Below are positions 1 through 64,000 of a stretch of DNA of 64,000 nt, piece by piece. Below the pieces are notes generated by a model, which saw only the letters and a list, made by a program, of their open reading frames with translations, ran no database searches and had not been told where the DNA came from. Location: positions 36,048,890 to 36,112,889 of the forward strand of contig NC_088868.1 of NCBI RefSeq assembly GCF_032884065.1. The letters are read 5' to 3'. The translations under genes were made by a program, and so were the position numbers. Position 1 is the stretch's first letter. Each line of letters starts with the position of its first letter. The stretch is from Artemia franciscana. Taxonomy: Eukaryota; Arthropoda; Branchiopoda; Anostraca; Artemiidae.

Positions 1-1214
1 TGATGATTTTTTGTGTTTTTTCCCTATTATATATCATACTTTCTATTTAATGTGCTTATTTTTTAATCAATTTTGTACTCCAAAAATCCAAAAATCCTCT
101 CGAAAGCCAAGCATGTATACTGGGGACCTTGAGACCTTCCTCTAATCTTAAAGTTATTAAGATATCTTATGATTCCTTTATTTTTCATACAGTTCTCCTG
201 TTTTTGTTTTCCTCGTTTAACCCCCCCCCCCCCTCCCCGTCTCTAAACTTTATCTTTCTAAAATAATTTTCACGTTATTGGTACATAAAACAGTTAAAGC
301 GCTTACTAAATAAGAGGAGCTTTAGGATGCCTTTAAGGGGGAGGGGTAAGTCTTTGTTTTGAGACAAATCAATGCTATCAGTGGCCCTGCATATGCAAAT
401 ACATATATATCCCATTTTATTCTTTAAACGAGCAATAGCTTTGTATTTATTTATTTTTCCCGAAAATGGCTCCATATTTTTTTGGAAAACTGGCATCCTG
501 GGATTTTCTGGGCTGAAAAAACGGTCTAGAGACAGGTTATGAGTTTTAGAAAATTCTCAAGAGCCTTAATCTTGAATAAAAATTATATGAGTGACGTCAT
601 AACTATGAGTAGATTTCAAGAGCGTAAATACGTAATTTTTGCCTCAATAGTAGGTATATCGTTTTTAATGTCTATGACGCGTACAAAATTAAACAAAAAA
701 CATAGCGAAGTTTAAAATACCAAATTTAATGAGTCTATTTACCAAAGGTGTTACCGTCGTTTCATAATACCTAGCGGACAAAAAGTAAATTAATAATTGC
801 TTAAAATGAAGAAACTGGACCATCATATCCTTTTTAATTGTGAATACTAAATGTCAATTATATATGTTAGCTACCTACAATAGGGGATAGAAATGCAAAC
901 AAAAACCCTTCATTATCATGAAAATCCTTTTACCTTGAAATAAAAAGGGTGTTTCCTTGTTATAAAAAAAGAAAAAAAAAACTAAAAGGGTGTCCCCATA
1001 TGAAAAAGAAAACAATCCAACTAAAAGGAAGGTTTTTTTTTATTTGGTTATTGCCAGAATATTACATTTTATAGATAACTTTTATATGCGTATTTCCTTG
1101 AAGATAAATGATAATAATTTATATTTGTCTCCTACTTATGATGCAGTTCAGAGGAAAATCAACTATACTATCTAAACGAATCATGTCAATAGTTCATTCC
1201 TTTTCGCTGTCAAA
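1..1214. other. AT-rich sequence without recognisable gene
   Basis: No coding frame here looks real; the open frames are short and of low complexity. A C-rich homopolymer run lies near 221-237. Nothing matches the repeat families described elsewhere until the R1 fragment begins at about 1215. Confidence 0.6.
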
Positions 1215-1578
1215 CAGTTCTTGGCAGCGAACTGTTAGTAAGGAGCTATAAGGGCTAATGTTACCATGGGGGGAGTTGCCGCAACATTAAATTCATCAAT
1301 AGAATTCGCTTTTTATCGCTTTTTAATATCAAGTTTAGATTTATCCGTCAAAAGCTAAGACCCTGAGAACATTTGTATGATTTTCAATAAAAAGGGGGAA
1401 ATAATCCGAAAATGATGAGTGATCTGGATGAAAATCCAATAATAAAGTTCAGGATATCAGAATATCCAATTGTAGAGGTTTTAAGTTCCCAACTACAAAA
1501 ATGTAGAATTTTTCTTTTTTTTTTCTTCCCGGAAGAAACAACACGATGCGCATTAATTGGTTTGTGTTTCCTCTAGGG
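1215..1578 (+). mobile_element. R1 repeat, 5' fragment interrupted by hAT
   Basis: The fragment starts with a diverged form of the R1 5' signature (CAGTTCTTGGCAGCGAACTG followed by TTAGTAAGGAGC). It continues in step with the better R1 copies at 9790 and 59978: the rise to 'ACCCTGAGAA', the 'AAAAAGGGGGAAA' stretch and the 'CTACAAAAATGTAGAATTTT' region all follow in order. It stops at 1578 where the hAT terminus begins. R1 material resumes, inverted, in the short spacer at 3927-3964. This is an old copy, more diverged than those at 9790, 45449 and 59978. Confidence 0.65.
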
Positions 1579-3926
<2,348 letters not shown>

Positions 3927-3964
3927 TTCTAGAACAATTGGTTTTGATACGATAACCCCTAGAG
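3927..3964 (-). other. 38-bp R1 spacer in inverted orientation between two hAT copies
   Basis: Read on the minus strand, the spacer begins CTCTAGGGGTTATCGTATC and ends TTCTAGAA. That is the R1 segment that should directly follow R1 position 1578 on the plus strand (compare CAGGGGTCATCGTATCGACC in other copies). So the spacer is R1 sequence turned round relative to the R1 fragment at 1215-1578. Confidence 0.7.
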
Positions 3965-5646
3965 CAGTGGTTCCCAACCAGTGGTACGCGTACCCCAGGG
4001 GGTACGCGAAACCCTCGCAGGGGGTACGCGAAGGTCCCAAAATTAATTTAGTCTACATCTTTAAAACTTGTTTCTGACTCAGTTCCAACATTTCCCTCAA
4101 AATCAGATAACATAACCCATTGTACGTAATTTCAGACTCATTTTCAAACTTTCGCTTTCAGTAACCCCTAATTTTTCTCCATAGCCGTAAGGTCTCGATT
4201 TAAACTCAGCGGGTTCAGTATCTTGTCATCTGTTGAAACACGAAGTTCGTGAATTGTGGTTGCAAACAAAGATGGATAGATTCCTGATCAGGAATAACAA
4301 GAAGCCGAATGATGGTACCCAAAACTCTGAACCTGCACCTAAGAAGAAGAAATATGACGAATCATCGGTCAAAGTGCGTCGATATTTGTCAGAATACCTA
4401 GGGCTCGGATTTAGTGCGACAAAGTCTGATCCAGTGAATGCACAGTGCGTTCTTTGTGGTCAAGTCTTGGCCAACAGTTCCATGAAACCTGCGCATATGA
4501 ACCGGCATCTCAGTACTGTGCACCCTTCTCATGTCGGTAAGCCATAGAGTTTTTCAAGCGTAAACAAGAAGCATTCGCTAGTAACTGTTTGGAAATTGCA
4601 AAAGTGGCATCAGTTTCTTCAAAGGCTCTCCGGGCTTCGTATGCTGTTTCATATTTAGTTGCGAAACAGAAAAAACCGCACACCATCGCCGAATGTCTGA
4701 TATTACCAGCACTAGTGAAAGTCAGTGAAATAATGTTTGACACGAAAACTGCTACTGCCCTTCAGTCTATACCTGTGTCGAACAATACCATTTCAAGAAG
4801 GATAGAAGACATTGCAAGCGATATTGTCATGCAGGTTATTGAGCAAATAAAGTTGACGAAGATGTTTGCTTTACAGCTTGACGAAAGCACGGATGTGTCA
4901 GGTGAAGCCCAGGTGATCGTCTTTGTTCGATATCAAGATTGTTCTGACATAAGAGAAAATATTCTGTTTTGTCAAACCTACAGTCAAGAACAACAGGAGA
5001 AGAACTATTCAAGGTGATTGACAAATTCTTCGCAGAAGGGGGCATCTTGTGGGACTGGTGTCTATCAGTTTGCAGTGATGGAGCTGCCGCCCTAACAGGG
5101 AAGAATAATGGGCTCATGGCCTGGATAAGGAAGAAAATCCAAAGGTGAAGTGATTGCACTGCATCATTCATAGGCAAGCTCTTGCATCGAAAAGGATGAA
5201 CGCACATCTGCACGAGACCCTCAACGAGGCTGTAAAAGTGATCAACTTCATCAAAGCCCGACCACTGAACTCAAGAATGTTCAAGTTGCTGTGCCAAGAG
5301 ATGGGTTCAGAACATCAACATTTACTTCTGCACACAGAAGTTCGCTGGTTGTCTCGTGGGAAGATTTTAAACAGACTTTTCGAGCTTCGACAAGAAGTTC
5401 ATATGTTTCTTCTGGAGCAAAAAATCTGCATTCAGTTCACTTTTTGAAAACCAGGACTGGGTCTGCAGGCTGGCCTATCTTGCGGATATTTTCGACAAAC
5501 TGAATGACTTGAATCTGTCAATGCAAGGTTTCCGGACGGACGAACTCTCCCTGAATTCGAAGATGTGTGCTTTCATCAAGAAATTGGAGTTCTGGCTTAA
5601 AAAGGTTCAAAGAACAGCGTTAGTGTCTTCCGACCCTTGACAAGTT
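3965..5646 (+). mobile_element. hAT (Buster/ZBED5-like) DNA transposon, copy 2, cut by assembly gap
   Basis: The left terminus CAGTGGTTCCCAACC begins at 3965, preceded by CCCTAGAG. The 1682 bp that remain are the mirror image of 3926-2245 in copy 1 with only scattered differences. The right part is lost in the run of Ns. The two copies form a palindrome of about 3.4 kb with a 38-bp centre. Confidence 0.85.
4272..5646 (+). pseudogene. hAT transposase (ZBED5-like), copy 2, partial and decayed
   Basis: This is the same transposase as in copy 1. From the ATG at 4272 the frame is open for about 90 residues: the Lys-rich stretch, then a complete BED finger with Cys-x2-Cys (CVLCG) and the HMNRH...H pair. 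It then meets a stop at the 'HVGKP' junction, where copy 1 reads on into 'IEFFKRKQ'. The catalytic-core region reopens at 4589-5017 (DTKTATALQ, LDESTDVSG) and shifts frame again near 4980 and 5140. The C-terminal dimerisation region is missing because of the N gap. Copies 1 and 2 carry partly different lesions, so each decayed at least slightly after they separated, or the assembly differs in quality between the arms. Confidence 0.8.
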
Positions 5647-5746
5647 NNNNNNNNNNNNNNNNNNNNNNNNNNNNNNNNNNNNNNNNNNNNNNNNNNNNNN
5701 NNNNNNNNNNNNNNNNNNNNNNNNNNNNNNNNNNNNNNNNNNNNNN
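5647..5746. other. assembly gap (100 N)
   Basis: This is a run of exactly 100 Ns, a common placeholder for a gap of unknown size. It interrupts hAT copy 2. The sequence after it (from 5747) is not recognisable as hAT or R1. Confidence 0.98.
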
Positions 5747-6302
5747 ATTGTTATTAGCTTTATCCACTGGCACAATTACAAATTCATTCTGTAGATTAGC
5801 AATTGCTTGTTTTATCTTAGCATTATAAAATAACGATTTAGTGTTGCTATTTTTAAGTTAGAATATATTTTATATTTTATTCTACTAATAATTAAATTCT
5901 TCCAACTTTGAAAACTCTCTTTATTTTTTTTTTTATACTCATATATTATATGATTGTCCATATATATATCATACTCATTTATTATATATTTTTTTATACT
6001 ACATATATATATATATAGATATATACAATTACTCACATATAGAATTGTCAGCTACCCTCTTGGAATATTGGAAAAGTAACTGGATTATAGATTTAAATTA
6101 CAAATGGACTTTATTATGTTGTTGCAACATAATTCTAGAGTAAGCTTTTAATGCTACCAATCTTTTGGGTTTTTAGTTGATTCCCTTGGATGGTACTTGT
6201 ATGATATAGCTCTTTTCACTCAAGAAGTGAAGATAGGCTAATCCTAAAAATATCCTTAAGCAGGCATTTGATAAAAATATAATAGCCTACTTTAGAAACA
6301 AA
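5747..6302. other. AT-rich sequence, nothing recognised
   Basis: Short AT-rich runs and a (TA)n-like stretch near 6002-6028. No coding frame or repeat family is recognised. Confidence 0.5.
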
Positions 6303-7430
6303 CTTTGGCTATACTGGCTATTTGCACATTAGGGGGATGAGGGTAAAGTACAGTGGGTCTGTAAGCCTATTGTTCTACTTAAAATTATTCTGATATTATG
6401 AAGTAGCCTGAGAATTGTTTTCTAACTTTACACTGTCCAAATACATTATCCCACCCCCTCCCCTGGTTAATTTATAGCAAACAGTATTACTGGCTTTTGT
6501 ATAAAGTGAATATACCACTTGGTGCCTTTTTTATGCTCTTTACAAATATAATAATTGCTTCTACTCGTTTTTCAGATTTAAGCACTTTTTGACCTCTTAA
6601 AAATGACCTAAATATGGGTATAAAAAAGGCTTAAAACATTGGTCTCAGACTTTAAGACATTGGACTCAAACATACTGTTTCATTATAAATCCATGTTTTT
6701 AATGTTATATTATCCACAAGCAGTGATTTTCCATGATTAAATTGGATAAATAAATTTTACAATGTTATAGTGTTTCCTTCTTCCTTGATATCAAATTTTA
6801 AATAAAAGCATCACATTTTTGGTCAAAAATATGAAAGCCGGCTATTACAAACACCAGTTATACTGTTTGCTATAAGTTTAACAATACTAAATACAGCATT
6901 GGTTAGTTTACATATATAATATATGCTATGCTTTACCCCCACCTTTCTGATGTGCAAATATATAGCCAAAATTTGTTTTTAAAATATTACAGAATTGCAA
7001 TTTCAAATATCCTATTATTTTGTAAAAAACAACTGAAAACAGATGCTTTAAATGAAATTTCAGTGACAAGGAAGAAGAAAACACCATAATATTGATACAA
7101 TTTATTTATCTAATTTAATTGTGTAAAATCAGTGCTTGTGGATAATACAAAATTAAAAAGATGGATTTATAATGAAATGGTAAGTTTGAGTCTAATGTTA
7201 TAAAGTTTGAGACCAATGTTTTAAGCCTTTTTTATGTCCTATATTTAGGTCATATTTAAGAGGTCAAAAAGTGCTTAAATCTGAATTTCCGGTAGAAGCA
7301 ATTATTATATTTGTAAAGACCTTAAAAAAAGGCATCGAGTGGTATATTCACTTTATACAAAAGTCAGTAATACTGTTTGCTATAAATTTACCCCCTCCCC
7401 CACCCCTAATGTGCAAATATATGGCCCAAA
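6303..7430. repeat. FB2 foldback repeat, complex copy
   Basis: The left side (tttgcacattaggggg near 6321, then 'TATAGCAAACAGTATTACTG' near 6475) reappears inverted on the right at about 7360-7430. The middle contains a matching inverted pair around 'AAGCACTTTTTGACCTCTTAA' (6578) and its reverse complement (7256). A third end-like segment lies at about 6930-6985, suggesting nested or tandem copies. The same family occurs at 39640-40230 and 53320-53905. No coding capacity is seen, so it is non-autonomous if mobile. Confidence 0.7.
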
Positions 7431-8229
7431 TTATATATTTTCCATCTATTGTGTCAATTCTGTTTGTCTTGTCTCATGCTGAGTTGACTAAATAAAAAAA
7501 ATTGTTACAATGCATTAATGCTTAAACAATTTGAGATGCAGGGGGTATATCATGGCTATAAAGCTCCTTGAATATTTTGCAAGACTTTGTTTTTGAACAT
7601 GGGTTTGGTTATAAAACAGGCTATAAATGTAAAACGGATGCATATATAGCCTATATTAGACTAGCCTGCAAGTATCTCTATCAATTGATATAGGCTATCT
7701 GCAAAAATATGTGTGTGTATTTTTAATCTTTCCATAGCCTATTGCAATCAATTTACCTTGTTAATTCACATGAGATCCTTAAGGTCAGTCAATGCGTATG
7801 TCCTAAAAACCAGATCATTCGCCCCTCTTCTTTCAAGGGTTCAGAGTAAATCCTCTTTTCGAAAATAAATTCATTGCCTTCTTCTGGAAGAATTCACTTG
7901 CGCTGAATGAGATGCAGTGTTGACAAATTGGCTTTTTTCAAGCCCCGGTGGCTTATTTCTCTGTGCTTGGGCGGTTTTTTTCTTCTTCGGACTTGGGACA
8001 AGAAATTGGGCTTATTATTTTTAGTTTGGCTTGTTTTGGGCTTTTTCTACTCCAAAAACTAATGTTTATTAATTTTTTTTATTTTTTCAAGTTCGTTCTT
8101 TTACAAAACTTTCGAGGAAAGCAAGCGAACAGATTTAGGGAAAAGTTTAACTATACCCTACGATTCACTAAAAAAGAAGAAGAAAATAAGTAAAGTGAAT
8201 CACAAAGAACTATTTATTACGGCAGATTA
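7431..8229. other. unassigned AT-rich sequence
   Basis: No recognised repeat or gene. An 81-codon open frame at 7948-8193 is Phe/Lys-rich and shows no family wording, so I do not call it. Confidence 0.45.
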
Positions 8230-10732
8230 CTAGTTACAACTATTGATTAGAAACTTTTCATCTACAAAAGGTAAGACACCAAATACTTTTTTCTTGAAAT
8301 TGTGTTTGAAACAGATGAAGATGGACTTTATAATCCCCAAGCATGTTACACTCAAAACGTTACAAAAGAATACTTTGCAGTGATAATTTTGTCCTAAGTC
8401 AGCTTGAATGTGCTTTCTGTCATCTATGATACTGTAAATAACCATAAATCGTTACGCAAATTAATAAAGGTTTCTCTTTTTGTGCTTCTTATTAGAGTTT
8501 CACATGAGTTAGGAATGTTTTGTTGCTGTGTTTCCTTTAGAAAGAGATCTAGCATGCATGACCGTGTTTTTACGTTATATATGGGTAATGTTAGTTGGCA
8601 GACTAAATTTTTAAATGATACGCATTCCTTTCATTCCTGGGCGTTAGCTAGTGTGTAGCTTCTGTCTTCATAAATTAGCATACATTTTGCTTCTGGTATT
8701 ATGCTCATGAAGGAGTTGGTCTCTTTAATGTTAATGGGGAAGGTAAATATCTTGTATAGGTCATATATGGACTGTTGATTAATTAATGGAATTGTGACCA
8801 CTGCAAAAAGTTGTTCATTAATTTCGGTGATATTCACCTTTAGTTGGGTATAATATATTAATAGATTATTAATTTTTGGTTCTACTGGTAAATAGAGACC
8901 AATATATTAAATGGGTTTTTATTTCGTTTAGGATATTTTTTAGGTTAGAGGGGTCTACTACGTCGTAGGAAAGGGATCCTCCTGTTAGTTCAATTAGTGC
9001 GAATTTAAATTTAATGACATCAATAGCTAAGTTCAATAATGACATTATTACAATATCAATTGAAACCATCGTTAAACTTGAATCAGAGATCACTCTGTCA
9101 ACCTCAGTTTTTAAATATTTTATTGTGTTACCCGTTCTTGAGATTTTCTTGGATATGGCTTCAATTTTATCTTTTTGATAGTTGGCTACACTCGCTTGTA
9201 TTTTTTGTACATGTAATGTTGTATTCATGGCTGTATTTAGTCTTTTAAAATTATCTCTTGATATATTTAAATCTTCTTTGGTGGACAAAATGAACAAGCG
9301 AGAAGCAAGTTCCCCAATTATTGGAATTAAGTTTGTCGATCTTTTATATTTACTTCTACGGAAAAATACTTTAAATATACTTGTCGTTCTTTGTTTAAGT
9401 TTTTGTATTTCTGCATTAAATAGTTCAAATAATGCTTCTAGTCTTTGCCTGTATAATATCAGGAAGGCTTGACGAGTAGATATTTTATGAGTATTTTCTA
9501 TGGTTAAATCTGGGAGGGGTTCCCTTTCATTTCTGATGGCTCGTCAGCCATGGCCAGTCAAGCACAGGTTTTTTTCCCATCAATTTTCCAACATTCCCTT
9601 TTGTAATTATCATCCTGGCAATTTCTGTCTCCATCAAAGCAATGCGTTCTACCATAATCGGTATCAACAAATGTGATTTGCCATCTAACTTGTACCCTTC
9701 CTTTCCCTGAAGATGTCCATATCCAACTAGTGGATCTTACTTTTTGTCTCACTTTTAGTAAGATATCATCTTTGTTATTCGGTATCAAACAGTTCGTGGT
9801 AACGAACTGTAGTAAGGAGCGACCCGGCTCAATAGTAACCAAAACTCTAAAAAATGAATTTTGATATCAATAGCTACATCAAAAGAATCGCATTTTAATG
9901 CTGATTTTAAATAAATAAATTTCATCAAGTTTAGTTTTACCCATCAAAAGTTACGAGCCTGAGAAAATTTGCCCTATTTAGGAAAATAGGGGGAAACACC
10001 CCCTAAAAGTCGTAGGATCTTAGCGAAAATGACACCATCAGATTCACCGTATCAGAAAACCCTACTGTAGAAGTTTCAAGCTCCTATCTACAAAAGTGTG
10101 GAATTTTGTATTTTTTGCCAGGAGACAAATCAGGGGTGCGTGTTTATTTGTTTGTTTTTTTTTTTCTTTTCCCCAGGGGTCATCGTATCGACCAAGTGGT
10201 CCTAGAATGTCGCAAGAGGGCTCATTCGGAAATGAAAAGTTCTAGTGCCCTTTTTAAGTGACCAAAAAAATTGGAGGGCATCTAGGCCCCCTCCCACGCT
10301 CATTTTTTACCCAAAGTCAATGGATCAAAATTTTGAGATAGCCATTTTGTTCAGCATAGTCAAAAACCATAATAACTATGTCTTTGGGGATGACTTACTC
10401 CCCCACAATCCCTGGGGGAGGCGCTGCAAGTTACAAACTTTGACCAGTGTTTACATATAGTAATGGTTATTGGGAAGTGTACAGACGTTTTCAGGGGGAT
10501 TTTATTTTGTTTGGGGGTGGGGCTGAGGAGAGGGGGCTATGTTGGAGGATCTTTCCTTGGAGGAATTTGTCATGGGGGAAGAAAAATTCAATGAAAAGGG
10601 CGCAGGATTCTCTAGCATTACTATAAGAAAACAATGAAAAATAAACCTGAAAACGTTTTTTAAAATGAAAGGAAGAAGTAGCATTGAAACTTAAAACGAA
10701 CAGAGATTATTACGCATATGAGGGGTTCTAAA

Positions 10733-10803
10733 AATACTTTAGCATAAAGAGCGAGGTATTTAGGAGGAGATATATACCTCGCTCTTTATGCTAAAGTATT
10801 TTT
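10733..10803. repeat. small perfect hairpin inside R1
   Basis: A stem of about 28 bp containing CTTTAGCATAAAGAGCGAGG is closed by a short purine-rich loop. The same core recurs at about 10880 and in both arms of the 11238-11512 foldback, so it behaves like an iterated motif of R1. Confidence 0.75.
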
Positions 10804-11237
10804 AGTAATTTCAAATATTTATTCTACGGCCTTTCTGATTCAGGGGTCATTCTTAAAGAATTGTGACAAAACTTACGATTTAGTGTAAAGAACGAGGTAT
10901 TAACGAGGGTACAAACCCCCTCATATACATAATAATAATTAAAGAATATAAAAGTTTGTTACGTAAGTTAATTCTAAAGTTACGTATATTTTTTACTAAT
11001 AAAAAAAAATCGTTAAAATTAAAATTAATAGTTGCCTTTTTATGTAACCGAAAAATTGCATGGCAACTAGGCCTCCTTCCCCATCCCATATTTCTCAAAA
11101 TCGTATGATCAAAACTAAGAGAAAGCCATTTAGCCAAAAAAGGAATTAATATGTAAATTTCATTTGAATAGTCTACGTGTGGAGAGTCAAAATCAAACAT
11201 GCATTAATTCAAAAACGTTCAGAAATTACATAAAAAA

Positions 11238-11512
11238 AACTAGTTTTTCTTAACTGAACGTAAGGAGCGACATTAAAACTTAAAACGAACAGAAATTACT
11301 CCGTATATGAAATAGATTGTTCCCTCCGCAATCCCTCGCTCTTTACGCTAAAGTTTGACTCTTTGCCACAATTCTGCTTTTTAAAACAATTGAAAGCTTT
11401 AGCGTAAAGAGCGAGGGATTGCGGAGGGAACAATCCATTTCATATACGGAGTAATTTCTGTTCGTTTTAAGTTTTAATGTCGCTCCTTACTTTCAGTTAA
11501 GAAAAACTAGTT
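11238..11512. repeat. R1 terminal foldback, copy 1
   Basis: Arms of about 115 bp are nearly perfect inverted repeats around a loop of about 45 bp (11353-11397). The outer ends read AACTAGTTTTTCTTAACTGA and its complement. Both arms contain AAGGAGCGACATTAAAAC and TTTAGCGTAAAGAGCGAGGG. Homologous foldbacks lie at 46640, 59307 and 61400. Confidence 0.9.
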
Positions 11513-12485
11513 ATTTTTATGTAATTAATATGTTAGGGATGACTTCCGTAGTAATTTCTGAAACTGAGGCATCTAATTCCATTGGTTGAGGATCGGTAGT
11601 TGTCGGTATTCTTGTGGGGGTTTGTTTCTTCCATGTCTGTTGTTCTTATATATTCAGTTTCGGCTGTAGTCTCTTCGTTTTGGGAGTTTGATTCCCAGAG
11701 GGTAGAGGTACTTGTATATTTCTTTGATGTACATTTTAAGATTTGTAACGCCTTATTAGTGGTTATTTCTATATGATTATTATTAGTAATATTGAGTACC
11801 GGGGAACTTATGTTTCCTTTTGTTATTTCCGTTTTAGCGTTTATTATCCTACAAAAGTACTGGCACTTAAATTTATATTTTGGTTTGGTAATACCGTTGG
11901 TAGTATTGGACGTTACTTCTATGTCTTCTATACCCTTTATTGTTTCTTGTATTTTATTTCTTCGTGTTATAATGTTAGACTCAATTATGCTTGTTTGGAT
12001 TTCAGTTGGAGCGGTTTCTTGTGTATTTAAAGGAATATTTTGCATGTTTTGTTTGGACCTAGGTTGGTTTTATTTCAGACAAATTTTTTCTTCTTTTGTT
12101 GGTTTCTTTTCAGCTGCATTAGGTGATTTTGGTCTATTCCATAACACTGAAGAAATTCCATACTGTGGGTAATTTGTTTAATAGTACCTGTTGTCCATCA
12201 TAAAATTTCCTTTGTCTAAATTAGGTTTTAATTGTTTTTTTTATATTTGGGATCTCTATATCACTTGTATCTGGGTTTTGGTTTTCATTAGTCAATCTCT
12301 CTCTTCTCTTTTCTATGGCTTTTCTAAGTCCTATGGGTTTATCAATCTCAGCAATTTTTACGTCAAAATCATATATTGTTTACATCGTTTTGAGTTTGGG
12401 GTAAGTTGCGGCGTATCTTTTTTCTCCTTATGAGAACTTTTGCTTGATTGTTGTCCCTTGTCCGGTCTTAGGAATTGAGAAATTG

Positions 12486-14495
12486 ATTCCTTCTGTCATT
12501 GGTATTTTTCTCCAGTCTTGTTACTTGTTGAAATAACGTTTTGTATGGTTTAGGATCTAGTTTCATAAATATTTTCCATGGGTTGTTACTGGTTAGATGT
12601 AAATTCTCATGCTTGAATATTATTCCATGTTTTACGATGTCTTGTGTTTTGGAATCTATACACATGGTGAACTACATTTTTATCATCTTCATTCTCTTTC
12701 TAGAAAATGTTAATTTGGTGATTAGTTTAAATAAAATTTTCATTTCATTTATTTAAAGGTTTATGAATTTAATTTTGTCAGCTTAACCATTGATTCTGTG
12801 TTATATATTGGGAAAAAATAAAACTTTAAAGTATTATCCATTATCAATGATTCTTTTTTGAATTTAGCTGGGGTAAGTTTAGGCTGTGTTGGAGCTACAC
12901 TACCTTGAAAAAGTTAAAGCGGAAGATTAAATGTTAACAGCGTTAGTTTATAAAACTGATTTAAATAAATTCTTAAACATAAAGTAGGGAGGTGTGGTAC
13001 TACTCTGACCTCACTACTTGTTGACGATGAAAAATTTATTGTTACTGATATTAGCAAAAAGAAAATTTATCTTTCCTTTTTTATTTATTTTTTGATTTAA
13101 ATGGTGATTTTTAGACAATTTTTTTTTTGGTTAGAAAGAAAACATTTGGTCAATTCAATGTAAACTTTATTTTAATATGTAAAATTTCTGATCTAAAGTT
13201 TCTTTAGATTTTAAGTAAGTAAATAGTTTCTTCATTATTCTAAAATAGTAGGAAAACACGCTAGCATTTGGATGTCGCTGATAACTAAATCAAGATCACG
13301 CTATCATTTGAGTTAGATAATTAAATTAAACGACGAGTTGGTGGTAAGACTTCTATATTCAAAGAGGTACAAATTCGAAAAAAAGAGTCTGCTAGAAATC
13401 AGAAAGTGTGAAAATGCAACAGATAAATGAATATTTATGATCGATAAATATTTTTAATCGAGATAGTATTGCACTTATTTTTATTTCCCTTCCCCATTTA
13501 AAAACTAATAAAGGATACATATTGTAAACACGCATTTGCTATATAATGAGAACATTCTCTTGGCCCATTTCCAATTATTTTATGCAGAAAAAAAAGCTTT
13601 TAAAAAATGCTATTTATTTTTCAGTTATATTCTGCAGGGATTTGAATATGATTTCTTGAAGTAATTTATTCTTTTATAAGTCAATGAAGGCCTGAGTATG
13701 AACATTTAGAACAGAGAAAACTAACTATTAAGTTTTTTTTTAATTGGGAAGACCTTTCCTCCAAAGATATTTCTATTTCTAATCAACACTCAAAAGCACT
13801 AAAAGAAAAATTGCATTGAACAAGCAATCTTTTCGTCCGGTACATTGACGCATGCATTTGCCTTCAAAAGTGTTTAAATTTAAATAAATCTCCAAAAGCT
13901 CATATGGTTTCGACTTATAAAACTGATGGGACATTGGCTGACTATATTCTTTACAGCGAAAAATTAAATAAGTCAGAAAATCACACTTGTATTTGGCTGT
14001 CAATTTCTTTTTATCCTGATGGCTCCATGTTTTTAAATTTTATTCCAAATGAATATTAGGTAAAATTAATTTAGTTACTTCAAGATCTACAGGCTTGGAT
14101 ACACATTTGTTTTAATACTCCTCCTAATATTCCGTGAAGGTTTCACATGAATGATTTGTGGTTTTTGTTACGCAAGGTTCATTTAAATACATCTTTTTTT
14201 CTGTAATAATTATTGGCGATAATTTTTATATTAGTTTGACGACATCCTGCGAATTTTTCTTCATCCTTGTTCTGTACCAAATTATTTTATTTCTAAACCT
14301 AATTAAGTATTTTCTGATAAGGTAATGCTTTTCGTTAAGCAGAAGGAAAATGTGCAGCGCAGAAAGCACCGTAAACAAAAAAAATACAAAAAAAAATGTT
14401 TCTTTTATAGCAATGCATGGATTTTGCTTATGAATAAAGGGATTTTAGGTGCATTTAGGGATTTGTTTTAAGGGATAAGGAACTGAGATTTGTTT
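12486..14495. repeat. 2.06-kb tandem duplication, left copy
   Basis: It starts at ATTCCTTCTGTCATTGGTAT and ends at GGAACTGAGATTTGTTT. It matches 14550-16549 with scattered substitutions and small indels; the copy-to-copy distance is 2064 bp. It includes the N-terminal block of the envelope fossil at its left edge. The remaining 1.8 kb shows no coding frame I can support. Confidence 0.85.
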
Positions 14496-14499
14496 AGTT

Positions 14500-14549
14500 A
14501 GTTAGAAATCAGAAAGTGTGAAAATGCAACAGATAAATGAATATTTATA
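14500..14549. repeat. short duplicated segment at the duplication junction
   Basis: GTTAGAAATCAGAAAGTGTG and the bases after it repeat the sequence at about 13392-13439, inserted exactly between the two long copies. It suggests that the duplication was formed or patched by template switching. Confidence 0.7.
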
Positions 14550-16549
14550 ATTCCTTCTGTCATTGATATTTTTCTCCAGTCTTGTTACTTGTTGAAATAA
14601 CGTTTCGTATGGTTTAGGATCTAGTTTCATAAATATTTTTCATGGGTTGTTACTGGTTAGATGTAAATTCTCATGCTTGAATATTATTCCATGTTTTACG
14701 ATGTCTTGTGTTTTGGAATCTATACACATGGTCAATTACATTTTTATCAACTTCATTCTCTTTCTAGAAAATGTTAATTTGGTGATTAGTTTAAATAAAA
14801 TTTTCATTTCATTTATTTAAAAGTTTATGAATTTAATTTTTTTCAGCTTAACCATTGATTCTGTGTTACATATTGGGAAAAAATAAAACTTTAAAGCACT
14901 ATCCATTATCAATGATTCTTTTTTCAATTTAGCTGGGGTGAGTTTAGGCTATGTCGGTGCTACACTACCTTGAAAAAGTTAAAGCGGAAGATTAAATGTT
15001 AACAGCGTTAGTTTATAAAACTGATTTAAATAAATTCTTAAACATAAGGTAGGGAGGTGTGGTACAACTTTGACCACACTACTTGTTGACAATAAAAAAT
15101 ATTGTCACTGATGTTAGCAAAAAGAAAATTTCTCTTTCCTTATTTATTTATTTTTTTTTATTTAAATGATGATTTTTAGACAATTTGTTTTTTTTTGGTT
15201 AGAAAGCTAACATTGGTCAATTCAATGTAAACTTTATTTTAACACGTAAAATTTCTGATCTAAAGTTTCTTTAGATTTTGAGTAAGTAGATAGTTTCTTC
15301 ATTATTCTAAAATAGTAGGAAAGCACGCTAGCATTTGGATGTCGCTGATAACTAAATCAAGATCACGCTATCATTTGAGTTGGATAAATAAATCAAACGA
15401 CGAGTTGGTGTTAAGACTTCTAAATTCAAAGAGGTACAAATTCTAAAAAAATGAGTCTGTTAGAAATCAGAAAGTGTGAAAATGCAACAGATAAATGAAT
15501 ATTTATAATCGATAAATATTTTTAATCGAGATAGTATTGCAGCTATTTATATTTTCACCCCATTTAAAAACTAATAAAGGATACGTATTGTAAACACGCA
15601 TTTGCTATATAATGAGAACATTCTCTTGGCCCATTTCCAATTATTTTATGCAGAAAAAAAAGCTTTTAAAAAATGCTATTTATTTTTCAGTTATATTCTG
15701 CAGGGATTTGAATATGATTTCTTGAAGTAATTTATTCTTTTATAAGTCAATAAAGGCCTGAGTATGAACATTTAGAACAGAGAAAACTAGCTATTTAGTT
15801 TTTTTTAATTGGGAAGACCTTTCCTCCAAAGATATTTCTGTTTCTAATCAACACTCAAAGGCACTAAAAGAAAATAATTACATTGAACAAGCAATCCTTT
15901 CGTACATTGACGCATGCATTTGCCATCAAAAGTGTTTAAATTTAAATAAATCTCCAAGAGCTCATATGGTTTCGACTTATCAAGCTGATGGGACATTGGT
16001 TGACTATATTCTTTACAGCGAAAAACCAGATAAGTCAGATAATCACACTAGTATTTGGCTATCAATTTTTTTTATCCTGATGGCTCCATGTTTTTAAATT
16101 TTATTCCAAATGAATATTAGGTAAAATTAATTTAGTTTTTTCAAGATCTACAGGCTTGGATACACATTTGTTTTAATACTCCTCCTAATATTCTTTGAAG
16201 GTTTCATATGAATAATTTGTGGTTTTTGTTACGCAATGTTCATTTAAATACATCTTTTTTTCCGTAATAATTATGGGCTATAACGATTATTTGTATATTA
16301 GTTTGACGAGATCCTGCGAATTTTTCTTCGTCCTTGTTCTGTACCAAATTATTTTGTTTCTAAACCTAATTAAGTATTTTCTTATAAGGTAATGCTTTTC
16401 GTTAAGCAGAAGGAAAATGTGCAGCGCAGAAAGCACCATAAACAAAAAAATATTACTTTTATAGCAATGCATGGATTTTGCTTATGAATAAAGGGATTTT
16501 AGGTGCATTTAGGGATTTGTCTTAAGGCATAAGGAACTGAGATTTGTTT
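14550..16549. repeat. 2.06-kb tandem duplication, right copy
   Basis: Second copy of 12486-14495, starting ATTCCTTCTGTCATTGATAT. It differs by scattered changes, so the duplication is not brand new. It carries the same N-terminal envelope block and no other recognisable coding sequence. Confidence 0.85.
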
Positions 16550-17033
16550 GTCGGTTACAACGTCATTTAGCCTTCATTTTACTGTTCTCAAAGCATAGCT
16601 TGGTTGTATAGTTAAATCAATTATAATTAATTTTTCTAACATTTTATTTCTTTTGCCCTGGAAATTTTAGTTAAAGACATTTAATTCATATAAGGCTGCT
16701 TTAGTAAGCTAATAAGATCCAAGGTAGTATTTTTTTATTGAGAAAATAGATCAAACATAAATGCAAAATAATATAGAACGAATAAATAGCATATAAGGCT
16801 GGGTAAACAATATTAGGTAGAAACTTTTGGTTAGATAACAAAATAGATGAACGTGGCATTGAACTTGGTATTTTCCATTTGATGAAATAAAAGAAAAGAA
16901 CCCATCTTTTTAAAGGAAATAAACCTAGGTCGGTGAGTGAAATCGGAACAGTCTAATATGGTGAGTTTTCACGCTGTATAATTTTCTATTATATATTTGA
17001 GAAAAATACTAACATCAATAATTGATTTTATGA
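16550..17033. other. AT-rich sequence, nothing recognised
   Basis: No gene, no inverted repeat and no similarity to other families in the window. Confidence 0.45.
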
Positions 17034-18345
17034 CAGCTACTTGCTGGATATTTCTAATGTATAGCATTTCCAGTTTGTGATTAATTACTTTGGTTGAAGA
17101 CTGAAATCAAAAGACAATAGTAGCGAATCTGTTACAAAAAAGCCTTTAAGGCTTACTGCCAAAAGATTTTTATATATCTGTTTACATATAACTTACATCT
17201 ACAGTGTTTAATAAGTACCAAAACGCAAAGCAGTTTGCTTCCTATTGAATCAATGCTAATGTCTCAACATTTACTATTCTCAATAAAACAAAATTTATCA
17301 TAAAAAGATATTTAATCTTCCAAGGACGCCGTAGTTTCCTCTGACCTCTATTCAAACTTTTTTACTTTTACTTACCGATCAGAAGTTCGCTTCCTTCTTT
17401 CAAAGAGCCTCTCTGGACAATTCTTTCAAGGACCGTTATATATCCGGATAAATTATTTTTGTCGATTATTTGAAATTAAAGTTGCACACAAAATTCACAT
17501 TAAGGCTCACGCCTATTTGGCCATTCAAAATTATAATGGAAACATGATTGTCTAATAGCCTGGGCTGTCTACTGAGCAACTGGACTATCAATAATTTTCC
17601 TCTATACAAAATGTAGTTGGCGCATTTGTCCTAATAGATAGCAGTCACTTTACCAACACCTGTGGTAATAAGTTGCTGGATATTTCCAATGTTTAGCAGG
17701 GTTTTGAATCCCGGGTGAATTTCCACTTTGTGATTAAGTACTCTTGATTGATGCATGAAGTCAATAGACAATAGCAGCGAATATGTTACAAAAAGCCTTT
17801 AAGGCTTACTGCCAAAAGATTTTTATATATCTGTTTCCATATAACTTACATCTAGAGTGTGTAATAAGTACCAAAGCGCTAAACAATTTGCTTCCTATCG
17901 AATCAATGCTAATGCCTCAACATTTACTATTCTCAATGGAACAAAACTTATCATAAAAAGAATTCTAATCTTCCATGGACGCTAAAGATTCCTCTATAAT
18001 CTCCTCTATAGTTTCCTCTAGCCTGGGCTATCTACTGAGCAACTGGACTATCAATTATTTTCCTTTATGCAAAATTTGTTGTAGGCGCATTTGTCCTAAT
18101 GGAAAGCAGTCACTTTACCTACACCTGTTTTTTTCCTGTTCTGAAATACAATCGCGAACAAGGCTGAATATATTTCACCCTTTCAGTGAAACAAAACACA
18201 ATATCAGCCTGGTCGCCATTGCGCAAAACACTAACATCAATAATCTATTTTTTGACAGCTACTTGCTGGATATTTCCAATGGATAGCGTGGTTTTGAATC
18301 CCGGGTGAATTTTCACTTTGTGATTAAGTACTCTGATTGATGCCT
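17034..18345. repeat. imperfect tandem repeat, about 600-650 bp unit
   Basis: The block CTTGCTGGATATTTCNAATG recurs at about 17040, 17673 and 18260. Blocks around 'AAGCCTTTAAGGCTTACTGC' recur at about 17140 and 17788, and blocks around 'CTACTGAGCAACTGGACTAT' at about 17567 and 18030. The units are diverged and partly deleted. No coding frame is convincing. Confidence 0.75.
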
Positions 18346-19140
18346 GAAACAGAAAATGAGTATAAATTAAGGATAAAACAGCATCAAGCGGTAACTTTAT
18401 TTTTACACTTCAACACATCTTCACATTAAAGCCCACGCCTAAATATGATATTTTTTGGCATTATGATTGATTGAAATTGAAAAAGTGACATGTTTACAAC
18501 CCCCCAGATATTAAGAATAATTTTAGTTCCTCCCCTTCCAATGTTGGTGAAATGCAACTACTGGAGAACTGACTTTGTAAGACAAGAAAATTGTTTTTGT
18601 ATTCTGGTTGAAGTCTACTTTTCATTATTTTTTTTTCCCACCAAGATGAAGAACTACATTTGATGCCTTAAACTGCAGTCTCCGGTCTTAAGACCACCTT
18701 GAAAGCATGTTGAGGTTTCGCTTAATAGTGACAGTTCTTCATTACATTTGGCTAGCCCTAGTAGCTTAATCATCAGCATATAACATCAGATGATTCTTTA
18801 GCTTTATTAAATTGGTACGGGGGGGGGGCTGGTTAAATATAATTTAAGAGGGTTGTTGTTTTACTCAAGGGGGGATTTGGCTAAATAAGTTTATGTGGGT
18901 GTTTGCTTTGAGGGAGGATTGTCGCTAAGAAGTATTTGGGAATAAACAATCAAGAGAGATAAAACTCTAAAAAAGAAAACTTCAAACGAGACGACGGCCA
19001 GTAAAATTAAAAGACTAAAACAACGCGGATATTTCGCCTGTATAAAACAAGGCGTCTTCAGCACAAGATAGAAAATTAAAAGAAAAACTAATCTAAAAAC
19101 AAATAAAAACCACCACCAAATATAATAAATACAATTGTCG
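18346..19140. other. sequence downstream of the caspase-like array
   Basis: No gene recognised. A run of 11 Gs lies near 18827. This is the 3' flank of the minus-strand caspase-like cluster; no clear terminator is seen. Confidence 0.45.
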
Positions 19141-20025
19141 CTACTTATCCACGTAGGGAAAAGCAGCTATAGTCATATCATCCACTGATATGTTGCTTTC
19201 ACGAATAGATGGGCTGCCACAAACATTTGGAACTAGATTTGACACTGGATTGGGACTGGGATTAGCAGCTGATCTGTCACAAGTTATTTCACTGTATATA
19301 TTCACTACTATGCATCGGGGTTTCCCACTCAGATGATTAGCTTCTTTATTTGAGAGTATTGTCATAACTTCGTCAATTGCAACTGCTTTATCATCTGAAC
19401 AAAGGATTTCCCATTTACCGTCAACACCATGTGATTTTGTACCACGTGATAATATAAATACAAAACTACATGTATGATCCTTCCTATTTGCAAACTCCTT
19501 AATTGCACTGCGATTGGGACTGGGATTAGCAGCTGATCTGTCACAAGTTATTTCACTGCATATATTCACTACTATGCATCGGGGTTTCCCACTCAGATGA
19601 TTAGCTTCTTTATTTGAGAGTATTGTCATAACTTCGACAATTGCAACTGCTTTATCATCTGAACAAAGGATTTCCCATTTACCGTCGACACCATGTGATT
19701 TTGTACCATGTGATAATATAAATACAAAACTACAGGTATGATCCTTCCTATTTGCAAACTCCTTAATTGCACTGCGCATATCATCGGCGTTGAGATTGTC
19801 TTTCACCAGCACAGTAAATTTAAGATCTTCAAACAGGCTCCTCAAGTGTAAAACATCCATTTCCGAGCCCTCTCTTGTCGGAACATAAGAATTGGTAAAT
19901 ACTTGAACGTTTACTATAAGAACATGCCCTCTTTTTCTATTGAAATCGACTGAGTAGGATTCTTTTACGTTTTTGTTACTTAAATCATAGAAGTCTAAAG
20001 TTGAGGCTCTAAATGAAGAAGACAT
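19141..20025 (-). CDS. caspase-like protein, unit 1, internally duplicated p20
   Basis: This is an open frame of 294 residues resembling effector-type caspases, which are cytosolic Cys proteases of apoptosis. After a short N-terminal segment of about 32 residues, the p20 domain starts at 'RGHVLIVN'. The substrate-pocket Arg (TREGSE, R51), the catalytic His (ILSHG, H106) and the Cys position (NICSE, C156) all align, but the usual QACRG motif is replaced. Residues 84-171 are then repeated as 172-259. In the second copy the His is Arg (ILSRG) and the Cys is Tyr (NIYSE), so only the first copy could be catalytic. The p10 part is cut off after 'DDMT' by unrelated sequence. The ATG is supported by a stop codon a few codons upstream and by matching starts in units 3, 5 and 6. 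It is the last unit of a tandem minus-strand array. Activity seems unlikely. Confidence 0.75.
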   Translation of the reverse strand: MSSSFRASTLDFYDLSNKNVKESYSVDFNRKRGHVLIVNVQVFTNSYVPTREGSEMDVLHLRSLFEDLKFTVLVKDNLNADDMRSAIKEFANRKDHTCSFVFILSHGTKSHGVDGKWEILCSDDKAVAIVEVMTILSNKEANHLSGKPRCIVVNICSEITCDRSAANPSPNRSAIKEFANRKDHTCSFVFILSRGTKSHGVDGKWEILCSDDKAVAIDEVMTILSNKEANHLSGKPRCIVVNIYSEITCDRSAANPSPNPVSNLVPNVCGSPSIRESNISVDDMTIAAFPYVDK

Positions 20026-20215
20026 CTGGTGCTGGCCTATATGTTACATTTTTTTCATACAAAACTAATAACCTTTAATGCACTTATAAGCCAGGATACA
20101 AAAAAAATATATCGGTTCATCATACTTCGGATTTCTAGAACTTGTCTAAATTTTTCGCGCTTGAGTTTTTCGTCCGTCAGCTTGAACAGAGTAAAATTAT
20201 CTTTGTTGTAGCAAT

Positions 20216-20899
20216 TCAATTTGAAAACCTTACAAAGGCTCGAAATAAAACGGATCCAAGTTTTTTATCATGGGAAGATACGCATCCTGGTGCAATCGAA
20301 ATAACTAGAGTCATATCATCCACTGATCTGTTGCTTTCACGAATAGATGGTTTGCCACAAACATTTGGAACTGGATTTGACACTGGATTGGGTCTGGGAT
20401 TAGCAGCTGATCTGTCACAGGTTATTTCACTGCATATATTCACTACTATGCATCGGGGTTTCCCGCTCAGATGATTAGCTTCTTTATTTGAGAGCATTGT
20501 CATAACTTCGTCAATTGCAACTGCTTTATCATCTGAACAAAGGATTTCCCATTTACCGTCAACACCATATGATTTTGTACCATGTGATTATATAAATACA
20601 AAACTAGAGGTATGATCCTTCCTATTTGCAAACTCCTTAATTTCACTGCGCATATCATTGGCCTTGAGATTGTTTTTCACCACCACAGTAAATTTAAGAT
20701 CTTCAAACAGGTTCCTCAAGTGTAAAACATCTATTTCTGAGCCCTCTCTTGTCGGAACATAAGAGTTGGTAAATACTAGAACGTTTACTATAAGAACATG
20801 CCCTCTTTTTCTATTTAAATCGACTGAGTAGGATTCTTTTACGTTTTTGTTACTTAAATCATAGAAACCTATAGTTGAGGCTCTAATTGAAGAGCATAT
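20216..20899 (-). pseudogene. caspase-like unit 2, disrupted
   Basis: This copy lies in the same frame as units 5 and 6. Its start codon reads ATA instead of ATG, and a Leu codon just before the SHG motif has become a stop (TTA to TAA). The NICSE motif and the p10 beginning (APGCVSSHDKK) remain, and the frame ends at the shared 'RFSN' stop. It is 874 bp upstream of unit 1 and 879 bp downstream of unit 3 by start position. Confidence 0.8.
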
Positions 20900-21092
20900 C
20901 TGGTGCTGACCTATATGTTACATTTTTTTTTCATACAAAACTAATAACCTTTAATGCATTTATAAACCAGAATACAAAAAATATATCGGTTCATCCCCAT
21001 ACTTCGGATGTCTAGAACTTGTCTAAATTTTTCGCGCTTAAGTTGTTCGTCCGTCAGCTTAAACAGAGTAAAAACATCTTTGTTGTAGCAAT

Positions 21093-21778
21093 TCAATTTG
21101 AAAACCTTACAAAGGCTCGAAATAAAATGGATCCAAGTTTTTTATCATGGGAAGATGCGCATCCTGGTGCAATCAAAATAACTAGAGTCATATCATCCAC
21201 TGATATGTTGCTTTCACGAATAGATGGGCTGCCACAAACATTTGGAACTAGATTTGACACTGGATTGGGACTGGGATTAGCAGCTGATCTGTCACAAGTT
21301 ATTTCACTGCATATATTCACTACTATGCATCGGGGTTTCCCACTCAGATGATTAGCTTCTTTATTTGAGAGTATTGTCATAACTTCGACAATTGCAACTG
21401 CTTTATCATCTGAACAAAGGATTTCCCATTTACCGTCGACACCATGTGATTTTGTACCACGCGATAATATAAATTAAAAAAACTACAGGTATGATCCTTC
21501 CTATTTGCAAACTCCTTAATTGCACTGCGCATATCATCGGCGTTGAAATTGCCTTTCATCACCACAGTAAATTTAAGATCTTCAAACAGGTTCCTCAAGT
21601 GTAAAACATCTATTTCCGAGCCCTCTCTTGTCGGAACTTAAGAGTTGGTAAATACTTGAACGTTTACTATAAGAACATGCCCTCTTTTTCTATTTAAATC
21701 GACTGAGTAGGATTCTTTTACGTTTTTGTTACTTAAATCATAGAAGTCAATAGTTAAGGCCTTAATTGAAGAGCACAT
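21093..21778 (-). pseudogene. caspase-like unit 3, disrupted
   Basis: The ATG is kept. The Tyr codon of the 'NSYVP' block is a stop, and extra bases in an A/T-rich run at about 21475 shift the frame just before the SHG motif. The rest (NICSE, p10 start, RFSN end) follows the other units closely. It is not expected to make a functional product. Confidence 0.8.
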
Positions 21779-21971
21779 ATGGTGCTGGCCTATATGTTAC
21801 ATTTTTTTTTCATACAAAACTAATAACCTTTAATGCACTTATAAACCAGGATACAAAAAATATATCGGTTCATCCCCATACTTCGGATGTCTAGAACTTG
21901 TCTAAATTTTTCGCGCTTAAGTTGTTCGTTCGTCAGCTTAAACAGAGTAAAAACATCTCTGTTGTAGCAAT

Positions 21972-22655
21972 TCAATTTGAAAACCTTACCAAGGCTCGAA
22001 ATAAAATGTATCCAAGTTTTTTATCATGGGAAGATGCATATCCTGGTACAATCGAAATAACTAGAGTCATATCATCCACTGATCTGTTGCTCTCACGAAT
22101 AGATGGGCTGCCACAAACATTTGGAACTGGATTTGACACTGGATTGGGACTGGGATTAGCAGCTGATCTGTCAAAAGTTATTTCACTGCATATATTCACT
22201 ACTATGCATCGGGGTTTCCCGCTCAGATGATTAGCTTCTTTATTTGAGAGCATTGTCATAACTTCGTCAATTGCAACTGCTTTATCATCTGAACAAAGGA
22301 TTTCCCATTTACCGTCGACACCATGTGATTTTGTACCATATTTTAATATAAATACAAAACTACAGGTATGATCCTTCCTATTTGCAAACTCCTTAATTGC
22401 ACTGCGCATATCATCGGCGCTGAGATTGTCTTTCACCAGCACAGTAAATTTAAGATCTTCAAACAGGCTCCTCAAGTGTAAAACATCTATTTCCGAGCCC
22501 TCTCTTGTCGGAACATAAGAATTGGTAAATACTTGAACGTTTACTATAAGAACATGCCATCTTTTTCTATTTAAATCGACTAAGTAGGATTCTTTTACAT
22601 TTTTGTTACTTAAATCATAGAAGTCTATAGTTGAGGCTCTAAATGAAGAGGATAT
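21972..22655 (-). pseudogene. caspase-like unit 4, start and catalytic His lost
   Basis: The frame is open over the whole 228-codon length, but the start codon is ATA and the 'ILSHG' motif reads 'ILKYG', so the catalytic His is gone. The NICSE motif is kept. If translated at all it would have to start further in, after the first p20 strand. Identity to units 1, 5 and 6 is otherwise very high, which points to a recent array. Confidence 0.75.
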
Positions 22656-22848
22656 CTGGTGCTGGCCTATATCTTACATTTTTTTTCATACAAAACTAAT
22701 AACCTTTAATGCACTTATAAGCCAGGATACAAAAAAAAAATATATCGGTTCATCATACTTCGGATGTCTAAAACTAGTCTTAATTTTTCGCGCTTGAGTT
22801 TTTCGTCCGTCAGCTTGAACAGAGTAAAAACATCTTTGTTGTAGCAAT

Positions 22849-23532
22849 TCAATTTGAAAACCTTACAAAGACTCGAAATAAAACGGATCCAAGTTTTTTA
22901 TCATGGGAAGATGCGCATCCTAGTGCAATCGAAATAACTAGAGTCATATCATCCACTGATCTGTTGCTTTCATGAATAGATGGGTTGCCACAAACATTTG
23001 GAACTGGATTTGACACTGGATTGGGTCTGGGATTAGCAGCTGATCTGTCACAAGTTATTTCACTGCATATATTCACTACTATGCATCGGGGTTTCCCGCT
23101 CAGATGATTAGCTTCTTTATTTGAGAGCATTGTCAAAACTTCGTCAATTGCAACTGCTTTATCATCTGAACAAAGGATTTCCCATTTACCGTCGACACCA
23201 TATGATTTTGTACCATGTGATAATATAAATACAAAACTAAAGGTATGATCCTTCCTATTTGCAAACTCCTTAATTGCACTGCGCATATCATCGGCCTTGA
23301 GATTTTCTTTCACCACCACAGTAAATTTAAGATCTTCAAACAGGTTCCTCAAGTGTAAAACATCTATTTCTGAGCCCTGTCTTGTCGGAACATAAGAGTT
23401 GGTAAATACTAGAACGTTTACTATAAGAACATGCCCTCTTTTTCTATTTAAATCGACTGAGTAGGATTCTTTTACGTTTTTGTTACTTAAATCATAGAAG
23501 TATATAGTTGAGGCTCTAATTGAAGAGCACAT
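22849..23532 (-). CDS. caspase-like protein, unit 5
   Basis: This is an intact 227-residue frame. The N-terminal segment is short (about 32 residues), without a CARD or DED. p20 covers roughly residues 33-165 with R51 (PTRQGSE), H106 (ILSHG) and C156 in NICSE rather than QACRG. A Pro/Asn-rich linker (PNPVSNPVPN) follows. The p10 start (residues 194-227) reads ALGCASSHDKKLGS where caspases have PGYxSWRxxxxGS, so the pocket Arg of SWR is missing. The frame stops at 'RFSN', whereas p10-like wording continues in another frame for about 40 codons (KLTDEQLKREKF, then NRYIF). Neighbouring units lie 877 bp away on both sides with only some 40-60 bp between end and start, so no room for an ordinary promoter is obvious. 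It may be a pseudo-caspase or a decoy; expression is unknown. Confidence 0.75.
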   Translation of the reverse strand: MCSSIRASTIYFYDLSNKNVKESYSVDLNRKRGHVLIVNVLVFTNSYVPTRQGSEIDVLHLRNLFEDLKFTVVVKENLKADDMRSAIKEFANRKDHTFSFVFILSHGTKSYGVDGKWEILCSDDKAVAIDEVLTMLSNKEANHLSGKPRCIVVNICSEITCDRSAANPRPNPVSNPVPNVCGNPSIHESNRSVDDMTLVISIALGCASSHDKKLGSVLFRVFVRFSN

Positions 23533-23725
23533 CTGGTGCTGGCCTATATGTTACATTTTCTTTCATACAAAACTAATAACCTTTAATACACTTATAAACC
23601 AGGATACAAAAAAATATATCGGTTCATCCCCATACTTCGGATGTCTAGAACTTGTCTAAATTTTTCGCGCTTAAGTTGTTCGTCCGTTAGCTTAAACAGA
23701 GTAAAAATATCTTTGTTGTAGCAAT

Positions 23726-24409
23726 TCAATGTGAAAACCTTACAAAGGCTCGAAATAAAATGGATCCAAGTTTTTTATCATGGGAAGATGCGCATCCTGG
23801 TGCAATCGAAATAAATTTAGTCATATTATCCACTGATATGTTGCTTTCACGAATAGATGGGCTGCCATAAACATTTGGAACTGGATTTGACACTGGATTG
23901 GGACTGGGATTAGCAGCTGATCTGCCACAAGTTATTTCACTGCATATATTCACTACTATGCATCGGGGTTTCCCGCTCAGATGATTAGCTTCTTTATTTG
24001 AGAGCATTGTCATAACATCGTCAATTGCAACCGATTTATCATCTGAACAAAGGATTTCCCATTTACCGTCGACACCATGTGATTTTGTACCATGTGATAA
24101 TATAAATACAAAACTACAGGTATGATCCTTCCTATTTGCAAACTCCTTAATTGCACTGCGCATATAATCGGCGTTGAGATTGTCTTTCACCACCACAGTA
24201 AATTTAAGATCTTCAAACAGGTTCCTCAAGTTTAAAACATCTATTTCCGAGCCCTCTCTTGTCGGACCATAAGAGTTGATAAATACTTGAACGTTTACTT
24301 TAAGAACATGCCCTCTTTTTCTATTTAAATCGACTGAGTAGGGTTCTTTTACGTTTTTGTTACTTAAATCATAGAAGTCTATAGTTGAGACTCTAATTGA
24401 AGAGGACAT
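23726..24409 (-). CDS. caspase-like protein, unit 6
   Basis: Intact 227-residue frame with the same plan as unit 5: short prodomain, R51 (PTREGSE), H106 (ILSHG), C156 in NICSE, Pro/Asn-rich linker, and a p10 start with 'APGCASSHDKKLGS'. It ends at the shared stop after 'RFSH'. It is the first complete unit in the direction of transcription. Upstream lies only the tail of a seventh unit and then unrelated sequence, so any array promoter should be in or beyond 24608. No introns are seen, unlike most animal caspase genes, which suggests a retrocopy founder (inference). Confidence 0.75.
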   Translation of the reverse strand: MSSSIRVSTIDFYDLSNKNVKEPYSVDLNRKRGHVLKVNVQVFINSYGPTREGSEIDVLNLRNLFEDLKFTVVVKDNLNADYMRSAIKEFANRKDHTCSFVFILSHGTKSHGVDGKWEILCSDDKSVAIDDVMTMLSNKEANHLSGKPRCIVVNICSEITCGRSAANPSPNPVSNPVPNVYGSPSIRESNISVDNMTKFISIAPGCASSHDKKLGSILFRAFVRFSH

Positions 24410-24444
24410 CTGGTGTTGGCCTATATATTACATTTTTTTTCATA

Positions 24445-24607
24445 CAAAACTAATAACCTTTAATGCACTTATAAACCAGGATACAAAAAAATATATCGGT
24501 TCATCCCCATACTTCGGATGTCTAGAACTTGTCTGAATTTTTCGCGCTTAAGTTGTTCGTCCGTCAGCTTAAACAGAGTAAAAACATCTTTGTTGTAGCA
24601 ATTCAAT
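24445..24607 (-). pseudogene. caspase-like unit 7, C-terminal remnant
   Basis: The p10 tail that follows each unit (wording KLTDEQLKREKF and NRYIF in the shifted frame) is present here without its p20. The match ends at about 24607, which marks the upstream boundary of the array. Confidence 0.75.
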
Positions 24608-24989
24608 CTGACCCAATAGACTCTACTTGAGATTCAAAATTAGCTTCATTTGAATGAATTGGCTGTGTTTTGGCAAAAACTGTAAAAAAAATTGCCTGAA
24701 AATAAAAGCATTCTCAAAATCGCTATCAATCTTTTGGTATGTATCCTGATTTGTGAACGAAGATGTGGATGGAGCAAGGCTAGGCTTACTCCTATTTACA
24801 TGTTTCTAAAATATTTTAGGTGATACGGTGCTTGAGTGAATAATACGCGACTTAAGCTCTTCACGATTAGTCCTAAGAAGCCAAGTAACCTTGTTTCTCG
24901 CTAGTGCATACGCATGCCATTCACCTGGATCCTCTTGCAACTGAGCATCCGAATGTCCTTGCCTGACTACTATACTATGTTGTGACTCA
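24608..24989. other. upstream flank of the caspase-like array
   Basis: No gene or repeat recognised. If the array is transcribed from one promoter, this is where to look; I see no motif that proves one. Confidence 0.4.
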
Positions 24990-25600
24990 ATATACGACCA
25001 CCAAAGACTTTTTTTTCACGTATTGCTTGGAGTATGAGTCTTGGAAGTTTAGGTTTATTTCTACGATTATTACTTTTGCTGATTTTACGATTTTTTGCTT
25101 TTGCTGATGACAGTACTCTTGGCACAGTCTAATCTTCGTTCAAAGTTGATATCACTTTTTGAAAGAGTTATTCGGTGGTTTGATGTAAATTATCTTGCCT
25201 TAAATGTCGGGAAGTCGTGTTTTCTCATTTTTCTCCAAAGTCTCAAAGACTTGCCCTGACTTAAATAAAATACAATTATCAAGAGGTGCTCTAAGTAGAC
25301 CTAAGAATCGTGACATTCAATTCCTTGCCATCTTGCTTAACAAAAATCTTTCCTTCAAGCATCATATTGACCTCTTTAAAATAAAAGTTTCCAGGAGTCT
25401 TGGAATCCTTAGAAAGCTCAAACACATATTTCTAAGGTTGATTCTAAGAATCTTGTTCTGCAGCATAGTTCAGTCTAATGTTTCATATTGTTGTGTTGTT
25501 AGGATGTCAACATTTCCTTCGTCTCTGAAGCCACTTTCAAAACTTTATGATAAATCGATGACTCTTATTCAGGAAACTAACCAATCTTAACTTAAACTCT
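24990..25600 (+). pseudogene. LINE reverse transcriptase fragment
   Basis: The frame around 25080-25130 reads FADDSTLG, the catalytic motif of a LINE reverse transcriptase. It is followed by 'LNVGKSCF' and then, in a shifted frame at 25204-25590, by thumb-region wording ('DIQFLAILLNKNLSFKHHI', 'ILRKLKH'). CR1/Jockey-type by general look. It is a 5'- and 3'-truncated fragment with several frame changes and no endonuclease part. Confidence 0.65.
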
Positions 25601-25639
25601 TACTTGATTTAATATCTCTCTATTTTCTTTCTTGTGTTT

Positions 25640-26388
25640 CAAGCTCCTATTTGCAAAAATGTGGAGTTTTTTTTTGCCAGAAGACAGACCACGGATGCGT
25701 GTTTATTTGTTTTTTTCCCCAGGGTGACCGTATCAACCTAGTAGTCATAGAATGTTGCAAGAGGGCTTATTTTAACGGAAATTAAAATGTTCTAGTGCCC
25801 TTTTTAAGTGACGAAAAAATTGTAGGGCAACTAAGCGCTCTCCACCGCTTATTTTCCCAAAGTCACTAGAACAAAATTTTTAAATGGCCATTTTGATCGG
25901 CATAGTCGAAAAATCTAGTAATTATGTCTTTGAGGACGACTTATTCTCCCAAATTCCCCAGGGAAAGGGCTGCAATTTATGAACTTTGCCCAGTTAGCCA
26001 TTGGGAAGTATACGGACGTTTTCAGGGGATTTTCTTCTGGTGGGGGGCGAGGGAGAGGGTTACGTGGGAGTATCCTCACAGGGAGGAATTTATCATGGGG
26101 GAAAAGAATTCCTACAAAGGGGCCGCTAGACTTTCCAGCATTACTTAAAAAATAATGAGAAAATAAATAAATACAGTTTTTTCAGCTGAAGGTAAGAAGC
26201 AGCATTAAAACTTAAAGCAAACAGAAATTACTACATATATAAGAGGGTTCGTCTCCTCTTCACTGCCTCGCTGTTTGCGCTAAAGTATTTTTAGTATTTT
26301 CAAAAGAGCTATTTATCATAATTATACGGCCTTTGTGATTCTGAAGTCATTTCTAAACAATTGAACCAAAATTTAAACTTTAGTGGAA
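25640..26388 (+). mobile_element. R1 repeat, internal part
   Basis: It starts in the 'CAAGCTCCTATTTGCAAAAA' region and follows R1 through 'GACCGTATCAACCTAG', 'CGTTTTCAGGGGATTTT' and the 'CTAAAGTATTTTTAGTATTT' block. It lacks the R1 5' end and the long terminal foldback. More diverged than the copies at 9790 and 59978. Confidence 0.7.
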
Positions 26389-26843
26389 AAAGAAAAATAT
26401 TGACGAGGGGTAAACCCCTCATATACATAAAAAAATACACGGATATAGATGTACGTTACCTAAGTTAATTCATAGTTAATTCGGTGTTTCCCGTTGTTTT
26501 CGAAAATAAGGCAAGCTTTCTCAGGCTAATATCTTTTTATAGTGAAAACTAAACTTAATGAAACTTATATATCTAAATCAGTATAAAAACATGATTCTTT
26601 TTATGCATCTATTGATATCAAAATTCCATTTTTTAGAGTTTCACTTACTATTGAGCCGGCTCGCTCCTTTTTACAACTCGTTACCACAAACTTTTTATAA
26701 AACATTATAATTAATGAACTATTTTTAAGCCCCTTGCATTCGTCAAAGAAACCTGTGTCACATTAGGATTCATTTGAAACTTACAAAGGTTTATAGATTA
26801 AAATCATCGTATGTCCCCTATGCTATTTTGTAATAATGCAGAC
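26389..26843. repeat. 455-bp tandem duplication, left copy (contains inverted R1 5' end)
   Basis: It starts AAAGAAAAATATTGACGAGG. From about 26480 to 26690 it carries the R1 5' segment in reverse orientation (GAGCCGGCTCGCTCC, then ACTCGTTACCACAAAC). Repeated at once by 26844-27298. Confidence 0.85.
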
Positions 26844-27298
26844 AAAGAAAAATATTGACGAGGGGTAAACCCCTCATATACATAATAAAAATACACGGAT
26901 ATAGATGTACGTTACCTAAGTTAATTCGTAGTTAATTCGTTGTTTCTCGTTATTTTCGAAAATAAGGCAAGCTTTCTCAGGCTAATATCTTTTTATGGTG
27001 AAAACTAAACTTAATGAAACTTATATATCTAAATCAGTATAAATATATGATTCTTTTTATGCATCTATTGATATCAAAATTCCATTTTTTAGAGTTTCAC
27101 TTACTATTGAGCCGGCTCACTCCTTTTTACAACTCGTTACCACAAACTTTTTATAAAACATTATAATTAATGAACTATTTTAATCCCCTTGCTTTCGTCA
27201 AAGAAACCTGTGTCACATTAGGATTCATTTGAAACTTACTAAGGTTTATAGATTAAAATCATCCTATGTCCCCTATGCAATTTTGTAATAATGCAGAC
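26844..27298. repeat. 455-bp tandem duplication, right copy
   Basis: Second copy of 26389-26843, ending GTAATAATGCAGAC, with few differences. The duplication is young. Confidence 0.85.
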
Positions 27299-27345
27299 TA
27301 ATGTCCAAAATCAGGCTAGAACGATTCATGGGGAACCGAATAATC

Positions 27346-27620
<275 letters not shown>

Positions 27621-27716
<96 letters not shown>

Positions 27717-27726
27717 ATATATATAC
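27621..27726. repeat. (TA)n microsatellite
   Basis: Second TA array, about 105 bp, with a small GTATGTATAT interruption near its end. Confidence 0.95.
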
Positions 27727-27729
27727 ATT

Positions 27730-28865
27730 TAGCTATACCATTTGATTGCATTTATATCGACTTCTCGAAGGCATTTGACAAATTTTCAATACCCATCCTT
27801 CTTTAAAATTATGCAGCTTATAAATTGGGTAAAAAAAAAAATAATTCCATTAATTGCTGATTATCTAAGTGGAAGAACTCAGTAGATTGTCGTTGGTGAA
27901 GCTATGTCATCCTCAATTGATGTGTTAAGCAGAGTCTCTTAGGGTAGCTTCCTCGGTCTAATTTTATTTTGTTTATTTATCAAAGATCTGCCTTCCTCTG
28001 TTCAGCATTCTACTGTCAAGATGTTCACGGATGATGTAAAACTTCATCTACCAGTACGTGACAAAAACAATGTGCAGCTTTTACAGGAGGATCTTGACTC
28101 TCTCACTTATTGGTGCGAATCTAATTCTATGTTCATAAGCCTTTCTAAGTGTGCTGTTCTACACTATGCTTGTAAATTCCAGCCTGTGCATACTTACCAG
28201 CTGTCAGGCATACGAGTCCCTTCTAACGAAATAGTGCGTGACCTTAGCGTTTACTTTGATACCTAATTGAAATTTGATAAGCATGTTTTAGGAATTGTTA
28301 AGAATGCAAATTATTGTTTGTCGTCTATAAAGAGAAGCTTTAGTAAGTTTAACTTTCGTAATTTCTTATTACTATATAAATAAATGGTCCGCCTCTTCTT
28401 GAGCATAATACTTCGGATTGGTCTCCATTAAATCTACCGGATGAGCACAGGGTAGAAAAGGTTCAGAAAAGGGCCACTAGGTTGGTCCCATACCTTCAGT
28501 GCCTTTCCTATCCGCAGAGACTTTCCATGCTTCAACTCCCGTTGTTGATATATCGTAGACGCCGTAGTGACTTTATAAATGTGTTTTGTATACTTAAAGG
28601 ATTGGATGATATTGATCCAAATTTATTTTTCAAATTTAACCATTATCACTCTACTCTTCAGCATGATTGCAAATTATACCTCCAAAAACCACTGGAAAAA
28701 AATGGTCAACTATCTTTCGCCAGTAGAAATGCCGGACCAGGGTTTGCCTTTTGAGGTTGTCGAGGCAGAGAGGGTTCTGAATACGGTCTTAGTCAGAAGC
28801 TAAAAAACTCCTCAAACCATTGACAATTCTGACTATTTCAGCTGCAGAGACAGGTTAAAATTCCA
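27730..28865 (+). pseudogene. CR1/Jockey-type LINE reverse transcriptase fragment
   Basis: Reverse transcriptase wording in order: '[10 protein letters not shown]' (motif A, near 27750), then 'MFTDDVKLHLPV' (the xxDD catalytic motif, near 28021), then 'SLSKCAVLHYA'. The C-terminal CR1/Jockey signature 'ERL...LPLLIYRRRRSDFINVF...ILKGL' appears as 'QRLSMLQLPLLIYRRRRSDF' near 28510. Several stops and frame changes separate these blocks. It lacks the endonuclease, which may be represented by the oppositely oriented fragment that starts next to its 3' end. Confidence 0.75.
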
Positions 28866-28869
28866 TTGA

Positions 28870-30060
28870 TTAAGGGCAAGGAGATCCAAGGTATGACCTA
28901 AAATCAAGTAGAGAAGAAGAACGACTTACCGAAGAGGCTGTAGCTTTGCCAATATTAGCAAAATACGAAGTTGAACTTTTAGCTCATCTTCTTCATTTTT
29001 GCCGCCAATCACATCACTTGATAGGGCAGGAGGAAGCAGTCAAGATAGCCTGATAACAGAATTGATCACTTTCCATGTCTCCCTAATGCCTTTACCACAC
29101 GCAAAGAATTCTCTATAATAAAATAGCGATTTAGGCTTTCGGGAAAGCAAATTGTAAATCCTTCTATAAGCTTTGAAAAGTTGAAGCCGAGAATCACGCG
29201 AAAATGGCCTAAAGGACTTGTTAGCCTTCCAAAGATTATTTTTCTTCCTCCAACTTTTAAGGAGTCTAGAAGTTATCCAAGGATTCAAATGGGCTATTTT
29301 CTTCGATACGAGATTTGACTGGGGTGCATCACATTTATCCAAGGTAACTAATTTCGAAGAGTCATGAAACAAAGTAAACAAAGGGTCTATATCAGACTAG
29401 GTTGGAGACTATTAGTAAGAATATAGGTTGGCCTATATTCTTAGGCCAACCATGACCTAAGAATATGCAAACCCTGATCATTTGGTTATAAAGAGGAAAA
29501 ACCAGCTCCTAAACTTCTTCCAGGCGAGCAATCGGAAAAATTAGGCATGGAAAAAAAGGAAAATGGTCTGAGATATCACTCTTCAATAGAAAATTTTCCA
29601 CCAAGGTCAACGATGAAAAAATTTTATCAAGCAAAGAAGTGGTAGTTTTAGTTATGCAAGTTGGAATGCATGCAGAAGGTAATGTTCCTCAAGCGAGCAT
29701 TGTTGAAAGAAAATGCAAGGACGAGAATGACCTTCGGTCACATAAATTAAGGTTGAAGTCACCCATAATGACAAATTTACATGAATGAAGCTGGATTATT
29801 TCCAAAACCTCATCAGGAATCTGAAGAAAAAAAAGGAACAGACCTACTAGGACACATATATGTATTACCAACAATCAAAGTTTTAGCTTGGATTTTAATC
29901 TCAATAAACATGGATTTAAAAATTCCTTCTTCATTTCTTGACAGGTCACGTCTAACAGAATACTGAGGATATTTCAAAACATGAACAGCAATACCACCTT
30001 TAATCATCCTACTTCGATTCAAATATTCCATCTTATACCCAAGGAGATGCAATTGAGACT
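28870..30060 (-). pseudogene. LINE endonuclease and linker fragment
   Basis: On the minus strand, an APE-type endonuclease block reads 'KGGIAVHVLKYPQYSVRRDL', then 'LIVGNTYMCPS' and 'IMGDFNLNL' (the GDFN catalytic motif). It is followed at 29381-29040 by the endonuclease-RT linker ('HLNPWITSRLLKSWRKKNNL'). It is 3'-truncated before the RT palm and split by frame changes. Part of it (29643-30060) belongs to the left arm of the large inverted repeat, and a near-identical endonuclease lies at 35345-35638. Confidence 0.75.
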
Positions 30061-31588
30061 CGTTTTTCGAATCAAGAGAAGTCTCTCAAAGACCAGTAAA
30101 TTCAGGGTGTCCACTACACACAATCTTTTTCAACTAATAAAATGAAGAACAAAGACCACGAACATTAAGCTGAAGTACAGAGAAACTACCATCTCGTTTG
30201 GATACTCGATCTAAATCCGATACATACTTACTATTAACAAAAAATACGGATTTGATGGTGATTTATTAGACTGACCTACTGAATTATTTATCAAACTAAG
30301 AACATCAATTGGGTTATTTTGAAGATGAAATAGTCGCTCACCTAAGGAGCAGATTTCACCAAAACTAAGAGTCAAACAAATTCAAAAATAATTACAAACT
30401 ATGATTTGTCACACGCAACTCTCCACCCAGCTTGGTAAATTCATGTCAATGACATACGGAAAGCAACTAGACAAACAGAACGATGAATTCACTTTTTGAG
30501 ACAAATGAAACTAAAACAGAAGAAATAAAGCCCAAAAAAACAGAAAAATAGGATAAGAGAAAAATTTGTATACAAAATGAATAAACACAAAACATATCTA
30601 AATATCAAAATCCAGGAGAAATATTTATATATCATATCTTACGAAAAGAAAAACTAACAAACATCAAACGAATAACTAAAAACTGAACGAATCACACCAA
30701 TTACTCATCACCTCCGACTGATACATTAGGCTGGGCAACCACAGAGGCTATATATCTAGATTGTTTAAAGGGATCGAAACATGTCCCCAATACGCACCAA
30801 GCCTTACTTGGTTGTCAAGTCTTACTTAAAGGGCTTTTTTGCTTCTATCCATACACTAATCCCATTTATTATCACTCGGGTTTCAGCAACTTTTATTGAA
30901 GTGTTAGATGACGTACGCAGACTGTGGCCGAAAAATAGCAGTTCTTTTCTACGGCATTACAATTCACGCAGGAGGTAAGAAGTAATACTTTTTCCAGATC
31001 TTAGTAATTTTTCATAATAGCGTCTTTATCTGTTAAATTAGCCATGTTTAATTAGCCGGATGCATTATCCCAAATGCATCCGGTTGAACTTTTGAGATGG
31101 CCATTTTGTTAAATTAAGTCAAAAGATTGCATAACAAAAACACCAGGGTCAACACACACCCCAGAGCCCTAGAGTAAGTGTTGTATGTTATGTCCGGTGA
31201 GCATATAAGGTTCTTCTGTGATGGTTTTAATGATAGTACATAGTTCAAATAGACCAAACCACCCACCCTAATCAAAAAACTTGTGAACGATGTTTTATTC
31301 CAAAACTAAAGCGAGCTGACCCCTGGCCTTCTCTGTATGGCACAAACCCCCCTCCAAAAAAAAACTTACAAGCAATAATCATGGTCCTCCATGGCCCAAT
31401 ACCCCTCCCTACCACAAACAATATCGATGGCATATCATGAAAACTAGCCCCTAAGCCTCCCCACAATGGTCAGATCCCCCTGCCCCAAATGAAACACTTA
31501 TTAACGTAATTTCAGTCCAAAAATCATAACAGCTAACCCCTGGCTTTCACTCCTGGCCCCTCCCCTAATCAAAAAACTTATCAACGGT
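29643..31588 (+). repeat. large inverted repeat, left arm
   Basis: From TTATGCAAGTTGGAATGCAT inward, this arm is the reverse complement of 33657-35683 over most of its length. It includes the LINE endonuclease, a block starting 'ACATGTCCCCAATACGCA' (about 30780) and an unidentified C/A-rich region at 31090-31588. About 550 bp of it (roughly 29990-30540) are missing from the right arm, and about 670 bp of the right arm (34180-34850) are missing here. Confidence 0.8.
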
Positions 31589-32299
31589 TTTCTATTCCAA
31601 AATCATAGGTATTCAGTTTAATTTTATTAGATCTTTCCAAAACTGCTCAGACACACCTCTATTCTTCACTACAAACAAGATTAGGGCTACTGCCCATTTC
31701 CCTAAGAGTAAAAGCATAAGGCCTACTGCGTATTTGGCTCTTTACTAAAACCACTTTTCTTACAGATATTTACTTTTTTACTTAGTAAAACATAGAAAAT
31801 AAAATGAACATTTCAGTGAAACCAGACCAATATTCGCCAATAGGCCCACTAGGCCCTGTAGCTTTCACTATTCTCGAAATTTTTAGGATTCCCCAAAAAT
31901 CTTGCAAAAATGGAGTTGTAAAAAAGCTTGGGCCTAGAAGCTACAAAGCTTTAAATCCGGACCTTAGTTAAACAAAATCTTGAACTGATGAGCTTCTGAC
32001 AACTAATATCATTGTAAATTAAATACTCAGTTTAATATTATTAGTTCTTGCCAAAACTGTTAATTTAATTTTGGAATAAAAAATATTTTTAAAATAGGGA
32101 ATTTTGGAAAACTTGAAAATTTGGTAATAAAAAACGAACAGAAATTAATTTTAAAAAAAATTACAAAAAAGAAGCTTCCTAAAGACAATAAATGCCATAT
32201 TAAACTTAAGATCAAAATAAATGGAAACCTACAATTACTCAAACTCAAAACGACCAAAAATCTCTATCGGAGAATAAATGAAACCTTAAGCAAACAGAA
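31589..32299. other. centre of the inverted repeat, unassigned part
   Basis: AT-rich, with no gene recognised. Confidence 0.4.
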
Positions 32300-32393
32300 A
32301 TTAAATATGTAATCATAGAAAAAAAGTTAAGAAAAGTAGAAAAGTTAGAAAAGTTAGAAATGTAGAAAAGTAGAAAAAGTAGAAAAGTTAAGG
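32300..32393. repeat. GTAGAAAA-type minisatellite
   Basis: Short tandem units of the type AAGTAGAAAAGTTAGA directly beyond the 3' end of the Penelope-like frame. Confidence 0.75.
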
Positions 32394-33305
32394 TATAATC
32401 TTCCTTTCATCCTTCAAACTCTTTAACTCGTTCTTAAACTTCTTTGTGTATGAGTCCGTCGGGTCAAAAGAAAGTCTTTGGTGTGTTTTTTCATCTTTCT
32501 GTAAAGCGTTTAATTTTGAATCGTAGTCTTTGGTTTCCATTACCACTAAAGTTTTACCCTTGTCTGCTTTTGTAATAATAATAGATTCATCCCTTCTTAA
32601 ATTATTAAGAATTTTTATGTCTTTGATAGAATTGTTAGGGATTTCTGGTTTTAAAGCAAACTCTGACAGGGTTTTAACTGTAGAAGCTCTTAGTAGGCTA
32701 ACATCTTTGATTAGGATGGGGTTTCTATGTAAAGATGTTTCTATTGAAGAGATAATTTCTTCTACTGGGACTTTATTAGTTCTAAAGCAAAATTTTGGAC
32801 CTTTTTCTAATACGGACTTTTTTTGTAACGTTAAGGTCCTTGATGAAAAATTAATGAAACCTGGTCCAAGAGATGACGAAGGTATTACGGCTTTATGTTC
32901 AGATAATTTTGAAAACTTTTTAAGTAATCTTTCTCCGGAAAGGTGAAAGTCATGATTGAAATGATTTCTTGCTGTTTGTTGAATAAAACAAAAATAATCT
33001 TTCACTAATAAAGCTCTTTTTCTCCTTTTATCTTTAATCAGATGGTTTAAAGTCTTAAATTGTAGACCTTGCTCGAACTTTCTTCCTTTAAAAGTGCCTA
33101 AATGTAGATTGAATTTTATTGAAGGTGGCAAAATCCTTTTTTTCTTACATTGATGAAGAAAATCTTGTTGATTTATAATGTTTGTGTGTCTCTTATTGGT
33201 GCTAATATATTTAAACACCTCCTTGGTCATATTATCCCCATATACTAGACGTAGATAACTTTGAAGACCACTCTGCTTCTCCATGACGAAAGTAAAACAG
33301 TTCAA
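32388..33305 (-). pseudogene. Penelope-like retroelement, N-terminal part
   Basis: An open 305-residue frame with the N-terminal wording of Penelope-like reverse transcriptases: a long basic region, then 'LNNLRRDESIIITKADKGKT' and 'VVMETKDYDSKLN'. Known members continue from this point into the RT palm and a GIY-YIG or related C-terminus, none of which is here. The frame is uninterrupted as far as it goes, so the copy is truncated rather than heavily mutated. The candidate hammerhead ribozyme lies just upstream on the same strand. It occupies the centre of the large inverted repeat. Confidence 0.7.
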
Positions 33306-33337
33306 AATAGGGATGAAACCTTTTTATTAACAGTGAA

Positions 33338-33391
33338 CAGATATAAAATTTAACTGGATATTTCGAACACATATACAGTATTCATCATCAG
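33338..33391 (-). ncRNA. candidate hammerhead ribozyme of a Penelope-like element
   Basis: On the minus strand the core CTGATGA is followed by a 6-bp stem (GAATAC / GTGTTC), then GAAA, then a 4-bp stem closing on TATC. The order CTGATGA - stem II - GAAA - stem III - TC is that of hammerhead ribozymes, and such motifs are known in the terminal repeats of Penelope-like elements. One unpaired T lies between CTGATGA and stem II, and stem I is weak as I can draw it, so cleavage is not assured. Confidence 0.5.
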
Positions 33392-33656
33392 CAGTAAAAC
33401 TAAAAGATATGAATAAAGCCATACAAAATTTACACCTAATAAACTATTACATATAGTTTATTGCTCTAATTTTTTTAATGAAACGGCGGAAGCCAATCTC
33501 TTTGACCTTTTGGGTTCCGGTTCATTAGATTTAGCTGAAATATTACGTGGACAGAGGTCATAGCTTTTGGGTGAGGTGATATTTACTTTGGGTGAGGTTT
33601 CATTTATTCAAAAATTCTTATTCATCAAAAATCTTCAACTTGCCCAAATGAAGAGT
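33392..33656. other. Penelope 5' flank, unassigned
   Basis: No gene recognised. It may include the rest of the Penelope-like terminal repeat. Confidence 0.4.
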
Positions 33657-35683
33657 TTTGATAAGTTTTTTGATTAGGGGAGGGGCCAGGAGTGAAAGCC
33701 AGGGGTTAGCTGTTGTGATTTTTGGACTAAAATTACGTTAATAAGTGTTTCATTTGGGGCAGGGGGATCTGACCATTGTGGGGAGGGTTAGGGGCTAGTT
33801 TTCATGATATGCCATCGATATTGTTTGGGGTAGGGAGGGGTATTGGGCCATGGAGGACCATGATTATTGCTTGTAAGTTGTTTTTTTGGAGGGGGGTTTG
33901 TGCCATACAGAGAAGGCCAGGGGTCAGCTCGCTATAGTTTTAGAATAAAACATCGTTCACAAGTTTTTTGATTAGGGTGGGTGGTTTGGTCTATTTGAAC
34001 TATGTACTATCATTAAAATCATCACAGAAGAACCTTATATGCTCACCGGACATCACATACAACACTTACTCTAGGGCTCTGGGGTGTGTGTTGACCCTGG
34101 TGTTTTTGTTATGCAATCTTTTGACTTAATTTAACAAAATGGCTATCTCAAAAATTCAACAGGATGCATTTGGGATAAAAAGGATGGTTAGCAGCCCTCC
34201 GATCCCTTTTGACTCTTATAAAGAAAACTAGAACTTTCCGTTTCTAATCGAATGAGCCTCCGAAGAATTTTTACAATCATTCCTTCCAAAAGAAACTCAT
34301 ATGCCCCCGATGCATAACTTACAACAATTGCCTACTTGCTCTGGAGGTTGTTGCTAACCCGGAGTTTTTCTGCTTTATCTTTAAACTATTGTGAAAAAAT
34401 GGCTATTCCAATATTTTGATTTGATGTGTTTGGGAAAAAGGGGCCTTGGGGAGACTAGTTATCCTCTGATCACTTTTGACTCTTAAAAATGGCACTAGAA
34501 ATTCCAATTTGCAATCGAATGGGCTAACTCTGGAGTTTATGCTACCATCCCTTCCATATTAACTTATATGCCTTGGAGGCATAGATTACTACACTTGCCC
34601 CTGGGCTCTGGGGTGGACTTTGTTATCCCTGGATTGTGAGATTATATGATTTCTGGTCAATTTCGAACAAAATAGCCGTATAAGAAATTCGATTGGACGC
34701 ATTTGGGGAAAATAAGGTTGGAATTGGTCAGTAGCACGAATTCATTGCCCTTAGTTAAGTGCTATGGTTTGAAGGGAAATAAACCATCAGGCTCTAATAC
34801 TAAGGTGACGTCTAGGACTACATCAAAACCGGCCAGTTTTCGTGGCTTTGGCTAATTTAACAGATAAAGACGTATTATGAAAAATTACTAAGATCGGGAA
34901 AAAGTATTACTTCTTACCTCCTGCGTGAATTGTCACGCCTTAGAAAAGAACTGCAATTTTTCGGCCACAGTCTGCGTACGTCATCTAACACTTCAATAAA
35001 AGTTGCTGAAACCCGAGTGATAATAAATGGGATTAGTGTATGGATAGAAGCGAAAAAGCCCTTTAAGTAAGACTTGACAACCAAGTAAGGCTTGGTTGCG
35101 TATTGGGGACATGTTCCGATCCCTTTAAACAATCTAGATATATAGCCTCTGTGGTTGCCCAGCCTAATGTATCAGTCGAAGGTGATGAGTAATTGGTGTG
35201 ATTCGTTCAGTTTTTAGTTATTCGTTTGATGTTTGTTAGTTTTTCTTTTCGTAAGATATGATATATAAATATTTCTCCTGGATTTTGATATTTAGATATG
35301 TTTTGTGTTTATTCATTTTGTATACACATTTTTCTCTTATCCTATTTTTCTTTGAAATATCCTCCATATTCTGTTAGACGTGACCTGTCAAGAAATGAAG
35401 AAGGAATTTTTAAATCCGTGTTTATTGAGATTAAAATCCAAGCTAAAACTTTGATTGTTGGTAATACATATATGTGTCCTAGTAGGTCTGTTCCTTTTTT
35501 TCTTCAGATTCCTGATGAGGTTTTGGAAATAATCCAGCTTCATTCATGTAAACTTGTCAATATGGGTGACTTCAACCTTAATTTATGTGACCGAAGGTCA
35601 TTCTCGTCCTTGCATTTTCTTTCAACAATGCTCGCTTGAGGAACATTACCTTCTGCATGCATTCCAACTTGCATAACTAACTT
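33657..35683 (-). repeat. large inverted repeat, right arm
   Basis: Reverse complement of the left arm: the 'GGGAGGGGCCAGGAGTG...' G-rich region at its inner end, the 'TGCGTACGTCATCTAACACT' block near 34970, and the endonuclease at its outer end. The extra 34180-34850 segment reads like further diverged modules of an R1-type repeat (each with 'CTCTGGGGTGG' and 'ATGCATTTGGG'-like phrases). Confidence 0.8.
35345..35638 (+). pseudogene. LINE endonuclease fragment, second copy
   Basis: Same APE-type endonuclease as at 29689-30052 but on the plus strand: 'KYPPYSVRRDLSRNEEGIF', then 'LIVGNTYMCPS', then 'MGDFNLNL'. The block is open here over about 98 codons. It is the outer end of the right inverted-repeat arm and stops just before the segmental duplication starts. 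Confidence 0.75.
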
Positions 35684-35814
35684 GCTTATACTTGCATAAC
35701 TAACTTGCATATACTTCTCTAGTAATGACAAAGAAACAATATTCAATCATCAGAATCTTGCTATAGGCCTATGTACTAATATGCACTTTGAACAAAACTA
35801 AACATTTACCCTAT

Positions 35815-36215
35815 CTTGGAAAGGGGTTGAGTTAGAGAAATGGAACTTTCAGGAATACTTTTGCAAATTAAAGTTTGTCATGGGAAGGTATTTGGAAGTT
35901 CTTAGTCTATCTCCACTGATTCTCCCTCTAGAGGACAATGACCTTTGACAATCTTTAAAAATCCTTGTGATATGAAAGTGAAACCTTGAAAAACAGATCT
36001 TCTGCTTAAATGAAGTACAAAAAGAAACTGTTTTCATGTTCATAACTTTGATCAATCCTCAATACATTTGGTAAATTTTGAAAAGACCCATTGAAATGGC
36101 TTAAAATCTACTTAAATAACAGGGAGTGAATTTTCAGAAATAAAACCAGAGAAAAAGAAACTGATAACTGAAAATTAAGGTAAAATATTGTTTTGTTAAA
36201 ATTTCAGTAGGTAGC
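35815..36215 (+). repeat. R4 foldback repeat, one arm
   Basis: Diverged R4 arm with 'GAACTTTCAGGAAT', 'TCATGGGAAGGTATTTGGAA' and 'AGATCTTCTGCTTAAATGAA'. The same phrases occur at 38671-39180 and, inverted, at 42060-42362. Confidence 0.65.
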
Positions 36216-38670
36216 CTATAGACATATCAAATTGGCAAATTGGTATCTGCTGAGCAGATTATAGATTGACCTAAAAATAAAGTGACTATACTGCTTAATG
36301 CCATTTTTTATCCTCTTACTGAATATGGTACTTGTGTATTATGTGCCACTCACTTCATAATATGCTGAATAATTGTACTTAACACATTTTACATACATAC
36401 TTTACCACCTGTTATGGGGGGGGGGGTTCTTTTAAAGTTAAGTTGTTTGTAACATGGGAGCCTTATAGTTAAGGAGCATCGACTGAGAGGGTTCTATTGA
36501 CAAGTCTCTATAACTACGGAGACAAAATCATTATCATGACATTCAGGTCTCCCGAGTTGGGCAGATTCCCTTGGGAACGATCCAGTAGACAATAGGAAGT
36601 GTACCTGGTACCTTGACTCAAAGACAAACACAATTATTGACAATAATTTTATTTTCTTACTTCATATACAACTTCAGGTAAAATGACTTCAATGAGAGAT
36701 AGCAGTATAATGCACATCAAAGACTGAGTACAGAATAAAGACTGAATCAGGACTGAATTAATACTGAATAATACTCCTAGCTTTTGGTCTACCTTATATA
36801 TCCAGAATCAACCCAGATTTCTAAATTAAGCACTGGGTAGACTGACCTCAGAAATGTTGCAATACAACTCTTCTTTTAATTATACAACATATGGCATAAC
36901 CTCCTTGCAAAGATTTATTACAACGAGGGCTTTCACCTCCAGTTTGTTGACCAGACCAGAAATAGAAATCTGGTTTCTAATTGGCTTTTATCAAAAGTTT
37001 GAATCCAATTTTGATAGTCTTAAAAGTATCGGTTTTTGCTCGCTGTAAGACTTGTACCAAAGGTAAAAAGTATCATTTTTTTGCTTGCTGTATAACTTGT
37101 GCCAAAAAGCACAAATCCTATGAGATGATGAATTTACACTTTTAAAATCTTTAGATGTATAAGAGATCTTACTTTAAAAGCTTCTAAAGTGAACGAATGA
37201 GAGATTTGGTTTTGAGTTCTGTAAGGGGGAGGGGGGGGGGGCTGCTGGTCCATATATCAGATTTATTTGGATTTTTTTTTACCAACTAAAAACAGTAGGA
37301 AAAGCATCAGGTATAAGTGACTTAAGAGACTCGACAACATTTAGAAAAAGCAACATGCAACCTGATCTAAATAAGGATGGTATTGTAGAGAAGAGAATCA
37401 AAGAGAAGCCTACAGGTATATCCCAAATACAGTAAGGGCATATTACAAAGAACAAGAACAGGTTCATTAAATTCCATTGAAGTGGTAAAGAAACAAGAAA
37501 ATTGCAAAAATTGAGATTATAAGATTAACAAGAAACTATGAAAATTGCAAGTAGAGTACTAGCCTCCTTCCAACAGGACAAATTATGGGATTCACACACC
37601 AAAGCTCTGACTATTTTCAATCATCCCTTTAGGAGCCAAAAAAATTAAATACATTTTTTCACATATGTCAAATATGACAGTTGACTCAGGAGTTCAGGGT
37701 AAGAGATTCAATACTCTATGGTGCCACCAATGGAAGGACATTTGCTGTCATAAGCATTGTTAATCCTAGCACACACCCACACTCAAATATAACATTCGGT
37801 AAAATCATAAACATCTCAAACAGCAAAAATAAAAGACTTTTTTCATTTTTGATAAATATTATTTAAAAAAGGACACTACAAGGCAAATATCAGGTTCATC
37901 AGCATGCTAAATTTGATGTGACAATGATAAAATTTTGTTAAATCTTTTCTGGGATCAAATGTGTTAGCTATAGATAACACAGACATTGCAATATCTATTT
38001 GTTTATCCATCTGTTTGATTGAGACTATGACCCTAGGTCAAAAAGGCTAAGATTTTTAAAGTTTTTTTCATTGACCTTTAGGTCAAATAAGGAAAGAGGA
38101 GGGGGTTCTATACACAAAAAGTAGAATTTTTTGTTGATTTGCTGAAGTTAGTGAAAGGAGTATCAAATTTAAATGAAAGATGGAATAAATGTACATACAA
38201 AAATTTCACCAAACTGGATCCTACTAGAATTTATCAGATTTGTTTAATATAATTTCAAGAATAGGTAAGGTGCTGTCTCTGATAGTTGACCAAGTTTAAA
38301 AAAATCCTTTAGATCAGAAAGCTTAAAAATAAATATTTATGATACACATACACAATATGATACACAATATAGTTAAAGATATGTAGTTAAAGGAAAATAT
38401 GTTATATTTTTGATCCCTGGGAAATTAGTTTAAAGCCCTATCGTGATTAGAAGAGGTAGCTGACATCAGGTTACTCAAACATAATTCTAAAGGAGCTACA
38501 CCATGGTTAAAATACTAATACTGCACTGATACTTAGTCAATTATATGGCTATTTCAGCTTATTTGCATTGTGATGATAACAATGGGTTTGCAACTTTAAT
38601 GTGATGATTGCTTGAAGACAGGATTATCACCCTATTTAGGGTAGATCAATTTTATTTGAAAGAAAATAAC
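36216..38670. other. non-coding part of duplication copy A
   Basis: No gene I can support. It has a G-run near 36417 and a purine-rich run near 37227. Short open frames here are matched in copy B only because the whole region is duplicated, not because of coding constraint. Confidence 0.5.
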
Positions 38671-39546
38671 TTGGTAAAATTCTAGCTGATTGACTTCTTG
38701 CTATCTCAGAAAGGAGTTATGTTAAGATAATGAAACTTTCAGGGAAGCATCTACAGGCTAAAGTGTGTCCTGGGAAGGTATTTTGAAGTACCTACCTCCA
38801 CTCCTTCTCCCTCTAGAGAGCCCTGACTTTTGATGACCTTCAAAATGTGTGTTATAAAAGTGAAATCTTGCAAAATAAATCTTCTGCTTGAATGAAGTAC
38901 AACAAAATTGGGTAAAATTATAGTTGATTGACTTCTTGCTATCTTGGAAATGGGTTAGGTTAGGAAAATGAAACTTTCAGGGATGGGTCTACAGGCTAAA
39001 GTATGTCCCGGGAAGGTATTTTGAAGTACCTACCTCTACTGCTTCTCCCTCTTGAGGGCCCTGACCTTTGATGATTTTCAAAAATATTTGTGTTATAAAA
39101 GTGAAATCTTGCAAAATAGATCTTCTGCTTGAATGAAGTACAACAAAATTATTTTCAGCTTCACAGCTTTGCTCAATCCAAATTTATAAGGTTTTAAATA
39201 TATGCAAATGCATTTCTTAAATTTGGAAAAAAAAACATTGATATGGGTCAGAATTCTAATCAAATAACAGGAACTGCATTTTCAGCAATAAAGGCAGAGA
39301 AAAAGCAACTGGTAACTAAAAATTAAGGTAAAATGTTGTTTTGTCTAAATTTCAATAGGTATAGAGATGTAATGTAGGCAAATGTCAGGGCTCTCTAGAG
39401 AGAGAAAGAGTAGAGGTGGTTACTTTAAAATACCTTCCGTTGATATAATTTAGCCTATAGACCCATCCCTGAAAGTTTCATTTTCCTAACCTAACCCCTT
39501 TCTGAGATAGCTAGAAGCCACACAACTAAAATTTTACCCAACATTT
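38671..39546. repeat. R4 foldback repeat, complete-looking copy
   Basis: The left end GGTAAAATTCTAGCTGATTG and its inverted counterpart ending at about 39546 (AACTAAAATTTTACCC) bracket an 875-bp unit with inverted arms of about 170 bp. The left arm is tandemly repeated at about 38912. Each arm carries 'GAAACTTTCAGGG' and 'GGGAAGGTATTTTGAAGTAC'-type phrases. No coding capacity. Confidence 0.7.
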
Positions 39547-39639
39547 TACCTTTACCTACTGTGGCAAAACAAGAACTGGAAAAACAAGTATCAGGTGGCA
39601 GAATACATTGAAAATATATAATTTGTGCTATATATTTGT

Positions 39640-40230
39640 AAATTAGGCATGTTGGGGGTAAATTTGTTGTTGTTCATATTTTGACTTAAAAATAAAGTGA
39701 ATATACCACTTGATGCCTTTTTGTATGTTCTTTACGAATATAATAATTGCTTATATTGCTAATTCAAATTTAAGTACTTATTCACCTTACCTAACATAAC
39801 CAATTTTGGCAGTGAAAAACATACATTATTTTGCCAAAAATGACCAAAAGCACACATTATTTTGCCAAAAATGACCAAAAATACATACTTTAATTGAAAA
39901 TTTGCATCAAGGAAGAAGAAAACAGCATGATATTGTAAAGTTTATTAATCCAAATTAATTGTGGAAAATCAGTTCTTATGGATTATATAACGTTTTAAAA
40001 ATGGAGTAATAATGAGACCAATGTTTGAGACCAATGTTTTAATCTTTTTTTTATAACCAGAAACTAGAAATATTTTGGTCATTTTCAAGAGCTCAAAAAG
40101 TGCTTAAATTCTAACTTGCAATTAAAGCACTTATTATATTTGTAAAGAACATAAAAGAGGCATCAAGGGGTATGCTCACTTTATTTGTAAGTCAAAAATA
40201 TAAACAACAACAAATTTACCAATTATTAGT
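39640..40230. repeat. FB2 foldback repeat in copy A
   Basis: The left part (AAAGTGAATATACCACTTGA, then 'CTTTACGAATATAATAATTG') reappears inverted at about 40120-40190. Inside, 'ACATTATTTTGCCAAAAATG' is tandemly repeated twice. Homologous to 6303-7430. Confidence 0.75.
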
Positions 40231-41025
40231 CTAGAGCTGCATGATTTCCCCCAGGGTATATAGGCTAAGTGGAAGGTCACTTGTACCTGATCCTGTCCCT
40301 ACTATTTACTTGGTTGAAAAAAATCCAAAGAAAGTTCCCATTGAAAAGGAAAGAGCTCAAAAGTGAGATTGAATTTGTCAGAGCTTGGAGGTTTGCCCCT
40401 TCAGTCTGTTTAAAGAAAACAGATTCATAATTGAAGCTTTGTTCATTTCAATCTTAAGGGTGACCTACATTTATAACACTTCATTAGATGGTTGTAAAGG
40501 GATACTTTTTTTTATTTGTCTTGTTTGTTTTCTACATGATTTTTTTAATCTTTAAATTTATATACATTTCTTACAAATTAATTAGTCATAACACAGTTTC
40601 ATTTGCAAGTTTTGACCTATTTTGTAACCCCTGGTCTCAAAGTTGCTCATATATTTATTGAAGCTAGGAAATATAGAACTACTGTTTGTTTAAAGGAAAA
40701 TGGATGGACACAAGTAGGTTTTATGCACTAAAGTCCTAGGGCCATGGCCATTAAAACAAAACAATGAAGATTAAGTTTAAAATACTTGATATTAGATAAA
40801 TATAACAGTGTCACAAAGAAAAGCCATTCACAAAATTTCACTTTGGTGCTCAGTTGCCAACCTGAGCAATTGCCCTAAATTTTTAAACGTTGCAATACAC
40901 TCACCAGCCATCTCTTATGACCTACACTCTTGTCTATACATCAACAATTCATTGAAAAGGAAGGGCCACCTTACTGGCATTTCTTCCTTTGTACTTATAT
41001 TTAATGGTTTAAAAGAAAGCTTCTA
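40231..41025. other. non-coding part of copy A
   Basis: A 74-codon open frame at 40808-41032 is identical in plan to one in copy B but starts with GTG and runs into the SINE-like element; not called as a gene. Confidence 0.5.
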
Positions 41026-41305
41026 TGGCTAAGTCAGAGGCCCAGTAAAGGACCAGGTGGTCCTTTAGCCAGGAAGTGTAATAGGAAGCTAGGGGCCAGT
41101 CATCCTGTGCTTTTGCATGCCCTTCCTACTTACTGACCCCAGATTTCTCTAGGTAACCTTATAAGGTTGGGCCAATTCCGGCTGAACTTACAGAGTCAGT
41201 TCACTGACCTTTATCCCAAACCAAATAAACTGGTAATGCCAGGAAATAAACCTGTGCCCTTTGGATAAAGGATTCTCAACCTAGAGTGCCAGTCACTTCG
41301 GAAGG
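41026..41305 (-). repeat. tRNA-derived SINE-like element, copy A
   Basis: Read on the minus strand, the head has a tRNA-like arrangement: 'TGGCACTCTAGG', an anticodon-arm-like 'CCTTTATCCAAAGG', and a B-box-like 'CAGGTTTATTTCCTGG' (copy B has GGTTTAATTCC, closer to the consensus). A body with a 'GGACCACCTGGTCC' palindrome follows. No poly(A) tail is obvious. Confidence 0.45.
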
Positions 41306-42059
41306 AACACAAATGTGACCAGAGAACAAAAAGCATTTGAAAAGAGATAATACTAAAAAAAAACACCTCAAGTCATAGTTGCTGCCAGTTTTCACTGCTG
41401 TCCCTTAAACAATATGTATTTTATTTAGACAGATAAATTTTAAGACAAGTATCAACAATACTCCATCAGGGATTGTATTTACTTAAGATACAATAAGCAA
41501 TATGAATGCTTAGTTTTGTGATATTTAGTCTTGAAATAATAACAAAAGAAAAATTATATGTTTTATTTGTTTTCCACCAGCTCATTTGAGCAAAATCATT
41601 TGTGACAGTAATATATCATGGTTGGCTTAGAATCTCTCTAAAATGCTTTAAACAGAAGGAATTTTAAAAATAATTACACTGATCAGCAAGAAGAATATTA
41701 ACATAACTCTCTAAACTTAGGATTTTTTAAGACAATTTTTTAGCAAAGTAAAGGCAAAACGTTAATAGTGTCTTATGTCATCTAAATATTACCATTAAAG
41801 TGTGTCAGATGTATTTTGATATAAGATTCCTCAAAGACTTTTAGTTAAATTTATGAAATGAAGGGCCAGGCATTAATTTACATTTTATGACATGTAATAA
41901 GAAAAACAATTCCATTTTTTTCACAAAAGAAAAAGCTTGATGTAAGAAAATAAATGTATTTTTAAAAGAAAGCAACTGACATCAATGAAATAAATAAAAC
42001 ACAAATTCATGGAGAGTAAATAATATCAGCCATATATTTAAACTATAATGAGGTGGCAT
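41306..42059. other. non-coding part of copy A
   Basis: AT-rich; nothing recognised. Confidence 0.45.
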
Positions 42060-42362
42060 AAAAGATTATTTCTAAATTTGGAAAAAACCGGGTGTTATGG
42101 CTTAAAGTTCTGCTCAATCAACAGGAATTGTCTTTTCAGAACTAGAGCCAGAGTTAAAGAAACTGATAACCAAAAATTAAGGTACCCAAAATTTCAAGAC
42201 CCCTTAGAGGAAAAAGAATTGGATGTAGGTACTTCAAAATACCTTCCTGGGACATACTTTAGCCTCTAGACACATCCCTGACAGTTTCATTTTCCTAACC
42301 TAACCTCTTTCAAAGATAGCCAAAAGTAGCTAAAGTAAAATTTTACCCGTACTTTACCCCAT
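42060..42362 (-). repeat. R4 foldback repeat arm (inverted)
   Basis: Inverted R4 arm with 'CAAAATACCTTCCTGGGACA', 'CATTTTCCTAACCTAACC' and a terminal 'AAAATTTTACCC'. It truncates the LINE ORF1 that follows. Confidence 0.65.
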
Positions 42363-42367
42363 ACATT

Positions 42368-43300
42368 TTACCCCATACACCAAGAGCAGGTGAAATCACT
42401 CTTACACTCAGATTTCTTATGGCTGAAAAGGCAACAATTCGTGCATCGTATAAGGTTAATATAATCTTTGCATTGTACGCGTAAAAATCCAAAATTGAGG
42501 CCTCCTCTTTTTAAACTGTCTCCTCTGATTTTTGGGCTCATTTCTAATATGACGCTGCAACTTTTGCCTTTTTCAATAACAGTCACCACTTCGAAGGTTT
42601 CTCCAGCAATGACAATTTTTTCTATGTCTGGATTACTGTGTTCTATAAATTCTTTGTACTTTGATTTATTTTTGATTATAGGGGCACCGTTCACAAGCAT
42701 TCTTGGCAGACATTTTTTCAATTTGTTCGAAGTATATTTTAGTGCTACTGACTTTTTCTTGAAAGCACTAAGAGCAATGTTTAAATCTTGTTTTGAGTTA
42801 AACTCAACAATCATTTTGCCTTCTCGCCCGTGTTTGACATTTTTAGCAGAAAATTTGGGGGAATCTTCTCTGATTATTTTACTAATTTTTTTAGCTATTT
42901 TTTCCCTAGGTTCTCTCTTTCTTTTTTTTTTGCTTCATTACTGCTTGGCCCAAGAATAACCCTAAAGGTCTTAGGATCTTTAACAATACTAGAGTACGAT
43001 ATACGATTTTCAAGAAAGGATGGAACGATTGTATCTTTATTTTCCAATTTTTCGTGGAATTTCATTATATTTTGAAGATTATCGTTCTCGTTGCACAGAA
43101 GTTTTTTCGTTTTCTTCTAAACGCTGATGATATAAAATTTAAATTTGCTCACAAATATCGAATGCATAATCCCTTCCTCCTGGGATTTTTTTAACTTGGC
43201 AAGAATTCCTTTTAAAGTACCGATTAGAGAACAAAAACCCTTGGCGTCTTCTGTGCTTAACTTCAAAAGTCTCATCAGCAGCTTGAGTATCGGAAAAGCC
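42368..43300 (-). pseudogene. LINE ORF1 (RNA-binding, zinc knuckle), copy A
   Basis: A 148-residue open block on the minus strand (42814-42368). The N-terminal part is RRM-like ('MIVEFNSKQDLNIALSAFKK'). It ends in a Cys-x2-Cys-x4-His-x4-Cys knuckle (CTNCCLFSHKKSEC) followed by 'CSWC', as in the nucleic-acid-binding first ORF of I/Jockey/CR1-type LINEs. Related basic sequence continues upstream to about 43300 but changes frame in an A-rich run near 42920. ORF2 is absent because the R4 arm lies immediately beyond the knuckle. The element is 3'-truncated and inactive. Confidence 0.7.
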
Positions 43301-44141
43301 TTCGATTGCTAGAATCAAAATAAAACACTAGCAAAATCGTTTCATGGCAAGGGATATAGATATTCAACTGAAACCCATATCAACATTTTCACCAATCCAT
43401 GTGAATCAGGCACAACATTATCCTAACCGGGTAGTTGTTCATAGTTAAAAGGATATGACAGAACTCTATCATTAAATATACCTTACCAAAATTAAACATA
43501 TTACTTCTCCGTCTCATAGAAACCTCGCTTATATAATTAATAAGATATCTTCCCCTATTAAAAGGGGGAATGGAAATCCTCTCTCGCCTTCGGAGATCAA
43601 CATATCTAATTGTTTAATAGTGAAGACAAATATAATATTAGAGATGATTAAAATTAATAGCAAACAATGACACAAATTAAAAACTGCAATCATTTCAAAT
43701 TTGTGTTTTAGTTTTTAAGAGTAAAGGTTTCAAACTAAATTCCTTGACCGTAAAAAGGTCAAATTTACTTCGAAATCTAATATTGCAACATGAACCTACT
43801 AATAAAGTACAGTTTTGCACTTTGTTGCATCCTTTTCAGCATAGTATTGTAATAACATCAAAGCATCGAAACATACCAGTCCATTTTACACTTTTATAAC
43901 AAAGAGTGTAATTCATATTTATGGCATATAAAATATTCAAGTAGCTCCACATATATACTGAAATGCAAAATCAGTCTATGTCAAGGTTTGCAGTCTATGT
44001 CACCCGATATGGAAATGAATCTCTAGAATCAAAGAATTTCGTTTCTTTTTGTAAAATTATTTGAGCACAAAGTGTGAAGCCACCGCGTATTTTCATTTAG
44101 AAAATTGAAGAGAGGTTGTGCATGCGTTTGCAACACACAAC
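43301..44141. other. spacer between LINE ORF1 and CNNM-like copy A
   Basis: AT-rich; no gene or repeat family recognised. It is the 3' flank of the CNNM-like frame. Confidence 0.4.
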
Positions 44142-45182
44142 TCAAAGAAATGCTGAGAAATCATAAGGGTTATAAAGACTCAACAAAACATCATAGAGTG
44201 ACACTAACCCTATAATATTGTCTCTCTCTCTAGAATTTTCTTTTTTAATAACAAATGCCCTTGTACTTCTGCTTCTTTTAAACTCTTTGAGTAATTCCGA
44301 TACTCTTAAATTCTGTAAGACTTTTTTTTTCTACCACACTTACTTTATCAACTTTAAAAAAAGGTTTTCCTTTCTTGTTTTTTCGACAGCAGGACTTGGA
44401 AACTTCCTCCAGTAAGAGATATCCTATGCAGAAATTTTGTATGTCTTTTACAATAATTTCTGCATGCCCTCTGGAAACATATTTACAAATTGTTTCAGGG
44501 CTAAGGATATCTCCTTTTTTGACCGTGCCAATGGATCTGTAACATTCTTTTGTGCATGAATTTGTGTGTTCATGGTTCGAGATGTCTATTTTCTTCATAA
44601 CATCAGTCACAGTGAGTTGACAGAAATTTGACGCCGAACTCAAAATTTTTTCTTCCATGGAGTTGATTTCATCTGCTTCTTTTGCCAAAGCAATTACAGC
44701 TTTTAGTTGATCTCTTTTGAACTTAACGTCATGATTAAAATCTGGCTTGCACCAATTACACATGAAGAATCCCATGAGCTCGCTGAGTTTGTAGCCTATA
44801 TACAGTGGGAACATGGAGTTCAAAATCGGTGGGATCACTATATATAAAATGATTGTTAGAATCACCGATATAATGACACCCTTTGGGTTTTCCTTAAACA
44901 TATCATCATATGCGAAAAACCAGGTTTTTGCAAATACCAAGCCCAAATTGAAGATATTTGTCACTACCAACAAACATGTCGATCTCTGTTTAATCTGCAA
45001 AAAAATTTTTTCACATATTTTCTTGAATTTTGGCTGGTTGTCTTCTGTTTGATTTCAAGATCAAGTTTATCAGGATTCACAATGGAACAAACTATGAGAC
45101 TGTATATGAATGAAAATATTGAAATTAATGCCGCGAAAACCCAAGAACAAGCGACCGGGTACATTCTGTTTTGAACATTCAT
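44142..45182 (-). pseudogene. CNNM/CorC-like membrane protein (DUF21 plus CBS pair), copy A
   Basis: CNNM/CorC proteins are membrane proteins implicated in Mg2+ transport, with a DUF21 membrane domain and a cytosolic CBS pair. The first block (45182-44964) has one membrane segment (SWVFAALISIFSFIYSLIVC). The second (45000-44278, 240 residues) carries two more hydrophobic segments, an amphipathic link, then 'MEEKILSSASNF' and 'LTVTDVMKKIDI', matching the 'EELNIIQGALEL...TVEDVMTPL' entry into CBS1. CBS1 wording follows (ILSPETICKYVSRGHAEIIV). CBS2 wording continues in another frame (ELLKEFKRSRSTRAFVI, NIIGLVSLYDVL) to a stop at 44142. The frame changes fall in homopolymers near 45005 and 44330. 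No introns, no cNMP-like domain, no long extracellular N-terminus. It could be a retrocopy, or an intact divergent gene with homopolymer sequencing errors. Confidence 0.65.
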
Positions 45183-45448
45183 GGTTTTTACAAGTATCTA
45201 GTCTTTTCTTTATTTATTCGTAACGAGTCAAAATTACGTAACGAGTCGCAAGAGGAAAAACATACTAATTTAAATATTTACTTGTATTTTTCGGTTTGAA
45301 TTAAAAATAGAACATTATTTCTCAGACCCCATGAATAGTTTTGCAGTTTCCAGTTAAATAAAATTATTTTATTATTCTATTAAAATTTGTTTTTTACAAA
45401 CCCAATAAATGACGTCATAATCAATTAGATTATAACTATTTATGACGT

Positions 45449-46925
45449 TAACGAAAATCACACCATCGCATTCAGCGTATCAGAGAACCCTACTGTAAAA
45501 GTTTTAAGCTCCTATCTACAAAAATGTGGAATTTCGTATTTTTGGCCAGAAGACAGATCACGGGTGCGTGTTTATTTGATTTTTTTCCAGGGGTCATCGT
45601 ATCGACCAAGTGGTCCTAGAATATCACAAGAAGGCTCATTCTAACGGAAATGAAAAGTTCTAAGGCCCTTTTTAAGTGACCCAAAAATTGGAGGGCACTT
45701 AAGCCCCCTCCCATGCTCATTTTTCCCCCAAAGTCAATGGATCAAAATTTTAAAATTGCCTTTATGATCCGCATAGTCTAAAACCATAATAACTATGTCT
45801 TTGGGGATGACTTACTCCACACAGTCCCTGGGGGAGGGGCTGCAAGTTACAAGCTTAGACCAGTGTTTACATACAATAATGGTTATTGGGAAGCATACAG
45901 ACGTTTTCAGTGGGATTTTTTTGGTTTGGGGGTGGGGTTTAGGGGACAGGGCTATGTGGGAGGATCTTTCCTTGGAGGAATTTGTCATGGGCGAAGAGAA
46001 ATTCAATGAAAAGGGCGCGGGATTTTTTAGCATTACTATAAAGAAACAATGAAAAAATAAACATGAAAAGATTTTTTCAATTGAAAGTAAGGAGTAGCAG
46101 TAAAACTTAAAACGAACAGAGATTATTACGCATATGAGGGTTCTAAAAATAGTATAAAGAGCCAAGTATTTAGGAGAAGATAAATACCTCGCTGTTTATG
46201 CTAAAGTATTTTTAGTAATTTAAACCATGTATTCTCCGGCCTTTCTGATTCAGAGGTTATTCTTAAAGAATTGGGACAAAACTTAAGATTTAGTGTAAAG
46301 AGCGAGGTATTAACAAGGGGACAAACCCCCTTATGTACATAATAAAAATATAAGAATATAAAAGTTTGTTACGTAAGTTAATTCTAAAGTTACGTATATT
46401 TCTTACTAATAAAAATGTTCGTTAAAAATTAAAAGTTCTAGTTGCCTTTTTAAGTAACCGAAAGATTGGAGGGCAACAGGGCTCCTTCCCCACCCCTTAT
46501 TTCTTAAAATAGTCTGATCAAAACTAAGAGAAAGCCATTTAGCCAAAAAAAAAATTAATATGCCAATTTCATTTTAATAATTTATGTGCAGAGAGCCAAT
46601 GCGTTAATTAAAAAACGTTCAGAAATTAAATAAAAAAAACCCAGTTTTCTTAACTGAAAGTAAGGAGCAACATTAAAAATTAAAACGGATAGAAATTACT
46701 CCGTATATGAAATGGGTTGCCCCCTCCGCAATCCCTCGCTCTTTACGCTAGAGTTTGACTCTTTGCCACAATTCTACTTTTTAAAACAATTAAAAACTTT
46801 AGCATAAAGAGCGGGGGATTGTGGAGGGGGCAACCCATTCCATATACGGAGTAATTTCTGTTTGTTTTAAGTTTTAATGTCGCTCCTTACTTTCAGTTAA
46901 AAAAAACTAGTTTTTTTTTATTTAA
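45449..46925 (+). mobile_element. R1 repeat, 5'-truncated, in copy A
   Basis: It begins inside R1 at 'ACGAAAATCACACCATCGCA' and runs through the internal blocks, the small hairpin (about 46146-46213) and the terminal foldback (46640-46913). The first 235 bp of R1 are missing because of the deletion that joined it to 45446. Confidence 0.8.
46640..46913. repeat. R1 terminal foldback, copy 2
   Basis: Same architecture as 11238-11512. Both arms have changed in parallel relative to copy 1 (GGGTTGCCCCCTCCGCAATC in the left arm, with its near-complement in the right arm). Confidence 0.88.
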
Positions 46926-47276
46926 TCACAAAAGAAAGGCTATGGGTTAATGCACGAGTCGTAAGGAAAGGCCTTGACTTTGCGCAATCATTTAGCTATT
47001 ATAGATTCGACGTTAAAAATCTGATGAAATGTGGCACGTCCATAAAATAAAACAGTGTTTAAAGTTCATTAGCTGCATAGCAGTATTTTCAACAACAGTT
47101 TTTATTTGATTAGTAAATATATTGGCAACTTATTGTAAGATACTGTTAGCGAATAAATGACGAAGTGTCAGGCTTTTTTTTAATGATATGACCATTGGGA
47201 CAGAGAACTGTTAGAATTATATACTTTTTGTGGGCAAATCGATGTGATTTTGAATAATATTAGTTAGGGTTTTATC
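46926..47276. other. spacer downstream of R1 in copy A
   Basis: Duplicated at about 61677-62023. No gene recognised; it may contain the promoter of the small ORF that follows, but I see no decisive motif. Confidence 0.4.
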
Positions 47277-47635
47277 ATGGAAATAATTGAATTATTTAAT
47301 TTTCTCAGAAGACAATATCCCACCATTGCATATCCAAACACCATATTGCTCATCTATGCTACTTTTTTTATCCTGTTTTTTTTTTGCACAACAATGAGCG
47401 TTATTTACGCTTTTGATTCAATTCTAATTACATCGCTCTTTGCATCTGCTAAAAAATGCAAGAAAATCCCTTATGAAAGTAAAAAAAAAATGGTAAAAAT
47501 TTCCAGAATTTAATTAGAGAAATATTTAAAATCTTTTTCAAATTGTTTTGGAAAAGCTTCAAATTTGATGACAATACCAAATATATGGATATCATTGAAA
47601 AAGTATGGCCAATGTTTTCAAAGATTTTGTGGTAA
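47277..47635 (+). pseudogene. small membrane protein ORF, unknown, copy A
   Basis: The ATG at 47277 opens 'MEIIELFNFLRRQYPTIAYP', followed by a strong hydrophobic segment (TILLIYATFFILFFF). A second hydrophobic segment (AFDSILITSLFASA) and a Lys-rich stretch come next, and the frame ends at 47513. In copy B the Lys-rich stretch continues to a basic/aromatic tail ending 'PMFSKILW', and here that tail is present but in another frame after the A-run near 47487. The conceptual product would be about 120 residues with two membrane segments. I do not recognise the family. The frame differences between copies lie in T- and A-runs. Confidence 0.4.
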
Positions 47636-49336
47636 TGAGCTTTAAGTAAGGAGTGATGAGGTTCAGTAGTAACCGAAACTCGAACAATCAGAATCTTTAT
47701 AACAATATATCCATAAAAATATTCAAATTGTGATGTTTTTTCAAAATATATAAAATTAATCAAATTTAGTGTTACCCACCAAAAGTTACGACACTGAAAA
47801 TATTTGCCCAACTTTTGGAAAAGGGAGGAAACACCCTCAGAGAGATAGTGCTTTCTTAGTAAATAATGGTGTGGGCACAAAGTATCATTTTTATCTTTTC
47901 TTTCTTATTTTTTAGACCAGGATAGTTCGCAGAGAAAGAGTTGTCTCAGAAACTTCGAAATTGGCACATTCGATTTGAAATTGAAATGGCTAGTGCCTCT
48001 TTCAATAATTGAAAGTAATTTTAAGGCGGCCATCCCCCTCCCATGCCCATCATTTCTCTAAGCACATCCAAACAAAATTTTGAGATAGCCATTTTATTCA
48101 GTATAGTTGAAAGGTCCAGAAATTATGTTTTGAGGATAACAACCCACCTTTTCCCTCTCCACAGCCCCAAAGTCAAGGGTTGTGAGCTATGCCCGGGGGT
48201 ATATAAAGCTTTTATAGAAATGGTGGTCGTTTATACCTCTGGGGTAAGTGGTATTCAGGAGTCCTAGTGCCCTTTTTAAGGGTCGAAGTGTTCGGAGGGC
48301 AGCCCCCCCCCCCCACATGTTGTATTTTCTCAAAATGCACCTGACAGAAATTTTGAGATTGCCATTTATTAAAAAAATAGTTCTAAGATCATAGGCAGCT
48401 CAGTTGCGCTGCCTAAGTAAAGAGTGTTGTGGGCACAATGTATTTTTTTTAGAACAGGTCATTTTGTACAGTAGGAATTGTCGTAGAAACTTCGAAAGGG
48501 GCTCATTCGATTGAAAACTGTAAATTCTATTGCCCTTTCTGATAGTTCAAAGTGACTGGAGGGCAACCATCCCCCCACGCCAATCATTTCCCTAAATAAA
48601 TCCAATCAAATTTAGGGCTCAATAATTATGTCTTTGAAGATCAGCCCCCATAGAGCCCATAGGGCAAAGGATGTAAGTTATGCCTCGGGGAAATATAATT
48701 TTTATATGGAAAGGCTGGTCGTATAAACTTGGAATGAAGCTTTGAACTGAACGTTTTAGTTCGCTTTTTAATTGTAAAAAGTGATTCGAGGACCCCCTCG
48801 CACATAATTTTCGCAAAACATCCAATTCAATGTTTGAGATAGCCATTTTGTTAAACATATTTGAAAGGCCATTAGCCATGTCTTTTGGGATGACACCGCC
48901 TCTCCATGGCCCTCAGAACAGCAGTTATAAGTTATATTAGTTGCCCATTGTTAACATTTAGGGTTTTCGTGGAAAAGGCGGTCGTATAAACTTCAGATGT
49001 TGCTAGTTCAATTGGTAATCAGAAGCCCTAGTGTCCTCTTTAAGAGTTAAAAGTGATAAGAAGGCAACTAGCCCCGCCCTAAGTCTTCTTTTCCCCAAAT
49101 GCATCTGATAGAAATTTTGAAATGACCCTTTCTTCAAAATAGTCCAAAGATCATATGAAAAGGCCTTCAGGGTTGAAATATTCGCTCAGAACCTGGGGTC
49201 AAGGGTTGTAAGTCATGCCCCGAAGGCATATAAGGTTTTATGAAATGGGAGATCGCAAAAACTTTGGATAGGGCTCATTTGATTGGAAATTTGAAGTTAA
49301 AGTGTTCTTTTTAAGATTCAAAAGTGATTCAGATTC
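47636..49336 (+). mobile_element. diverged R1-related modular repeat
   Basis: It starts with a diverged R1 5' signature (TAAGTAAGGAGTGATGAGG) directly after the small ORF. Beyond 47973 the match to copy B ends, but R1-like modules go on. The phrase set 'CCCTTTTTAAG...GGAGGGCA...GAAATTTTGAGAT...GCCATTT' returns about every 240-290 bp (near 48000, 48270, 48530, 48760, 49020 and 49290). These modules are old and much diverged. Confidence 0.6.
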
Positions 49337-52300
49337 ATGCATTCCAACTTGCATAACTAACTTGCATGTACTTGCATAACTAACTTGCATATACTTCTCT
49401 AGTAATGACAAAGAAACAATATTCAATCATCAGAATCTTGCTATAGGCCTATGTACTAATATGCACTTTGAACAAAACTAAACATTTACCCTATCTTGGA
49501 AAGGGGTTGAGTTAGAGAAATGGAACTTTCAGGAATACTTTTGCAAATTAAAGTTTGTCATGGGAAGGTATTTGGAAGTTCTTAGTCTATCTCCACTGAT
49601 TCTCCCTCTAGAGGACAATGACCTTTGACAATCTTTAAAAATCCTTGTGATATGAAAGTGAAACCTTGAAAAACAGATCTTCTGCTTAAATGAAGTACAA
49701 AAAGAAACTGTTTTCATTTTCATAACTTTGATCAATCCTCAATACATTTGGTAAATTTTGAAAAGACCCATTGAAATGGCTTAAAATCTACTTAAATAAC
49801 AGGGAGTGAATTTTCAGAAATAAAACCAGAGAAAAAGAAACAGATAACTGAAAATTAAGGTAAAATATTGTTTTGTTAAAATTTCAGTAGGTAGCCTATA
49901 GACATATCAAATTGGCAAATTGGTATCTGCTGAGCAGATCATAGATTGACCTAAAAATAAAGTGACTATACTGCTTAATGCCATTTTTTATTCTCTTACT
50001 GAATATGGTACTTGTGTATTATGTGCCACTCACTTCATAATATGCTGAATAATTGTACTTAACACATTTTACATACATACTTTACCACCTGTTATGGGGG
50101 GGGGTTCTTTTAAAGTTAAGTTGTTTGTAACATGGGAGCCTTATAGTTAAGGAACATCGACTGAGAGGGTTCTATTGACAAGTCTCTATAACTATGGAGA
50201 CAAAATCATTATCATGACATTCAGGTCTCCCGAGTTGGGCAGATTCCCTTGGGAACGATCCAGTAGACAATAGGAAGTGTACCTGGTACCTTGACTCAAA
50301 GACAAACACAATTATTGACAATAATTTTATTTTCTTACTTCATATACAACTTCAGGTAAAATGACTTCAATGAGAGATAGCAGTATAATGCACATCAAAG
50401 ACTGAGTACAGAATAAAGACTGAATCAGGACTGAATTAATACTGAATAATACTCCTAGCTTTTGGTCTACCTTATATATCCAGAATCAACCCAGATTTCT
50501 AAATTAAGCACTGGGTAGACTGACCTCAGAAATGTTGCAATACAACTCTTCTTTTAATTATACAACATATGGCATAACCTCCGTGCAAAGATTTATTACA
50601 ACGAGGGTTTTCACCTCCAGTTTGTTGACCAGACCAGAAATAGAAATCTGGTTTCTAATTGGCTCTTATCAAAAGTTTGAATCCAATTTTGATAGTCTTA
50701 AAAGTATCGGTTTTTGCTTGCTGTAAGACTTGTACCAAAGGTAAAAAGTATCATTTTTTTGCTTGCTGTATAACTTGTGCCAAAAAGGACAAATCCTATG
50801 AGATGATGAATTTACACTTTTAAAATCTTTAGATGTATAAGAGATCTTATTTTAAAATCTTCTAAAGTGAACGAATGAGAGATTTGGTTTTGAGTTCTGT
50901 AAGGGGGAGGGGGGGGGCTGCTGGTCCATATATCAGATTTATTTGGATTTTTTTACCAATTAAAAACATTAGGAAAAGCATCAGGTATAAGTGACTTAAG
51001 AGACTCGACAACATTTAGAAAAAGCAACATGCAACCTGATCTAAATAAGGATGGTATTGTAGAGAAGAGAATCAAAGAGAAGCCTACAGGTATATCCCAA
51101 ATACAGTAAGGGCATATTACAAAGAACAAGAACAGGTTCATTAAATTCCATTGAAGTGGTAAAGAAACAAGAAAATTGCAAAAATTGAAATTATAAGATT
51201 AACAAGAAACTATGAAAATTGCAAGTAGAGTACTAGCCTCCTTCCAACAGGACCAATTATGGGATTCACACACCAAAGCTCTGACTATTTTCAATCATCC
51301 CTTTAGGAGCCAAAAAAATTAAATACATTTTTTCACATATGTCAAATATGACAGTTGACTCAGGAGTTCAGGGTCAGAGATTCAATACTCTATGGTGCCA
51401 CCAATGGAAGGACATTTGCTGTCATAAGCATTGTTAATCCTAGCACACACCCACACTCAAATATAACATTCGGTAAAATCATAAACATCTCAAACAGCAA
51501 AAATAAAAGACTTTTTTCATTTTTGATAAATATTATTAAAAAAAGGACACTACTAGGCAAATATCAGGTTCATCAGCATGCTAAATTTGATGTGACAATG
51601 ATAAAATTTTGTTAAATCTTTTCTGGGATCAAATGTGTTAGCTATAGATAACACAGACATTGCAATATCTATTTGTTTATCCATCTGTTTGATTGAGACT
51701 ATGACCCTAGGTCAAAAAGGCTAAGATTTTTAAAGTTTTTTTCATTGACCTTTAGGTCAAATAAGGAAAGAGGAGGGGGTTCTATACACAAAAAGTAGAA
51801 TTTTTTGTTGATTTGCTGAAGTTAGTGAAAGGAGTATCAAATTTAAATGAAAGATGGAATAAATGTACATACAAAAATATCACCAAACTGGATCCTACTA
51901 GAATTTATCAGATTTGTTTAATATAATTTCAAGAATAGGTAAGGTGCTGTCTCTGATAGTTGACCAAGTTTAAAAAAATCCTTTAGATCAGAAAGCTTAA
52001 AAATAAATATTTATGATACACATACACAATATGATACACAATATAGTTAAAGATATGTAGTTAAAGGAAAATATGTTATATTTTTGATCCCTGGGAAATT
52101 AGTTTAAAGCCCTATCGTGATTAGAAGAGGTAGCTGACATCAGGTTACTCAAACATAATTCTAAAGGAGCTACACCATGGTTAAAATACTAATACTGCAC
52201 TGATACTTAGTCAATTATATGGCTATTTCAGCTTATTTGCATTGTGATGATAACAATGGGTTTGCAACTTAAATGTGATGATTGCTTGAAGACAGGATTA

Positions 52301-54704
52301 TCACCCTATTTAGGGTAGATCAATTTTATTTGAAAGAAAATAACTTGGTAAAATTCTAGCTGATTGACTTCTTGCTATCTCAGAAAGGAGTTATGTTAAG
52401 ATAATGAAACTTTCAGGGAAGCATCTACAGGCTAAAGTGTGTCCTGGGAAGGTATTTTGAAGTACCTACCTCCACTCCTTCTCCCTCTAGAGAGCCCTGA
52501 CTTTTGATGACCTTGAAAATGTGTGTTATAAAAGTGAAATCTTGCAAAATAGATCTTCTGCTTGAATGAAGTACAACAAAATTGGATAAAATTATAGTTG
52601 ATTGACTTCTTGCTATCTTGGAAATGGGTTAGGTTAGGAAAATGAAACTTTCAGGGATGGGTCTACAGGCTAAAGTATGTCCCGGGAAGGTATTTTGAAG
52701 TACCTACCTCTACTGCTTCTCCCTCTTGAGGGCCCTGACCTTTGATGATTTTCAAAAATATTTGTGTTATAAAAGTGAAATCTTGCAAAATAGATCTTCT
52801 GCTTGAATGAAGTACAACAAAATTATTTTCAGCTTCACAGCTTTGCTCAATCCAAATTTATAAGGTTTTAAATATATGCAAATGCATTTCTTAAATTTGG
52901 AAAAAAAAACATTGATATGGGTCAGAATTCTAATCAAATAACAGGAACTGCATTTTCAGCAATAAAGGCAGAGAAAAAGCAACTGGTAACTAAAAATTAA
53001 GGTAAAATGTTGTTTTGTCTAAATTTCAATAGGTATAGACCTGTAATGTAGGCAAATGTCAGGGCTCTCTAGAGAGAGAAAGAGTAGAGGTGGTTACTTT
53101 AAAATACCTTCCGTTGATATAATTTAGCCTATAGACCCATCCGTGAAACATTCATTTTCCTAACCTAACCCCTTTCTGAGATAGCTAGAAGCCACACAAC
53201 TAAAATTTTACCCAACATTTTACCTTTACCTACTGTGGCAAAACAAGAACTGGAAAAACAAGTATCAGGTGGCAGAATACATTGAAAATATATAATTTGT
53301 GCTATATATTTGTAAATTAGGCATGTTGGGGGTAAATTTGTTGTTGTTTATATTTTGACTTAAAAATAAAGTGAATATACCACTTGATGCATTTTTGTAT
53401 GTTCTTTACGAATATAATAATTGCTTATATTGCTAATTCAAATTTAAGTACTTATTCACCTTACCTAACATAACCAATTTTGGCAGTGAAAAACATACAT
53501 TATTTTGCCAAAAATGACCAAAAGCACACATTATTTTGCCAAAAATGACCAAAAATACATACTTTAATTGAAAATTTGCATCAAAGAAGAAGAAAACAGC
53601 ATGATATTGTAAAGTTTATTTATCCAAATTAATTGTGGAAAATCAGTTCTTATGGATTATATAACGTTTTAAAAATGGAGTAATAATGAGACCAATGTTT
53701 GAGACCAATGTTTTAATTTTTTTTTTATAACCAGAAACTAGAAATATTTTGGTCATTTTCAAGAGCTCAAAAAGTGCTTGAATTCTAACTTGCAATTGAA
53801 GCACTTATTATATTTGTAAAGAACATAAAAAAGGCATCAAGGGGTATGCTCACTTTATTTGTAAGTAAAAAATAATAAACAACAACAAATTTACCAATTA
53901 TTAGTCTAGAGCTGCATGATTTCCCCCAGGGTATATAGGCTAAGTGGAAGGTCACTTGTACCTGATCCTGTCCCTACTATTTACTTGGTTGAAAAAAATC
54001 CGAAGAAAGTTCCCATTGAAAAGGAAAGAGCTCAAAAGTGAGATTGAAGTTGTCAGATCTTGGAGGTTTGCCCCTTTAGTCTGTAAAGAAAACAGATTCA
54101 TAATTGAAGCTTTGTTCATTTCAATCTTAAGGGTGACCTACATTTGTGACACTTCATTAGATGGTTGTAAAGGGATACTTTTTTTTATTTGTCTTGTTTG
54201 TTTTCTACATGATTGTTTTTAATCTTTAAATTTATATACATTTCTTACAAATTAATTAGTCATAACACAGTTTCATTTGCAAGTTTTGACCTATTTTGTA
54301 ACCCCTGGTCTCAAAGTTGCTCATATATTTATTGAAGCTAGGAAATATAGAACTACTGTTTGTTTAAAGGAAAATAGATGGACACAAGTAGGTTTTATAC
54401 ACTAAAGTCCTAGGGCCATGGCCATGAAATCAAAACAATGAAGATTAAGTTTAAAATACTTGATATTAGATAAATATAACAGTGTCACAAAGAAAAGCCA
54501 TTCACAAAATTTCACTTTGGTGCTCAGTTGCCAACCTGAGCAATTGCCCTAAATTTTTAAACGTTGCAATACACTCACCAGCCATCTCTTATGACCTACA
54601 CTCTTGTCTATACATCAACAATTCATTGAAAAGGAAGGGCCACCTTACTGGCATTTCTTCCTTTGTACTTATATTTAATGGGTTTAAAAGAAAGCTTCTA
54701 TGGC

Positions 54705-54985
54705 TAAGTCAGAGGCCCAGTAAAGGACCAGGTGGTCCTTTAGCCAGGAAGTGTAATAGGAAGCTAGGGGTCAGTCATCCTGTGCTTTTGCATGCCCTTC
54801 CTACTTACTGACCCCAGATTTCTCTAGGTAACCTTATAAGGTTGGGCCAATTCCGGCTGAACTTACAGAGTCAGTTCACTTACCTTTATCCCAAACCAAA
54901 TAAACTGGTAATGCCAGGAATTAAACCTGTGCCCTTTGGATAAAGGATTCTCAACCTAGAGTGCCAGTCACTTCGGAAGGAACAC
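54705..54985 (-). repeat. tRNA-derived SINE-like element, copy B
   Basis: Duplicate of 41026-41305, with a B-box-like GGTTTAATTCC on the minus strand. Confidence 0.45.
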
Positions 54986-56020
54986 AAATGTGACCAGAGA
55001 ACAAAAAGCATTTGAAAAGAGATAATACCAAAAAAAACACCTCAAGTCATAGTTGCTGCCAGTTTTCACTGCTGTCCCTTAAACAATATGTATTTTATTT
55101 AGACAGATAAATTTTAAGACAAGTATCAACAAAACTCCATCAGGGATTGTATTTACTTAAGATACAATAAGCAATATGAATGCTTAGTTTTGTGATATTT
55201 TAGTCTTGAAATAATAACAAAAGAAAAATTATATGTTTTATTTGTTTTCCACCAGCTCATTTGAGCAAAATCATTTGTGACAGTAATATATCATGGTTGG
55301 CTTAGAATCTCTCTAAAATGCTTTAAACAGAAGGAATTTTAAAAATAATTACACTGATCAGCAAGAAGAATATTAACATAACTCTCTAAACTTTTTTAAA
55401 CAATTTTTTAGCAAAGTAAAGGCAAAACGTTAATAGTGTCCTATGTCATCTAAATATTACCATTAAAGTGTGTCAGATGTATTTTGATATAAGATTCCTC
55501 AAGGACTTTTAGTTAAATTTATGAAATGAAGGGCCAGGCATTAATTTACATTTTATGACATGTAATAAGAAAAACAATTCCATTTTTTTCACAAAAGAAA
55601 AAGCTTGATGTAAGAAAATAAATGTATTTTTAAAAGAAAGCAACTGACATCAATGAAATAAATAAAACACAAATTCATGGAGAGTAAATAATATCAGCCA
55701 TATATTTAAACTATAATGAGGTGGCATAAAAGATTATTTCTAAATTTGGAAAAAACCGGGTGTTATGGCTTAAAGTTCTGCTCAATCAACAGGAATTGTC
55801 TTTTCAGAACTAGAGCCAGAGTTAAAGAAACTGATAACCAAAAATTTGAAGACCCCTTAGAGGAAAAAGAATTGGATGTAGGTACTTCAAAATACCTTCC
55901 TGGGACATACTTTAGCCTCTAGACACATCCCTGACAGTTTCATTTTCCTAACCTAACCTCTTTCAAAGATAGCCAAAAGTAGCTAAAGTAAAATTTTACC
56001 CGTACTTTACCCGATACATT

Positions 56021-56960
56021 TTAAACCATACACCAAGAGCAGGTGAAATCACTCTTACACTCAGATTTCTTATGGCTGAAAAGGCAACAATTCGTGCATC
56101 GTATAAGGTTAATATAATCTTTGCATTGTACGCGTAAAAATCCAAAATTGAGGCCTCCTCTTTTTAAACTGTCTCCTCTGATATTTGGGCTCATTTCTAA
56201 TATGACGCTGCAACTTCTACCTTTTTCAATAATAGTCACCACTTCGAAGGTTTCTCCAGCAATGACAAGTTTTTCTATGTCTGGATTACTGTGTTCTATA
56301 AATTCTTTGTACTTTGATTTATTTTTGATTATAGGGGCACCGTCCACAAGCATTCTTGGCAGACATTTTTTCAATTTGTTCGAATTATATTTTAGTTCTA
56401 CTAACTTTTTTTTGAAAGCACTTAGAGCAATGTTTAAATCTTGTTTTGAGTTAAACTCAACAATCATTTTGCCTTCTCGCCCGTGTTTGACATTTTTAGC
56501 AGAAAATTTGGGGGAATCTTCTCTGATTATTTTACTAATTTTTTAGCTATTTTTTTCCCTAGGTTCTCTCTTTCTTATGATCTTTTGCTTCATTACTGCT
56601 TGGCTCAAGAATAACACTAAAGGTCTTGGGATCTTTAACAATACTAGAGTACGATATACGATTTTCAAGAAAGGATGGAACGATTGTATCTTTATTTTCC
56701 AATTTTTCGTGTAATTTCATTATATTTTGAAGATTATCGTTCTCGTTGCACAGAAGTTTTTTCGTTTTCTTCTAAACGCTGATGATATAAAATTTAAATT
56801 TGCTCACAAATATCGAATGCATAATCCCTTCCTCCTGGGATTTTTTTTAACTTGGCAAGAATTCCTTTTAAAGTACCGATTAGAGAACAAAAACCCTTGG
56901 CGTCTTCTGTGCTTAACTTCAAAAGTCTCATCAGCAGCTTGAGTATCGGAAAAGCCTTCG
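56021..56960 (-). pseudogene. LINE ORF1, copy B
   Basis: Same frame as 42368-42814 (148 residues open, 56467-56021), ending in the same CTNCCLFSHKKSEC knuckle and 'CSWC'. There are a few amino-acid differences, and the disruption in the upstream A-rich run differs from that in copy A. It came with the segmental duplication, not by separate insertion. Confidence 0.7.
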
Positions 56961-57797
56961 ATTGCTAGAATCAGAATAAAACATTAGCAAAATCGTTTCA
57001 TGGCAAGGGATATAGATATTCAATTGAAACCCATACCAGTATTTTCACCAATCCATGTGAATCAGGCACAACATTATCCTAACCGGGTAGTTGTTCATAG
57101 TTAAAAGGATATGACAGAACTCTATCATTAAATATACCTTACCAAAATTAAACATATTATTTCTCCGTCTCATAGAAACCTCGCTTATATAATTAATAAG
57201 ATATCTTCCCCTATTACAAGGGGGAATGGAAATCCTCTCTCGCCTTTGGAGATCAACATATCTAATTGTTTAATAGTGAAGACAAATATAATATTAGAGA
57301 TGATTAAAATTAATAGCAAACAATGACACAAATTAAAAACTGCAATCATTTCAAATTTGTGTTTTAGTTTTTAAGAGTAAAGGTTTCAAACTAAATTCCT
57401 TGACCGTAAAAAGGTCAAATTTACTTCGAAATCTAATATTGCAACATGAACCTACTAATAAAGTACAGTTTTGCACTTTGTTGCATCCTTTTCAGCATAT
57501 TATTGTAATAACATCAAAGCATCGAAACATACCAGTCCATTTTACACTTTTATAACAAAGAGTGTAATTCATATTTATGGCATATAAAATATTCAAGTAG
57601 CTCCACATATATACTGAAATGCAAAATCAGTCTATGTCAAGGTTTGCAGTGTATGTCACTCGATATGGAAATGAATATCTAGAATCAAAGAATTTCGTTT
57701 CTTTTTGTAAAATTATTTGAGCACAAAGTCTGAAGCCACCGCGTATTTTCATTTAGAAAATTGAAGAGAGGTTGTGCATGCGTTTGCAACACACAAC

Positions 57798-58665
57798 TCA
57801 AAGAAATGCTGAGAAATCATAAGGGTTATAAAGACTCAACAAAACATCATAGAGTGACACTAACCCTATAATATTGTCTCTCTCTCTAGAATTTTCTTTT
57901 TTAATAACAAATGCCCTTGTACTTCTGATTCTTTTAAACTCTTTGAGTAATTCCGATACTCTTAAATTCTGTAAGACTTTTTTTCTACCACACTTACTTT
58001 ATCAACTTTAAAAAAAGGTTTTCCTTTCTTGTTTTTTGGACAGCAGGACTTGGAAACTTCCTCCAGTAGGAGATATCCTATGCAGAAATTTTGTATGTCT
58101 TTTACAATAATTTCTGCATGCCCTCTGGAAACATATTTAGAAATTGTTTCAGGGCTAAGGATATCTACTTTTTTGACCGTGCCAATGGATCTGTAACATT
58201 CTTTTATGCATGAATTTGTGTGTTCATGGTTCGAGATGTCTATTTTCCTCATAACATCAGTCACAGTGAGTTGACAGAAATTTGACGCCGAACTCAAAAT
58301 TTTTTCTTCCATGGAGTTGATTTCATCTGCTTCTTTTGCCAAAGCAATTACAGCTTTTAGTTGATCTCTTTTGAACTTAACGTCATGATTAAAATCTGGC
58401 TTGCACCAATTACACATGAAGAATCCCATAGGCTCGCTGAGTTTGTAGCCTATATACAGTGGGAACATGGAGTTCAAAATCGGTGGGATCACTATATCTA
58501 AAATGATTGTTAGAATCACCGATATAATGATACCCTTTGGTTTTTTTTAAACATATCATCATATGCGAAAAACCAGGTTTTTGCAATTACCAAGCCCAAA
58601 TTGAAGATATTTGTCACTACCAACAAACATGTCGATCTCTGTTTGATCTGCAAAATTTTTTTCAC
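57798..58665 (-). pseudogene. CNNM/CorC-like protein, copy B, N-terminus deleted
   Basis: Matches 44142-45020 of copy A: a 185-residue open block (58519-57962) from the last membrane segments through CBS1, then CBS2 wording in another frame. The first membrane segment is gone: about 200 bp are deleted at the junction near 58665. The A-run before CBS2 has 7 A here and 9 A in copy A; 8 would keep the frame in both. Another frame change lies upstream near 58540. The copy is therefore a pseudogene even if the homopolymer lengths are wrong. Confidence 0.65.
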
Positions 58666-58907
58666 ATTTATTTATTCTTAACGAGTCAAAATTACGTAAC
58701 GAGTCGCAAGAGGAACAACATACTAATTTAAATATTTACTTCTATTTTTCGATTTGAATTAAAAATCGAACATTATTTCTCAGACCCCATGAATAGTTTT
58801 GCAGTTTCCAGTTAAATAAAATTATTTTATTATTCTATTAAAATTTGCTTTTTACAAACCCAATAAATGACGTCATAATCAATTAGATTATAACTATATA
58901 TGAGGTT

Positions 58908-59977
58908 ATAAGTGAAAATAATAGTCATGCACACTTTTCTTTCGACAAGATGATAAAGTAAGAAATATTATAATAAAGAAAGAACTCAAGTCGATTGTAA
59001 TTAAAATGTTAACATGACTGTAGCTGCATCATAGCAGCAACGTAGTAAGAGGGGCAATCATGATTCATTTAAGGCTCATTTCAAATGAAATTGCCATATT
59101 TTGTGCCTTTTGTACCTCAAAAAAGAAATATTTAATTATTGTAAATTTTGTTCGGACGCTCTTTTTTTCTCAAAATCGTTCGATCAAAACTATGAGAAAG
59201 CCATTTACCCATAAAAAAATATACAAATTTCGTTTTAATTATTCATCTGCAGAGAGCCAAAATCAAAGCATGAATTGATTCAAAAAAGTTCAGAAATTAA
59301 ATTTAAAAACAAGTTTTTTTAACGGAAAGTAAGGAGCGACATTAAAACTTAAAACGAACAGAAATTACTTAGTATTTGAAAGTGGTTGTTTCCTCATCAA
59401 CGCCCCACTCTTTATGTTAAAGATTTTTACTGTTTTGAAAAGTAGAGTTAAGAGAAAGAGTCAAACTTTAACGTAAAGAGCGGGGTGTTGATGAGGAAGT
59501 AGCCTTTTTCACATACTAAGTAATTTCTGTTCGTTTTAAGTTTTAATGTTGCTCCTTACTTTCCGTTAAAAAAAAACTTGTCTTTTTTCAATTTAATTCT
59601 CAAGAAAGAATGAAGATTGGAAGGTAAATTCCTCTTCTTCCATATTCATCTGAAAAACCTTCTTAGGTTGCACAAAATGGCAAAAAAAAATCCCACTTTT
59701 TTTCTTCTGTTACTTCGAAAGGGTACTAGAATTTTCGATTTCGTTTGAGGGATCTCTCTACTGATTATTTTTAGGACCACTTATTCAATACAGTCACACC
59801 AAAAATAGTCTTCAAACGAAAAAACACGCGTCTGTTACGACCCCTGTCTGGAAAATGAGAAAAGTCGCATAGTTGTGGACAGGGGCTAAAAAGCTCTGCT
59901 TAGGAATTCTAAGATATGCTGAAATTGGTGCTGTTAGTTTCATTAAGATCACTACTCTTTTTAGGGTTGTTTTCAAT
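58908..59977 (+). mobile_element. R1 3' fragment with foldback, plus unassigned sequence
   Basis: Present in copy B only. From about 59160 it follows the R1 3' region (TCAAAATCGTTCGATCAAAA, 'GAGAAAGCCATTTA') into a foldback at 59307-59582. The remaining 59583-59977 has no recognised content. Confidence 0.6.
59307..59582. repeat. R1 terminal foldback, copy 3 (divergent arms)
   Basis: Arms of about 115 bp. The inner arm sequence differs strongly from the other three foldbacks (TTCCTCATCAACGCCCCACT in place of TCCCTCCGCAATCCCTCGCT), yet the right arm has the matching complement with few mismatches. Confidence 0.88.
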
Positions 59978-61676
59978 CAGTTCGTGGTAACGAACTTTAG
60001 TAAGGAGCGACCCACCTCAATAGTAAACGAAAGTCTAAAAAACAGAATTTTGATACTAGAAGATGCATCAAAAGAATTGGATTTTCATACTGATTTTGAA
60101 TATATAAGTTTCATCAAACTTAGTCTTTGTCATCAAAAGTTATGAGCCTGAGAAAATTTGCTTCATTTTGGAAAATAGGGGAAAACACCCCCTAAGAGTC
60201 ATAGAATCTTAACGAAAATCACACCATCGCATTCAGCGTATCAGAGAACCCTACTGTAAAAGTTTCAAGCTCCTATCTACAAAAATGTGGAATTTCGTAT
60301 TTTTGGCCAGAAGACAGATCACGGGTGCGTGTTTATTTGTTTTTTTTTCAAGGGGTCATCGTATCGACCAAGTTGTCCTAGAATGTCACAAGAAGGCTCA
60401 TTCAAACGGAAATGAAAAGTTCTAATGCCCTTTTTAAGTGACCAAAAAACTGGAGGGCACCTAAGCCCCCTCCCATGCTCATTTTTTTCCCAAAGTCAAC
60501 GGATCAAAATTTTAAAATTGCCTTTATGTTCCGCATAGTCGAAAACCATAATAACTATGTCTTTGGGGATGATTTACTCCCCACAGTCCCTGGGGGAGGG
60601 GCTTCAAGTTACAAACTTAGACCAGTGTTTACATACAATAATGGTTATTGGGAAGAATACAGACGTTTTCAGTGGGATATTTTTGGTTTGGGGTGGGGTT
60701 TAGGGGAGGGGGCTATGTGGGAGGATCTTGCCTTGGAGGAATTTGTCATGGGGGAAGAGAAATTCAATGAAAAGGGTGCGGGATTTTCTAGCATTACTAT
60801 AAAGAAACAATGAAAAAATAAACATGAAAAGGTTTTTTTCAATTGAAAGTAAGGAGTAGCAGTAAAACTTAAAACGAACAGAGATTATTACGCATATGAG
60901 GGTTCTAAAAATAGTATAAAGAGCCAGGTATATAGGAGAAGATAAATACCTCGCTGTTTATGCTAAAGTATTTTTAGTAATTTAAAACATGTATTCTACG
61001 GCCTTTCTGATTCAGGGGTTATTCTTAAAGAATTGGGACAAAACTTAAGATTTAGTGTAAAGAGCGAGGTATTAACAAGGGGACAAACCCCCTTATGTAC
61101 ATAATAAAAATATAAGAATATAAAAGTTTGTTACGTAAGTTAATTCTAAAGTTACGTATATTTTTTACTAATAAAAATGTTCGTTAAAAATTAAAAGTTC
61201 TAGTTGCCTTTTTAAGTAACCGAAAGATTGGAGGGCAACAGGGCTCCTTCCCCACCCCTTATTTCTTAAAATAGTCTGATCAAAACTAAGAGAAAGTCAT
61301 TTAGCCAAAAAAAAATTAATATGCCAATTTCATTTTAATAATTTATGTGCAGAGAGCCAATGCGTTAATTAAAAAACGTAACGAAATTAAATAAAAAAAA
61401 ACCAGTTTTCTTAACTGAAAGTAAGGAGCAACATTAAAAATTAAAACGGATAGAAATTACTCCGTATATGAAATGGGTTGCCCCCTCTGCAATCCCTCGC
61501 TCTTTACGCTAGAGTTTGACTCTTTGCCACAATTCTACTTTTAAAACAATTAAAAACTTTAGCATAAAGAGCGAGGGATTGTGGAGGGGGCAACCCATTC
61601 CATATACGGAGTAATTTCTGTTTGTTTTAAGTTTTAATGTCACTCCTTACTTTCAGTTAAAAAAAACTAGTTTTTT
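59978..61676 (+). mobile_element. R1 repeat, full-length copy in copy B
   Basis: It starts CAGTTCGTGGTAACGAACTT, then TAGTAAGGAGCGACCC, and ends with the foldback at 61400-61674. With 9790-11520 it defines the length of about 1.7 kb. Its 60213-61676 part is duplicated as 45451-46925. Confidence 0.8.
61400..61674. repeat. R1 terminal foldback, copy 4
   Basis: Nearly identical to 46640-46913, as expected from the segmental duplication. Confidence 0.88.
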
Positions 61677-62023
61677 TATTTAATCAAAAAAGAAAGGCTA
61701 TGGGTTAATGCACGAGTCGTAAGGAAAGGCCTTGACTTTGCGCAATCATTTAGCTATTATAGATTCGACGTTAAAAATCTGATGAAATGTGGCACGTCCA
61801 TAAAATAAAACAGTGTTTAAAGTTCATTAGCTGCATAGCAGTATTTTCAACAACAGTTTTTATTTGATTAGTATATATATTGGCAACTTATTGTAAGATA
61901 CTGTTAGCGAATAAATGACGAAGTGTCAGGCTTTTTTTTTAATGATATGACCATTGGGACAGAGAACTGTTTGAATTATATACTTTTTGTGGGCAAATCG
62001 AATAATATTAGTTAGGGTTTTAT

Positions 62024-62392
62024 CATGGAAATAATTGAATTATTTAATTTTCTCAGAAGACAATATCCCACCATGGCATATCCAAACACCATATTGCTCA
62101 TCTATGCTACTTTTTTTATTCTGTTTTTTTTTGTACAACAATGAGCGTTATTTACGCTTTTGATTCAATTCTAATTACATCGCTCTTCGCATCTGCTCAA
62201 AAATGCAAGAACATCCCTTATGAAAGTAAAAAAAAAAAAATGGCAAAAATTTCTAATCAAAAAAATTTGATTAGAGAAATATTTAAAATCCTTTTCAAAT
62301 TGTTTAGGAAAAGCTTCAAATTTGATGACAATACCAAATATATGGATATCATTGAAAAATTATGGCCAATGTTTTCAAAGATTTTGTGGTAA
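62024..62392 (+). pseudogene. small membrane protein ORF, unknown, copy B
   Basis: The first block starts at the ATG at 62024 (MEIIELFNFLRRQYPTMAYP) and stops after the first hydrophobic segment because the T-run near 62130 has a different length from copy A. The second block (62141-62392, 83 residues) is open through 'AFDSILITSLFASAQKC', a Lys-rich stretch and the tail ending 'LWPMFSKILW'. So each copy is open where the other is not, except for the T- and A-runs. Two predicted membrane segments; family unknown. Confidence 0.4.
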
Positions 62393-62729
62393 TGAGCTTT
62401 AAGTAAGGAGTGATGAGGTTCAGTAGTAACCGAAACTCGAACAATCAGAATCTTTATAACAATAGATCCATAAAAATAATCAAATTGTGATGTTTTTTCC
62501 AAATATGTAAAATTAATCAAATTTAGTGTTACCCACCAAAAGTTACGACACTGAAAATATTTGCCCAACTTTTGGAAAAGGGAGGAAACGCCCTCAGAGA
62601 GATAGTGCTTTCTTAGTAAATAATGTTGTGGGCACAAAGTATCATTTTTATCTTTTCAATCTTATTTTTTAGACCAGGATAGTTCGCAGAGAAGGAGTTG
62701 CCTCAGAAACTTTGAAATTGGCACATTCG

Positions 62730-64000
62730 AAAAAATACTTAAGAAAACAAGCGCCAAAGCTAAAAAACTTTACTTTTTATACTTTCCCAAAAAACCACGT
62801 TTTTCCAGCCCATAAATATTTATTAATTATAAGTTTGGAAAGGAACGGTTTTTAACATCTAATAAAGAATAGTTTCTATTCATTTAGTTCTACATATTAA
62901 AATACTCCCCCCATACGGAAAAGACATCGCCGCCTTTTATGCTAAGTATCAATATTATTTTATAGATTTCTTTTCCAAGGGTATTCGTTCTGTTTGATCC
63001 TTTGATCATATGGGTCAATAGATCGCTAATGCTGAAACTACTCTTGTCTACGACAAAAACATTTCTATTTCCCATATCAAATGTAAGATGCAGGGTACCC
63101 GTAACGATCTTAGTACGAAAGAACGAATTCCCAAGAAACTCCTAAAGAAAATTTTTTTAACTTTTGTAAAACAAAATTTAAATAACTTTAATCTCTTATT
63201 CCCATTTACATCTCTTTTTTTCAATTTTTTTTTTCCAAATGAGATCACCAGAGAAAAATAGATGTCTTCCTGAATTTTTGAATGAATAAGAAAAAGTTAT
63301 TACAGCAAGGAGATTTCTTAAATATTACATTAACTTTTAAAGAAATAGATTGTTACATTTGTCCTTTTTATATTGACACTGACTTTACTATTGCGAAATA
63401 CTGAACTAAGGAAAATCACACCTTTTCTCCGCAATTTAAGAGAAAAGGAAACCTCCGTGAGTACCAATCCGGCTCTTCTGAAAACGTCCACGCTCTCTTC
63501 TACAATGTATTACCTATGGTGAATCTAGTTCCTATAGTGTATCTCAATAGTTTTAACTAATATTCCTTGTGTCCTTTTTTGTCAATATTGCTGTCCTTCA
63601 GATACTTTTTTTTAATAAATTCATCAAGGTTTTTTCACTTCTTTCCTGAAGTAATTTATTTACAATATTTTTACGGCTTCCATATGCTCATTCACAGTGA
63701 TCTATTCATATATGCTCACACTTTCCACAGTGATTTTCTCTACATTTGTATCTGAGCAATGCCAGGTTATCAAAGCCTTCTTTCCTCTGTCTCTGGCCTC
63801 TTGGTCCAATTGTCTTAAATTCAGGCATTTAAAAATGTATGAGGGGTAACTAGGCCGAGACATTGAACCAACGGCAGAGATGATCTTGTTCATCTTAAAT
63901 CCTCTTTCCATTTTCAATCTTCTTTTCTGCTTTGATCGTGGGGTATTGAAAGATATATCCTGTATGTTATTCGCCCATAACTTTGAATTTTCAAGTGACC
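62730..64000. other. unassigned right flank
   Basis: No repeat family of the window is seen. Two minus-strand frames (62890-63075 and 63702-63917) have mixed composition but no family wording, so I leave them uncalled. Confidence 0.4.

Follow-up and report, generated by a model that had tools for sequence, protein, structure and literature searches.

The window analyzed here, a stretch of 64,000 nucleotides of Artemia franciscana contig NC_088868.1, contains an array of caspase-derived units that we interpret as a tandemly amplified processed pseudogene, the copies of which most likely give no working protease and would be neutral DNA. The layout described in the initial annotation was confirmed: unit starts lie on the minus strand at positions 24409, 23532, 22655, 21778, 20899, and 20025, spaced 877, 877, 877, 879, and 874 bp apart. 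A self-BLAST of the whole window returns direct repeats of 94–96% identity over stretches of 0.7–4.2 kb, far above chance, and the high likeness ascribed to the units is borne out by pairwise identities of 94.6–97.0% among the five full ones (table 1). Six starts are present as claimed, but the sixth unit is not a plain one, being cut off at about position 19167 and carrying an in-frame 264-bp internal duplication. The proposed remnant of a seventh unit at the upstream edge is likewise present (202 bp, 96% identical to u1) and is C-terminal as suggested, coding for the end of the small subunit, but in a frame that differs from that of the 227-aa open reading frames (ORFs). Only u1 and u2 among the five full units combine an ATG with the absence of both stop codons and frameshifts.

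Table 1. Array units and associated features, in window positions.
Feature	Position	Strand	Details
Unit 1 (u1)	23533..24409	-	877 bp; open 227-aa frame 23729-24409; SHG kept; NICSE; SSHD
Unit 2 (u2)	22656..23532	-	Open 227-aa frame
Unit 3 (u3)	21779..22655	-	Start ATA; catalytic-His motif SHG changed to KYG
Unit 4 (u4)	20900..21778	-	Stop at codon 47; 2-bp insertion; SHG changed to SRG
Unit 5 (u5)	20026..20899	-	Start ATA; stop at codon 104
Unit 6 (u6)	19167..20025	-	Truncated where small subunit starts; open 294-aa frame 19141-20025 ends in flank
Internal tandem duplication of u6	19239..19776	-	264 bp, in-frame; copies 19239-19512 and 19503-19776
Seventh-unit remnant	24410..24611	-	Unit positions 676-877: small-subunit tail and 3' UTR
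Small-subunit (p10) tail of u1	23595..23768	-	Frame other than that of the 227-aa ORF; runs into the "spacer"
Interspersed repeat, upstream flank	24612..25600	-	Five C1 copies extend beyond the array's start point
Continuation of that repeat, inverted	27727..28782	+	95% identical to three C1 copies, 84% to a fourth

The copy number of the array varies, as predicted, with 6 (the window), 11, and 17 unit starts on three contigs of one assembly. The two further contigs, C5186 and C793, carry versions of the window locus with flanks that are about 98% identical, and based on these matching flanks we infer that the three contigs represent haplotypes rather than duplicated loci. The assembly was built from long reads of 14 females, and parts of the genome description state that their DNA was pooled and that the A. 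sinica genome guided the scaffolding (PMC11492255); all three versions persisted despite Purge Haplotigs. The upstream array edge with its seventh-unit remnant recurs in C5186 and C793, both of which also contain duplications of the u6 type at equal unit coordinates, and the counterparts of u1 in C5186 (a01) and C793 (b01) are open as well, so that the first unit is open in all three versions. Other features are specific to one version: stops at codons 51, 54, and 220 occur only in C793, which also has an inverted block (740694–744561) within its array, whereas the window version has no inversion. The NCBI protein entries P0002 and P0003 correspond exactly to units a01 and a09 of C5186, and P0004, P0006, and P0007 are pieces, apparently of one 1,259-bp ENA contig, that derive from more than one unit. 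The C5186 and C793 arrays were revealed by protein search; a first whole-genome DNA search, which skips very common words, had listed only C6, C4, and C113.

Profile searches against Peptidase_C14 (PF00656, cut-off 21.4 bits) support the caspase-like identity that had been proposed for the units: of the four ORFs tested, those of u1 (82.5 bits, E = 4.6e-23) and u2 (84.8 bits, E = 9.6e-24) match strongly, and the u6 ORF and the partial u3 ORF match likewise. Units also match PDB structures of caspase-4 and caspase-9 with E values of about 1e-12; an NCBIfam search gave no match. An AlphaFold2 model from an eight-sequence alignment reached a pLDDT of 34 and was discarded. The catalytic dyad is retained in some units, with both the cysteine and the histidine present in u1, u2, and u5 among the five full window units, and those of u1 and u2 align with the dyad of solved caspases; the histidine is altered in u3 and u4, and the cysteine in the second copy of the internal duplication of u6. 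Of the 34 unit starts, 27 were scored for lesions and seven were not. The QACxG-type motif is lost in all 26 scored units that cover it, which read NICSE, NIYSE, or NICSK, and the arginine of the P1-Asp pocket is replaced by histidine in all 25 that cover that position. The intact A. franciscana relative P0008 ("caspase b-like") shares the p20/p10 order and the C-terminal YPGL with the units, whereas the motifs NACRG and SFRD, an uninterrupted p10, an N-terminal extension, and introns are found in P0008 only; the pocket arginine is present in P0008 and in an exon on C4.

The 227-aa ORF stops at residue 227 and the remaining p10 lies in another frame, a separation of head and tail that is found in all 24 scored units in which it could be tested (three could not). 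The p10 tail of u1 is 54.8% identical to residues 312–371 of P0008 (tblastn against the window, E = 7e-16) and has an equivalent in each of the five full window units. Read-throughs across the frameshift score 94.7 and 96.8 bits, compared with 77.2–78.8 bits for six shuffled tails, and the u2 read-through aligns as far as the final residue of P0008 with 131 of 284 residues identical (46%). We base the frameshift on these read-throughs with their shuffled controls and on the comparison with P0008, not on searches with the tails alone: neither a tail profile nor a single tail recovered a caspase from the PDB, and four tails compared with Pfam gave one weak caspase match (E = 0.22), one match to an unrelated family (E = 0.13), and, for the other two, nothing. 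The frameshift and active-site losses common to the units indicate that damage to the caspase copy preceded its multiplication.

The exons of P0008 are spread over about 52 kb of contig C8, where gtaagt donors follow residues 111 and 170 and further exons encode residues 171–250 and 250 to about 302; the C8 pieces examined did not yield the last exon. Translated into unit coordinates, introns of caspase-b-like genes fall at four positions, about nucleotides 57, 243, 470, and 610; the fourth is based on where the C8 exon stops and on exons of paralogues (L011, C2, C4). The units run through all four without interruption, in agreement with their earlier description as intronless. Matches between unit and exons terminate at unit positions 243 and 470, and the match to the C4 exon L011 begins at 611, immediately after TTTTTTTTCAG. 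Apart from the missing 5' part, the unit corresponds to the "caspase b-like" gene in its spliced form. Two fragments on C113 (L009 and L010, 72%) lack clear splice signals and were excluded from this argument. The spacer contains ATTAAA 18 nt upstream of a short A-run, which may itself lie within the 3' UTR; neither a clear poly(A) tail nor, from the sequences of the array edges, a target-site duplication could be demonstrated. The designation caspase-derived cassette is correct with respect to origin but missed that the cassette would be a damaged retrocopy.

Processed pseudogenes and copy-number-variable tandem arrays are characterized by lost introns, accumulating lesions, and unequal copy number; here, the repeat unit would be the retrocopy itself. 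We posit that reverse transcription of a spliced caspase mRNA, probably carried out by a LINE, gave a copy that inserted at the locus, that the inserted copy then lost its function through mutation, and that tandem duplication, by unequal crossing-over or replication slippage, multiplied it in damaged form with a unit length of 877 bp. Since then, units would have drifted or undergone deletion, inversion, or renewed duplication, free of constraint at the protein level, and the array most likely yields no working protease and remains copy-number-variable neutral DNA. Unequal crossing-over, the mechanism named in the initial annotation, fits the data, which do not separate it from other mechanisms of tandem duplication. 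The amplification was also called recent, and this holds only for part of the process: C793-only stops common to three or four units show later rounds, while the first amplification is older than the split of the versions, given a unit divergence of about 5% and unit lineages that are common to versions.

Further lesions break 18 of the 27 scored units, and the sequences give no sign of purifying selection: in the window set an omega of 0.5 is rejected (P = 4e-5) and the coding change rate of 12.6% is not below that of the spacer (10.4%, P = 0.45). We initially took the coding changes as neutral from a test of the window alone, in which 15 of 86 were synonymous (P = 0.12). A larger set comprised 26 of the 27 scored units, one short piece being omitted, and among its 182 unique coding variants 27 are synonymous compared with 38.3 expected under neutrality (P = 0.011, trinucleotide-matched). 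Omega-like ratios are 1.4–1.6, and the per-site change on the tree is 0.348 for coding and 0.269 for spacer positions. A tree-based count gave 36 synonymous changes of 237 (P = 0.002); we prefer the count of unique variants because the tree count may score gene conversion several times. Variants confined to open copies account for most of the overall deficit, with 46 replacements and 4 synonymous changes (10.4–10.5 of 50 expected; nominal P = 0.003–0.005, post hoc), whereas those confined to broken copies appear neutral (P = 0.15–0.16). In a frame control, no deficit is seen in the other forward frames (frame 2 has an excess), reverse frame 1 has an excess, and reverse frame 2 has a weaker deficit; the six frames have sites in common and do not count as independent. 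Several tests were made, and their P values are not corrected for multiple testing.

This deficit in the coding frame, strongest in the open copies, is what would be expected if u1, u2, and their kin were translated as catalytically dead 227-aa decoys that modulate intact caspase-b-like enzymes by binding and diversify, for example in conflict with pathogens, with the broken copies as by-products. We consider this rather unlikely. Variants private to the u1 clade (24 replacements, 1 synonymous; P = 0.034) and the open state of u1 in every version argue for such a role, as, for function in general, does the presence of two copies among NCBI proteins; in the parts of the literature consulted, enzymatically inactive caspase homologs that arose by gene duplication are reported from Diptera (PMC3141678), and the term pseudocaspase is applied to cFLIP-L and caspase-12 (PMC11121540). 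However, the tests are post hoc, the contrast between open and broken copies reaches only P = 0.087 (Fisher), replacements, taken over all copies, occur throughout the protein, G33 and the catalytic position H106 among them, and caspases dimerize through the small subunit (PMC11121540), most of which is cut off here. It is quite improbable that the array is a decoy family in which a retroposed, dead fragment of a dsRNA-binding-type caspase is carried at 6–17 unit starts per chromosome, with protein change in open members above neutrality, so that individuals would differ in the pseudocaspases acting on an antiviral cell-death enzyme. That the open units are active proteases is hardly credible: the dyad of u1 and u2 is in place, but these units have lost the remainder of the active-site motif, the arginine of the P1-Asp pocket, and the bulk of the small subunit.

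We also give little credence to a role of the array as RNA, with transcription leading to dsRNA and small RNAs directed against caspase-b-like genes or LINEs. The inverted block of C793 would suit such a role, but the window version has none, and in the caspase-b-like genes tested the DNA matches between unit and exons span 42–205 bp at 67–76% identity, reaching 93% only for the C4 exon, so that targeting by small RNAs would be poor. The pooling of 14 females, the guided scaffolding, and the three versions left after purging, which might be duplicated loci, raise the question of whether the repeat or its copy-number differences are misassembled. We regard this as highly unlikely, given that the array adjoins matching flanks on three contigs with version-specific lesions and that P0004, P0006, and P0007 stem from more than one unit. 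A neutral pseudogene array remains our preferred reading.

Known systems resemble the array in part. The N-terminus of P0008 has a partial, sub-threshold dsRNA-binding motif, and in the oyster the genes of two caspases with dsRNA-binding motifs, Cg3C-like A and B, lie close together; these proteins have two DSRM motifs and the part of their description consulted mentions no retrocopy array, whereas the Artemia units have no prodomain (PMC7836458). Most people carry a caspase-12 with a premature stop; the protein also has a mutated SHG box and, in mouse, a change of the P1-Asp pocket arginine (PMC11121540), but it is not a tandem retrocopy array. The Aedes caspase-like decoy, an inactive arthropod paralog, enhances a paralogous caspase according to the title of the work cited in PMC3141678. 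A literature search judged by titles found no paper on this caspase array, the word caspase is absent from the examined text of A. franciscana genome papers, and none of 20 pattern matches in a scan of viral contigs encodes a relative.

The array would represent a processed caspase pseudogene that has itself become the unit of a tandem repeat, and the number of copies differs widely among versions of the locus within one sample. Public records label two copies "caspase A-like" and "caspase-12-like", names that may mislead given that the cassette has neither the active-site motif nor an intact small subunit. Since broken copies act as built-in neutral controls for open ones, the array is well suited for telling neutral retro-arrays and young pseudocaspase families apart. 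The interspersed repeat adjoining the array continues, inverted, elsewhere in the window, where a fifth C1 copy matches over 185 bp only; the stretch by which the C1 copies extend beyond the array's start point looks, by eye only, reverse-transcriptase-like.

Our observations on the array, save for an excess of replacement changes, are accounted for by a damaged retrocopy of a caspase-b-like gene that has been amplified in tandem. The initial annotation had described a tandem array of caspase-derived units, and this picture holds: the six unit starts and their spacings are exact on recheck, a self-comparison of the window resolves the block into direct repeats of 94–96% identity, and the two full-length ORFs match Peptidase_C14 when translated (82.5 bits for unit u1 and 84.8 bits for u2). 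The window occupies C6:36048890-36112889. The named proteins closest to the units in protein searches are also from A. franciscana. The upstream edge of the array falls inside an interspersed repeat, of which five copies on contig C1, among the 40 of 811 candidates scored, extend past the array-edge point; by eye, the continuation of the repeat resembles a LINE reverse transcriptase.

The 227-aa ORF of a unit encodes the large subunit of a caspase and the beginning of its small subunit, the remainder of which continues in a different frame. Joining both frames of u1 by an X raises its Peptidase_C14 score from 82.5 to 94.7 bits, versus 77.2–78.8 bits for six control joins of u1 to shuffled tails, and the read-through of u2 scores 96.8 bits. 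In a protein search, read-through queries match P0008 (A. franciscana "caspase b-like isoform X2") with 46% identity over 284 residues, reaching its last residue. Each of the five full window units, like the upstream remnant, has a tail that matches the P0008 C-terminus (tblastn E values of 7e-16 to 2e-9), and the tail is present in 26 of the 27 units scored on three contigs. Given that the tail and the preceding stretch lie in different frames in all 24 units that have both, the small-subunit frameshift is older than the amplification.

P0008 itself is encoded by exons scattered across ~52 kb of contig C8, whose length (54,142,518) equals that given for the contig of P0008. The fetched exons match at 88–100%, with two exceptions: one row at 62% that extends beyond the exon edge and a second row, on L036, at 64% for residues 20–44. 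On C8, gtaagt-type donors close the exons after residues 111 and 170, a further exon spans residues 171–250, and the next begins at 250. The fetched C8 pieces did not yield the last exon, for which paralogues on C2 and C4 serve instead. All four intron positions are uninterrupted in the units. Unit-to-exon DNA matches cover unit positions 60–243 and 391–470, and the match to the C4 exon in L011 (93%) begins at unit position 611, immediately after TTTTTTTTCAG in L011; the remaining matches end before reaching junctions. The match of the units to P0008 begins only at about residue 86–99, so the 5' part is missing from the units. The spacer contains a short A-run 18 nt downstream of ATTAAA, which is only suggestive as a sign of retrocopying.

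The same locus is present on contigs C5186 (740,606 bp) and C793 (1,683,476 bp). With u1 as query and matches of at least 100 bp, we count 6 unit starts in the window, 11 on C5186, and 17 on C793, which supports, within one assembly, the earlier prediction of variable copy number. C5186 matches the window flanks at 98.0–99.2% on both sides; C793 matches the downstream flank at 96.6–98.0% and the other flank at 97.9%, beyond a rearranged stretch that includes an inverted piece (93.6%), and an inverted block is also found in C793. A 2.2-kb segment between the array and the downstream flank is common to C5186 and C793 (98.2% identical) and absent from the window, so the window version looks shortened. 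Given that the long reads of the assembly are described as coming from 14 females (PMC11492255), several haplotypes in one assembly are unsurprising; duplicated loci are a less likely alternative. Unit lineages are common to the versions (u1 with C5186 unit a01 and C793 unit b01; u3 with a03 and b03), and stops private to C793 are each common to three or four of its units, which together point to an old amplification with later rounds.

Decay was scored in 27 of 34 unit starts, the other seven being partial or carrying a 264-bp duplication. Clean ORFs are found in two of five units on the window contig, five of nine on C5186, and two of 13 on C793, and two of these nine units are without a catalytic residue (Cys in a05, His in a08). 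Some broken units are damaged only late (a07 at codon 216, b03 at codon 220), and a04d is broken by an in-frame deletion (two gaps totalling 204 bp). All 26 covering units have NICSE, NIYSE, or NICSK as their active-site motif, where P0008 has NACRG, and the pocket arginine (SFRD in P0008) is replaced by His in all 25 covering units.

The window set contains 86 coding changes, 15 of them synonymous versus 19.9 expected (P = 0.12), and rejects an omega of 0.5 (P = 4e-5). In the 26-unit set, 27 of 182 unique coding variants are synonymous versus 38.3 expected from trinucleotide-matched draws (P = 0.011). Variants restricted to open copies include 4 synonymous changes of 50 versus 10.4–10.5 expected (P = 0.003–0.005), and those restricted to broken copies 17 of 94 versus 21.0 (P = 0.15–0.16; Fisher P = 0.087 for open versus broken). 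Among frame controls, the deficit is strongest in the coding frame and weaker in reverse frame 2 (P = 0.08 for all variants, 0.016 for open-only variants), and the counts in forward frame 2 and reverse frame 1 exceed expectation. When the tail is read in its own frame, it has no synonymous deficit (11 versus 13.0 expected, P = 0.26). We read this as no purifying selection on the units, with a suggestive replacement excess in open copies (P values uncorrected). To account for this excess, one would have to invoke a decoy function, chance, or some unmodelled bias. Taken over all copies, replacements are spread along the whole protein, core and catalytic positions included, a pattern that speaks against finely tuned function.

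Features of the array and its surroundings in the window
Feature	Position	Strand	Remarks
Possible transposase fragment	2621-3340	-	
Possible transposase fragment	4191-4544	+	
Tandem duplication, 2 kb	12486-14495 / 14550-16549		94% identical
u6	truncated at ~19167	-	internal 264-bp duplication, frame preserved
Seventh-unit remnant	24410-24611	-	
Pieces of one interspersed element	24612-25600 and 27727-28782	opposite orientation	beside the array
Large direct segmental duplication	35656-47973 / 49336-62730		~13.7-14.8 kb apart, pieces 96-98% identical

The possible transposase fragments match DUF4371 (E = 2e-4) and a zinc finger (E = 0.004), both below curated cut-offs; the other eight ORFs in that scan have no match. 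Residues 1–37 of P0008 seem to form half a dsRNA-binding motif: cut out, they match Pfam dsrm (E = 0.037, 15 bits versus a cut-off of 23) and an editase in the PDB (E = 7e-4), and in the whole protein the motif is not seen at E = 0.1. In this apparent half motif, the Artemia caspase b-like protein is similar to the oyster DSRM caspases. Exons of caspase-b-like paralogues lie at C2:51.4–51.9 Mb, C4:37.4 Mb, and C8:9.7 Mb. On the C4 piece, L011 2796–6943 is a near-perfect palindrome (4.15 kb, 98.9%), both arms of which carry a caspase last exon 93% like an array unit, after splice-acceptor-like sequence.
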